Notes under the pieces: generated by a model
Seen by the model: the letters and a program-made list of their open reading frames with translations, nothing else
Told to the model about the DNA's origin: nothing
The model's database searches: none
In this document: positions 1 through 39,077 of the stretch, one piece after another
Position numbering within the stretch: the stretch's first letter is position 1
Layout of the letters: the number at the start of each line of letters is the position of its first letter
Translations under genes and position numbers: made by a program
Assembly: GCA_903857165.1 (NCBI GenBank)
Contig: CAIODU010000314.1
Location: 1-39,077 of the forward strand
DNA length: 39,077 nucleotides
DNA from: an uncultured Methylococcaceae bacterium
GTDB taxonomy: Bacteria; Pseudomonadota; Gammaproteobacteria; Methylococcales; Methylococcaceae
Reading direction: 5' to 3'

Positions 1-525
1 CAGGAAAATCATCGACAATTGGACATTTTCGTACACCATCAAAGCAGTCAAACCGACCATGCTCAGGCCGTCCTTGATCAGGTTTACGGCCCCCTCGGTC
101 ATCGCTTGGGCGACTTGCTCGGTGTTGTAAAGCAGTTTGGAAAGCAATTCGCCAGAGGAAGCCCGGTCATAATATTCGCAAGGCAGGTTTAAAAATTGAT
201 CGAAAAGCTGGCGGCGCATGTCGGCGATAATGCGACGGCCGACCCAACCGGAGCAATAGTCGCCCAAAAATCCGGTGACGGCCCGGATCAACGACAGCCC
301 CATCAGAATAGCCGGTGCCTTGCGCAGGAATGTCGGGTCATTCTCAATGAAGCTGCCGTCAATCAAGGGCTGGATTAGCTTGGCAAAAGCCGGTCCGAGC
401 ATGGCGTAGATGGACATGGAAAACACGGATACCGCGAACATTTTCCAATAGGGCAATCCATAGCCGATTAAACGGCGGTAAATCGCAAAGCCACTTTTCT
501 TATTTTTGGAGGTTGATTTTTTCAT
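1..525 (-). CDS. msbA: Lipid A export ABC transporter MsbA, N-terminal part (runs off the window)
   Basis: The minus-strand frame beginning at the ATG at 523-525 stays open to base 1, giving the first 175 residues of a protein continuing beyond the window. It starts with a Lys-rich cytoplasmic stretch (MKKSTSKNKK), then a first membrane segment, and carries typical type I ABC exporter transmembrane-domain signatures such as 'FLNLPCEYYDRASSGELLSK'. The pattern fits MsbA, the inner-membrane flippase for lipid A-core. Only the membrane domain is visible; the ATPase domain would lie outside. It is the last visible gene of a polysaccharide/LPS cluster, directly after an O-antigen ligase homologue, which supports MsbA over a generic multidrug exporter. 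Confidence 0.85.
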   Translation of the reverse strand, partial: MKKSTSKNKKSGFAIYRRLIGYGLPYWKMFAVSVFSMSIYAMLGPAFAKLIQPLIDGSFIENDPTFLRKAPAILMGLSLIRAVTGFLGDYCSGWVGRRIIADMRRQLFDQFLNLPCEYYDRASSGELLSKLLYNTEQVAQAMTEGAVNLIKDGLSMVGLTALMVYENVQLSMIFL

Positions 526-548
526 ATTTGAATTTAGCGGTAGCCCAT

Positions 549-571
549 GGGCGAATGAATTTGCCCCTACA
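549..571. repeat. Short dispersed palindromic repeat between msbA and waaL
   Basis: The 23-bp stretch reads GGGCGAATGAATTTGCCCC followed by TACA. Almost the same unit occurs twice, in opposite orientation, inside the variable-protein gene near 15420-15479. This marks it as a dispersed repeat family. No function can be assigned. Confidence 0.6.
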
Positions 572-594
572 ATATCATTGTTGATTAAAAGTCA

Positions 595-1983
595 CTATTC
601 ATTAGGCACTGATTCCTTAAAGCTTAGGTTTTCAAGTTGGACGGCATAGGTAAGCGCTGCCCAGATCAGGCAATAGTTACGCCAAGCAAACTTGAATAGC
701 TGGAAATCAAACAAGACCATAATTGCCAAAAAAGCCCAACCTGCAAATAGGAAGCAGGCATAATCCCATGGAATCCTGCCTTTGGTTTGCGCTTCCCATA
801 CTTTAACCATGAGTACAATAGGCAGGGCAAGCAGTAGCAAGGTACCCACTATGCCGAAGCGTACCATAAATTCCAGATACAGGTTATGTAAGTGGGATAT
901 GTGCAGGGTTTCAATGCTGCCATCATTCAGTGTGACGGATTGTGACAAAATGGGATTATTCTCTTGTTTCAGTAATAGTTCCGTGCTGCCAGGGCCCCAT
1001 CCAAAAAAAGGTCTTTCTTGCCATTTCCGCCAACCGATTCCCCACAGTATTTTCCGGTAACCAACACTGGTCGTCATCAGGACTTCCTGACCCTCCCACT
1101 GTTTTTTTACCACTTCGGGTACGGAATTCACTTGTTCGGAATTGACACGTTTGAAGATGGTTTCATAATTCTTGTGAAGGAACAAGCCGACCAGCGCAAC
1201 AAGCAACATCAGCACAACAATGCTTTTGCCGCTGAATAACTTATGATTGCCTAGCCAACTTTTATATCGAACCAGTAACGCGACAGGGAATACCAAGGCA
1301 GCCGCCAGCCAAGCCCCTCTGGTTTGAGACAACACTAAGGATTCAAGAAAAACCGCTAGGTAAATAAAACAAGCACTGATTTTCAACAACCCGAACCATC
1401 TAGGGGTATTTGGCTGTTGAATAATCATTCTCGGGGCGAGCATTAAAAATCCAAGCACCATGCTCCCCACAATGGGTGAAAAAACCGTTTCAGCCATGCC
1501 GAAACCCGTTCTTTCCAGTGTCAATATATTTCCTAAATCGGCCCAATTTAAATTGACCAATATCCTAATCAATAGGCCCGTGGCAAGGATTGGCAGAAAT
1601 AAATTGATGTGCTTTATGTGTCGGAATAGCTGCCATCCAACAGGTATGAATAAAAGCCAGTGCAACCAGATTAAAACAGCCGTTCGTTGGGCATCGGCTG
1701 ATTCTGGAAACTCAAGCATGGCCCAGATGGAATAAAATGGAAGATAGATTACTGACAACAGGAAAAGCAACGCCACCGGGTCTCGTTCCAACACTGGCAT
1801 CCAAGTTTTTGCTTGGAAGGCAAAAACTAAAACCGTCAGTGACAAGCCGGCATAAGCAACGGTTGCGTTGAGTTGAAAGAAGAGGAAAAACAGGCAAAGC
1901 CCGAAGCCACCCACCGTGTCGGACCTTGTTAGATCGGAGCGACCGTCGATTTCGGGCTGACTGTTAAAAGCTAAAGCGAGCAT
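595..1983 (-). CDS. waaL: O-antigen ligase / polymerase family membrane protein (WaaL-like)
   Basis: A polytopic protein of about 462 residues if started at the ATG at 1981-1983 (MLALAFNSQPEID). The frame stays open to 2106, but that extension is encoded by a dispersed repeat (2018-2116), so I place the start downstream. Many hydrophobic segments alternate with a large loop containing 'ISHLHNLYLEFMVRFGIVG', the His-containing signature of the Wzy_C/O-antigen ligase family. An Arg in 'SQTRGAWLAA' is also typical. Such proteins join undecaprenyl-linked glycan to lipid A-core at the periplasmic face, or polymerise repeat units. Position between glycosyltransferases and msbA favours ligase, but ligase and Wzy polymerase cannot be separated safely from sequence alone. 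Confidence 0.75.
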   Translation of the reverse strand: MLALAFNSQPEIDGRSDLTRSDTVGGFGLCLFFLFFQLNATVAYAGLSLTVLVFAFQAKTWMPVLERDPVALLFLLSVIYLPFYSIWAMLEFPESADAQRTAVLIWLHWLLFIPVGWQLFRHIKHINLFLPILATGLLIRILVNLNWADLGNILTLERTGFGMAETVFSPIVGSMVLGFLMLAPRMIIQQPNTPRWFGLLKISACFIYLAVFLESLVLSQTRGAWLAAALVFPVALLVRYKSWLGNHKLFSGKSIVVLMLLVALVGLFLHKNYETIFKRVNSEQVNSVPEVVKKQWEGQEVLMTTSVGYRKILWGIGWRKWQERPFFGWGPGSTELLLKQENNPILSQSVTLNDGSIETLHISHLHNLYLEFMVRFGIVGTLLLLALPIVLMVKVWEAQTKGRIPWDYACFLFAGWAFLAIMVLFDFQLFKFAWRNYCLIWAALTYAVQLENLSFKESVPNE

Positions 1984-2017
1984 AGTCAAATAATTTGTTG
2001 GAGGAAACGAAGTCTTT

Positions 2018-2116
2018 AGGCGATTTCCGAATAACAAATCACCCAACTGAAGGGCGTCCTTCAGGGCGCCATGGTGGCCTGAAGGCCACCCTACGGGTAA
2101 AAGCATTTTCGTAAAA
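2018..2116. repeat. Dispersed ~100-bp repeat, copy 1
   Basis: This segment, including CTACGGGTAAAAGCATTTTC, recurs in the same orientation at 24821-24918. Internally it holds the small inverted repeats GAAGGGCGTCCTTC and GTGGCCTGAAGGCCAC, so it can fold into tandem hairpins. It separates a GT4 gene from the waaL-like gene and artificially lengthens the latter's reading frame. It is likely a REP/MITE-type element. Confidence 0.7.
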
Positions 2117-2120
2117 GTCT

Positions 2121-3236
2121 TTATTGGTCCAACCCCAATACCTCCAAATAGCGCTGTGTGCTACGTGCGACGGTAAAAGGCGCAACCGCTTCTTGCAGTT
2201 CTTCGTCCGAAAGCGGGTTGGACAGCGTATCCAGCACTGCCTTCGCCATGGCTTCCGGGTCGCCTACGGGAACCAACGCACCGTATTTGCCATTCGCCAA
2301 GGTTTCACTCGGACCGAACGGACAGTCGGTGGAAACGGCGGGGACACCCATGGCCATGGCTTCGATCAACACGTTGCCAGAGCCTTCCCAAGCCGAGGAC
2401 AGCACAAAAATGGAGGCTTTCTTCATCCAAGCATAAGGGTTTGCGGCATAACCCGGCATGGAGACATGTTCCTTTAAATCAAGCTCTTCCACCAAACGCT
2501 CCAAGTCTTGGCGCAATGGCCCCTCGCCTATGATGACCAGTTTGCAGTCTTGTTGTTGCCGCACGATTTTGAATGCCCTAATCAGGGTGGCAAAGTCTTT
2601 TTCTTTGGCCAACCGGCCAGCACCCATGATGACACGGATGCTTGGGTCGTTGAGCCATGCATGGTCTATCGGTTCATCGCCTTTTCGGTAAACATCCGGG
2701 GTGACAATGGGGCTGGATAGGGCAACCAGGCGCTCACGGGGGTAGCCCGCAACCTTGATGGTGTCTTCTATGACCCCCTCCGAAACCGTAATGATCAAAT
2801 CCACGGAGGGAAACAGCCAGCGCATCGGCGCACAACGCAGCCAGCGTTGCAAGGGCGTTTTGGTATCCAACAGAGCCGAGATATTGTTGTGCAATTGCCC
2901 CACCAACCGAGTATCGACACGGGCAAATTTACGCGCCAGCACGGCAATGCGAATCGCCCGGTCCTTGGCCGCCATCAACACATCGGGACGCTCTTTCCGT
3001 AAATAGCGGATCAACGCCGGCAGGGCCAAATGCGTGTGCTTGACGTTGAGGTCGATGACTCGAATGTTTGGCCAAGGGATATCCGGCAACCAGCCTTTTT
3101 TCCCCACCACAGCCAGTAAATCGACATCCACATCATGGGCGGCCAAGCCTTGCAACAAATGATGGATGACCCGTTCGACCCCGCCAGCACCTGAGAACGC
3201 CACAAAAATTGCCAACCGCCTGCGTTTCGTGTTCAT
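2121..3236 (-). CDS. Glycosyltransferase family 4 protein
   Basis: A 371-residue GT-B fold glycosyltransferase. The N-terminus has the glycine motif 'SGAGGVERV' of the acceptor half. The C-terminal donor domain carries 'IMGAGRLAKEKDF' and the EX7E-type motif in 'WEGSGNVLIEAMAMG', which binds the nucleotide-sugar phosphates and sugar. It presumably adds one sugar to a lipid-linked or LPS-core oligosaccharide in the cytoplasm. Its start overlaps the stop of the upstream GT4 gene by 4 bp (ATGA), showing translational coupling. Donor sugar and linkage cannot be predicted. Confidence 0.85.
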   Translation of the reverse strand: MNTKRRRLAIFVAFSGAGGVERVIHHLLQGLAAHDVDVDLLAVVGKKGWLPDIPWPNIRVIDLNVKHTHLALPALIRYLRKERPDVLMAAKDRAIRIAVLARKFARVDTRLVGQLHNNISALLDTKTPLQRWLRCAPMRWLFPSVDLIITVSEGVIEDTIKVAGYPRERLVALSSPIVTPDVYRKGDEPIDHAWLNDPSIRVIMGAGRLAKEKDFATLIRAFKIVRQQQDCKLVIIGEGPLRQDLERLVEELDLKEHVSMPGYAANPYAWMKKASIFVLSSAWEGSGNVLIEAMAMGVPAVSTDCPFGPSETLANGKYGALVPVGDPEAMAKAVLDTLSNPLSDEELQEAVAPFTVARSTQRYLEVLGLDQ

Positions 3237-4321
3237 TGAATCCCCAACGTTTCGAGATAAACCCGGTGATTATCCCTAACCATGCGTTCAATGGAAAAAT
3301 GTTCCAATACCAGTTTCCGCCCAGTCAGGCTGAATAGCTGCAATTGATCCGGTTCATCCAGCAATGCGATGATATGCCTTGCCAAACTTTTGCTGTCACC
3401 GGGCTTGACCAGAAAGCCGTTAAACTTGTCGCGGACAATTTCGGGTATGCCCCCGGCCCGGCAAGCGACAATCGGCACGCCACAGGCTGCCGCTTCCAAT
3501 AGGGAGACCCCCAAACCCTCCATGAAGGCGGGATGCACCACCATGTCCACATGGGGGATGACATGTTCAAGATCGGTGCGGAAACCTTCGAAGCGGACGA
3601 ATTTGTCCAAGCCCTGCTTCTGGACGGCGCGTGTCAACTCGTCCTTGAGCGGCCCCCGTCCGAAGATAAGCACACGGGTACGGGGATGTTTTGCCAGTAT
3701 CGCCGGCAGCGCCTCGAAAAACACCGCGTGTCCCTTGCGCGGGATTAGCTGTGCGATCATGGCAAGCACCGGCCCGTCGCCGGTCAGGCCAAACTCCTGC
3801 AGAAACCCCTGGCGATTCACTCGAACCGGCCTGAACCGTTCCGTGTCCACCGCACTGGGAATACAGATCACGCGATGGGCAGGCACGCCGGCTTCCAGCA
3901 ACACTTCGCGTATGCCCTTGGAGATTGTAATGATGGTTTTGAACAGAGGGAATTTGAAGTGCAGATCGAAAAAACTGGGAGGGTTGTCCACCCGGCGGCT
4001 ATGCACCATGGGCAGTTTTTCCAGCCTTCCAGCCAAGGCGGACAGCATGTCGCCCCGCCGACTGTGGATATGCAGCATATCCGGTTTTTCCCGGCGGATG
4101 ACTTCGCGCAGCCGGCCAATGAAGTGCACATCAAGGTCGCCTTTGGTCTTGATGCGGTGGATTTTAACATCCGGGTTGGTGATGGCACCTATGATTTCAG
4201 CCCCTGCCGCGCAAACCAAGCCGTATTCGCCGGAGTGTCCCTTCAGGCCGTTTAACAAATAGGCGACTTGTCTGGCACCGCCATAAAGGTGGCGGCCCAT
4301 TTCCACATGCATAATTTTCAA
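3233..4321 (-). CDS. Glycosyltransferase family 4 protein
   Basis: A 362-residue GT4 enzyme beginning MKIMHVEMGRHLYGGARQV, the usual glycine-rich N-terminal loop. The donor domain has 'AMIAQLIPRKGHAVF' and 'MEGLGVSLLEAAACGVP', containing the two conserved glutamates. It overlaps its neighbours by 4 bp on each side, so it is the central gene of a tightly coupled series of transferases. Likely role: sequential sugar transfer in LPS-core, O-antigen or exopolysaccharide synthesis. Specificity is unknown. Confidence 0.85.
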   Translation of the reverse strand: MKIMHVEMGRHLYGGARQVAYLLNGLKGHSGEYGLVCAAGAEIIGAITNPDVKIHRIKTKGDLDVHFIGRLREVIRREKPDMLHIHSRRGDMLSALAGRLEKLPMVHSRRVDNPPSFFDLHFKFPLFKTIITISKGIREVLLEAGVPAHRVICIPSAVDTERFRPVRVNRQGFLQEFGLTGDGPVLAMIAQLIPRKGHAVFFEALPAILAKHPRTRVLIFGRGPLKDELTRAVQKQGLDKFVRFEGFRTDLEHVIPHVDMVVHPAFMEGLGVSLLEAAACGVPIVACRAGGIPEIVRDKFNGFLVKPGDSKSLARHIIALLDEPDQLQLFSLTGRKLVLEHFSIERMVRDNHRVYLETLGIQ

Positions 4322-5412
4322 GTGTCCGTCTCCAATAGTTTCGTTGTTTCAGCCAGAATCTTTTCCACCGTGTGCAGCTTCATGCAATCGAATCGACCCT
4401 CGCAGGTGGGATGGCGTTTGCAGGGTGAGCAGGGCAAGGCTTCATAAAGCACTTTGGCCCGATCAAACCCGGTATCCAGATAGGGTCGGGTTGAACCGAA
4501 CAATGCCAAGGTAGGGGTCTTCATCGCCGTGCCCAAATGCGTCAGGCCCGTGTCGACACCCACGACCAGCACTGCCCGATCAATGATGGAAGCACACTGT
4601 ATCAGGTTAGTCCGCCCGGTCAAATTTACCAGTTCCGGTGCGTTTGCCGCAATGCGATCCGCACTTTCTTTGTCGCCCGGCCCGCCTAGCATGATGACTT
4701 GCAGCCCGCGCCCGTCCGCAAACCGCCGCGCCAACTCCGCCCAGCGCTCCTCGAACCAGTGCTTTTGCGGGCGGGTGGTGAATGGGCAGAGGACAACGAA
4801 GTCACCGTTGATGCCCGAATCTGCCAATGATTCACCGACTTCCCGCTGCGTACCCTCCGCTGGTTTGATGTCCATGTCGAAATGTTTCGGGGCCGCACCC
4901 AAGGCATTGGCCAATTTCAAATACTCCCCGCCGATTCGCGGTGTTTCCGTGCGCGTGTCCAAGGTTTGCGTCATCAACCATTGGCTGCCTTCGCGGGAAC
5001 CCAAACCTATGCGTGTCTTGCAACCGGAAAAATAGGCCCACACGGCGCTTTTCAACAGCCCCTGCATATCCAACACAAGATCGAAACCGGGTTGGCGCAA
5101 TTCCCGGACAAAAGCACGAACCTCGCGGAAAAGCAGCAGGTAGTGGCCTTCCCTGCGCAATTGACGCCAGCGTTGGCGTGGCCATACGACGATTTTGTCC
5201 AAGCGCGGATTGCCCTGCAACAAATCGACATTGACCTCTTCGGTCAGCCAGGTCAGCCGTGCCTCGGGGTAGGCTTCGCTCAAGGCGGGAATCAGCGCCG
5301 AAGCCATGATGATGTCGCCGATGGCACTGAGCCGGATGATGAGGATGTTTTTTGGCCTGAAGTCTATCAAACAATCAATCAAGCGCAGCCACCTTCGGCA
5401 AAAGCCGGTCAT
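4318..5412 (-). CDS. Glycosyltransferase family 9 (heptosyltransferase-like)
   Basis: A 364-residue GT9 protein resembling ADP-heptose:LPS heptosyltransferases (WaaC/WaaF type). Visible hallmarks are 'ILIIRLSAIGDIIMASALIP' after a short N-terminal extension, 'LVLDMQGLLKSA', 'LCPFTTRPQKHW' and 'VGVDTGLTHLGTAMKTP', which form the ADP-heptose pocket. The C-terminus is Cys-rich ('PCSPCKRHPTCEGRFDC'), common in this family. Its presence indicates the cluster works at least partly on lipopolysaccharide inner core. The first 38 bp overlap the upstream GT4 gene. No internal ATG precedes the Rossmann motif, so the overlap is probably real. WaaC versus WaaF is not resolved. Confidence 0.85.
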   Translation of the reverse strand: MTGFCRRWLRLIDCLIDFRPKNILIIRLSAIGDIIMASALIPALSEAYPEARLTWLTEEVNVDLLQGNPRLDKIVVWPRQRWRQLRREGHYLLLFREVRAFVRELRQPGFDLVLDMQGLLKSAVWAYFSGCKTRIGLGSREGSQWLMTQTLDTRTETPRIGGEYLKLANALGAAPKHFDMDIKPAEGTQREVGESLADSGINGDFVVLCPFTTRPQKHWFEERWAELARRFADGRGLQVIMLGGPGDKESADRIAANAPELVNLTGRTNLIQCASIIDRAVLVVGVDTGLTHLGTAMKTPTLALFGSTRPYLDTGFDRAKVLYEALPCSPCKRHPTCEGRFDCMKLHTVEKILAETTKLLETDT

Positions 5413-6475
5413 AGAGGGTTAGATAAGCGTCCACAATGGCGGATTTGCTGAAATGAGCGTTGAGATAGGCCCTCCCCGCCTCACCCAAAGCTTCTCGCTG
5501 CCCATCCGTGGCCGCAAAGATTTCTCGTAATCGTGCCGCCAGACGCTTGGGTTCTTGAATGGGCGTCAATAGGCCGGTGCGGCCTTCTTCAATCAATTCC
5601 ACGGGCCCCGGTGTTTGCGTACTGACTACCGGAAGACCGTGATTCCAAGCTTCCAAAATCACGTTTCCCAATGTTTCCCGCCGGGACGGGCAGACGAAAA
5701 CATCGGCCAGGGCATAAAACGCATCGGGGGGATCCTGCCAGCCCAACCAGCGCACCCGGTTTTCAAGGCCAAGCCGGCCCGCGAGCGCTTTCAGTTTGGC
5801 ATCCAATGGCCCCGTGCCTGCCACCAACAAGAGCAAAGGCCGGCCACCGATCTCGCTTGGCAACAGCGCCAAGGCTTCCAGCAAATCATCGAAGCCCTTG
5901 ATGTCGATCAACCGGCCCAAGGTGAACAACACCCAGGCATCGTTTGGAATGGACCAGTCGCGCCGCAGTGCCTGGATGGCTTCGGCTGAAGTTGCAATGG
6001 GGGCAGGCACGAAGTTGCCAATCTCGAAAACCCTGTCGGCGGGCAGGCCGGATTTGACCAGATAATCGCACAGCCCTTTGGTATTGCCGACCCAAGCGTG
6101 GGCATGGCGATAATAACCGTCAATCTTGTAATATCCACCGAGGCGGGCAATATGCACGGCTGTGGTATTTTTAGGCAACCGGGTAAGTCGGGTGGCCCTT
6201 CCCATATAGGTCTGCACGATGCATGGCTGCCTTGACTTTACCAGACTGCGTAAGCGCCAAATGCTCCAGGCATCCCATCCATTGGCGAGCGGCAAATGGA
6301 TTTGCCCCATGCCATCCCTGGCAATTGCTTGGGCGACCGGGCTGTTCGCCCGGCTGACGGCGGTGACGGTCTGCCCGGCCTCGTGCAGGGCGCGCACTAG
6401 GCGTACATAAAATTGGTCGGCCCCGCCGAATTGGCGGCTGCCCAACACATGAATGGAAGGCAGCGACCTACTCAT
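5375..6475 (-). CDS. Glycosyltransferase family 4 protein
   Basis: A 366-residue GT4 enzyme. The N-terminus reads IHVLGSRQFGGADQFY, the donor domain 'LFTLGRLIDIKGFDDLLEAL', and the EX7E region is 'SRRETLGNVILEAWNHG'. It overlaps the deacetylase gene upstream by 8 bp and the GT9 gene downstream by 38 bp. It is the first of the four transferases to be transcribed. Co-transcription with a heptosyltransferase suggests a role in core or O-chain assembly; the sugar donor cannot be inferred. Confidence 0.85.
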   Translation of the reverse strand: MSRSLPSIHVLGSRQFGGADQFYVRLVRALHEAGQTVTAVSRANSPVAQAIARDGMGQIHLPLANGWDAWSIWRLRSLVKSRQPCIVQTYMGRATRLTRLPKNTTAVHIARLGGYYKIDGYYRHAHAWVGNTKGLCDYLVKSGLPADRVFEIGNFVPAPIATSAEAIQALRRDWSIPNDAWVLFTLGRLIDIKGFDDLLEALALLPSEIGGRPLLLLVAGTGPLDAKLKALAGRLGLENRVRWLGWQDPPDAFYALADVFVCPSRRETLGNVILEAWNHGLPVVSTQTPGPVELIEEGRTGLLTPIQEPKRLAARLREIFAATDGQREALGEAGRAYLNAHFSKSAIVDAYLTLYDRLLPKVAALD

Positions 6476-7214
6476 AGCGGTCTTTGCGCTGGTTTTTCAC
6501 CGCCAACTTCCAAAAGAACCCGATTAGGCTGTCACCATAGGATATGGCCTTGCGCGGAATTTCAAATGCATTGGGCGCGGTATTGGCCAATCCACGGCTA
6601 CAGGTTAGTGCCGCCTGATAGCCTGCCCGTTCCACTGCGTCGCGCACATCCGGGTTGTAGTCGCCATAAGGATAGGCAAAAAATTTCACCGGTTCGCCCA
6701 ACACCTGTTCCAGTTCGGACTTGCTGTCGGCAATCTCGCGCCACGCCTGTTCGGGTGGCAAGCGGCTAAGGCGGGGATGGCTAATGGTGTGCGAGCCGAT
6801 TTCCACTTTGGCCGAACGCAGTTCGCGCAATCGGCTTGCCGAAAGCAGGGGCGGCTTTTCCCTTTCCCCGGCCAACCATTTGGCAGGTTGCCCAAGCAAT
6901 CCCGACACGGCGAACAGCACCGAAGGATAGCCAAATTCGGCCAATATGGGCAATGCGTCATCGGCGAAATTCTCATAGCCATCATCAAAACTCAACACGA
7001 CGGAACGGCGGGGCAAGGCCACGTTTGCAAACAGGGCGGAATAGGCTTCTTCCAGGCTGATGACCTGATAACCCGCAAATTTCAGCAAGGCCATCTGGGC
7101 GTGGAAACGATCCACCTCGCAGTAAGAGGAACGATGTGTCTTCGGGTCTTTGAATTTGCCCACTTGGTGGTACATCAACACGGAGATTGGGGGGGTCGGC
7201 CTTGGCTGTGTCAT
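6468..7214 (-). CDS. Polysaccharide deacetylase (NodB homology, CE4)
   Basis: About 248 residues from the ATG at 7212-7214 (MTQPRPTPP), only 4 bp after the stop of the amidotransferase gene. The frame is open further upstream, but that extension lies antisense-in-overlap to the preceding gene and is unlikely. CE4 motifs are visible: 'VVLSFDDGYENF' (motif 1, the Asp pair for catalysis and metal) and 'EIGSHTISHPRLSRL' (motif 2, the metal-binding H-x3-H type). 'FFAYPYGDYNP' follows. These enzymes remove N-acetyl groups from polysaccharides. Gene context suggests modification of an exported or lipid-linked glycan. Confidence 0.85.
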   Translation of the reverse strand: MTQPRPTPPISVLMYHQVGKFKDPKTHRSSYCEVDRFHAQMALLKFAGYQVISLEEAYSALFANVALPRRSVVLSFDDGYENFADDALPILAEFGYPSVLFAVSGLLGQPAKWLAGEREKPPLLSASRLRELRSAKVEIGSHTISHPRLSRLPPEQAWREIADSKSELEQVLGEPVKFFAYPYGDYNPDVRDAVERAGYQAALTCSRGLANTAPNAFEIPRKAISYGDSLIGFFWKLAVKNQRKDRYE

Positions 7215-7218
7215 GTTT

Positions 7219-9045
7219 TTACGACGATGCGATGAATTCGATGGGATTGGCGAAAACGTCGGGTTTCCCGCCCTTGCCTTCGATAAAAATGCGATGCCAA
7301 ACGGCAAATTGCAATAGCGCCCAGAGGATTTCAGGCACATCCTGCTTGCTTGCTTGCCTACTAATGAGTGCGGCAATGCCCGCTGGCTCGAAAATGCCGG
7401 AAAAAGCCCTATGCCCAGGCAAAATTTTTCCAAGCTGTAGCAGGTTATCCCCTTGCAGGCACAATCCGACATGCACAGAAAAACCGCGCTTGGGCCGTCT
7501 GATCAATTCGGCACCGAAAATAGGCTCGGCCCAGCGCTTCAGGAAAAGTTTGCCTTCGCGTCCTTGCACCTTGAGTTCGTCGGGTAGGCGCAGGGCAAAT
7601 TCCACTAGGCGATGATCCAATAACGGGACTCGGCCTTCCAGTCCCCATGCCATCAGCATACGATCCACCTTCACCAATAATTGATCGGGAAGTTCCGTCG
7701 CCAAGTCGGTGTATTGCATCCGTTGCAAATCACTCCAAGCGTCCGGCGTGGAACGCCATGCATCCACGAACCCCTGTCGGCCGGCGGGAAGGTGTCCGCG
7801 CAATGATTGGCACAGTAGGCGCTTCCGCCACTCGCCGCCCAATTGTCCACGGGTGCGGAAACCACCGGAACCCGGTGAACGCAGATTGGCCAGCCAGCGT
7901 TGGAGCTTGGTCCGGCGGTAACGTCCATAGCCGGCAAACAATTCATCGCCCCCTTCGCCACTGAATACGACCTTGAAGTCGCGGGCGGCCTCCCTTGCCA
8001 GCAGCGATGTGGGCAGGATGGCATGATCGACAATGAAATCGTCGGCGGCCCAAACGGCGAACGGCAGGTGGTTGAACAGTGTTGGCAAGCTCAACTCGAC
8101 GATGTTGTGCCTTAGGCCGAAGCGTTTGGCGATGGATTTTGCGGCATCCAAGTCGTCTTGATTGGGTGCGTCGTCAATGGCGACAGTATAGGCAGCCAGT
8201 TCGCGTGTGCCTTCTTCCCGCCGCAGCCATTCCAATACCACGGAGGAATCGACGCCGCCCGAAAGAAATAGGGCGAAAGGCACATCGCTACGCATGTGTT
8301 CGAGCATGACTTGTCCCATCAAAACCTCGAATGCTTGCGCAGCTTCCGCGTAGGGGACGGGTGCAATGGCGAGGGCGAAGGGAGACCAGTAACGGTGCCG
8401 CGATAGCACCCTGCCCGCTTTGAATGTAACCAGTTCACCCGGTTGGATGCGTTCCACACCTGTAACGATAGTCTGCGTACCCGTATTGAAACCGGTTTCC
8501 AGGCTCTGGATTAGCGCCTCTGGCTGGATGGACGGGCCACCCGGCAACATGGGAAAAAGTGCCTTCTGCTCCGAGGCGAAACAAATCCCTTCCCCGGTTT
8601 CGGCGAAAAACAAAGGTTTCATGCCCAACCGGTCCCGCGCCAACAGCAGCTTCCCCTCCAGCTTATCGTAAAGGGCAAAGGCAAACATGCCGTTGAGCTT
8701 TTCCAGAAAGTTTTCGCCGTAATGCCGGTAGGCATGGAGAATCGCCTCGCAATCGGAATGGGTGGCAAACACCGCACCCAGCGCTTCCAAGTCACGGCGC
8801 AATTCGATGAAATTGTAGATTTCACCGTTGGCTATCAACACCAGCAGACCGTCATCCGCGAACAGAGGCTGGTCGCCACCGGCCAAGTCAATGATGGAAA
8901 GCCGGGCGTGGGCAAGTCCCAACGCCCCGTCAATGTGCGTCTTGATCTTGTCCGGCCCCCGGTGGGCTATGCGCGAGGCCAGCTTATCCAAGTGTTGGCT
9001 TTCGACCGCTTGTTGACGCAGAAAAATACCGGCTATGCCGCACAT
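7219..9045 (-). CDS. asnB: Asparagine synthetase (glutamine-hydrolysing) family amidotransferase
   Basis: A 608-residue protein started at the ATG at 9043-9045, because maturation must expose Cys1 of 'MCGIAGIF'; the longer frame (to 9087) would bury it. The N-terminal class II glutamine amidotransferase domain contains 'HRGPD' and 'ARLSIIDLAGG' with 'NGEIYNF'. The synthetase domain has the PP-loop 'FLSGGVDSS', which binds ATP. AsnB homologues in polysaccharide clusters, including exosortase-linked ones, amidate sugar carboxylates rather than make asparagine. A PEP-CTERM protein elsewhere in this window makes that variant plausible. It lies 4 bp before the deacetylase gene. Confidence 0.8.
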   Translation of the reverse strand: MCGIAGIFLRQQAVESQHLDKLASRIAHRGPDKIKTHIDGALGLAHARLSIIDLAGGDQPLFADDGLLVLIANGEIYNFIELRRDLEALGAVFATHSDCEAILHAYRHYGENFLEKLNGMFAFALYDKLEGKLLLARDRLGMKPLFFAETGEGICFASEQKALFPMLPGGPSIQPEALIQSLETGFNTGTQTIVTGVERIQPGELVTFKAGRVLSRHRYWSPFALAIAPVPYAEAAQAFEVLMGQVMLEHMRSDVPFALFLSGGVDSSVVLEWLRREEGTRELAAYTVAIDDAPNQDDLDAAKSIAKRFGLRHNIVELSLPTLFNHLPFAVWAADDFIVDHAILPTSLLAREAARDFKVVFSGEGGDELFAGYGRYRRTKLQRWLANLRSPGSGGFRTRGQLGGEWRKRLLCQSLRGHLPAGRQGFVDAWRSTPDAWSDLQRMQYTDLATELPDQLLVKVDRMLMAWGLEGRVPLLDHRLVEFALRLPDELKVQGREGKLFLKRWAEPIFGAELIRRPKRGFSVHVGLCLQGDNLLQLGKILPGHRAFSGIFEPAGIAALISRQASKQDVPEILWALLQFAVWHRIFIEGKGGKPDVFANPIEFIASS

Positions 9046-9102
9046 GGCATGAACTCCAGCGTCTGCAATTTCGCCCCAGTGGCCCAATCCCAGGCCGGCA
9101 AT

Positions 9103-9813
9103 TCAGTGTGATTCATAATTCCCCGTCGTAGATGACTTGTTGATTAGGCAATTGACGATAAAACCAAGAATGGCCGAACCAGCCAAACCAAAGGCGACGT
9201 ACTGCATTCCCGTGAACAAATCCCTTTGGATCAGCCCCGCACCCAGCAGGCATGCGGTGATCCCCAACGGCAAAAAACCTAACAGGCTACCGAAGATAAA
9301 ACCGCCATGGCTTACCGGGGCCAGCCCAAGCAGCACATTGTTATAGAAACCGTTTAATGGCAATTGCCGCAGCACCACCACCGATAATACCCCCTGGTTT
9401 TCCATAAGCTTCGAAAATCCACGAAAACGCGAAAAATGGCGAAGGGCGTAATCCCTCCCGCGCCAGCGGAAAAACAAAAAGATAACATAGGAACCGATGA
9501 GTGTGCCGAGTTGTGACCAAATCAACCCCCAAGCGAATCCAAAGGCCATCCCGCCAAGTGCGCACAGCAGCAGGCGGGGTGTGCCAATGACGGTAAGCAA
9601 TGCGGCGGCCACTGTGAACGCCACGGGCGCGGCGAAGCCCAACAGGGCCAGTTGATCCTTGATGATTTGACCATCAGCCAGCCAGTCCTTCAGCGGGGTC
9701 AAATAGACCACTAGGACCAGCCCGGTCACAACAAGTAAGACACCGCCGTTGACGACGCCAATCATGCGCCTCGTGGTGCGGGGTTCAATCTCAGAATGTC
9801 GGTTGCCGCTCAC
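9103..9813 (-). CDS. TVP38/TMEM64 (SNARE-associated/DedA-like) membrane protein
   Basis: A 236-residue protein with about six hydrophobic segments. The central segment 'GGMAFGFAWGLIWSQLGTL' and the following 'RQLPLNGFYNNVLLGL' match the SNARE_assoc (PF09335) family found in TVP38/TMEM64 and DedA proteins. These inner-membrane proteins are linked to lipid scrambling or undecaprenyl-phosphate recycling, which would suit the first gene of a polysaccharide operon. A MITE (9819-9964) ends 5 bp upstream of the start codon, so the ancestral promoter region has been displaced. An alternative start at Met17 is possible. Confidence 0.8.
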   Translation of the reverse strand: MSGNRHSEIEPRTTRRMIGVVNGGVLLVVTGLVLVVYLTPLKDWLADGQIIKDQLALLGFAAPVAFTVAAALLTVIGTPRLLLCALGGMAFGFAWGLIWSQLGTLIGSYVIFLFFRWRGRDYALRHFSRFRGFSKLMENQGVLSVVVLRQLPLNGFYNNVLLGLAPVSHGGFIFGSLLGFLPLGITACLLGAGLIQRDLFTGMQYVAFGLAGSAILGFIVNCLINKSSTTGNYESH

Positions 9814-9818
9814 GGGGT

Positions 9819-9964
9819 CACTGCCATTAAGTTAACAAAACATCGTCGTTCCGGCATGGACCGCCGGAACCCAGGCTCCAGGGATGGCGCGGGCTTGGGG
9901 GCGTCCCTGCAATCTGGATACCGGCGGGTCCATGTCGGTATGACGGCTTAACTTAATGGCAGTG
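9819..9964. mobile_element. MITE-like element with CACTGCCATTAAGTTAA termini, copy A
   Basis: The 146-bp element begins CACTGCCATTAAGTTAA and ends with its inverse complement TTAACTTAATGGCAGTG. Flanking direct repeats CTCACGGGGT (9809-9818) and CTCACAGGGT (9966-9975) look like a 10-bp target duplication with one later change, offset by one base on the right. The interior is a degenerate inverted repeat of the 'GTCATTCCGGCATGG' type, also found in the neighbouring element at 10145-10356. It carries no coding sequence. Related copies lie at 16937-17095 and 35510-35663. The remaining 180 bp up to 10144 show nothing recognisable. Confidence 0.8.
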
Positions 9965-10144
9965 ACTCACAGGGTGGGAAGTCTCGGTGCAGAATGACAA
10001 CAGTGGGCCCTCGGCGGGTGAATCAAGGCTGTGATTTTATTGAATCCCGGCCATCAAAGCCAGCCTGTGAACATAAATCAATGGAATCAAAGATATTTTA
10101 CAGTATTTCACCGTTTGGCTTAAACGACAATCCCCTAGGTTCAA

Positions 10145-10356
10145 AACCAGCAATTCTCATTATGTGCCAAAGTGCTGATAGACAACTCGTCATTCCGGCA
10201 TGGATGCCGGAATCCAGTCACAAGGATGTGAATCCAGGGGTCGCCATCAAGCCTTTTTCAAACGCTTACGCAACCGACATGTCACCGTCCCTGGCACTGG
10301 ATTCCGGCATCCATGCCGGAATGACGGCAATGGAGCCATAATGAGAATTGCTGGTT
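10145..10356. mobile_element. Non-coding inverted-repeat element (MITE-like) upstream of the TIR operon
   Basis: Outer perfect 20-bp inverted repeats AACCAGCAATTCTCATTATG (10145-10164) and its complement (10337-10356) enclose a second, perfect 29-bp inverted pair (10189-10217 and 10297-10325) built around CATTCCGGCATGGATGCCGG. There is no convincing gene inside. The element ends about 70 bp before the TIR gene, so it may carry or replace that operon's promoter. It shares the inner palindrome with MITE copy A but not the termini. Confidence 0.75.
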
Positions 10357-10427
10357 CCAACCCCCCTGTTCAATCTAGTGTAAAATCCCCGTGTATGAAG
10401 CTTTAAAATCGCCGGGAAACAGAAGGA

Positions 10428-11783
10428 ATGCCGCCACTCAAGCTCTTTGTCAGCCACAGTTCCAGATTGGATGATGTGGATCATCACTACTCCGAGGACG
10501 ATCACAATTGGCAGTTGCTTGAAACCATCTGTCAAGCGATTCGCGATAAATATGTAGACCAGATTGACGTTTTGGTGGACAAAGACCGACTGAAACCAAG
10601 CGACGACTGGAATCACCGCCTGAATCTTTGGCTACAGGAATGCCATGCTGCCATCATTCTGTTCTCCAAACGCGCCATGGAAAATTCCGCTTGGGTGGCC
10701 AAAGAAGCCACCATCCTCAGTTGGCGGGCCGAATTAAACCCGAAGTTCAAACTCTTCCCCGTGATGCTGAAAGGGGAAACCACCCCGGACGACTTGAAAA
10801 GGGTTTGCTCCGGCGTGTTGCAGATCGACCGATTCCAGTGTGTTCATGATGTGCAAGAAGCCAAGGACATACTCGACGGCATCGCCGAAGCGCTGGATGC
10901 ACTGAAAGACTTGGCGAAACTTCCCCTGACACCGATGGAAATCCTGCAAGAGGGCATCGCGAAGATCCTCGACCAATGCACCGAAGCAAGCTTGCGCTTG
11001 GCATTGGAGGACATTTGCGGTCGCCAACCCGAAACCTTGGCGGATAAGAAAGCCTGTGCAAACCGGTTGGCCCAATTGTTTTTAGAAACCAAGCCTGACA
11101 ACCCCACCCATTGTTTTACTACGTTTCAACAGGGCCTAGGCCCGCTGAAACCCCTGCCCTGTCCGCAAGAAGCCATTGATCTGCTTAAGCTGGTTCGTTC
11201 GCTGTGGGTAGAGCCTGACGATGCCGCTGCTTTGCGTCTGGCGAAAATCCACCGCCATCATGTGGCGCTGAACGGCCACTGTATCTCAGCGAACGGCCCG
11301 GATAATAAAACTCGCTGTTACACCTTGGAGAGGTATATCGAACGCGCTTGGCCGTTGAGCAAGGACAAATTCCTCATCGTGAGCTTGACCGGAGCCAAAC
11401 CCTTGGAGCAGATTCAACAAGAGATTCGGGACAACTGCTTGGGACTATTGCCGCCTTGCCCCTTGCCAAACGCAGACCAACTCAGCGATCAAGCAGTAAA
11501 TGAAGATGTTAGAACCATCATCGTGCTAATACCGGCCTATAAAGACAAAGGTGGATTGCCCGATCCTGACAGTTTGAAGAAATTACTGGAATTATTCGCG
11601 ATTTATAACAAAATCATGTTGGTTTTCGATTTGAGAGACGAACATCCAGAATTGCCACCTACCGTGAAATACGCCCAGCATAAATTAAGGGATAAAAACG
11701 CCATGAAAGCTTTTCTTGATTGCGAAAACTTAGCCTATCGTCGTGAAGGCGCGGTTAAAACCTACCTGAATGATCTTTATTGA
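10428..11783 (+). CDS. TIR-domain protein, putative effector of a conflict system
   Basis: A 451-residue protein. Residues ~4-150 form a TIR domain: it opens 'LKLFVSHSS', has 'VDVLVDKDRLKPSDDW'-like strand/loop order, 'AAIILFSKRAMENSAW', and Glu93 in 'AWVAKEATIL', the position of the catalytic glutamate in NAD-cleaving TIRs. Residues ~160-310 are helical ('MEILQEGIAKILDQC'), and the C-terminal part is unassigned. Activity would be NAD+ hydrolysis or signalling when triggered; this is inferred from the family. It is the first gene of a four-gene operon, 9 bp before the MoxR gene. The AGAAGG upstream of the ATG is close to the start, so initiation may be weak. Confidence 0.8.
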   Translation: MPPLKLFVSHSSRLDDVDHHYSEDDHNWQLLETICQAIRDKYVDQIDVLVDKDRLKPSDDWNHRLNLWLQECHAAIILFSKRAMENSAWVAKEATILSWRAELNPKFKLFPVMLKGETTPDDLKRVCSGVLQIDRFQCVHDVQEAKDILDGIAEALDALKDLAKLPLTPMEILQEGIAKILDQCTEASLRLALEDICGRQPETLADKKACANRLAQLFLETKPDNPTHCFTTFQQGLGPLKPLPCPQEAIDLLKLVRSLWVEPDDAAALRLAKIHRHHVALNGHCISANGPDNKTRCYTLERYIERAWPLSKDKFLIVSLTGAKPLEQIQQEIRDNCLGLLPPCPLPNADQLSDQAVNEDVRTIIVLIPAYKDKGGLPDPDSLKKLLELFAIYNKIMLVFDLRDEHPELPPTVKYAQHKLRDKNAMKAFLDCENLAYRREGAVKTYLNDLY

Positions 11784-11792
11784 GCCAGGTCC

Positions 11793-12755
11793 ATGAACAA
11801 ACTCTACCAACCCAAACACTTAAAAATACCTTCAGCAGACTGGATATTGGAAGCTTCCGAAAACAACCAACCTTATGTTTTCAATGAAACAATAGCCATT
11901 GTCGTGGATGTGGCTTTAGCCACCCACCGGCCCTTGCTGGTATCGGGCAATCCAGGTTGCGGCAAGAGCCGGCTGGCGGATGCCATCGCCGCCGTGCAAG
12001 GCTGGAGTCTGCTGTCTATGACCATGACCTCGCGCACCCGCTTGGAATCGCTGACGGCGGAGGTGGATCAATTGCGTCGCCTCCATGATGCCCAAGCTAG
12101 ACCAGAAAATTCCGCGTTGAAGCCTGATGCCTGCTATCTGAAACCCGGCTTATTTTGGTGGGCCTTCCAGCCAGAAACGGCAAGATTTAGGGGGATGGAC
12201 CCGTCGGAAGCGGAAACATATCAAGCACATCTGCCCTATCGGGGTATTCAGGGCAAAGAAAAAAGCCATGCCGTGCTGTTGATTGACGAAATCGACAAGG
12301 CCGAGCCAGACCTTCCAAATGACTTGCTGGAGCCTTTGGATCAGAAGCAATTCGATCTGCCCGATGGTTTTCAGGTTCATGACAAAACCTATATAAAACT
12401 GTCTGAAAACATCCAATTGCTCACAGTCATCACGACCAATGGAGAGCGCGAATTGCCGCAAGCCTTTCTCCGGCGCTGTGTGTTGCTGCGACTGCCTGAT
12501 CCCGAACCGGACAAGCTGGTCGAGATTGCCCTGAAACATTTCCCCAAAGGCAATCAAGCCCGAATTAAAGCCATTGCCGACAAATTTCCCGATTTTCGTG
12601 TGGAAGCCAAGTCGCAAAGTCGCAGACCGCCCGGAATTAGCGAATTCTTGGATGCCATCAACGCCTGTGAACAATGTGGAATTGAAATCAGTGAAAAGGA
12701 TGATTCGGTTTGGAAAAAGATTGAAAATGCCGTTTTGATCAAGGGCAAGACTTGA
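11793..12755 (+). CDS. MoxR-type AAA+ ATPase
   Basis: A 320-residue AAA+ protein. Walker A is 'SGNPGCGKSRLADAIA' (residues ~51-66), Walker B 'VLLIDEIDKA' (~161-170), followed by a sensor strand 'LLTVITTNGERELP' and arginine-finger region 'AFLRRCVLLRLPDP'. This order matches MoxR/dynein-related ATPases that partner with vWA-domain proteins. It likely works as an oligomeric NTP-dependent switch or chaperone controlling the adjacent vWA and TIR proteins. Its TGA overlaps the next gene's ATG (TGATG), so the two are translationally coupled. Confidence 0.85.
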   Translation: MNKLYQPKHLKIPSADWILEASENNQPYVFNETIAIVVDVALATHRPLLVSGNPGCGKSRLADAIAAVQGWSLLSMTMTSRTRLESLTAEVDQLRRLHDAQARPENSALKPDACYLKPGLFWWAFQPETARFRGMDPSEAETYQAHLPYRGIQGKEKSHAVLLIDEIDKAEPDLPNDLLEPLDQKQFDLPDGFQVHDKTYIKLSENIQLLTVITTNGERELPQAFLRRCVLLRLPDPEPDKLVEIALKHFPKGNQARIKAIADKFPDFRVEAKSQSRRPPGISEFLDAINACEQCGIEISEKDDSVWKKIENAVLIKGKT

Positions 12756-13738
12756 TGGAAAAGATGCGCGGCGAAATCCACTTGGGCGATTTTGCGCAAG
12801 CATTGGCTTCGTTGCCTTGGCAAAACGACGACCAAGCGCAAGCCATTGCCGCTTGTTTGGGTTTTGGTCTCGCGCCAAGCCTGCCGCCTAAGCCCAACGA
12901 AGGAATTTACGACCGGCATTCTTATAGCCAGCCAACCCCGTACAAGCCCAAGCTGCCCACCCCGCCGCCAGTGTTCATCCCACCCGTGCTGGAGCCTCCG
13001 CCAACACTACCGCCGACTAAGCTGGAAAGCCAAGTGGACAGTTGGCAAACGCTTGCCCCTCCAATTGAAAAATCACCCGATTGGTTGGGTGAAAAACACG
13101 AATCCGTTCAAACTATCAACGAAACCAAAATAGCCCGTCTTTCCTTGTTCCCGGAACAGACCCACCGCCACATCCTTGCCGCCGCCTTGGCGACCCGGCG
13201 CATAGGCCACGACATCGACCTCCCAAAACTCATGGCCTCGCTATGTCGCCGCGAGGTGCTGACCCAATTGCCGTGCCGCCCGGAAGCCAGTTTGGAGCGT
13301 GGTTGCGACTTGCTGCTGGACTACAGCCCTAGCATGGTACCGTTTTGGGAAGATTTGAACGGCTTGATCGAACAAGTCGGACGAGTGGTGGGTGCTGCCA
13401 ACGTGCGAGTATTCGGCTTCGATACCCGACCGACCGAAGCCAAACGCTGGACAGGGGATGGCAAACTGCAAGGCTGGCAGGTGCAGAAGCGCCCCGTGCT
13501 GGTGGCGACAGATTTTGGCATTAGCGGTTTGCAATGCCGTGCAGAGTCGGACCCGGCATGGCATGGACTGATTGCCGACTGCACGAAAGACGGCAGTCCC
13601 TTGGTGATTCTGATCCCCTGGCCGGAAGACCGTTGGCCCAAAGGTTTGGGTGGCTATCCCAAACTGGCCCATTGGAGTCCGCGCACCACGGCGGCGATGG
13701 TGAAAAGGCAAATCGGTCCCGGACATTGGATGAGATAG
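12755..13738 (+). CDS. vWA (MIDAS) domain protein partnered with MoxR
   Basis: About 327 residues. The N-terminal ~45 residues are helical, then a Pro-rich linker (residues ~47-92, 'PPPVFIPPVLEPPPTLPP') leads into a C-terminal domain. There 'LLLDYSPSMVPFW' gives the D-x-S-x-S metal-ion-dependent adhesion site (about D189, S191, S193), and 'FDTRPTEA' and 'LVILIPWPEDRWP' form later strands. Together with the upstream MoxR ATPase it forms a MoxR-vWA pair; in related systems this pair gates an effector in response to a sensor. The start overlaps the MoxR stop by one base. It resembles proteins annotated as SAV_2336-related, but I could not run that comparison. Confidence 0.75.
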   Translation: MEKMRGEIHLGDFAQALASLPWQNDDQAQAIAACLGFGLAPSLPPKPNEGIYDRHSYSQPTPYKPKLPTPPPVFIPPVLEPPPTLPPTKLESQVDSWQTLAPPIEKSPDWLGEKHESVQTINETKIARLSLFPEQTHRHILAAALATRRIGHDIDLPKLMASLCRREVLTQLPCRPEASLERGCDLLLDYSPSMVPFWEDLNGLIEQVGRVVGAANVRVFGFDTRPTEAKRWTGDGKLQGWQVQKRPVLVATDFGISGLQCRAESDPAWHGLIADCTKDGSPLVILIPWPEDRWPKGLGGYPKLAHWSPRTTAAMVKRQIGPGHWMR

Positions 13739-13801
13739 AAAGGAGCGTCAAAGCTTGCTTTGACTTTGGGCAGAGATAACTTAAACACTAAACAAAATCT
13801 C

Positions 13802-16432
13802 ATGACTTGGCGCGATACCCATCGTTTTGAAAAGCGCATCCTGGAGGATGTCAAGGCATCATGGCCGAAGGAGATGATTGCTTTGGCCCGCTGTCTGGCC
13901 TTGGCCCCGCGCATTGAACCCTTATTGCTGCGCAATGCCCGCTTGCATTTTGTGCAGGAAGCCCAAGCCGAGGCGGAATCCCTGCTTTGGTTTAGCCCCT
14001 TGGTTGCCGCCCGCAGTACCCGCGAAATCGTATTCCATCTGGGTGTGTCGAAAGCCTTGGCGCAAGAATGCAGCGATGAACAGCGTGACGAGCATTGGCG
14101 GTTCACCCAGCGGCACACCCGCCATTGGAGCGAGGAAGACCGCTTGGAACGCGACCTGCGCTATTATGCCCTGAAGGACGACCCACAAGAGGTTCGGCTT
14201 AAACTACGGGAAATCCTTCGCCGTATCCATGACGAGTCGGAGGAATCTCGCATCGCTTTGTCCCGGTTGCTGAAGCGCACGATGCCCGTGATTGCACCCT
14301 ATGGAGGAGATGACCTTGAAGCCAAGTGGTTGATCAAATTCGCCGCGCTGGCGCTGGGCGATGCCGGTGACTGGATGAATCCCGGACTGCCGCAAGCCTT
14401 GCCCGAATGGCTGGAAGCCAAACTACCCAAATTGCCCCCTCACATTCCCAAAGCTGAATTGGGCGTGGAAACCCGCACGGATGGCCGCAATCAAGTGCTG
14501 CATTTCATTGCCGCCGACCAAGTCGAGCCCAATAACCGCATTCCTTTGCCCAGCCCCTTGCCCGCCCAACTGCATGTCGCCACGGATGGGCCGGGGGCTT
14601 GGCATATTGTCAACTTGGGCACTCGTATTGTCATTGATCCGCCTAGCCAACACCTGCGCTTGACGACCTTGGATGGCCGACAATGCTTGTTGCGGACGGA
14701 GACTGCCCTCACCCCAACACCCCTCTCAGAGAGAGAGGGGCTTGATTCAACGCGAGTGTCTCCATTGTGGCTGGCACACACCAAGGCCGACAAAGACCAA
14801 GCGCAAGCCATCGCGGACTGGCTCAAAGCACAAGGCGTGGATGCAGAATTGTTTGAGGAGTCTGCTTCGTCGGCCAGTCCGTCCAGCGCCGAACCCAAAC
14901 CTACCAAAGTGGTGCGGCTGTGGACCCAAGCCGCCCATCGTTACTGGGCCGGGCGTCCCGCGCTGGAAGCCGAGGCAGTGGCCGAAGGCTTATTACTGCT
15001 CATCGAGGACGTGGACCTGCCCCAGTTGGGTACTGGGCTGGGCCATGTGCTGGATTGGCGCGACTGGCGTAGCCTGGACGCATCGCCCCAAGCCCGGAAA
15101 CTGCTGGACAACCTACGCCGCTGGCGCGATGGTGGCGAGATCGAGCCTGAATCCTTGTCCAAGACCGACTCGGTTTCCAAAACCGAGTCGGTCTCAGGTG
15201 ACGCGCAGGGAGGGGGCGAATTTTCCCCCGAAATCCAATCCCTGTTGGCCGAGATCGACAACCCTGACACCCCACCGCCCCGCCGTCTGGAAATTGGCGA
15301 CTGCCTCGCCGAGTTGGGCGACCCGCGCCCCGGTGTCGGCGTGGTTGAAATTGAAGTGCCAGTTCAGTCTTCTGATGCTCGTTCCCAAGCTCCCGCTTGG
15401 GAACGCGATCCGTCGGCTGTAGGGGCGAATTCATTCGCCTTTGAAGATTCTTCATCTGGGCGAATGAATTCACCCCTACAAGAGGGTTCTTCGATAAAGC
15501 AGGGTGAGGATGCCTTCCCCCCCCAAATCCAAGCCCTGCTCGACGAAATCAACAACCCCGCCACCGAGCCGCCGCGAAGGCTGGAAATCGGCGATGAACT
15601 GGATAAGCTGGGCGACCCGCGCCGGGGCGTGGGGCTGGATGCCAACGGCTTGCCTGACATCGACTGGGTGGAAATCCCCGGCGGGCCGTTCATCTACCAA
15701 AACGGCGAGACCCGTGAATTGCCGACCTATTGGATTTCCCGTTACCCCGTCACCAACCGGCAATTTCAAGCGTTTATTGATGCGGGCGGCTACCAAAAGC
15801 CCGCTGCCAAGCGCGGCAAGGCAAAGGCGCTACTGGACAAATTGACTGGCCATAGCGAGGAAAACCCCGATTGGTGGAAAGATTTGCAACAGCCCCAACC
15901 GGCAAAATCCACCTGGCCGCAAGGCAACCGCCCGCGCACCGATGTCGATTGGTACGAAGCCGTCGCCTTCACCCGCTGGCTGTCGGCGGCCTTGGGCCTG
16001 CCAGCCAAAACCATCCAACTGCCCTTCGAGATGGAATGGGAGAAGGCGGCGCGGGGCGAGCATGGGTTGATCTACCCTTGGGGCAACGAATATCAATCTG
16101 GATTTGCCAATATCGACGAAAAGTCTGGAAACGCTGGCAAATGGTATCTGGAGCAGACAACAGCCGTTGGATTGTATCCTCATGGCCGTTCGCCTTACGA
16201 GGTTGAAGACATGGCCGGTACGGTGTGGGAATGGTGTTTAAACAAATATGAAAAGCCGGATATGACCAAGGCCGACACCAGCGGCGACTCCCGGGTTTTG
16301 CGCGGCGGGTCTTGGTTCTACTATCTAGGCCTCGCGCGCGCCGTCTTCCGCAGCTGGGGCGATCCCGACGCTCGTGGCTACTTCGGGGGTTTCCGGGTGT
16401 TGTCTTCGGTCCCCATTCACGCTGTCCGCTGA
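13802..16432 (+). CDS. DGR variable protein 1: multidomain protein with C-terminal FGE/C-type-lectin fold
   Basis: About 876 residues from the ATG at 13802; a TTG at 13760 is an alternative start nearer the AAAGGAG at 13739. The N-terminal ~300 residues are helical and unassigned. Two copies of a ~40-residue motif (around 474-512 and 572-612, '..EIQSLLAEIDNPDTPPPRRLEIGD..') precede a sulfatase-modifying-factor/FGE-like domain (~617-876: 'DIDWVEIPGGPF', 'YPVTNRQFQAFI', 'DMAGTVWEW', 'RGGSW'). The final variable segment is VR1. The catalytic Cys pair of true FGE is not evident after RGGSW, so I infer a binding rather than enzymatic fold. It is the last gene of the TIR-MoxR-vWA operon. Linkers contain in-frame dispersed repeats. 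Confidence 0.85.
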   Translation: MTWRDTHRFEKRILEDVKASWPKEMIALARCLALAPRIEPLLLRNARLHFVQEAQAEAESLLWFSPLVAARSTREIVFHLGVSKALAQECSDEQRDEHWRFTQRHTRHWSEEDRLERDLRYYALKDDPQEVRLKLREILRRIHDESEESRIALSRLLKRTMPVIAPYGGDDLEAKWLIKFAALALGDAGDWMNPGLPQALPEWLEAKLPKLPPHIPKAELGVETRTDGRNQVLHFIAADQVEPNNRIPLPSPLPAQLHVATDGPGAWHIVNLGTRIVIDPPSQHLRLTTLDGRQCLLRTETALTPTPLSEREGLDSTRVSPLWLAHTKADKDQAQAIADWLKAQGVDAELFEESASSASPSSAEPKPTKVVRLWTQAAHRYWAGRPALEAEAVAEGLLLLIEDVDLPQLGTGLGHVLDWRDWRSLDASPQARKLLDNLRRWRDGGEIEPESLSKTDSVSKTESVSGDAQGGGEFSPEIQSLLAEIDNPDTPPPRRLEIGDCLAELGDPRPGVGVVEIEVPVQSSDARSQAPAWERDPSAVGANSFAFEDSSSGRMNSPLQEGSSIKQGEDAFPPQIQALLDEINNPATEPPRRLEIGDELDKLGDPRRGVGLDANGLPDIDWVEIPGGPFIYQNGETRELPTYWISRYPVTNRQFQAFIDAGGYQKPAAKRGKAKALLDKLTGHSEENPDWWKDLQQPQPAKSTWPQGNRPRTDVDWYEAVAFTRWLSAALGLPAKTIQLPFEMEWEKAARGEHGLIYPWGNEYQSGFANIDEKSGNAGKWYLEQTTAVGLYPHGRSPYEVEDMAGTVWEWCLNKYEKPDMTKADTSGDSRVLRGGSWFYYLGLARAVFRSWGDPDARGYFGGFRVLSSVPIHAVR
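14706..14744. repeat. Dispersed palindrome embedded in the variable-protein gene
   Basis: CCCTCACCCCAACACCCCTC followed by a GAGAGAGAGGGG arm forms a hairpin-capable unit. In frame it encodes 'LTPTPLSEREGL', a peptide known to arise when this widespread bacterial intergenic repeat is translated. It lies between the helical N-terminal half and the following domain of VP1. Confidence 0.65.
15380..15479. repeat. Two further dispersed palindromes embedded in the VP1 linker
   Basis: The first palindrome, CGTTCCCAAGCTCC-CGCTTGGGAACG (15380-15405), belongs to a family with relatives at about 16921-17110 and 35491-35670. The second is an inverted pair TAGGGGCGAATTCATTCGCC / GGGCGAATGAATTCACCCC (15420-15479), related to 549-571. 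Both are read through in frame and encode the linker between the two copies of the 40-residue motif. Confidence 0.7.
16288..16412 (+). repeat. DGR variable repeat VR1 (3' end of VP1 gene)
   Basis: These 125 bp align without gaps to the template repeat at 16607-16731. By hand count the template has 30 adenines in the core, and 23 of them are changed here (to T, G or C). No C, G or T of the template is changed. The changes cluster in the codons after 'RGGSW' and before 'GFRVLSS', altering surface-loop residues of the C-type-lectin-like fold. The invariant 3' block GGTTTCCGGGTGTTGTCTTC acts as the likely initiation-of-homing region. Confidence 0.95.
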
Positions 16433-16448
16433 TTGGCTGTCCGCTGCA

Positions 16449-16479
16449 CCGCCGCGCCAGCGGCGGTCGAATTTTTTTT
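16449..16479 (+). terminator. GC hairpin plus T-run after VP1; also probable DGR target-recognition hairpin
   Basis: CCGCCGC-GCCA-GCGGCGG (7-bp stem, 4-nt loop) is followed by eight T residues from 16472, a classical intrinsic terminator. The identical block follows VR2 on the other strand (18868-18899) but is absent after the TR. DGRs often need a small hairpin just downstream of the VR for target recognition, so a double role is possible. Confidence 0.75.
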
Positions 16480-16483
16480 CAAC

Positions 16484-16507
16484 GTAGGTCGGCAACCCTT
16501 TGCCGAC
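16484..16507. repeat. Dispersed repeat GTAGGTCGGCAACCC...
   Basis: This 24-bp unit (GTAGGTCGGCAACCCTTTGC, then CGAC) recurs exactly at 18812-18835 and in degenerate inverse form at 18741-18764. All three lie in the non-coding parts of the DGR locus. Its core CGGCAACCCTTTGCCG is palindromic, so it is probably a REP-like sequence. Confidence 0.6.
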
Positions 16508-16558
16508 GAATCCATTGAAAAAGTAAGTTGTTTCAGCCGTGATTTTTTTGGTTGTGTT

Positions 16559-16567
16559 TGCTATAGT
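16559..16567 (+). promoter_or_regulatory. Possible extended -10 promoter for the template-repeat RNA
   Basis: TGCTATAGT is an extended -10 match (TG-n-TATAGT) 40 bp upstream of the TR, after the VP1 terminator. No good -35 hexamer is seen at 16-18 bp, so the assignment is tentative. It would start a transcript through the TR towards the reverse transcriptase gene. Confidence 0.35.
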
Positions 16568-16606
16568 GGCGATGCTGGTTCGCCAGCCGGGTGCCCCGTA
16601 ACCGAC

Positions 16607-16731
16607 CTCCCGGGTTTTGCGCGGCGGGTCTTGGATCAACAATCAAGACAACGCGCGCGCCGACAACCGCAACAGGAACAATCCCGACAATCGTAACAAC
16701 AACAGGGGTTTCCGGGTGTTGTCTTCGGTCC
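16607..16731 (+). repeat. DGR template repeat (TR)
   Basis: A non-coding 125-bp copy of the variable protein 3' end, rich in AAC/AAT codons. It shares the 5' block CTCCCGGGTTTTGCGCGGCG and the 3' block ending TTGTCTTCGGTCC with both variable repeats. The core has 30 adenines; VR1 differs at 23 and VR2 at 19 of them, and nowhere else. Codons are mainly AAY plus AGG, GAC and ATC, which cannot become stop codons by adenine substitution. It lies on the same strand as VP1 and the reverse transcriptase. Its transcript would be the template for mutagenic reverse transcription. Confidence 0.95.
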
Positions 16732-16760
16732 ACACGGCATTGGCTTGGCATTGCTTGGGG

Positions 16761-16782
16761 CTTGCCGGTCAAGGTCGGCAAG
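16761..16782 (+). ncRNA. Stem-loop in the TR 3' flank, likely part of the DGR template RNA
   Basis: CTTGCCG-(8 nt)-CGGCAAG forms a 7-bp stem 30 bp after the TR. It is nested in a weaker outer pairing of GGCATTGC (near 16747) with GCAATGGC (near 16800). In studied DGRs the RNA downstream of the TR folds and primes cDNA synthesis with RT-Avd, so this is a candidate for that segment. Confidence 0.4.
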
Positions 16783-16936
16783 ACAAGCGCCAAGGCCGGT
16801 GCAATGGCGCGGGTGCGTCCGGTCCGCATGTTTGCGCATCGGGCATATACAAAACTGAGGGCGTTGCCTGGATTCGCTCCCGTAGCGCCCGCCTTTCGAT
16901 GAAAATGGGCTTTTTTATTGTTCCCATGCTCCGCAT

Positions 16937-17095
16937 CACTGCCATTAAGTTAAGGATTTTTCCGTTCGCCCTGAGCTTGTCGAAGCCTGTCCTGAGCTTG
17001 CCGAATGGGGGTTGACGGAAAAATTCAACTCATTGGTGTTTAAGCCGTTCATGGTTCGACAGGCTCACCACGAACGGCTTAACTTAATGGCAGTG
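16937..17095. mobile_element. MITE-like element, copy B, inside the DGR
   Basis: The 159-bp element has termini CACTGCCATTAAGTTAA and TTAACTTAATGGCAGTG and no coding content. The interior contains GTTCGCCCTGAGCTTGTCGA and a related inverted segment. It is homologous throughout to copy C (35510-35663, opposite orientation) and shares only the ends with copy A. Flanks ATGCTCCGCAT and ACGCTCCGCGT suggest an ~11-bp target duplication inside a TTCCCA-type palindrome. It lies between the TR flank and the avd gene. Confidence 0.85.
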
Positions 17096-17121
17096 ACGCT
17101 CCGCGTGGGAAAGATTAAGAT

Positions 17122-17469
17122 TCATGCTATTTTCAGCCAGCCGCCAAGCAGTCGGCCAATTTCGGCAACCAGCCGGCTAACATGTTCGTATTGACCATTG
17201 TTCAGCCACTGCCATCGGTGTGCCAGGCGCAAATACAGGCGTACCGTATCCAAGTGCGCATCGCACTCCAACAATAGTTGTCGGCGCTGCGCCCCGCGTT
17301 GCTTGCGGGCAAGAAACAATTTTTCCTGAAAATTCAACACCGCATCCCCCAAATGCCGGGTGACATTGTAACGGTAAGCCTTGGGGAATGTTTCGGTTTT
17401 GGGCAATAGCCAGTCCAGCAGGTCATATGTGCGTGTCAACAATACTAAGTTTTCTGTGGTTTCCGCCAT
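17122..17469 (-). CDS. avd: DGR accessory protein, Avd-like four-helix bundle
   Basis: A 115-residue basic, all-helical protein. '[36 protein letters not shown]' spans helices 1-2 in the manner of Avd/S23-like bundles (fragments '[14 protein letters not shown]' and '[14 protein letters not shown]'), followed by Arg-rich '[13 protein letters not shown]' and two further helices. Avd proteins form a pentameric barrel that binds the reverse transcriptase and template RNA. Unusually for DGRs, it faces away from the RT gene, and the two ATG codons share the CATG at 17467-17470. A TR-to-RT transcript would therefore be antisense to it. Confidence 0.8.
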
Positions 17470-18556
17470 GTGTCCGACTCCTTACAGTCTATACCAACAA
17501 ATTTATGCCTTCGACAACCTGTTTATTGCCTGGCAAAAAGCCGCCAATGGCAAGCGCTCAGGCCCCATGGTGGCACGTTTTGAAGATGGCGTGGCTGACC
17601 ATCTGCTCGAACTTCAAGCCGAATTGGCCACCGGTAGCTATCGCCCCGGCCCCTATAAGCACTTTACCATCGAAGAGCCCAAACGGCGTTTGATCAGCGC
17701 CGCGCCGTTCCGCGACCGGGTGGTTCACCATGCCTTATGCAATCTGATCGAACCCCTGTTCGAGTCACGTTTCATTCCTGACAGTTACGCCAACCGCTTG
17801 GGTAAAGGCACCCACCGGGCGGTCGCCCGTTGCCAAGCGTTTTCCCGGTCTTATCCCTATGTGCTTAGGCTGGATATCGTCAAGCATTTTCCGTCCATTG
17901 ACCATCAAATCCTGTCCGATAATCTAAGCCGCGTCGTCGCCGACGGGCAGACCTTGGCGTTGATCGGGAAAATCCTCGCCAGCGGCGATGGCATTGCGGA
18001 TCAGGATTACCGTCCGCCGTTGTTCAAAGGGGATGATTTGCTGGCTTGGTGTCGGCCCCGTGGCTTGCCCATCGGCAATCTCACCTCGCAATTCTGGTCA
18101 AATTGCCATTTGCACCCGCTTGACCTTTTCGTCAAGCGCGAACTTGGCTGCAAGGCTTATCTGCGCTATGTGGACGACTTTGCCTTGTTTGCCGACAACA
18201 AAACCACGTTGGGGGAATGGAGGCAAAGGATTATCGAACGCTTGGCCGCGATGCGCTTGTGTGTCCATGAAAGCAAGGCACAAGTGTTGCCGGTGCGTTG
18301 CGGCATCCCTTGGCTGGGGTTTGTAGTTTACCCCACCCATCGCCGCGTGAAAGCCCGCAAAGTGGTGGAGGCGACACGGTGCCTAGGCGAGCGTTATGAT
18401 GCTTGGCGGTGCGGCAGCATCAGCTTTGGCGAATTTGATGCCAGTGTGCAGGGTTGGATCAATCATGTGCGTTACGCGGACACCTGGGGGCTGCGCACTC
18501 ATGTGCTGAAAAAATTTGTTTGGTCCAAATGTTCTTGGGCGTTTAATGTAAATTGA
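17468..18556 (+). CDS. DGR reverse transcriptase
   Basis: A 362-residue reverse transcriptase started at the ATG at 17468 ('[19 protein letters not shown]'); DGR RTs typically begin this way. Conserved motifs are '[15 protein letters not shown]' (first catalytic Asp, D136), '[14 protein letters not shown]' (~199-212; the SQ in motif 4 is characteristic of DGR RTs rather than group II introns) and '[11 protein letters not shown]' with YVDD at 234-237. A short thumb follows; there is no maturase or endonuclease domain. With Avd it would copy the TR RNA, misincorporating at adenines. The C-terminal codons run into a perfect 35-bp palindrome. Confidence 0.95.
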
Positions 18557-18579
18557 AGTTTCAAACTTCAATTTACATT
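18545..18579. repeat. Perfect 35-bp palindrome spanning the RT stop codon
   Basis: Arms AATGTAAATTGAAGTTT (18545-18561) and AAACTTCAATTTACATT (18563-18579) flank a single C. The TGA stop of the RT gene lies inside the left arm. It is AT-rich without a following T-run. It could end transcription from both sides (RT and VP2 converge here) or be a protein or recombination site. Confidence 0.7.
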
Positions 18580-18740
18580 GTTGAAGGGTAAGGGCAACTC
18601 ATCACTTGGTGTTATCCGCTGTAGCAACGGGCCGTGTCGGCTAAAATAATGGGAACGGAGTGGATTTGGCTGACTCCTAAACGTTAATTTTGAAGTGATT
18701 GGTTGAATAACTGATGTTACGCGCAGCCACCAAAACCGTT

Positions 18741-18835
18741 GGCGGCAAAGGGTTGCCGCCCTACGATCTAGGGGTCTACGGTCTGGGGGGGCTGGAATGG
18801 CCATAACCGCCGTAGGTCGGCAACCCTTTGCCGAC
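18741..18835. repeat. Inverted pair of 24-bp dispersed repeats between RT and VP2
   Basis: GGCGGCAAAGGGTTGCCGCC (18741-18760, then CTAC) and GTAGGTCGGCAACCCTTTGC (18812-18831, then CGAC) face each other and match the repeat at 16484-16507. The rest of the RT-VP2 spacer (18580-18867) shows no gene. Confidence 0.55.
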
Positions 18836-18867
18836 TTGTGCGTAACATCAGTGAATAATTCCCATGC

Positions 18868-18899
18868 AAAAAAAAATTCGACCGCCGCTGGCGCGGCGG
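18868..18899 (-). terminator. Hairpin/T-run after VP2, identical to the one after VP1
   Basis: On the minus strand CCGCCGC-GCCA-GCGGCGG (18882-18899) precedes a run of nine T residues. The whole block from VR2 through the hairpin matches that after VR1, whereas the TR lacks it. It serves as terminator and probably marks the homing target. Confidence 0.75.
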
Positions 18900-18915
18900 T
18901 GCAGCGGACAGCCAA

Positions 18916-19674
18916 TCAGCGGACAGCGTGAATGGGGACCGAAGACAACACCCGGAAACCCCAGCCGAAGTGACGAGAGTCGGGAACGTTCCCGTAGCGG
19001 TAGTCGGCGCGCGCGAAGCCTTGATAGTAGAGCCAAGACCCGCCGCGCAAAACCCGGGAGTCGCCGCTGATGTCGGCCTCTGTCACCTCCGGCTTGTCGT
19101 ATTTGTTCAGACACCACTCCCACACCGTCCCCGCCATGTCTTCAGCTTGGTAAGGCGATTTGCCATGGGGATACAGGCCCACCGCCGTGGTCTGTTGCAG
19201 ATACCACGGCCCTGCTTTCTGCTCGGTTTCGTCGATATTGGCAAACCCGGAGCGGTATTCATTCCCCCAAGGATAAATCAACCCTTGCTCGCCCCGCGCC
19301 GCCTTCTCCCATTCCTGTTCGGTGGGCAGGCGGATGGTATTTTCTTCCAAACCCAACACCGCCGACAGCCAGCGGGTGAAGGCGACGGCTTCGTACCAAT
19401 CGACATTGGTGCACGGACGGTTGGTTTGCGGCCAGCGGGAGGCTTGCGGTTCCGGCTTTTTCAAATCCCGCCACCAATGTTCGTCTTGATAGCCGCCGTC
19501 GTCGATGAAGGTTTTGAATTGTTGGTTGGTGATGGGGTATTTAGCCATCCAATAGGCATCCAGATGCACGGTGGTTGGTTGTTTGCCTTCGCCGTACACG
19601 AACGGGCCTGCCGGGATTTCGATCCAACTGATGTCGGGGACGCGCAGGGTGCGGGTTTGCGGGATGGGCTGCAT
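18916..19674 (-). CDS. DGR variable protein 2: stand-alone FGE/C-type-lectin fold protein
   Basis: About 252 residues from the ATG at 19672-19674 (MQPIPQTRTLRVPD); an upstream TTG at 19725 is possible. It consists almost only of the sulfatase-modifying-factor/FGE-like domain: 'DISWIEIPAGPFVYGEG', 'KYPITNQQFKTFIDDGGY', 'WYEAVAFTRWLSAVLG', 'LPTEQEWEKAARGEQG', 'AEDMAGTVWEWCLNKY', 'RGGSW'. It is closely similar to the C-terminal domain of VP1, indicating duplication. The last 42 codons are VR2. Lacking the N-terminal part of VP1, it may act as a diversified soluble or partner sensor. No signal peptide is seen. Confidence 0.9.
   Translation of the reverse strand: MQPIPQTRTLRVPDISWIEIPAGPFVYGEGKQPTTVHLDAYWMAKYPITNQQFKTFIDDGGYQDEHWWRDLKKPEPQASRWPQTNRPCTNVDWYEAVAFTRWLSAVLGLEENTIRLPTEQEWEKAARGEQGLIYPWGNEYRSGFANIDETEQKAGPWYLQQTTAVGLYPHGKSPYQAEDMAGTVWEWCLNKYDKPEVTEADISGDSRVLRGGSWLYYQGFARADYRYGNVPDSRHFGWGFRVLSSVPIHAVR
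18936..19060 (-). repeat. DGR variable repeat VR2 (3' end of VP2 gene)
   Basis: On the minus strand these 125 bp align gaplessly to the TR. By hand count 19 of 30 template adenines are replaced and no other base differs. The pattern of substitutions differs from VR1 (for example AAC template codons give CAC, TTC, GGC here versus GGC, TAC, TTC in VR1), so the two targets were diversified independently. Confidence 0.95.
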
Positions 19675-19805
19675 GGGTGTCGGGCCTTGGTCTGGGTTTT
19701 GACGGCGAGTGAAAAAGCATGGCAACCCTTATAGGATGCGTCTGACGACATTTAACCAGAATCCAACCCTTTTTTGGGATGTTGTGCGACAGCGCAAATT
19801 TTTTC

Positions 19806-19835
19806 TTGACTCCATAATTACGTTCGTATTACGAT
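19806..19835 (+). promoter_or_regulatory. Probable sigma-70 promoter of the PHA operon
   Basis: TTGACT (19806-19811) and TACGAT (19830-19835) are separated by 18 bp, about 30 bp before the first PHA-operon ATG. The segment between and just upstream contains small inverted repeats (TACGTTCGTA; TTGTGC..GCGCAA near 19783-19798) that could be repressor sites. This is inference from sequence only. Confidence 0.5.
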
Positions 19836-19866
19836 AAGCATACACAAATTGGGTCTTGGAGGAATC

Positions 19867-20241
19867 ATGGCGCTCAAGCCCGTCACACTAAGGTTGGATG
19901 AAGAAGAGTACGAGAAGCTGAGAGCCCACCTGAGCAAATTCGGTGACCCGGATATCAATGTGGCCTACGTTCTGAGAGCCTATATCAGGGATGTCAATAG
20001 AGTGATGCCTTTCCTGATCAGTTCGGGATGGGATTTGAAAAACTACTTCGGGCTGGTCGGTTACTGGCTCAAACAAATCGGTTCAATCACCGATCTGGAG
20101 ATGTTCGCAAAATTGCCGCTGAGTCCTTGGGCCTATTGGAAACCAACCGAACTTCAAAGCGGCCAAAATAGTGAAAATTTTTCGGCACCAAGCCAGGCCG
20201 AGCCGTTTGATCAGAACGGACAGGCCGGGCAATCCAAATGA
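19867..20241 (+). CDS. Small protein with possible ribbon-helix-helix N-terminus, first gene of the PHA operon
   Basis: 124 residues from the ATG at 19867, with GGAGGAA just upstream. 'MALKPVTLRLDEEEYEKLRA' resembles the strand-helix start of ribbon-helix-helix DNA-binding proteins. The rest ('VAYVLRAYIRDVNRVMPFL', 'WDLKNYFGLVGYWLKQ') is amphipathic and could equally contact PHA granules. Genes of this type before phaE/phaC may regulate PHA synthesis. I do not recognise a named family, so the regulatory role is inferred from position and N-terminus. Confidence 0.55.
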   Translation: MALKPVTLRLDEEEYEKLRAHLSKFGDPDINVAYVLRAYIRDVNRVMPFLISSGWDLKNYFGLVGYWLKQIGSITDLEMFAKLPLSPWAYWKPTELQSGQNSENFSAPSQAEPFDQNGQAGQSK

Positions 20242-20322
20242 GGAAGAGACGGGCTGAACACACATCGAACGTTCCTTCCAATCCACTTTAACACTAACGA
20301 CTGAACGAAAGAAGATAATATT

Positions 20323-20763
20323 ATGTATACGAATCAAGACATCATGAAAAATATGATGGATCTGTTTTCAAACCCGTTGTTTAGGACAGGGTTTTCCGAG
20401 TTTGTCACGAAAGCCCAGCAAGAAGGGCTTGAATCCGCCAAAAAGTTTTGGGGATTCTCAGAGTATGGGAAAACATTTCCCTTGACGGGCGATATCTACG
20501 AACGTTTGACCGATTGGTATTCGGTTCTCGGTTTTGTGCCTAGTGCGAACTACAACCAGGCGGTTGAGGAAAACACCAAACTGAAAGCTGAAAACCAACT
20601 CCTAAGAAATATGATTAAGGACTTGCAATTAAACCTTTTTACCGAAGGGGGTGAAAAAGCCCAGCAGGTTTGGCATGATATCATTGACAAACAAATCAAG
20701 ATGAATACTGAAGTGGCCAATACTTTTTTTGAGGCTATTCGGAATTTCAAGGCAAGCAGTTAA
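20323..20763 (+). CDS. Phasin-like protein
   Basis: 146 residues, mostly helical. The N-terminus is hydrophobic-amphipathic ('MMDLFSNPLFRTGFSEFVTK'), followed by a coiled-coil-like 'NYNQAVEENTKLKAENQLLR' and 'LQLNLF'. The pattern resembles phasins and the N-terminal part of PhaE. It would coat PHA granules or bind the synthase. The gene is followed after 61 bp by another small helical protein and then phaE-phaC. Family membership is inferred from context more than from a motif. Confidence 0.55.
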   Translation: MYTNQDIMKNMMDLFSNPLFRTGFSEFVTKAQQEGLESAKKFWGFSEYGKTFPLTGDIYERLTDWYSVLGFVPSANYNQAVEENTKLKAENQLLRNMIKDLQLNLFTEGGEKAQQVWHDIIDKQIKMNTEVANTFFEAIRNFKASS

Positions 20764-20824
20764 TTTTGTTGACTCCGTCCACCATCAATTACCAACCATC
20801 TACAACCAAAACGAGGATACGACA

Positions 20825-21175
20825 ATGGATAAAGGCATAGAGTTTTTTGACGCATGGGCAAAAACCCAGAAAGAATTTCTTGATACTTCACTCAAGACAC
20901 AGGAAGTTTTTCGGGCGAACTGGCTCGATTCATTGAAAAAATCGCAAGAGTCCTTTTTCAGCACAGCCAATTCAGCGAACAATCCACACGCACAGGATAT
21001 CCTTAAGTTATTCAATGCATGGATCGGCACGATGATAAGCACTTCTGAACTTTTCAACGGTGAAGTTGTGAAACTGCAACAATCATGGGGGAAGACTTTG
21101 GATAATCAAATTGAGCAAAGCAAGGAATTGACTAAGGTGTTCACAGAATACCTACAAAAGGCTGGACCTAAATAG
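20825..21175 (+). CDS. Phasin-like small protein (PhaE N-terminal-like)
   Basis: 116 residues from the ATG at 20825 with an upstream GAGG. The sequence 'GIEFFDAWAKTQKEFLDTSL' closely parallels the start of the downstream PhaE ('SYFETWSKAQEKLFEGF'), both being 'W-x-K-x-Q-x-x-F/L' amphipathic helices. It looks like a truncated paralogue of PhaE's N-terminal domain. Probable role: granule-associated phasin or regulator of the PhaE-PhaC complex. Confidence 0.6.
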   Translation: MDKGIEFFDAWAKTQKEFLDTSLKTQEVFRANWLDSLKKSQESFFSTANSANNPHAQDILKLFNAWIGTMISTSELFNGEVVKLQQSWGKTLDNQIEQSKELTKVFTEYLQKAGPK

Positions 21176-21301
21176 TTCATCCGTGCAAAGTGCCACCAAG
21201 GCCCGAGAAGAGACTGACATCGTCTCTTCTGGCCCGTGGCATGCATGGGTGCAATGCGATGCCGAAGAAGCTTGATCAAAGCCAACCCAAAGGGGAATCA
21301 C

Positions 21302-22360
21302 ATGGAAAATGTACAAAGTTATTTTGAAACCTGGTCCAAGGCACAGGAAAAATTGTTCGAAGGGTTTGTCGAAAACACCAAACGGGCACAACAATTATTT
21401 TTCAACCAACAAAATCCATTTCAGTTTGGCGATTCTGGCGGAGCCAATAACCTTTACTCATCTTGGATCTCGGCGGTGATGAAATCCCTGTCAGATGCCG
21501 GTAGTGGCAGTCAAGTCATCAAAGACAACCTTGCCAAAATGCTGGGTGGATCGAATGCCTACACGAAGCTCTATGAAGTGTGGCTCCCGTTGATGAAGGC
21601 GGCCCAAGAGAGGAGTATGAATCCAGATGCCTATAAGGATTATATCGATCCTTCCAAATACAAGGAACTCATCGACAAGGTTTTTGGTTTTGACTCGGAT
21701 GCCAACCAACTGATGCTCAACCAGGCGGTTCAATTTCTTGAAATGTTATCGGGGTCGGGGCAGCAGTTCGCCACACCGTGGCTGGAAGCGACGAAGGCAA
21801 GCCTTCAAGCCTATCCACAGTTTGCACAAGGGCACCCGGAATCATTCATCAAAATATTTCATTCGATGTTCAATGCCTTCGACAATACGGTGGGCAAGGT
21901 TTTTCATGTACCCCCAGTCGGCAAGGACAGGGAGAAGTTTGAATTGATCTTGAGGTGTTTTGATGACCTCACCGTGTATGCGGCAAAGAATACCGAATAC
22001 CAGCATACGATTTACATCACCGGGCTTACCGCCATGGAAAAGGTCGTCGAAAGGCTTGCTGAAAAAATCAGTTCAGGCGAAGAAATCAAACAATTCGATG
22101 AATTTTTCGACGTCTGGATCGATACGAGTGAGCAGTCCTATTTCAAGCTATTCCAAACCGAAGAATTTGCCAAGCTTCAGGGTGAATTGCTTGATACGTC
22201 ATTGAACGTCAAGGCGCATTTTTTCAAAGTCATGGAGATGCATCTGTCTGACCTTCCCATCGCCCTGCGTTCGGAAATGGACGATCTTTATAAAATCGTT
22301 TACGACCTTAAGAAAACGGTCAAGAAATTAGAGAAACAACTCACTGAGGTGAGCCAATGA
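21302..22360 (+). CDS. phaE: Class III PHA synthase subunit PhaE
   Basis: 352 residues from the ATG at 21302 (preceded by AAAGGGG); the frame's extra upstream codons are unlikely to be used. Helical throughout, with the WSKAQEKLFEGF start, 'PLMKAAQERSMNPDAYKDYI', and a C-terminal coiled-coil segment 'IVYDLKKTVKKLEKQLTEV'. Length matches PhaE of purple sulfur bacteria (~350-360). PhaE has no active site but is required by class III PhaC. It overlaps phaC by 4 bp (ATGA), giving coupled stoichiometry. Confidence 0.85.
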   Translation: MENVQSYFETWSKAQEKLFEGFVENTKRAQQLFFNQQNPFQFGDSGGANNLYSSWISAVMKSLSDAGSGSQVIKDNLAKMLGGSNAYTKLYEVWLPLMKAAQERSMNPDAYKDYIDPSKYKELIDKVFGFDSDANQLMLNQAVQFLEMLSGSGQQFATPWLEATKASLQAYPQFAQGHPESFIKIFHSMFNAFDNTVGKVFHVPPVGKDREKFELILRCFDDLTVYAAKNTEYQHTIYITGLTAMEKVVERLAEKISSGEEIKQFDEFFDVWIDTSEQSYFKLFQTEEFAKLQGELLDTSLNVKAHFFKVMEMHLSDLPIALRSEMDDLYKIVYDLKKTVKKLEKQLTEVSQ

Positions 22361-23541
22361 CACATACCCTTTTGTCTTTTGACACAAAGTCCTTAATCAA
22401 GGAATTCGGCGACCTCAACACCAAGTTCATCAAGGGGGTGTCGGCGCTGACCGAGATTGAAGAAATTGATGTGGGTACCGCGCCCAAGGAATTAATTTAT
22501 GAGGAGGACAAGCTAAAGCTGTACCGCTATAGCCGTAATGAACCGAACACCTGCCGGACTCCGGTATTGGTCGTTTATGCGTTGGTGAACCGTCAGTATA
22601 TGCTTGACCTTCAACCAGACCGCAGCATGATTAGGAACCTACTTAATCTTGGCCTGGATGTGTTCATCATCGACTGGGGATACCCCAACAAAGCCGATAT
22701 GTACCTTACCCTTGACGATTACATCAATGGCTATATCGACAATTGCGTGGATGTGGTTAGAAAGGTAACGCAAAGCGATAAAGTCAACTTAATGGGCATC
22801 TGCCAAGGCGGGACGTTTTCTGCGATTTATGCGGCACTCAATCCTGATAAAATCGAAAATCTCGTGACGCTGGTCGCCCCGATTGATTTCTCGACCAATG
22901 AGGGTCTATTGTTCAATTGGTCCAAGCATCTGAACATTGACGCCCTAGTGGATGCGTACAAGATCATTCCGGGGGATTTCCTGAATGGCGGTTTTTTGAT
23001 GCTGATGCCCTTCAACCTGAATATCCGCAAATATGTGGATATGTTGGATGTGATGGAAGACAAAGACAAACTGCTCAATTTCCTGCGGATGGAAAAGTGG
23101 ATATTCGACAGTCCAGGGCAAGCGGGCGAGTGCATGCGCCAATTCATCAAAGACTGCTATCAACAGAACAAACTCGTCAAAGGCGAGCTTAAACTAGGTG
23201 ACCGTTTGGTGGATTTGGGCAATATCACCATGCCTTTGTTGAATATCTACGCTTCCGCCGACCACCTAGTTCCTCCTGCCTCCACAAAGCCTCTAAACGA
23301 TCTCGTCGGCACCGAAGACAAAACGCTTTATGAGTTCAAGGGCGGGCATATTGGTGTTTTTGTGGGTGGAAGGTCACAAAAAGAACTGGCCCCCGCCATT
23401 TCCAAATGGCTGCATGAAAGGGATAATGCACCGGAAACAGTAGTCGAAGTCGCCGAAGAAGCCGAACCGGCTGTAGATGAAACCGCATCCGAGGCGGTTG
23501 AAGAAGTCGCCCCGAAAAAACCTAGCAGAAGAAGGACATAA
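22357..23541 (+). CDS. phaC: Class III polyhydroxyalkanoate synthase subunit PhaC
   Basis: 394 residues of alpha/beta-hydrolase fold. The lipase-like box is 'MGICQGGTFS', with nucleophile Cys149. The other catalytic residues fall at Asp302 ('ASADHLVPP') and His331 ('GGHIGVFVG'), the same numbering as in Allochromatium-type PhaC. The enzyme polymerises 3-hydroxyacyl-CoA (mainly 3-hydroxybutyryl-CoA) at the granule surface with PhaE. It is longer than usual: residues ~371-394 form a Glu/Ala-rich tail ending 'KKPSRRRT', possibly a granule or nucleoid-binding extension. No phaA/phaB follows on this strand. Confidence 0.95.
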   Translation: MTHTLLSFDTKSLIKEFGDLNTKFIKGVSALTEIEEIDVGTAPKELIYEEDKLKLYRYSRNEPNTCRTPVLVVYALVNRQYMLDLQPDRSMIRNLLNLGLDVFIIDWGYPNKADMYLTLDDYINGYIDNCVDVVRKVTQSDKVNLMGICQGGTFSAIYAALNPDKIENLVTLVAPIDFSTNEGLLFNWSKHLNIDALVDAYKIIPGDFLNGGFLMLMPFNLNIRKYVDMLDVMEDKDKLLNFLRMEKWIFDSPGQAGECMRQFIKDCYQQNKLVKGELKLGDRLVDLGNITMPLLNIYASADHLVPPASTKPLNDLVGTEDKTLYEFKGGHIGVFVGGRSQKELAPAISKWLHERDNAPETVVEVAEEAEPAVDETASEAVEEVAPKKPSRRRT

Positions 23542-23594
23542 GTCGTTAATAGGCTTGTTCCCAAGCTCCAGCTCTCATCGTTATTCACAACTCG

Positions 23595-23893
23595 TTGCAG
23601 GAGCAACGGAACCCCGAAGGGGTTCAAGCCAAAAGCCTAAGGGTTGAGCGAAGCGACACCCCCGGACGGCAAACCGAATAAAATATCGACCCCGGAGGGG
23701 TCGCAGTTTTTTCTGCGCGAACCTAGGATTCCACCAGTCTGAACCTAGCATTTGCTGCGTTTTCGGAAGATCGCCTAGGTTCATGGGCCGATTTCTGCGA
23801 CCCCTCCGGGGTCGAATGAGGTATTCGATCTCAACCGGGGGTGTCGCTGGCGCTCAACCCCCGGCTAATAGCTAGCAACCCTCCGGGTTGCAA
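23595..23893. repeat. Large imperfect inverted-repeat element downstream of phaC
   Basis: Nested complementary blocks face each other across a centre near 23745: 23687-23706 with 23795-23814 (CGACCCCGGAGGGGTCGCAG, perfect over 20 bp), 23641-23663 with 23837-23860 (GGGTTGAGCG..CACCCCC), AACCTAGG near 23720 with CCTAGGTT near 23774, and GTTGCAGG/GGGTTGC at the ends. Each block also contains its own small palindrome. No coding frame is credible. It accounts for most of the phaC-to-PEP-CTERM gap and may end phaC transcription; the rest of the gap is featureless. Confidence 0.75.
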
Positions 23894-24039
23894 TAGATCG
23901 GCATCCGTATTATCACCTGAAAGACAGATGAAAATGTGAATTCCGCCATCGGTTCAAGCAAACGGCATGTGCCATACGGCCTTAAGCCACTTGCTTCATC
24001 CGAGGTGTGACCGGCACAGTTTCACCACTTTCAATATAA

Positions 24040-24711
24040 TCAGCCGTGATGCGGTCGATGGCGGACACCCAAGAGGCCAAGGCCGAGCAGGACTAGGAAA
24101 CCTGTTGAGGGTTCTGGAACGGCGTTAACATAATCATAGGCGAGCGTGACACTGCCGGTCAGGGTGCTCGTAATGTTGGCCATAGTTGTGAAATCGACGT
24201 AGGCAGTATTGGGGGAACCTTTGTAGCTGAGATCAAAATTGGAGACGCCTGTCATGACGGCCAGAATGGCCGGATCATAGGTGACCCCGGCGTCGGAGAC
24301 CAGAAACGTGTTCGATATATTCGTTGTGGCGGTTTTTGCCGGGATGTTGGTGTTGGGACCGCCGCCGCCGCTGCCGCCGCTGCCGTTGCCGTTGTAGCTG
24401 GTTGCATTGACGTAGGTGTTTCCAGCGTTACCGATGCTAAGGCTACCGCCGTCACCACCGGTGGTGCCCGAGGTCGTTACATCGACCGACCATCCGATAT
24501 AGAACGATTGCAGCGTGCCGAGCGAGGCGGTGAACGGTGCAAAGTTGGCGGTCAACCCAGACGCCCCGGCATGAATGATCTTGCCGCTGCCCGATGTCGT
24601 TTGGGTGTTGTTAAAGTTTGTCACATAGGTGATGGTCGATGCCTCGGTTGTACCCGCAAGCGATGCCAAAAACATATAAGTCAGAAGCCATTGTTTTTTA
24701 CAGGTTTTCAT
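24040..24711 (-). CDS. PEP-CTERM sorting-domain secreted protein
   Basis: 223 residues. An N-terminal signal peptide ('KKQWLLTYMFLASLAGTTEA') leads to a Thr/Ser/Gly-rich, strand-rich body with 'YNGNGSGGSGGGGPNTN'. The C-terminus is a textbook PEP-CTERM tripartite signal: 'VPEPST', a hydrophobic stretch 'GFLVLLGLGLLG' and a basic tail 'VRHRPHHG'. Exosortase (EpsH/Xrt) would cut there in the inner membrane and release or attach the protein to exopolysaccharide. No exosortase gene is in the window. The stand-alone gene has no operon partner. Ligand or role is unknown. Confidence 0.85.
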   Translation of the reverse strand: MKTCKKQWLLTYMFLASLAGTTEASTITYVTNFNNTQTTSGSGKIIHAGASGLTANFAPFTASLGTLQSFYIGWSVDVTTSGTTGGDGGSLSIGNAGNTYVNATSYNGNGSGGSGGGGPNTNIPAKTATTNISNTFLVSDAGVTYDPAILAVMTGVSNFDLSYKGSPNTAYVDFTTMANITSTLTGSVTLAYDYVNAVPEPSTGFLVLLGLGLLGVRHRPHHG

Positions 24712-24820
24712 GATTTTCCAGTATTAAAGTAAGTGAGGGAAGGTATGGGTTTAGGAGTGACAGCCAATTACATTTCTGTTCGTGCGCATTTTAGCATAAC
24801 GCAAGGGCAGAATAAGCGTA

Positions 24821-24918
24821 AGGCGATTATCGAAAAATAATATACCCCTTTGTTGATCGCCCTTCAGGGCGCTACGGTGGCATGAAGGCCACACTACGGG
24901 TAAAAGCATTTTCGTAAA
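24821..24918. repeat. Dispersed ~100-bp repeat, copy 2
   Basis: The segment matches 2018-2116 in the same orientation, including CTACGGGTAAAAGCATTTTC and flanking hairpins (GCCCTTCAGGGC). It lies between the PEP-CTERM gene and the toxin-antitoxin group. No coding function is likely. Confidence 0.7.
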
Positions 24919-24953
24919 TGTCGTAAGCCGTATTGCGCCATATGGGTTTATCA

Positions 24954-25169
24954 TCAAGCAGCCTTGCGCCTGAGCATGTCAACCGGGTCAATGCCGTCCA
25001 AGCCTAGGTCTTCCAGCGGAATATCCCATGCCTTGGCTTGTGCGATAGCCTGTTCTGACAACTGGTTGCAAAACTCGGCTACATCCGAGCCAGCATCCTC
25101 CAAGCCGCGCTGCTTGACCATTTCCAACACAGCCACCAAAACACTGGCGTATCTATCACTACCTGCCAT
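24954..25169 (-). CDS. Small hypothetical protein next to the HigBA-like module
   Basis: 71 residues from the ATG at 25167-25169, preceded by a good AGGAG. The longer frame to 25253 overlaps nothing useful and lacks a ribosome site. The sequence ('VLVAVLEMVKQRGLEDAGSD', then 'DPVDMLRRKAA') is acidic and helical, with no recognised domain. It lies 43 bp after the antitoxin gene on the same strand, so it could be a third component of the toxin-antitoxin operon. Confidence 0.55.
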   Translation of the reverse strand: MAGSDRYASVLVAVLEMVKQRGLEDAGSDVAEFCNQLSEQAIAQAKAWDIPLEDLGLDGIDPVDMLRRKAA

Positions 25170-25212
25170 AAGCTTTCTCCTGCAAGATGCCTTGCAAGAT
25201 TTACTGATATTT

Positions 25213-25509
25213 TCAAGCCGCCTCATCCAATTCCAAACGAACTCGTTTACCAACGCGGGTCGCCAAGCCGATTAACATATCCAGACTAAATTTTTTCCAT
25301 TTGCCCTGTACTAAGTCAGCAACACGGGTTTGAGGAATGCCTAAGCGTTCTGCGGCTTCTTCTTGCGTCCAGCCTCGTTCTTTTACATACAACGCCAAGC
25401 TAATCATTAAATCGGCGCGCATTTTCAAAACATCGGCCTCTTGCTGAGGCGAACCGAGTGCCAAGAAAATATTATCGTTGGCTTTAATAATGTCGAACAT
25501 TTTACTCAC
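25213..25509 (-). CDS. higA: HigA-like antitoxin, XRE-family HTH
   Basis: 98 residues. Residues ~44-90 form a helix-turn-helix: 'ERGWTQEEAAERLGIPQTRVADLVQGK', with the 'F-S-L-D-M-L' helix after it (motif fragments 'GWTQEEAAERLG' and 'TRVADLVQGKWKKF'). This matches the HTH_37/XRE antitoxins of HigBA and related systems. It would neutralise the toxin encoded just upstream and repress the operon. It overlaps the toxin gene by 8 bp, in toxin-first order as in HigBA. Confidence 0.8.
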   Translation of the reverse strand: MSKMFDIIKANDNIFLALGSPQQEADVLKMRADLMISLALYVKERGWTQEEAAERLGIPQTRVADLVQGKWKKFSLDMLIGLATRVGKRVRLELDEAA

Positions 25510-25816
25510 CTATCAGTCGGTAGCGTTGTCGAGCCATATTTATATCTTGTTGAGATGTTTTTTGGGTTTTCTTTTGAAAGCAGTGCAACACATAAACTCC
25601 CTCTGGACGGGTGGCAAGATAGATAACCCTGAAAGCGCCTTTTTCATGGATACGGATTTCCCGAACTCCAGCACCTATACCCTGCATGGGCTTCCAATTT
25701 TCGGGATCGAGACCCGATTGTACACGTCTTAATTGAAAACCTGCCTCATTACGCGCTTCGGCAGGAAAATCTCGCAAGTCGGCTAAACTACTACCCAGAA
25801 AAAAGGCATCTTTCAT
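25502..25816 (-). CDS. higB: HigB/RelE-like toxin (Gp49 family)
   Basis: 104 residues. The fold markers are 'SLADLRDFPAEARNEAGFQL' (helical N-terminus), 'GIGAGVREIRIHEKGAFRVIYL' and 'GVYVLHCFQKKTQKTS', the strand pattern of phage-derived Gp49-like/HigB RNases. Such toxins cut mRNA at the ribosome. 'QQDINMARQRYRLI' is the usual C-terminal helix. The downstream, overlapping XRE gene is its antitoxin. Family recognition is firm; the target is inferred. Confidence 0.8.
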   Translation of the reverse strand: MKDAFFLGSSLADLRDFPAEARNEAGFQLRRVQSGLDPENWKPMQGIGAGVREIRIHEKGAFRVIYLATRPEGVYVLHCFQKKTQKTSQQDINMARQRYRLIGE

Positions 25817-25862
25817 TAGAGAGGAGTGGTTTAGTTAGGGTTACGTCAACCTGTTACATTCA

Positions 25863-25885
25863 GCGGAACCCATCCTAGGTTCCGC
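25863..25885. terminator. Hairpin between the thiolase gene and the toxin gene
   Basis: GCGGAACC-(7 nt)-GGTTCCGC is an 8-bp perfect stem 20 bp after the phaA stop on the minus strand. No clear T-run follows, so termination is uncertain. Confidence 0.4.
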
Positions 25886-25905
25886 CTTAGTCAAACTAAT
25901 CGAGC

Positions 25906-27087
25906 TTATCTAACCCTTTCAACCAACATGGCAATCCCCTGCCCGCCGCCTATACACAGGGAAACCAGACCCAAGGACGAATCCCGCTTCACCATTTCAT
26001 AGAGCAAAGTGACCAATACGCGGGTTCCGCTGGCCCCAACCGGATGACCTAAAGCTAACGCCCCGCCATTGACGTTGACCTTGCTCATATCCCACCCCAT
26101 TTCGCGGTGGACTTGGATGGACTGGGATGCGAATGCCTCGTTCACTTCGATCAAGTCAAGATCGTTGATGGAGCAAAGCCCCCGCGCCAGCAGACCCTGA
26201 CACGCACTAATCGGACCCAGGCCCATGAATGCGGGGTTAAGCGCCGAAGAATGCGAGCCGAGAATCTTGAACGCCCAAGCGGGGTTCATTTCGATTAAAA
26301 CGTCCTTGGAAACCACTAGCACGGCAGCGGCACCGTCGTTGATGCCCGATGCATTGCCGGCGGTGATAGTTCCATCGGGCTTGAAGGAGGGTTTCAACTT
26401 GGCAAGGCTCTCCACCGTCGTGCCATAGCGAGGATGCTCGTCGGTGTCGAACACAATTTCCTGACCTTTGCCCTGCTTGATGCGGATCGGCACGATTTCA
26501 TCCTTGAATTTGCCCGCTTTGATGGCCGCTTCAGTTTTTTGCTGGGAATGGGCGGAAAACTCGTCTTGATCCGCACGCGAGATTTGATATTTTTCGGCGA
26601 TGTTTTCGGCAGTGGTCGCCATGTGGCAGTCGTAGAACTTGTCCCACAGCGCGTCACAAATCACGCTGTCGGTCACTTCGCCGTGGCCCAGGCGTTGCCC
26701 CCAACGGTGGGCTTTAAGCAGGTAGGGCGCTGCGCTCATATGCTCTGTGCCGCCAGCGACCACCACTTGGTTGTCGCCCGCGGCAATCGACTGCCCGGCG
26801 AGGGCAACGGTTTTTAGCCCCGACCCGCACACTTTGTTGACCGTGAACGAAGGGATGTTTTCCGGCAAACCCCCCTTGATGGCGGCTTGCCGGGCGGGGT
26901 TTTGGCCCAAGCCGGCCTGGATGACATTGCCCATGATGACTTCGTTCACCTGTTCGGGCGAGATTGACGTTCTGGCGACAATTTCCCGTATGACTTCCGC
27001 ACCAATGTCAATCGCATTCAACGGGGCCAAGGTTCCGTTGAATTTGCCGATGGCTGTCCTACATGCACCTACGATATAAGCATCCAT
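25906..27087 (-). CDS. phaA: Acetyl-CoA acetyltransferase (thiolase, PhaA-like)
   Basis: 393 residues, normal for biosynthetic thiolases. The active site is visible: 'NKVCGSGLK' (acyl-accepting Cys87), 'ALGHPVGASGTR' (His) and 'SLCIGGGQG' (second catalytic Cys). It condenses two acetyl-CoA to acetoacetyl-CoA, the first step of 3-hydroxybutyrate polymer synthesis. Its start overlaps the stop of the reductase gene (TAATG), so both enzymes are made together. The pair lies about 2.4 kb from phaC on the opposite strand. Confidence 0.9.
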   Translation of the reverse strand: MDAYIVGACRTAIGKFNGTLAPLNAIDIGAEVIREIVARTSISPEQVNEVIMGNVIQAGLGQNPARQAAIKGGLPENIPSFTVNKVCGSGLKTVALAGQSIAAGDNQVVVAGGTEHMSAAPYLLKAHRWGQRLGHGEVTDSVICDALWDKFYDCHMATTAENIAEKYQISRADQDEFSAHSQQKTEAAIKAGKFKDEIVPIRIKQGKGQEIVFDTDEHPRYGTTVESLAKLKPSFKPDGTITAGNASGINDGAAAVLVVSKDVLIEMNPAWAFKILGSHSSALNPAFMGLGPISACQGLLARGLCSINDLDLIEVNEAFASQSIQVHREMGWDMSKVNVNGGALALGHPVGASGTRVLVTLLYEMVKRDSSLGLVSLCIGGGQGIAMLVERVR

Positions 27088-27830
27088 TAGATTCTCATGC
27101 CTCCATCGACTTCAATGACCCGTCCGGTGAAGAAATCATTGTTGATGATGAACTGGACGGTTTTCGATATTTCCTCCATTTCTCCCAAACGACCCGTGGG
27201 GATTTTTTCTATCAGCTTGTCCAGCACTTCCTGCTTGATTTTGGCGACCATTTCCGTGTTGATGTAGCCCGGTGCAATCGCGCCGACGCGGATGCCATAA
27301 CGGGCAAGTTCCTTCGCCCAAGTGACCGTCATCGCATCGACGGCGGATTTGGAGGCAGAGTAGTTGGTCTGGCCAAAATTGCCGACCCGGCAAATTGAAG
27401 AAATGTTGACGATCACGCCTTTGACTTTATGCTTGACCATGTGGAAGGCTGCTTCCCTTGAGCACAGGAACACGCCGGTTAGATTGATGTTGATGACCTT
27501 TTCCCAGTTGGAAAGCGGGAATTTGGTGATTTCATCGCCTTTTTGTTTGATGAACAGCGCGTCGGAAGTGATGCCGGCATTGTTGATGAGGACATCGACC
27601 GGGCCGTTGGCAGCGGTGAATTTTTCAAAGAAGGCTTCCACTGCCGCTTCGTTGCTGACGTCGACAATCTCACCCTCAATGCCGGTCTCCGCCTTGAGCG
27701 TATCAAGGTTTTCCTGCATGACATCCAGCACATAGGGCTTGCCCCCGGCTTTTTTCAAGTCTTCGGCAAAGCGTCTGCCCAGGCCGCGTGCGCCACCCGT
27801 GATTACAATGTTTTTACCTACAATTTCCAT
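27087..27830 (-). CDS. phaB: SDR-family reductase, probable acetoacetyl-CoA reductase
   Basis: 247 residues of short-chain dehydrogenase/reductase. 'ITGGARGLGRRFAEDL' is the NAD(P)-binding TGxxxGxG, 'INNAGIT' the second motif, and 'NISSICRVGNFGQTNYSASK' holds the Ser-Tyr-Lys catalytic triad. The 'AIAPGYINTEM' motif follows. Coupling to a thiolase gene and nearness to phaEC make reduction of acetoacetyl-CoA to (R)-3-hydroxybutyryl-CoA the best guess. FabG-type activity in fatty-acid synthesis is the main alternative. AAGG lies about 10 bp before the ATG. Confidence 0.8.
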   Translation of the reverse strand: MEIVGKNIVITGGARGLGRRFAEDLKKAGGKPYVLDVMQENLDTLKAETGIEGEIVDVSNEAAVEAFFEKFTAANGPVDVLINNAGITSDALFIKQKGDEITKFPLSNWEKVININLTGVFLCSREAAFHMVKHKVKGVIVNISSICRVGNFGQTNYSASKSAVDAMTVTWAKELARYGIRVGAIAPGYINTEMVAKIKQEVLDKLIEKIPTGRLGEMEEISKTVQFIINNDFFTGRVIEVDGGMRI

Positions 27831-28174
27831 CTCAGTACCTTAGTGATTACAAAAGAAATTTTTGGCATGGGGACCAACAGGCCGCACACCATTCGACCTG
27901 ATATTGTAGTCCTTCTAATAAAACAAGGTACACTCATTCGGGTGAATAATGAGGTTACTCAAGGTTGAAGGCTCTGTTTCCAACCTGCGACCCTGCGGGC
28001 GGTCAACCGGACAACTAGGCCAAGGTGACGATAATGAGCGCTATATATTGCGATTTTGCCCAATTCGTCTTAAGGTGTACGGGGTTTACCGTCAAGTCTC
28101 AGGCGGGACTGCCCAAGCCTCAACGACAGCGACACTTTTTCCAAACTCCACAATAATTATTTAAGGAGAACTCT
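27831..28174. other. Intergenic region between phaB and the membrane-anchored protein gene
   Basis: This 344-bp gap between divergent genes has no convincing coding sequence; a 71-codon frame at 27949-28164 lacks a ribosome site and recognisable features. A short hairpin CTCATT-(9 nt)-AATGAG lies near 27933-27953. Promoters of both flanking genes must be here, but no strong consensus pair was seen. A clear ribosome site (AAGGAG) precedes the next gene. Confidence 0.4.
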
Positions 28175-28621
28175 ATGACAGAACTGCTAGCAGTCCTGAC
28201 CTCAATCTTCGTGGTTTATGCTTTATACGAGGTATTCGCAACGGTTTCCCAGTCAGGCGACGGATTGGTGCGGACGGTCGCAGATAGCCGGCCCGCTCCA
28301 CGACCCGCCCCGGTAAGGCAGTCTGCGGCAGCACCTGCGGCGGCGGCGGCCCAATCTGCGACGGTGGCCGCCACCCCGCCTAAACAGGCCAAGCCGGTCG
28401 CTGAACCAGACAAGCACCTTAATCTGCGCGATCCCAAGACGGGCGATCTATCGCCCGCTCCGAGCAACTACCGTTTCGCCAAGAAATGGATAAAAGAGGC
28501 TTTGGTGGCCGAAGGGTTGCTCCCAAAAGTGTACAAAAACTCCGAATTGACCGAAACGCTCAATTTAAAAGCCAAGGAAGCGATTGAACAATTCAAGCAT
28601 TTGGAAAAATTCCAAGCTTGA
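28175..28621 (+). CDS. Membrane-anchored Ala/Pro-rich hypothetical protein
   Basis: 148 residues with an optimal AAGGAG upstream. One N-terminal membrane segment ('LLAVLTSIFVVYALYEVFA') is followed by a low-complexity Ala/Pro linker (residues ~43-72, 'APAAAAAQSATVAATPPKQ'). A compact helical C-terminal domain ('FAKKWIKEALVAEGLLPKV', 'LKAKEAIEQFKHLEKF') would lie in the cytoplasm or periplasm depending on topology. I do not recognise a family. It stands alone before sucCD. Confidence 0.65.
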   Translation: MTELLAVLTSIFVVYALYEVFATVSQSGDGLVRTVADSRPAPRPAPVRQSAAAPAAAAAQSATVAATPPKQAKPVAEPDKHLNLRDPKTGDLSPAPSNYRFAKKWIKEALVAEGLLPKVYKNSELTETLNLKAKEAIEQFKHLEKFQA

Positions 28622-28831
28622 CAGTGCCTTCCTTCTGTCGATGGGGCATTTAAGGGGGGTGACGGCATCTTCAATGAGGCGGAACGAATTGCAATTGTGG
28701 AATGGTTTTAGTGTGGGTAAAACCGGATAAACTGTTTCATGCTGCGATTCGATGCGCTTTGGGTCCGAGTGGTCTAAAATACCCGCAACAAGGCAATAGC
28801 CTTATGATGCGCAATCAAGACGAGGAAACCC

Positions 28832-29992
28832 ATGAATCTCCATGAATACCAGGCCAAACGCCTGTTTGCCAGTTACGGGGTGGCAGTCCCAAGTGGAACC
28901 CCTGCCTTTTCACCCGAGGAAGCCCGCAACGCCGCCGCTGCATTGGGAGGCGAACGTTGGGTGGTGAAAGCACAAATCCACGCGGGCGGACGCGGCAAGG
29001 CCGGCGGTGTCAAGCTGGTGGACAGCCTGGATGCCGTCGCAGAAACGGCGCAGGCAATGCTTGGGTCTAGCCTAGCCACCTACCAAACGGGCGGGGTGGC
29101 TTTGCCCGTCAATGCCGTGTTGGTGGAGGAAGTCAGCCCCATCGCCCGCGAGCTTTACCTGAGCGTGTTGGTTGACCGTGCCACCGAGCGGGTAATGTTC
29201 ATGGCCTCCAGCGAGGGCGGTGTGGAGATTGAGGACGTTGCGGCGAAAACCCCGGAGAAAATCCTCATCCAAAAAGTCGACCCCATCGCCGGCCTGCAAG
29301 CTTACCAATGCCGGGACATTGCCTTTGGCTTGGGGCTGCAAGGCGACCAAATCAACGCCCTGACCCAATTCATGCAAGGGCTTTACACGTTTTTTCTGGA
29401 TAAGGATGCCAGCCAAATCGAAATAAACCCCCTAATAGTCACCGTCGACGGCCGCTTGTTGGCCTTGGACGGCAAAATCAACATTGACGACAACGCCCTG
29501 TTCGCCCATCCCGACATCACCGCGTTGCGCGACCCGGCCCAGGAAGACTCAAAAGAAAACGCCGCCAGCGAACATGGTCTGAACTACATCACGCTAACCG
29601 GCAATATCGGTTGCATGGTCAACGGAGCCGGTTTGGCAATGGCGACAATGGATGTCATCAAATTGCATGGCGGCGAGCCGGCCAATTTCCTTGACGTGGG
29701 CGGCGGCGCGACCAAAGAGAAAGTGGCCGAAGCCTTCAAACTGATTCTGTCCGACGACACCGTCAAAGCCGTGTTGATCAACATTTTCGGCGGCATTGTC
29801 CGTTGCGACATGATTGCCGAAGGGATTATCGCGGCGGTCAAAGAGGTGGATGTCAAAGTCCCCGTGGTCGTGCGCCTGGAAGGCACCAACGCCCCGGCGG
29901 GCCGTCAATTGCTGACCGAATCAGGCTTGGCCATTATTCCGGCGGAGGATTTGGACGAAGCGGCGAAGAAAGTCGTTGCATCGGTGGCCTGA
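28832..29992 (+). CDS. sucC: Succinyl-CoA synthetase (ADP-forming) beta subunit
   Basis: 386 residues, matching E. coli SucC length (388). It begins '[17 protein letters not shown]', has the ATP-grasp region '[20 protein letters not shown]', and the C-terminal CoA-ligase part with '[17 protein letters not shown]', '[10 protein letters not shown]' and '[17 protein letters not shown]'. With SucD it converts succinyl-CoA to succinate with nucleotide phosphorylation in the TCA cycle. The malate-CoA ligase MtkA is very similar and would be the alternative in a serine-cycle organism; no other serine-cycle genes are nearby. A 121-bp spacer separates it from sucD. Confidence 0.9.
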
Positions 29993-30113
29993 CCCGTGCA
30001 GGCATCTTTCATCAAAACCTATCGGACGCCCGTCAGTTCGGGCGACGGCCACGGCGAACCCAGCCTTGAACCTCGGGAAACTTAAGCCCTTATCAACATT
30101 TGGATTTTCCAGT

Positions 30114-30983
30114 ATGAGCATACTCATCGACAAAAACACCAAACTCCTGTGCCAAGGCTTCACTGGCAAACAGGCCACTTTCCACTCCGAACAATGCCTG
30201 GCTTATGGCACCCAATTGGTCGGCGGCGTCACGCCGGGGCGCGGCGGGCAAACCCATCTGGGCTTGCCGGTGTTCAACACCATGCGACTGGCTGTGGACA
30301 CCACGGGTGCGACTGCCAGCATGATCTATGTGCCGCCACCCTTTGCCGCCGATGCGATCTTGGAAGCCGCCGATGCGGGCATCAAACTCATCGTCTGCAT
30401 CACCGAAGGCATTCCAGTGCTGCAAATGCTGCGCGTCAAAGCCGCATTGAAGTCTTATGATGCCAAACTGGTTGGACCCAACTGCCCCGGTGTCATCACC
30501 CCCGGCGAATGCAAAATTGGCATCATGCCCGCCTTCATCCACAATCCGGGCAGCATCGGCATCGTCTCGCGTTCCGGCACCTTGACCTACGAGGCTGTCC
30601 ACCAGACCACCCGTGCGGGCTTGGGCCAAAGCACCTGCGTCGGCATCGGCGGCGACCCGATCCACGGGCTGGACTTTATTGAAGTGCTGGAAATGTTCCA
30701 GAACGACCCGCAGACCAAAGGAATCATAATGGTTGGCGAAATCGGCGGCAGCGCCGAGGAAGAAGCGGCGGAATATATCCAAGCCCATGTCACCAAGCCC
30801 GTCGTCGGCTACATCGCCGGCACCACTGCACCCCCCGGCAAGCGCATGGGCCATGCCGGTGCCATCGTCAGCGGCGGCAAAGGCACCGCAGCCGCCAAAT
30901 TCGCCGCAATGAAGGCCGCTGGCGTTTCCATCGTCGACTCCCCGTCGAAGATGGGCAAGGCGATGGTGGAGCGGTTGGGGTAG
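30114..30983 (+). CDS. sucD: Succinyl-CoA synthetase alpha subunit
   Basis: 289 residues from the ATG at 30114 ([20 protein letters not shown]), the same length as E. coli SucD. The CoA-binding N-terminal domain is followed by '[16 protein letters not shown]' and the phosphohistidine region '[20 protein letters not shown]'. '[10 protein letters not shown]' is also conserved. It forms the catalytic partner of SucC. Its last ~95 bp have a diverged duplicate 600 bp downstream (31571-31663). Confidence 0.92.
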
Positions 30984-31089
30984 GGTATTCTAGTGTCTTT
31001 GCGGGTTCCTTTGCCTTCCGGTCGGGAATCCGTGCCTAAGAAACTCCCGCCTGTTCGATTTTTTTTAAAACCACTAGTAGGAGAGAATT

Positions 31090-31224
31090 ATGCCTGATCG
31101 TTACGCGGAAGAACGGTATGACTCATCATTAGCCCATTGCACGGCACTTGAACTGCGCATGGGGGAAAGTATCCAGGCAGTGCCGGATGTATTGATCTCA
31201 CTTCCTACATTGACACTTTTGTAG
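31090..31224 (+). CDS. Small hypothetical ORF, possibly frameshifted
   Basis: 44 codons (MPDRYAEERYDSSLAHC...) after a fair ribosome site (AGGAGAGA). A shift of frame near 31200 would continue as '..SYIDTFVANLEQEGAMKK..' to about 31300, which looks protein-like. The visible frame may therefore be the first part of a broken gene. No family is recognised. Confidence 0.35.
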   Translation: MPDRYAEERYDSSLAHCTALELRMGESIQAVPDVLISLPTLTLL

Positions 31225-31297
31225 CCAACCTAGAGCAAGAAGGCGCGATGAAGAAGTGCCAGATACATTTGATAGTTCAATACACGAAAGTTTCAAA

Positions 31298-31540
31298 ATG
31301 AACTCACGAGTTCTAGGTATCAGCCTCCTGTTTTTTGGTATCTGTCTTTTTGCTGGGTTGGCACTATTCAATTACACGGTGATCGTTGAGGCATTTGGTG
31401 ATGGGCCACCCTATTATAATCGCACAACCAACATGGATAAGTGGACTAATCCACTACCGATGCTTGCGATAGTTGATATTGTATTTGCATTGGTTTGTGT
31501 GTTGGTGAACCGTTTTAGTTGGAAGAATTGGAAAGGCTGA
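31298..31540 (+). CDS. Small two-helix membrane protein, unknown function
   Basis: 80 residues from the ATG at 31298. Two hydrophobic segments ('VLGISLLFFGICLFAGLALF' and 'PMLAIVDIVFALVCVLV') flank a polar loop, and the protein ends 'NRFSWKNWKG'. No ribosome site is strong. No family is recognised. It lies in a disturbed stretch between sucD and its duplicated fragment. Confidence 0.45.
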   Translation: MNSRVLGISLLFFGICLFAGLALFNYTVIVEAFGDGPPYYNRTTNMDKWTNPLPMLAIVDIVFALVCVLVNRFSWKNWKG

Positions 31541-31570
31541 CTATTATACAGCAGTTTGGCTATTTGGTGC

Positions 31571-31663
31571 GGCGGCAAATGCACGGCAGCCGCCAAATTC
31601 GCCGCGATGCAAGCCACCGGCGTTTCCATCGTCGATTCCCCGTCGAAGATGGGCAAGGCGATG
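31571..31663 (+). pseudogene. Decayed duplicate of the sucD 3' end
   Basis: These 93 bp align without gaps to sucD 30873-30965 with about eight differences. They encode the end of the CoA-ligase domain ('TAAKFAAM', '[15 protein letters not shown]') with no start or upstream domain. It is a remnant of a second sucD or of a local duplication, not a functional gene. Confidence 0.8.
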
Positions 31664-31839
31664 AGTTTGGCAACGATAAAGCCATAACCCAACTGTAGCA
31701 ATAAAAGCCAAGATACTCAAAACCATTCCTGATTGGGACTGGATGAATTTTGACTTATTTCAGCGTCAATGTCGAAAGGCCCGGGTGGAAACGTAAACAC
31801 GCCCACCCGAGCCCATCAACTCGATTGGCTTATTGGCAC

Positions 31840-32259
31840 TTAAGAGAAAAAGGACTTCACTTTTGCCAACGAATCCTTCAATCCCTCTTGCACAGTATTC
31901 CATTTCTCTTCGGCCTCATCCTTGAAATCGTCCCAAAGATGGTCGGCGGAAGCGATGACCTCGTCCAATTTCGCCTGGCCTTCTTTAAGCTTGGCCTGAA
32001 GTTCGGGCAACTGCTCTTCGTACTTTGCCTTCAGGTCGTCTGCCGCACCGGCAGCCTTGGCTTGCAGGGCGTCAATATCGCCTTTTAATTCATCGATCTG
32101 TCGCTTGGCTTTATTGATGTATTCATCTTTTGCGGACTTGGCGGCATCCACCATGTCACCGGTCACATCGGAAACCTTGTCCTGCAAGCCTCCAAGGCCC
32201 TCTTTCAAGTCACCCATCTGTCCTTTGGCTTTATCAATCAAATCGTCTTTCGTACTCAT
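31840..32259 (-). CDS. Amphipathic helical protein (stress/LEA-like), unknown function
   Basis: 139 residues from the ATG at 32257-32259 (MSTKDDLIDKAKGQMGD), with AGGTGATC upstream; the open frame continues to 32319, but that extension is less likely. The protein is almost entirely charged amphipathic helix with repeated 'A-K-x-x-x-D/E' patterns ('DAAKSAKDEYINKAKRQIDE', 'YEEQLPELQAKLKEGQAKLD'). Such proteins resemble LEA/CsbD-like or apolipoprotein-like stress proteins. No catalytic motif is present. Confidence 0.6.
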   Translation of the reverse strand: MSTKDDLIDKAKGQMGDLKEGLGGLQDKVSDVTGDMVDAAKSAKDEYINKAKRQIDELKGDIDALQAKAAGAADDLKAKYEEQLPELQAKLKEGQAKLDEVIASADHLWDDFKDEAEEKWNTVQEGLKDSLAKVKSFFS

Positions 32260-32409
32260 GGGGATCACCTTTAATGTTTTTGGAATGCGAATGCTGTCAT
32301 AAAAATTGAAAATAGGCAAACTATCTGTGTAATGAACAGGGACGATTGTGCGAACGCTGATTCCGCAAAACCACCCAATTGGGCTGAACGATGACCAAAG
32401 CCCTGATTT

Positions 32410-33219
32410 TCATACGCCCCACCTCAACCCCACAGGCAACGTGACCTCCATGGCAATCGGCAAGTGGTCGGAGCAGGCGAAGCTGATCGCCCACAGCTTG
32501 TCCACCCGTATTTCCGGGGTCACGAGTATGTGGTCGAGCATGATGCGAGGATGCCAACTCGGGAAGGTCTTGACCTCGAATAACGGGTCGCACAATCGGG
32601 TGGAATGGATCAGATGGCGGATTTCGGGGGAATCGTGGGTACAGTTCAAATCCCCCATCAGAATGACATGGGGTAGGCCACGAATGATTTCAGAAATAAA
32701 GGCCAACTGCTTCAAACGTGCGCGGCGGCTTAACGCCAGATGCATCACGCACAAATGCAAAGCAGTATCCCTCTCCTCGCCAAAACGTGCCACCAAGACA
32801 CCCCTGCCGGGCATTCCGGGCAAGCTATAGTCAACAACCGCATCCGGCTGCAACCGGCTCAACAGGCCATTGCTATGCAGGGCAATATTGCCGATGCGCC
32901 GGTTGACTTGGTTATGCCAGTGCGGAAAACCCGCCGCTTGGGCGAGATATTCCGCTTGGACGATGAAATGACTGCGCGACCCGCCTCCATCGACCTCCTG
33001 TAGCCCGACAAGGTCAAAAGGCTCCAACAGTGCGGCAATCCGGTTTAGATTGCCGATGCGACGGCCACCCGGAAACACATGCCGCCAACCGCCGGTAAGA
33101 TACTCGTGATAGGCTGATGTATTGATGCCGGTCTGGATATTGAAACTCGCTAGTTTCAGGCTGACCGTTTCGGCCGGCTGCCCCGCCGTGTCCGCCATTT
33201 GGCCGGTGTTTTCGGGCAT
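32410..33219 (-). CDS. Endonuclease/exonuclease/phosphatase (EEP) family protein
   Basis: 269 residues. EEP signatures are 'LASFNIQTGI', 'LVGLQEVDGGG' (metal-binding Glu), 'HLALSRRARLKQL' (catalytic His), 'ILMGDLNCTHDSPE' (Asp/Asn pair) and 'SFACSDHLPIAMEV' (terminal Asp-His). The fold hydrolyses phosphodiesters in DNA, RNA or lipids. Without a signal peptide it is probably cytoplasmic; its substrate is unknown. It is the last gene of a minus-strand group with dsbA and cytochrome c4, a neighbourhood common in gammaproteobacteria. Confidence 0.85.
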   Translation of the reverse strand: MPENTGQMADTAGQPAETVSLKLASFNIQTGINTSAYHEYLTGGWRHVFPGGRRIGNLNRIAALLEPFDLVGLQEVDGGGSRSHFIVQAEYLAQAAGFPHWHNQVNRRIGNIALHSNGLLSRLQPDAVVDYSLPGMPGRGVLVARFGEERDTALHLCVMHLALSRRARLKQLAFISEIIRGLPHVILMGDLNCTHDSPEIRHLIHSTRLCDPLFEVKTFPSWHPRIMLDHILVTPEIRVDKLWAISFACSDHLPIAMEVTLPVGLRWGV

Positions 33220-33281
33220 TTAAACTCTAGGCTCCTGCAAACCCCTCTCCTTTAACCTTAACCCTGGGGGAATGCAAACCA

Positions 33282-33935
33282 TCACTTCAAATGTTTGGCT
33301 GCACTTTCTTGCTTGATCAAGGCATTGGCTGTTTCGATCATTTTGTCGAAACTCTTGGCCTTGGCGGCTCCGATCCGGTATTTGCCGTTGATGACCAACG
33401 CGGGGGTTCCATCAATGCCATAACTCGGCGCCAGCACTTCGGCCTGTCGCATCTTCGCATCGACCGCGAAGGATTTGTAAGCCTTGTGGAAATCTTCCTC
33501 TTTCACGCCATGGGCGGCAAAGAATTTGGCAAGGTCCTCCTCGGACTCCAAAGTTTCTTTTTTGTTCTGGATGGCATCGTATAAATCGTCATGAACCTTG
33601 TCCAGCATGCCCAAGCTTTCCGCCGTGAAAAACGCCTTGGCGTGGGCGGCCCAATGGGCATTGAAAATGGCCGGCTGGCGTTTAAACACCACATAGCCGG
33701 GCTTGGTTTTCAGCCAGTCTTTGATATGCGGTTCGAAGTGATAGCAATGGGGACAACCGTACCAGAAAAATTCTAGCACTTCGATTTTCGAGGGGTCAGC
33801 CGTGGGGTGCGGCGGTGTAACCAAATCATACGCCAATTCGGCATTGTCCGCTCCAGCCTTGGAGGGTTCGGCGGCGACACTGGCAACCGTGAATGCACAG
33901 AATAAAAAAGCCAGACTTAGAACCAATTTCAACAT
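33282..33935 (-). CDS. dsbA: Thiol:disulfide interchange protein DsbA
   Basis: 217 residues. A signal peptide ('LVLSLAFLFCAFTVASVAA') is followed by a thioredoxin fold with the CPHC redox site (Cys61-Cys64, 'FFWYGCPHCYHFEPH'), the dipeptide typical of DsbA. The cis-Pro loop is 'GIDGTPALVINGKYRI'. It oxidises cysteine pairs in periplasmic proteins, here perhaps including cytochrome c4 maturation partners. It lies downstream of the cytochrome c4 gene on the same strand. Confidence 0.92.
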   Translation of the reverse strand: MLKLVLSLAFLFCAFTVASVAAEPSKAGADNAELAYDLVTPPHPTADPSKIEVLEFFWYGCPHCYHFEPHIKDWLKTKPGYVVFKRQPAIFNAHWAAHAKAFFTAESLGMLDKVHDDLYDAIQNKKETLESEEDLAKFFAAHGVKEEDFHKAYKSFAVDAKMRQAEVLAPSYGIDGTPALVINGKYRIGAAKAKSFDKMIETANALIKQESAAKHLK

Positions 33936-33982
33936 TGCTTAGTCCTTATGGAATAAAATGTGGGTGTCATACAGTAAACCGA

Positions 33983-34018
33983 CGGCGGGCCGTATCCGGT
34001 TGGGGGTGTGGCCCGCCG
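33983..34018 (-). terminator. Possible terminator hairpin after cytochrome c4
   Basis: CGGCGGGCC and GGCCCGCCG form a perfect 9-bp stem with an 18-nt loop, 5 bp after the cytochrome stop codon. No T-run follows, so it may attenuate rather than stop transcription towards dsbA. Confidence 0.45.
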
Positions 34019-34023
34019 CAAGG

Positions 34024-34644
34024 TTATTGCATGCCGGAGGCGTAATCAGCGGCCGCGTTGATTTCATCATCGCTCAAACGGCTGGCGACGGCCTGCATGA
34101 TCTCGTGGCTACGCTCACCCGACTTATAGTCGTGCAAAGTCTTTGCGATATAAGAGGAATATTGCCCCCCCAAGACGGGATAAACCGAAGACGGATTGCC
34201 CTCGCCCTTAGGCCCATGGCATGCGGCGCAAGCGGGCACGGCCTTGGCAGGAATGCCCGTGCGGAAGATTTTTTGCCCCAATTCATTCTTTTCCGCCGGC
34301 TCGGGCTTGAGTTTGTTGCTGGCAAACCAAGCACTGATGTCGGCAATGTCCTGGTCTGTAAGCGACTCGGCCATGGCATTCATCACCGTCTGGTCGCCCC
34401 GCTTTTGCGACCTGAACACCCGCAATTGCTTGGTCAGGTAGGACGAATGTTGCCCCGCCAGCTTGGGGAAGACCGGCGCTGCGGGGTTGCCGTCCGCACC
34501 GTGGCACCCGCCGCAGGCTTCCGACTTGGTTTTGCCGGCAGCGGCGACACCCAGGATCTGTGCCGGCGGTGTTTGCTCCGCGAGAGCCTGGGCTACGACA
34601 AAGGATATTGCCAAGCCAAAAGCCATCATTGTATTTTTTTTCAT
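34024..34644 (-). CDS. Cytochrome c4 (diheme)
   Basis: 206 residues from the ATG at 34642-34644 (MKKNTMMAFGLAISFVVAQA), which gives a clean signal peptide; the frame extends to 34701 without need. Two c-type heme sites are present, CGGCH (44-48) and CAACH (139-143), each followed by a Gly/Asn-rich loop and a distal Met region ('VMNAMAESLTD', 'EIMQAVASRLSDDE'). The halves are tandem homologues, as in cytochrome c4. It carries electrons in the periplasm, likely to a terminal oxidase. It precedes dsbA. Confidence 0.92.
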   Translation of the reverse strand: MKKNTMMAFGLAISFVVAQALAEQTPPAQILGVAAAGKTKSEACGGCHGADGNPAAPVFPKLAGQHSSYLTKQLRVFRSQKRGDQTVMNAMAESLTDQDIADISAWFASNKLKPEPAEKNELGQKIFRTGIPAKAVPACAACHGPKGEGNPSSVYPVLGGQYSSYIAKTLHDYKSGERSHEIMQAVASRLSDDEINAAADYASGMQ

Positions 34645-34767
34645 TCTTTGAACGCCTCTTATGATGAAAGCCTTTAATTCGCTGCGCGGGACAGGAAGCA
34701 CCCCGCCCGCACGGTTTAATTTAACTGGTCAATCAAATACGGGTACACTAGAAAAGTCAACCTAATA

Positions 34768-35406
34768 ATGAGTGCCTTTATGAACCCTCTTTACCATCAA
34801 GCACAATTCCTCCTCAGCGCATTGCAGTTGAAGGATGCCCCGTCGGATGAAGGCAGCGAAATTGCCTTCGCTGGCCGCTCCAACGCAGGCAAATCCAGTG
34901 CCATCAATGCGATAACCAACCAGAATTCGCTGGCGCGTACCAGCAAAACGCCGGGGCGCACCCAAATGCTCAACTTTTTCACGCTGGACGAGTCGCACCG
35001 CTTCGTCGACCTGCCCGGTTACGGCTATGCGAAAGTACCCGAAGACGTCCAGAAAAACTGGGGCAAAGCCTTGGAAACTTACCTGCAAAAGCGGCAATCG
35101 CTACGCGGTGTTTTCATCCTGATGGACATACGCCGCCCGCTGACCGACTTGGACTGGCAAATGATCGAATTGTGCCGACATTGTAACCTACCTCTGCATG
35201 TTGCACTCACCAAAGCCGACAAACTGAGTCGCGGTGCGGCCAAAGGCACTCTGCAAAAAGTCCAAGCGACCTTGTTGCGGGAGGCGGGCGAAGCGGAAAT
35301 TTCCGTGCAATTGTTCTCCGCGCCCCATAAATCGGGCATTGAAGAAGCCCATGCCTTGCTGGATCGGTGGATGGGGCTGGGTGGGGAAAGGGCTGTTTGT
35401 CTTTGA
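34768..35406 (+). CDS. engB: Ribosome biogenesis GTP-binding protein EngB/YihA
   Basis: 212 residues. GTPase motifs appear in order: G1 'AGRSNAGKSS' (~35-44), G2 Thr in 'SKTPGRTQ', G3 'VDLPGYGYAKV' (~80-90) and G4 'ALTKADKLSRG'. The protein acts in large-subunit ribosome assembly. The start is ambiguous between the ATG at 34768 and one at 34780; neither has a strong ribosome site. Divergent pairing with cytochrome c4 is a familiar gammaproteobacterial arrangement. Confidence 0.9.
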   Translation: MSAFMNPLYHQAQFLLSALQLKDAPSDEGSEIAFAGRSNAGKSSAINAITNQNSLARTSKTPGRTQMLNFFTLDESHRFVDLPGYGYAKVPEDVQKNWGKALETYLQKRQSLRGVFILMDIRRPLTDLDWQMIELCRHCNLPLHVALTKADKLSRGAAKGTLQKVQATLLREAGEAEISVQLFSAPHKSGIEEAHALLDRWMGLGGERAVCL

Positions 35407-35509
35407 CAATGACTGCTTGCACCTTGCCTGCGAAGTCTGCCTGGCATTAGGCTGAATCGATGCAATTCTATTTTTCCGAGGTTTTGCCCTCGTTCCCACG
35501 CTCCAGTGC

Positions 35510-35663
35510 CACTGCCATTAAGCCGTTCGTGGTGATCTTGTCGAACCATGAACGGTTTAACTTCCAATGAGTTGGATTTTTCCGTTCACCCCCATTCGGC
35601 AAGCTCAGACAGGCTTCGACAAGCTTAGGGCGGCCGGAAAAATCCTTAACCTAATGGCGAGTG
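35510..35663. mobile_element. MITE-like element, copy C
   Basis: A 154-bp homologue of copy B (16937-17095) in opposite orientation. The left end is CACTGCCATTAAGCC and the right end CCTAATGGCGAGTG, both slightly decayed versions of the CACTGCCATTAAGTTAA terminus. It is inserted at the middle of a GTTCCCACGCTCCAG / CTGGAGCGAGGGAA palindrome, splitting the two arms. The remainder of the engB-to-cus spacer holds only that palindrome and no gene. Confidence 0.8.
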
Positions 35664-35755
35664 CTGGAGCGAGGGAAGACGCACCTCCTTCGTCGGCACA
35701 TCAACGGCATTGTGTGCTAAAATGCCTCAACTTCCGCTTAACCTTAGGCTTTGAT

Positions 35756-36184
35756 GTGTTGACAGCGCTGCACTACCAGCGAAACCGTCCTTACCTGCAG
35801 TTGCTGATTTTCGTGCTGCTGGTAAGCTGGGTTTCCATGCTTGTTTCCGCGACGTGTTCCATGCCTGGCTCATGGCGGGTATCATCCACCGATGTCATGC
35901 CAGCCGGATGTCAGGGCCCTGACAGCCATGCCGCGAAACATCAAGGCCATACGGTCAAACCTGTTCAAGACTGTTCTCTAAAACCCTGCCCCGATTCCCA
36001 ACCCAATCCGGTTTTTGGATTCAAAATCGACCAGCCGGATATGCCGCTGATCGTCCTTTGCTTGGCTTGGCTGATTGGGCATTTGCTCAATGACCGCACG
36101 AGTCGGCGTGTCCCCTGCCCGACGGCCCCGCCGGATGGCCGGCGTGTCCCACTGATTTTCCGCTTTTGCACCCTTCTGAACTAG
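35756..36184 (+). CDS. Hypothetical membrane-anchored Cys-containing protein before the cus operon
   Basis: About 142 residues from a GTG at 35756 (TTG at 35759 is an alternative). The reading frame extends upstream into MITE copy C, but those codons are not native. An N-terminal hydrophobic segment ('LLIFVLLVSWVSMLVSATC') looks like a signal or lipoprotein-like anchor. The middle contains several Cys and His ('AGCQGPDSHAAKHQGH', 'DCSLKPCPD'), and a second hydrophobic stretch 'MPLIVLCLAWLIGHLL' follows. Location directly before a metal-efflux operon and Cys/His content suggest metal binding; no family is recognised. Confidence 0.5.
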   Translation: MLTALHYQRNRPYLQLLIFVLLVSWVSMLVSATCSMPGSWRVSSTDVMPAGCQGPDSHAAKHQGHTVKPVQDCSLKPCPDSQPNPVFGFKIDQPDMPLIVLCLAWLIGHLLNDRTSRRVPCPTAPPDGRRVPLIFRFCTLLN

Positions 36185-36272
36185 CACTTCCCCTCTAGCC
36201 GATCTGCGTCTGCTTAGGCGCTTAAGGGCTTCCGTGCCTTGCGGAACCGTTTCTGTCGAGAGGAGAATCAAA

Positions 36273-37346
36273 ATGTCTTTCCTGTGTTTTTTCCCATTGC
36301 GGCATCGTGCCTCGTTGGCCGCATTTGCCTTGATTTTTTGCTTTGCCCTGTATTCGTCTGCCCTGCTTGCCGATGAACCGGATTTGTCTATTCAACAATC
36401 TGTCGAACAGGCTTTGTCCGGAAATCCCGGCATTGCCGAAATCAAATCCCGCGCAGAAGCCTTGGCCGCCATTCCGTCGCAAGAAGGGGCTTTGCCTGAC
36501 CCAACCCTGAATTTCGGCATGCTCAATGTCCCGACGCGCAGTTTCAACCTGCAAAAGGAGGACATGACCATGATCGAGGTGGGCCTTAGCCAGACGATTC
36601 CATTTCCCGGCAAGCTCGCGCTGAAAGAAAAAGCGGCCGGGCATGAGGCGCTGGCAGCCGCGTCCTCAGTGGAAGAAGCGCGTTTGCGCCTGGCGCGTGA
36701 TGTGAAGAAGGCGTGGTGGCGGTTGTTCTACTATGACCGCGCATTGAATGTGACGGAGGAGACCGGGAAGTTTTTCCAGCAACTGGTCGATGTCGCACTC
36801 GCCAAATACAAGACCGGGCAAGGCACCCAACAGGATGTGTTGATGGCGCAATTGGAACTGGCAAACAAGGACTATTACCCAGACTTGACCCTTGGCAGTA
36901 GCTATGCCTTTCGACAAAACACACCTGAAGGATTGACCCGCAGTGATTTCCTCAGCGTCAACCTAAGCATCAATCTGCCCATTTATGCGCAACAGAAGCA
37001 GGCGAAGGCGGTCGATCAACGGCGCAGCGAACTCTTGCAAGAACAGTATTCCGCGCAAGACGAACACAACAAGGTTCATGGTGAGATAGCAGCAAAAAAC
37101 GCCGAATATGGGCATGCAAGGGAGCGATTGGCCTTGTTCGAGCATGAAATCATCCCCCAAGCGGAACAAACCGTCCGCTCCCTGATGGCGGGCTATCAGG
37201 TCAGCAAAACGGATTTTACCGACTTGTTGCGGGCGCAGACGACACTGTTCCAGTACCAAAGCCAATACTGGCAAGCCTTGGCCCGGACCCAACAGGTGTT
37301 GGCTGAATTAACCGCCTTGGTCGGCGAGGAGGTGGGCCATGACTAG
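36273..37346 (+). CDS. cusC: TolC-family outer-membrane efflux protein (CusC-like), internally shortened
   Basis: 357 residues from the ATG at 36273, with GAGAGGAG 5 bp upstream. A signal peptide ends near 'SSALLADEP'. TolC repeats follow: 'SVEQALSGNPGIAEIKSRAE' in the first, and 'LTLGSSYAFRQNTPEGLT' and 'YQVSKTDFTDLLRAQTTLF' in the second. Homologues are usually ~420-460 residues. Here 'DVLMAQLELA' of repeat 1 passes directly into 'NKDYYPDLTLG' of repeat 2, so about 80-90 residues appear deleted in frame. Whether the trimeric channel can still form is doubtful. It overlaps cusB by 8 bp. Confidence 0.8.
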   Translation: MSFLCFFPLRHRASLAAFALIFCFALYSSALLADEPDLSIQQSVEQALSGNPGIAEIKSRAEALAAIPSQEGALPDPTLNFGMLNVPTRSFNLQKEDMTMIEVGLSQTIPFPGKLALKEKAAGHEALAAASSVEEARLRLARDVKKAWWRLFYYDRALNVTEETGKFFQQLVDVALAKYKTGQGTQQDVLMAQLELANKDYYPDLTLGSSYAFRQNTPEGLTRSDFLSVNLSINLPIYAQQKQAKAVDQRRSELLQEQYSAQDEHNKVHGEIAAKNAEYGHARERLALFEHEIIPQAEQTVRSLMAGYQVSKTDFTDLLRAQTTLFQYQSQYWQALARTQQVLAELTALVGEEVGHD

Positions 37347-38736
37347 GCAAACCACTTTCCTTCTGGTGCTTGTCCTTGGATTTGGCATGGGGGTTGGGTT
37401 CTGGCTCGCGCCCAAACTAACTCAACAGACAGCCAGTGAAAAGATACAGGAAGATAAAAAACCCCTTTATTATCGCCATCCGATGAACCCCAAGGTGACC
37501 TCGCCGACACCTTCAAAAGATCAAATGGGGATGGATTATGTGCCGGTTTATGCGGAAGATCTGTCTCCCGCCACGCGGCAGGACAAGGGGCGGATTCTGT
37601 ATTACCGCCATCCAATGGGCGCGGCGGATACCTCGACTTCGCCTAAAAAGGACGAGATGGGAATGGATTATATTCCGGTCTATGAAAATGAAGCGTCCAA
37701 TCAAAGACAAGTCAGCATCAGCCCGGAAAAAATCCAAAAATTGGGGGTGAAAACCGAAACAGCGGGCCTCCGCCAACTGGCTAACACCATCCGCGCACTC
37801 GGCAGCATTCAAGTCGATGAACGCCGCGTCCGTGTGGTGACGGCAAAGTTCGAGGGCTGGGTTCAGCGGCTTTATGTCAATGTAACAGGGCAAACAGTAA
37901 GGCGGGGCCAACCGCTGCTGGAGATTTACAGCCCCGAGTTGATTACCGCCCAACAGGAATATCTCATCGCCCGCGAGGGCGAGCAATTGCTCAGTGCAAG
38001 CAGTTCACAGGCACAAGCCACGGCGAAGCAATTATCACAGAACGCACTGCAACGTCTGCGCTTTTGGGACATAGCACCCACCCAACTGCAAAACCTGCAA
38101 AAGCAAGCGCAAGCGCTGGACACCCTGCCATTGCTTTCGCCAGTGGAAGGGGTGGTATTGGAAAAACCAGCAGTGGAGGGGATGCGCTTCATGCCGGGCG
38201 AAATGTTATTCCGCATCGCCGACTTGGGTAATGTGTGGCTGTTGGTCGATGTCTACGAGCAGGATTTGGATTGGATCAAGCCCGGCCAAACCGTCTCGGT
38301 GCATGTCAACGCCTACCCCAACCGGACTTTCAAGGGGAAAATCAGCTTTATCCACCCGACCCTATCCACGGAGACCCGGACGGTCAAGGTGCGCATCGAC
38401 TTGCCCAATGCGCTCGGTCTGTTGAAACCCGGCATCTACGGCAGTGTCGCCATCACGGCGGGCGACGGACAGAGCGAACGGCTGACGGTCCCGGATTCGT
38501 CGGTTATTGACAGCGGAATCCGGCAAGTGGTGCTGGTGCAACTGAACGAAGGGCGTTTCGAGCCACGCGTGGTGAATCTGGGCCGCAAGGCCGATGGCTA
38601 TGTCGAGGTGCTGGATGGGGTCGCCAAAGGGGAAAGCGTGGTGACGAGCGCCAATTTCTTGATTGATGCCGAAAGCAATCTTAAAGGTGCCTTGGATGGG
38701 CTTGAGTCGCCAAAGCATCAAAAAGCGGGGCAATAA
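37339..38736 (+). CDS. cusB: RND efflux periplasmic adaptor CusB with two heavy-metal-binding domains
   Basis: 465 residues. A membrane anchor ('FLLVLVLGFGMGVGFWLAP') is followed by two tandem heavy-metal-binding domains: 'YYRHPMNPKVTSPTPSKDQM' with 'GMDYVPVY' (~44-71), and a second copy at ~91-118. Their His/Met pattern suits Cu(I)/Ag(I). The membrane-fusion core follows: 'FEGWVQRLYVNVTGQTV', 'PVEGVVLEKPAVEGMRFMPG' and 'LVDVYEQDLDWIKPGQ'. It would link the inner-membrane pump to the outer-membrane channel. The gene starts inside cusC and ends 2 bp before cusA. Confidence 0.9.
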   Translation: MTRQTTFLLVLVLGFGMGVGFWLAPKLTQQTASEKIQEDKKPLYYRHPMNPKVTSPTPSKDQMGMDYVPVYAEDLSPATRQDKGRILYYRHPMGAADTSTSPKKDEMGMDYIPVYENEASNQRQVSISPEKIQKLGVKTETAGLRQLANTIRALGSIQVDERRVRVVTAKFEGWVQRLYVNVTGQTVRRGQPLLEIYSPELITAQQEYLIAREGEQLLSASSSQAQATAKQLSQNALQRLRFWDIAPTQLQNLQKQAQALDTLPLLSPVEGVVLEKPAVEGMRFMPGEMLFRIADLGNVWLLVDVYEQDLDWIKPGQTVSVHVNAYPNRTFKGKISFIHPTLSTETRTVKVRIDLPNALGLLKPGIYGSVAITAGDGQSERLTVPDSSVIDSGIRQVVLVQLNEGRFEPRVVNLGRKADGYVEVLDGVAKGESVVTSANFLIDAESNLKGALDGLESPKHQKAGQ

Positions 38737-38738
38737 TC

Positions 38739-38938
38739 ATGCTTGAACGAATCATTGCAGGGTCGTTGCGGAATGTGTTTTTGGTTTTGTTGATGACGGT
38801 GTTCATTGTTGGCAGCGGCATTTATGCACTATTGAAAATGCCATTGGACGCGCTGCCCGATTTGTCCGACGTACAGGTCATCGTTTACACCGAATACCCA
38901 GGACAAGCCCCGCAGGTGGTGGAGGATCAGGTCACTTA
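38739..38938 (+). pseudogene. cusA: cusA-type RND pump, truncated after 66 codons
   Basis: The frame begins 'MLERIIAGSLRNVFLVLLMT' and carries the conserved 'PLDALPDLSDVQVI' and 'YPGQAPQVVEDQVT', the N-terminus of CusA/HME-RND pumps that normally exceed 1000 residues. It then meets TAG where homologues read QVTYPLTT. The following bases show no similarity to cusA and include an inverted repeat (38973-39041). An insertion or rearrangement at about 38936-38938 therefore interrupts the gene; the rest could resume beyond the window. Confidence 0.75.
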
Positions 38939-38972
38939 GGTGATTTCCAATAATGAATCCACCAAAAGAATC

Positions 38973-39041
38973 GTCCACGAAAAACACGAAAGGCACGAAC
39001 GAATCTTGCTTTTGTTCGTGCTTTTCGTGTCTTTCGTGGAC
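38973..39041. repeat. Inverted repeat immediately after the cusA break
   Basis: The 28-bp left arm (38973-39000, starts GTCCACGAAAAACACG) and right arm (39014-39041, ends GTGTCTTTCGTGGAC) are complementary with about two mismatches and a 13-nt loop. Repeats of this kind are dispersed palindromes in many proteobacteria. Here it follows directly on the truncated cusA. Confidence 0.75.
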
Positions 39042-39077
39042 TCTATTTTTTTTCTACGGATCAGATTCTTCATGGGA

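Follow-up and report, generated by a model that had tools for sequence, protein, structure and literature searches.

A stretch of DNA from an uncultured Methylococcaceae bacterium (GCA_903857165.1, CAIODU010000314.1:1-39077; all 39,077 nucleotides are referred to here as the window) very probably carries a complete cellular diversity-generating retroelement (DGR) whose targets are two FGE/C-type-lectin proteins, the ligand faces of which it re-randomises. Its mutational record lies in three repeats of 125 nt: a template repeat (TR; 16607–16731, plus strand), with 30 adenines in total, and two variable repeats, VR1 (16288–16412, plus strand) forming the 3′ end of target 1 and VR2 (18936–19060, minus strand) that of target 2. 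VR1 departs from the TR at 23 of the 30 adenines (12 A>T, 9 A>G and 2 A>C) and VR2 at 19 (11 A>T, 5 A>G and 3 A>C), while none of the 95 other positions is altered in either repeat; the probability that mismatches placed at random over 125 sites would all fall on adenine is 2.7e-19 for VR1 and 4.0e-15 for VR2. A computed alignment of the three repeats reproduces exactly the coordinates, strands, length and gap-free pairing given by an earlier sequence-only reading, along with its hand counts of substituted adenines and its statement that no template C, G or T is changed; mismatches at C, G or T in a proportion like that at A, which the same reading had named as counter-evidence, were looked for and number zero. 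An adenine-tolerant repeat scan of positions 9,000–25,000 returned TR–VR1 and TR–VR2 as the only pairs. Read in frame, most TR codons are AAC or AAT, changes at adenine cannot create a stop, and about 1e17 protein variants are permitted.

Compared with each other, the VRs differ at 18 of the 30 template-A sites and at 0 of the 95 non-A sites. Sixteen template-A sites are altered in both and carry the same base in 8 cases, with ~6.8 expected from the base spectrum; the substitutions look independent but overlapping, and their earlier description as unshared was wrong. The sequence directly upstream of the VRs has diverged by 18.5% (27/146 mismatches), whereas the 67 nt downstream are identical (0/67 mismatches between 16413–16479, plus strand, and 18869–18935, minus strand), a flank not found after the TR. 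By this comparison, VR1 and VR2 sit in duplicated target ends, and the combination of diverged upstream sequence, non-A identity within the VRs and identical downstream sequence would be expected if one TR had overwritten both VRs repeatedly and a recognition site had been conserved.

The host, a methanotroph with a genome of 4.9 Mb, shares its GTDB genus with Ca. Methylumidiphilus alinenensis. When five orthologous VR copies from three congeners are set beside VR1 and VR2, variable columns comprise 30 of 30 template-A positions versus 14 of 95 others. Each congener copy has 3–10 non-A mismatches; some of these are common to several congeners, whose own TR may differ slightly from the one here. 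From the absence of non-A mismatches over both VRs (0/190), set against the 18.5% flank divergence and the congener counts, we infer that this DGR has been active recently. The same figures weigh against the strongest alternative, in which a once-active DGR has fallen silent, its cassette intact in sequence and its VRs frozen, and so does the state of the cassette, in which the frames of the RT, avd and both targets are open and the TR and its structured spacer (Sp, below) are present. We consider this alternative unlikely, although it has precedents close at hand: degenerate DGR remains are common in the genus, among them a second DGR in the host genome itself, with a truncated RT and TR/VR repeats on contig C113, and two congeners (G001 and G003) keep orthologues of both targets while an orthologous RT was not detected in them. 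Loss of the DGR from these two congeners is partly supported at most, some of the contigs ending 0.1–0.5 kb from the VR; on one contig (G003:C275) the 2 kb past the VR are free of an RT and the hairpin is cut. With fossil or orphan VRs of this element in sister species, the rates of rewriting and decay become comparable inside one genus. The only other match to the TR in the host genome, C113:34291–34373, was considered as a remote VR and rejected, being the TR of the degenerate DGR.

Positive selection and ordinary gene conversion between FGE paralogues could draw on the ~45 FGE-domain genes of this genome, but they would not spare 95/95 C/G/T sites, third codon positions included, while altering 23/30 adenines, nor does the TR lie within any intact target gene, and we give this explanation practically no weight.

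The protein components point the same way. A reverse transcriptase of 362 aa (17468–18556, plus strand; PF00078) contains the motifs LPIGNLTSQ and YVDD, as the sequence-only reading had noted, and adjoins avd (17122–17469, minus strand; PF22296, E = 2.5e-19), which is antisense to both TR and RT. The ATG codons of the two genes overlap in the CATG at 17467–17470; the RT start is likely ATG 17468 rather than TTG 17381 of the longer open reading frame. The Avd-like protein proposed earlier, with no mention of its strand, scores 85.8 bits against the NCBIfam model DivGenRetAVD (NF033474; cut-off 80) and finds Bbp7/Avd as its match in the PDB. In a tree of 103 RTs, with five other RTs from the same family and order as outgroup, the window RT falls in the DGR part, alongside the RTs of BPP-1 and further phage DGRs, and the outgroup splits off at 100 support, placing the enzyme with DGR RTs instead of among the group II introns, a position that would have told against the earlier reading. 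An RT match to TIGR04416 (126.6 bits against a cut-off of 300) might suggest what is left of a group II intron or retron, with repeats that arose fortuitously, but this tree refutes that notion, and the A-only repeats, the Avd and the PDB matches leave it next to no probability: 8ub7, an RT chain from entries in which Avd is present too, comes best at E = 1e-47, and a group II RT reaches 1e-20. With adenine-specific repeats, an RT of DGR lineage, Avd and a target of C-type-lectin fold all found, the earlier assessment of a complete DGR holds.

Both targets are, by domain assignment, FGE/C-type-lectin, receptor-like proteins. Target 1 (13760–16432, plus strand; 890 aa, start codon uncertain), which has orthologues in congeners, combines an N-terminus lacking a family assignment with a C-terminal FGE/CLec domain that holds VR1 (PF03781, E = 1.4e-43), and target 2 (18916–19725, minus strand; 269 aa) consists of the FGE/CLec domain alone, with VR2 inside it (PF03781, E = 3.6e-48). 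Target 2 matches Treponema denticola variable protein 1 (PDB 2y3c) at E = 4.8e-12, and the target model matches the C-type-lectin fold, with low confidence in its VR part; across most of the VR the AlphaFold prediction for target 2 has a confidence below 50, too low for placing the variable residues on it.

Target 1 is the last in a set of four plus-strand genes separated by 9, −4 and 21 nt: a TIR-domain protein of 451 aa whose C-terminus has no assignment (10428–11783; PF13676, E = 2.3e-9), a MoxR-like AAA ATPase (11793–12755; PF07728, E = 1.3e-13), a vWA-like protein (12752–13738; PF05762, E = 0.0019, below the cut-off) and target 1 itself. The vWA-like protein contains LLLDYSPSM, a DxSxS motif that is incompletely kept in distant orthologues, and vWA domains are among the weak fold matches of its model, which are too weak to confirm the fold. 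The same four-gene set recurs on G001:C232 and G037:C224, with distant versions on G003:C234 and G006:C326. Neither the C-terminus of the TIR protein nor the N-terminus of target 1 gave a match to a VMAP-C or iSTAND component.

DGRs with FGE targets and MoxR/TIR neighbours are an already published class (PMC7159879, PMC10907252). In DGR loci described by Doré et al. (2024; PMC10907252), MoxR and TIR accompany targets of two kinds, one whose long N-terminus has no assignment and one made up of CLec only, and the gene content given there for Thiohalocapsa PB-PSB1 DGR 8 and for clade 5A DGRs agrees with that of the window. Here, by contrast, MoxR and target 1 are separated by a distinct vWA-like gene, and avd runs antisense, an orientation that the main text of that paper does not mention. 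The multiplicity reported there for Thiohalocapsa DGRs resembles the second DGR and the many FGE genes of our host. The MoxR–vWA ternary conflict systems of Kaur et al. (2020) include FGS and TIR domains and have a link to gammaproteobacterial DGRs (PMC7159879). The present locus is like these iSTAND/VMAP systems in its MoxR, its putative CoxE-like vWA component, its FGS (FGE) domain, its TIR domain fused to a larger protein and its gammaproteobacterial DGR link, and unlike them in that a protein of its own carries the FGS domain, with no fusion to vWA. By analogy with these systems, the DGR most likely diversifies conflict-type sensors: since target 1 is encoded last in the TIR–MoxR–vWA-like set, its variable domain would most likely do the sensing and thereby trigger the TIR effector (Kaur et al. 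2020; Doré et al. 2024), and target 2 could be a stand-alone sensor or a decoy. On this analogy the operon would strengthen the case for DGRs as diversifiers of immune-type sensors.

Like the DGR of Bordetella phage BPP-1, the locus has a TR, VRs with a 3′ hairpin, Avd, an RT and a structured spacer 3′ of the TR; it differs in having two targets, in their being FGE proteins instead of Mtd, and in its order, which is avd–TR–brt on one strand in BPP-1 and TR (plus), avd (minus), RT (plus) here, with avd between TR and RT. The ten relatives with the closest RTs likewise have avd antisense between TR and RT, several of them with a second target convergent behind the RT. In the RT tree these antisense-avd loci form one clade (12 rows, support 97), the sole exception in it being L094, where avd was not found. 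The hosts of the clade belong to Acidobacteriota, Chloroflexota and Pseudomonadota, so transfer of the cassette between phyla is probable. Because avd is antisense, TR RNA, Avd and RT cannot all come from one sense transcript; a promoter scan of the locus gave matches no more frequent than chance and no good promoter. In BPP-1, reverse transcription is halted by a motif at the 3′ end of the avd message, next to the TR (PMC12875486); here the end of target 1 takes up the corresponding position, so a different stop would be needed.

Within the antisense-avd clade, the 100–170 nt following the TR are conserved, and in the window they include a covarying structured RNA, Sp (16726–16832, plus strand), which begins at the TR 3′ end and comprises a closing helix P1, a hairpin P2 and a conserved GCG..GUCC.GUCCGC hairpin P3, 25 pairs in all. 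A covariance model built from eight loci with the window left out (R2) picks up Sp, at the TR 3′ end, and nothing else in the window (E = 4e-4), and it also matches in L099, L119, L095, L100, L103 and L106; 277 kb of control loci yielded no credible match. In a sequence-only alignment of ten loci, 90% of cells are paired and 47 are compensatory, as against 16.5 ± 3.4 in shuffles and 5–15 when the structure is slid, and P1 pairs better within loci than across them, only 10 of 20,000 permutations being equally good. A model from 15 loci matches in 28, always on the TR strand, and in the 21 of these with a called TR the Sp starts 5–17 nt before the TR end; the compensatory cells then number 177 versus 54 ± 6.6, although this alignment was fitted to the model and the sequence-only test is the weightier. 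Hosts with Sp span Acidobacteriota, Chloroflexota, Pseudomonadota, Myxococcota and Bacteroidota. Neither a credible match to Rfam nor anything above noise in BPP-1 was found, and the model leaves 34 further TR-bearing DGR loci unmatched.

The spacer of BPP-1 folds and recruits RT–Avd (PMC12875486), so by analogy Sp is likely to be functional in a similar way. We see roughly even chances for a broader proposal: that Sp is an undescribed RNA family, its novelty judged against Rfam only, that licenses RT–Avd in cellular DGRs of five phyla, and that one sub-lineage, this locus included, has inverted avd and so draws template RNA and Avd from opposite strands. If true, the inverted avd would uncouple the supply of template from that of the accessory protein. 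The covarying Sp offers a route to cellular DGR templates and their strand that does not require VRs, and with it the steering of the RT by RNA, so far studied mainly in BPP-1, becomes testable by compensatory mutation in cellular DGRs; it is this spacer RNA and the clade with the antisense-avd layout that specialists would wish to pursue.

For the active DGR that we favour, these elements suggest the following course. The TR would be transcribed from the plus strand together with the folded Sp at its 3′ end; RT and Avd, in a complex like that of BPP-1, would bind the TR–Sp RNA and copy the TR with errors at template adenines; and an RNA-primed cDNA would then be integrated, both steps again modelled on BPP-1, to replace VR1 and VR2. 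Recognition of the VRs would go through their common 3′ end and the downstream flank with its hairpin, and the outcome would be a new ligand face on each of the two targets.

This hairpin, with stem arms ACCGCCGC and GCGGCGGT around the loop GCCA, has an 8-bp stem and a 4-nt loop and lies 35 nt after VR1 (16448–16467, plus strand), followed by a T-run; VR2 is followed by the same hairpin (18881–18900, minus strand). Across the 4.9-Mb genome its pattern is found at the two VRs and nowhere else, and no 8-bp hairpin follows the TR; given the T-run, it could serve as a terminator instead or in addition. Hairpins of phage DGRs have a GC-rich stem of 7–10 bp and a 4-nt GRNA loop, lie 4–34 bp after the VR and are absent after the TR (PMC3240598); here an 8-bp stem with a 4-nt loop follows both VRs and not the TR, the loop is GCCA, not GRNA, and the distance is 35. 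A hairpin as a universal companion of VRs is rejected by a survey of relatives, in which a comparable one lies within 120 nt of 9 of 75 VRs versus 2 of 62 TRs. The close relatives L090 and L092 do have paired hairpins of their own after their VRs. These loci, from Ca. Methylumidiphilus alinenensis (QJPH01000406.1; L090/L074) and Ca. Accumulibacter iunctus (DDUX01000157.1; L092), have RTs 60–63% identical to that of the window and share its Sp RNA and its arrangement of TR (plus), avd (minus), RT (plus) and VR (minus), differing in their target N-termini and in a VR hairpin of the form G[T/C]GGGGGA[GACT]TCCCCC[A/G]C. In L092 the two downstream flanks are identical at 91 of 100 positions, and the upstream 146 nt differ at 81.

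Both diversified targets of the window's DGR have orthologues with adenine-diversified VRs in two congener genomes, G001 (contigs C232 and C179; loci L194 and L215) and G003 (contigs C275 and C101; loci L193 and L213), and no orthologous RT or avd was found in either. An in-frame stop interrupts the target 1 orthologue of G001, and in G003 the hairpin that follows the VR is halved by a cut.

The source genome itself encodes about 45 FGE/C-type-lectin genes, many of which end, as DGR targets do, in RVLRGGSW...GFRLA; several encode 1,000-aa proteins, one of them (L198) near MoxR- and vWA-like matches. These genes may be orphan DGR targets. The same genome holds a second, degenerate DGR (L039, contig C113:16000-35900; locus positions 13820-18375), consisting of a VR (14605-14723) in a NACHT-like FGE target, a TR (18257-18375), and an RT cut to 137 aa that overlaps an avd. 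A further DGR-like RT with a YCDD motif (L042, contig C114, 263-1519; 42% identity over 240 aa) lies near type I restriction-modification-like genes, its reading frame seemingly disrupted downstream of the catalytic motif.

REP-like inverted repeats lie next to both window VRs and within the TR-avd gap (16483-16507, 18743-18765, 18811-18835 and 16914-17118); they recall the MITE-like repeats that have been described for DGR loci of Thiohalocapsa. Within target 1, a 143-nt duplication (15205-15347 and 15499-15641; 71%) encodes the repeated linker EIQSLLAEIDNPDTPPPRRLEIGDCLAELGDPRPGV. Two-target DGRs (L092, L123, L146, L147 and others) often have nearly the same sequence downstream of both VRs even though the coding sequence upstream of the VR differs by up to half, suggesting that the recognition region may reach well past the TR homology.

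Across 50 TR/VR pairs (window and L087-L166), template adenines read A in 45%, G in 24%, T in 23% and C in 8%; A-to-C change is scarce throughout the group, the window included (5 of 42 changes).

Follow-up and report, generated by a model that had tools for sequence, protein, structure and literature searches.

A lectin-domain protein as predicted second, inverted target of one DGR beside a TIR-MoxR-vWA module in a methanotroph

Introduction

In DGRs, adenine-mutagenised cDNA of a template repeat (TR) replaces a variable repeat (VR) that lies beside a hairpin, and this replacement is independent of orientation. For BPP-1, an experiment demonstrated that targets are served in either orientation, and a GC-rich stem-loop after the VR was found to be needed for efficient homing; the phage elements compared in that work have stems of 7–10 bp and loops of 4 nt (Guo 2011, PMC3240598). 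In the genome of Pseudogulbenkiania sp. NH8B, DiGReF noted a TR with VRs in both orientations (Schillinger 2012, PMC3521204). A second target consisting of the CLec domain only is likewise already known, and the target pair seen here has been described beside MoxR (Dore 2024, PMC10907252). MoxR-vWA ternary conflict systems form a further related group (Kaur 2020, PMC7159879).

Here we analyse a stretch of 39,077 nt (the window) from contig C314. The assembly comes from an uncultured Methylococcaceae bacterium and comprises 4.9 Mb. The host is a methane-oxidising bacterium near Candidatus Methylumidiphilus, a genus within Methylococcales. The original prediction, made from the letters of the window, had assigned to one of its genes, VP2, the role of a second DGR target that is inverted and consists of a lectin-like domain alone.

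Results and Discussion

Layout of the locus

From left to right the locus comprises genes for a TIR-domain protein, a MoxR-like ATPase and a vWA-like protein, VP1 with VR1, the TR, avd, the gene for the reverse transcriptase (RT), and VP2 with VR2; avd and VP2 are encoded by the minus strand and the RT by the plus strand. The TIR-domain protein (10428–11783, +; Pfam TIR_2, E 2.3e-9) lies upstream of the MoxR-like AAA ATPase (11793–12755, +; AAA_5, E 1.3e-13). The next protein (12752–13738, +) is a probable vWA-like partner with the DxSxS-like motif LLLDYSPSM; its match to VWA_CoxE is below the Pfam cut-off (E 0.0019), as is that of its orthologue in the sister species G369 (E 0.00034). An AlphaFold2 model of this protein, computed without a real alignment, was unusable (pLDDT 38). 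The MoxR-vWA gene order is conserved in G369, G404, G371, G196 and G374, the last being a congener that also has a DGR contig. PADLOC gave weak AAA matches for MoxR only, and none of its defence models matched VP1 or VP2.

VP1 (13760–16432, +) is the long target, with 890 aa and a C-terminal domain of the formylglycine-generating-enzyme (FGE) type according to Pfam; its N-terminal extension matched no Pfam family. MoxR, a probable vWA-like protein, TIR and a DGR-diversified FGS domain are common to the window and the systems of Kaur 2020 (PMC7159879). The two differ in that no VMAP-C or iSTAND component was detected at the window by Pfam matches of the VP1, TIR or vWA-like proteins, and in that the FGS domain resides on VP1 and VP2 and is not fused to the vWA protein.

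The TR (16607–16734, +) has 128 nt with 32 adenines. It is followed by the accessory gene avd (17122–17469, −; bAvd PF22296, E 2.5e-19) and the RT gene (17468–18556, +; RVT_1, E 2.6e-17; motifs PIGNLTSQ and YVDD). Both genes diverge head to head, and their start codons share the CATG at 17467–17470. The open frame of VP2 (18916–19674, −) encodes 252 aa and runs opposite to VP1, as originally stated. An antisense frame across VP2 (18928–19734) matches no Pfam family and was taken as a chance occurrence.

Other repeats are found nearby. On either side of the DGR, at 16484–16507 and 18812–18835, lies a REP/MITE-like palindrome of 24 nt, GTAGGTCGGCAACCCTTTGCCGAC, which has 68 exact copies genome-wide. 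At its 3' end the RT gene carries a long A+T-rich palindrome (18545–18580), and a similar one is located near VP2 in the sister-species locus L040 (about 283–310).

One template and two variable repeats

Over 128 nt, VR2 (18933–19060, −) differs from the TR at 20 of 32 adenines and at 0 of 96 non-adenine sites. The corresponding values for VR1 (16288–16415, +) are 24 of 32 and 0 of 96. With random mismatch positions, such an adenine-only placement would occur by chance with a probability of 1.9e-15 for VR2 and 1.7e-19 for VR1. Hence the TR is common to VP1 and VP2, and the VR assigned to VP2 was correctly recognised. The two VRs differ from each other at 18 of the 32 adenine sites and at none of the 96 others; 18 non-synonymous and 0 synonymous differences separate them. 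Since only 9 of the 17 adenines altered in both carry the same base, the substitution patterns are largely independent, in agreement with the original prediction. By computation, the 19 adenine-bearing codons cannot yield a stop and allow approximately 4e17 proteins.

Adenine-only differences between TR and VRs, a DGR-type RT, Avd, hairpins after the VRs and a C-type-lectin target are all present. As judged from the sequence, VP2 is thus a genuine second, inverted, lectin-only target of one DGR.

A search of the 4.9-Mb genome, which had been suggested together with the prediction, retrieved no third VR of this TR. The best extra match, on contig C113, has mismatches at non-adenines and was rejected; it belongs to a second DGR-like locus of the same genome (L009, C113:29000–39000), which has avd and a separate long FGE target. 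This target is an FGE protein of 984 aa with a STAND-like N-terminal half, and only about 100 residues are left of the truncated RT. In another genome, an FGE gene (L146, 237–1001; G370:C600) encodes a protein only 40% identical to VP2, but its VR and 3' end are 82% identical to the TR of the window, as if a VR cassette had moved between diverged targets.

Hairpins after the targets

VP2 had been credited with its own terminator. The element in question (18881–18900, −; ACCGCCGC-GCCA-GCGGCGGT) is a hairpin followed by a T tract, and an identical hairpin follows VR1 (16448–16467, +). Each has an 8-bp GC stem and the loop GCCA and lies 32 nt downstream of its VR; after the TR a comparable hairpin is absent. 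When the 65-nt stretch was shuffled 20000 times, such a hairpin arose in only 7 cases. Across the collected loci, a stem of at least 7 bp was present at 46 of 75 VRs vs 12 of 69 TRs (Fisher p 8e-8, which is a guide only because the loci are related). From the stop codon onward, the flanks of VP1 and VP2 are identical at 50 of 51 nt; the domain body before the VR is 61–91% identical in 25-codon blocks.

The BPP-1 DGR (Guo 2011, PMC3240598) is alike in having a hairpin with a GC-rich stem and a 4-nt loop after the VR, and its target is usable in either orientation, like the two-strand targets of the window. In contrast, the loop GCCA falls outside the consensus GRNA, which comes from phage elements, and the BPP-1 target is a phage tail protein rather than a cellular FGE-type protein. 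The agreement with BPP-1, the enrichment at VRs over TRs and the finding that the hairpins are truncated or gone in the two sister species without a detected RT make it most likely that the element after VP2 is a homing hairpin. Consequently, the reading as a terminator alone is not retained, although the T8 tract beyond the hairpin may additionally terminate transcription.

The VP2 protein

PF03781 (FGE-sulfatase; E 2.9e-48, residues 17–243) is the sole Pfam match of VP2, so that the description as a lectin-like domain alone holds. The AlphaFold2 model (pLDDT 88.2, pTM 0.89) resembles EgtB, ToxD, FGE and the DGR protein TvpA in Foldseek, with E values of 5.4e-12 for TvpA (2y3c) and about 1e-13 for FGE. 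VR2 spans the C-terminal RGGSW...GFRV segment, at the ligand site of the C-type-lectin fold. Hydropathy revealed neither a signal peptide nor a membrane segment (highest 19-residue value 0.83); therefore "soluble", as had been suggested for VP2, would mean cytosolic.

Orientation of the second target

The TR matches VR1 on the same strand and VR2 on the opposite one. The proposal that one template can service both orientations is thus borne out here and has been known since 2011/2012. The NH8B DGR (PMC3521204) is alike in that a single TR has VRs in both orientations; it has four VRs, with the inverted ones further off, whereas in the window the inverted target directly follows the RT. Target orientation is not treated in the main text of Dore 2024 (PMC10907252).

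What is new is that the RT clade with inverted avd repeatedly has a second target downstream of the RT and inverted to it. Inverted avd marks the RT clade of the window. The comparison covered loci whose RT is no less than 48% identical and whose sequence continues for 1.5 kb downstream. An inverted FGE gene was found just after the RT in 17 of 27 loci with inverted avd vs 0 of 42 in which avd and RT point the same way (16 of 26 vs 0 of 42 if L123, where the RT alone is flipped, is excluded). The loci fall into related groups, so that the counts reflect a single conserved architecture and not a series of independent events. Elsewhere, slot 2 is mostly occupied by NACHT or nSTAND1 receptors that have a C-terminal FGE domain and frequently also TIR or EAD domains. 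The lectin-only protein of the window is the exception in slot 2.

Age of the duplication

Inverted repeats of 338, 252 and 71 nt connect VP1 and VP2 at 87%, 82% and 73% identity. In protein trees built without the VR, VP1 of three species grouped together (99/98), as did VP2 of the same species (91/91, not starred), and a clade of VP1 and VP2 from the window genome was rejected (p-AU 1e-4). These orthologue groupings, together with the rejected clade, place the duplication before the split of the three species, so that VP2 and the lectin domain of VP1 are old paralogues; a recent duplication is rejected by the tree. The comparison of both domains, proposed earlier for dating, has thereby given an answer. 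That VP2 duplicates just the C-terminal domain of VP1 is correct as homology, but not as a recent copy, considering the identity before the VR.

Outside the VR, dN/dS is 0.13–0.19 for VP2 orthologues, and it is 0.24–0.27 for the VP1 lectin domain. Two species of the genus have intact VP2 orthologues of about 251–253 codons, and an intact one with 62–64% identity occurs in a different family of the order. Frameshifts in VP2 of relatives were looked for and not found. VP2 is kept intact under purifying selection outside its VR.

Sister species

The sister species G371 and G369 retain VP2 (L040, L041) and VP1 (L042, L043). No RT of the window kind was found in either genome, the closest RTs being 54% and 43% identical, and none was found beside the VP1 and VP2 targets. 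VR1 and VR2 disagree at 10 (G371) and 8 (G369) of 96 non-adenine sites, compared with 0 of 96 in the window. Both species appear to have lost the DGR core, i.e. RT, avd, TR and hairpins. In G369 the loss could instead be an assembly gap, since its contigs end at the targets. Joining the G371 contigs C275 and C101 via a common 20-base end was not adopted; the motif is also repeated in G369, and the joint is no more than a hint.

In both species the frame of VP2 is open, and 3 nt separate its start from a sulfotransferase-family gene upstream. Its neighbours vary between species, and queries with phaC, p19849 and p20323 gave no synteny beside VP2 in G371 or G369. In G369, VP1 (L043, 2233–3381) contains one in-frame stop and a longer linker, and its VP2 is intact; in G371, another gene lies upstream of VP1 in place of vWA and MoxR. 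Since VP2 is intact where VP1 is stopped or detached from MoxR and vWA, it may act without VP1.

Possible partnership with the TIR-MoxR-vWA-VP1 module

G196, from another family, has an RT 67% identical to that of the window. Its TR matches a lectin-only gene of 245 aa in slot 1 with 19 adenine and 0 other mismatches. With 17 adenine mismatches and 1 other, it also matches a VP1-type target that lies in a TIR-MoxR-vWA-VP1 cluster on a different contig. One TR thus appears to serve two contigs in this genome (L045, L159), with the lectin-only gene in slot 1, not slot 2. G404, a member of a different family of the order, carries a TIR-MoxR-vWA-VP1 cluster and, on a separate contig, a lectin-only gene. 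Among 369 genomes of the class, the VP1 N-terminal family was found only in the window genome and G196, and the same two genomes were the only ones with short lectin-only frames of the VP2 lineage; the co-occurrence of lectin-only gene and VP1 rests on five genomes, and the searches started from the window locus.

Clade 5A DGRs of multicellular bacteria, e.g. DGR 8 of Thiohalocapsa PB-PSB1 (Dore 2024, PMC10907252), are among the closest to the window. Unlike in clade 5A loci, the vWA-like domain of the window is encoded by a separate gene. The nearest relatives of the window RT mostly diversify STAND NTPase receptors, which the same study ascribes to clade 5D.

Possible role of VP2

The reading of VP2 as both a second target and a recognition subunit of the module is the one we favour, and we consider it reasonably probable. 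Adenine-mutagenised cDNA of the TR would replace VR2 next to its hairpin regardless of orientation. The resulting VP2 would bind ligands as a free protein in the cytosol and would supply the TIR-MoxR-vWA-VP1 conflict module with a further recognition surface that varies independently of the first, presumably as a separate sensor or adaptor subunit and neither as an enzyme nor as an effector.

VP2 might also be a free decoy or neutralising binder, which absorbs molecules of an invader without signalling through the MoxR module. This is conceivable, if rather unlikely: the protein consists of the lectin domain without an effector domain, it is kept where VP1 is broken or detached, it is linked to a sulfotransferase gene and not to MoxR in two sister species, and neutralising roles have been proposed for FGS domains (Kaur 2020, PMC7159879). 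However, the lectin-only target of G196 has its TR in common with a MoxR-linked target, and the lectin-only gene of the VP2 lineage tracks the VP1 family in the 369 genomes.

A by-product, i.e. a silent inverted copy that stores sequence or decays, is already disfavoured and very improbable. VP2 does copy only part of VP1, slot 2 holds long receptors in relatives, and no clear sigma-70 promoter was found for VP2, but the frames are intact in three other species with the low dN/dS given above, and in the sister species the gene directly trails another one. An enzyme of the formylglycine-generating type in which a DGR repeat lies by coincidence, as the Pfam family and fold match of VP2 could suggest, is hardly credible, because VR2 occupies the place of the FGE active-site segment and contains no cysteine opposite SYMCHRSYC of human FGE, so that the active-site cysteine pair is missing.

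Conclusions

With this locus, a methanotroph has a lectin-only DGR target next to a MoxR-type conflict system, and the role of CLec-only targets becomes testable. The locus also offers a natural before-and-after comparison: in sister species that appear to have lost the retroelement, both variable proteins persist, but the hairpins and the match to the template do not. This comparison separates DNA features retained for homing from protein features retained for function. More tentatively, and with considerable doubt on our part, the lectin-only target may be a conserved, separately encoded recognition subunit of the TIR-MoxR-vWA-VP1 system, so that one template would give rise to a split receptor with two binding surfaces that vary independently. 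If this is true, the sister lineages would have shed the mutator and retained the variant that had been selected, comparable to a fixed antibody.
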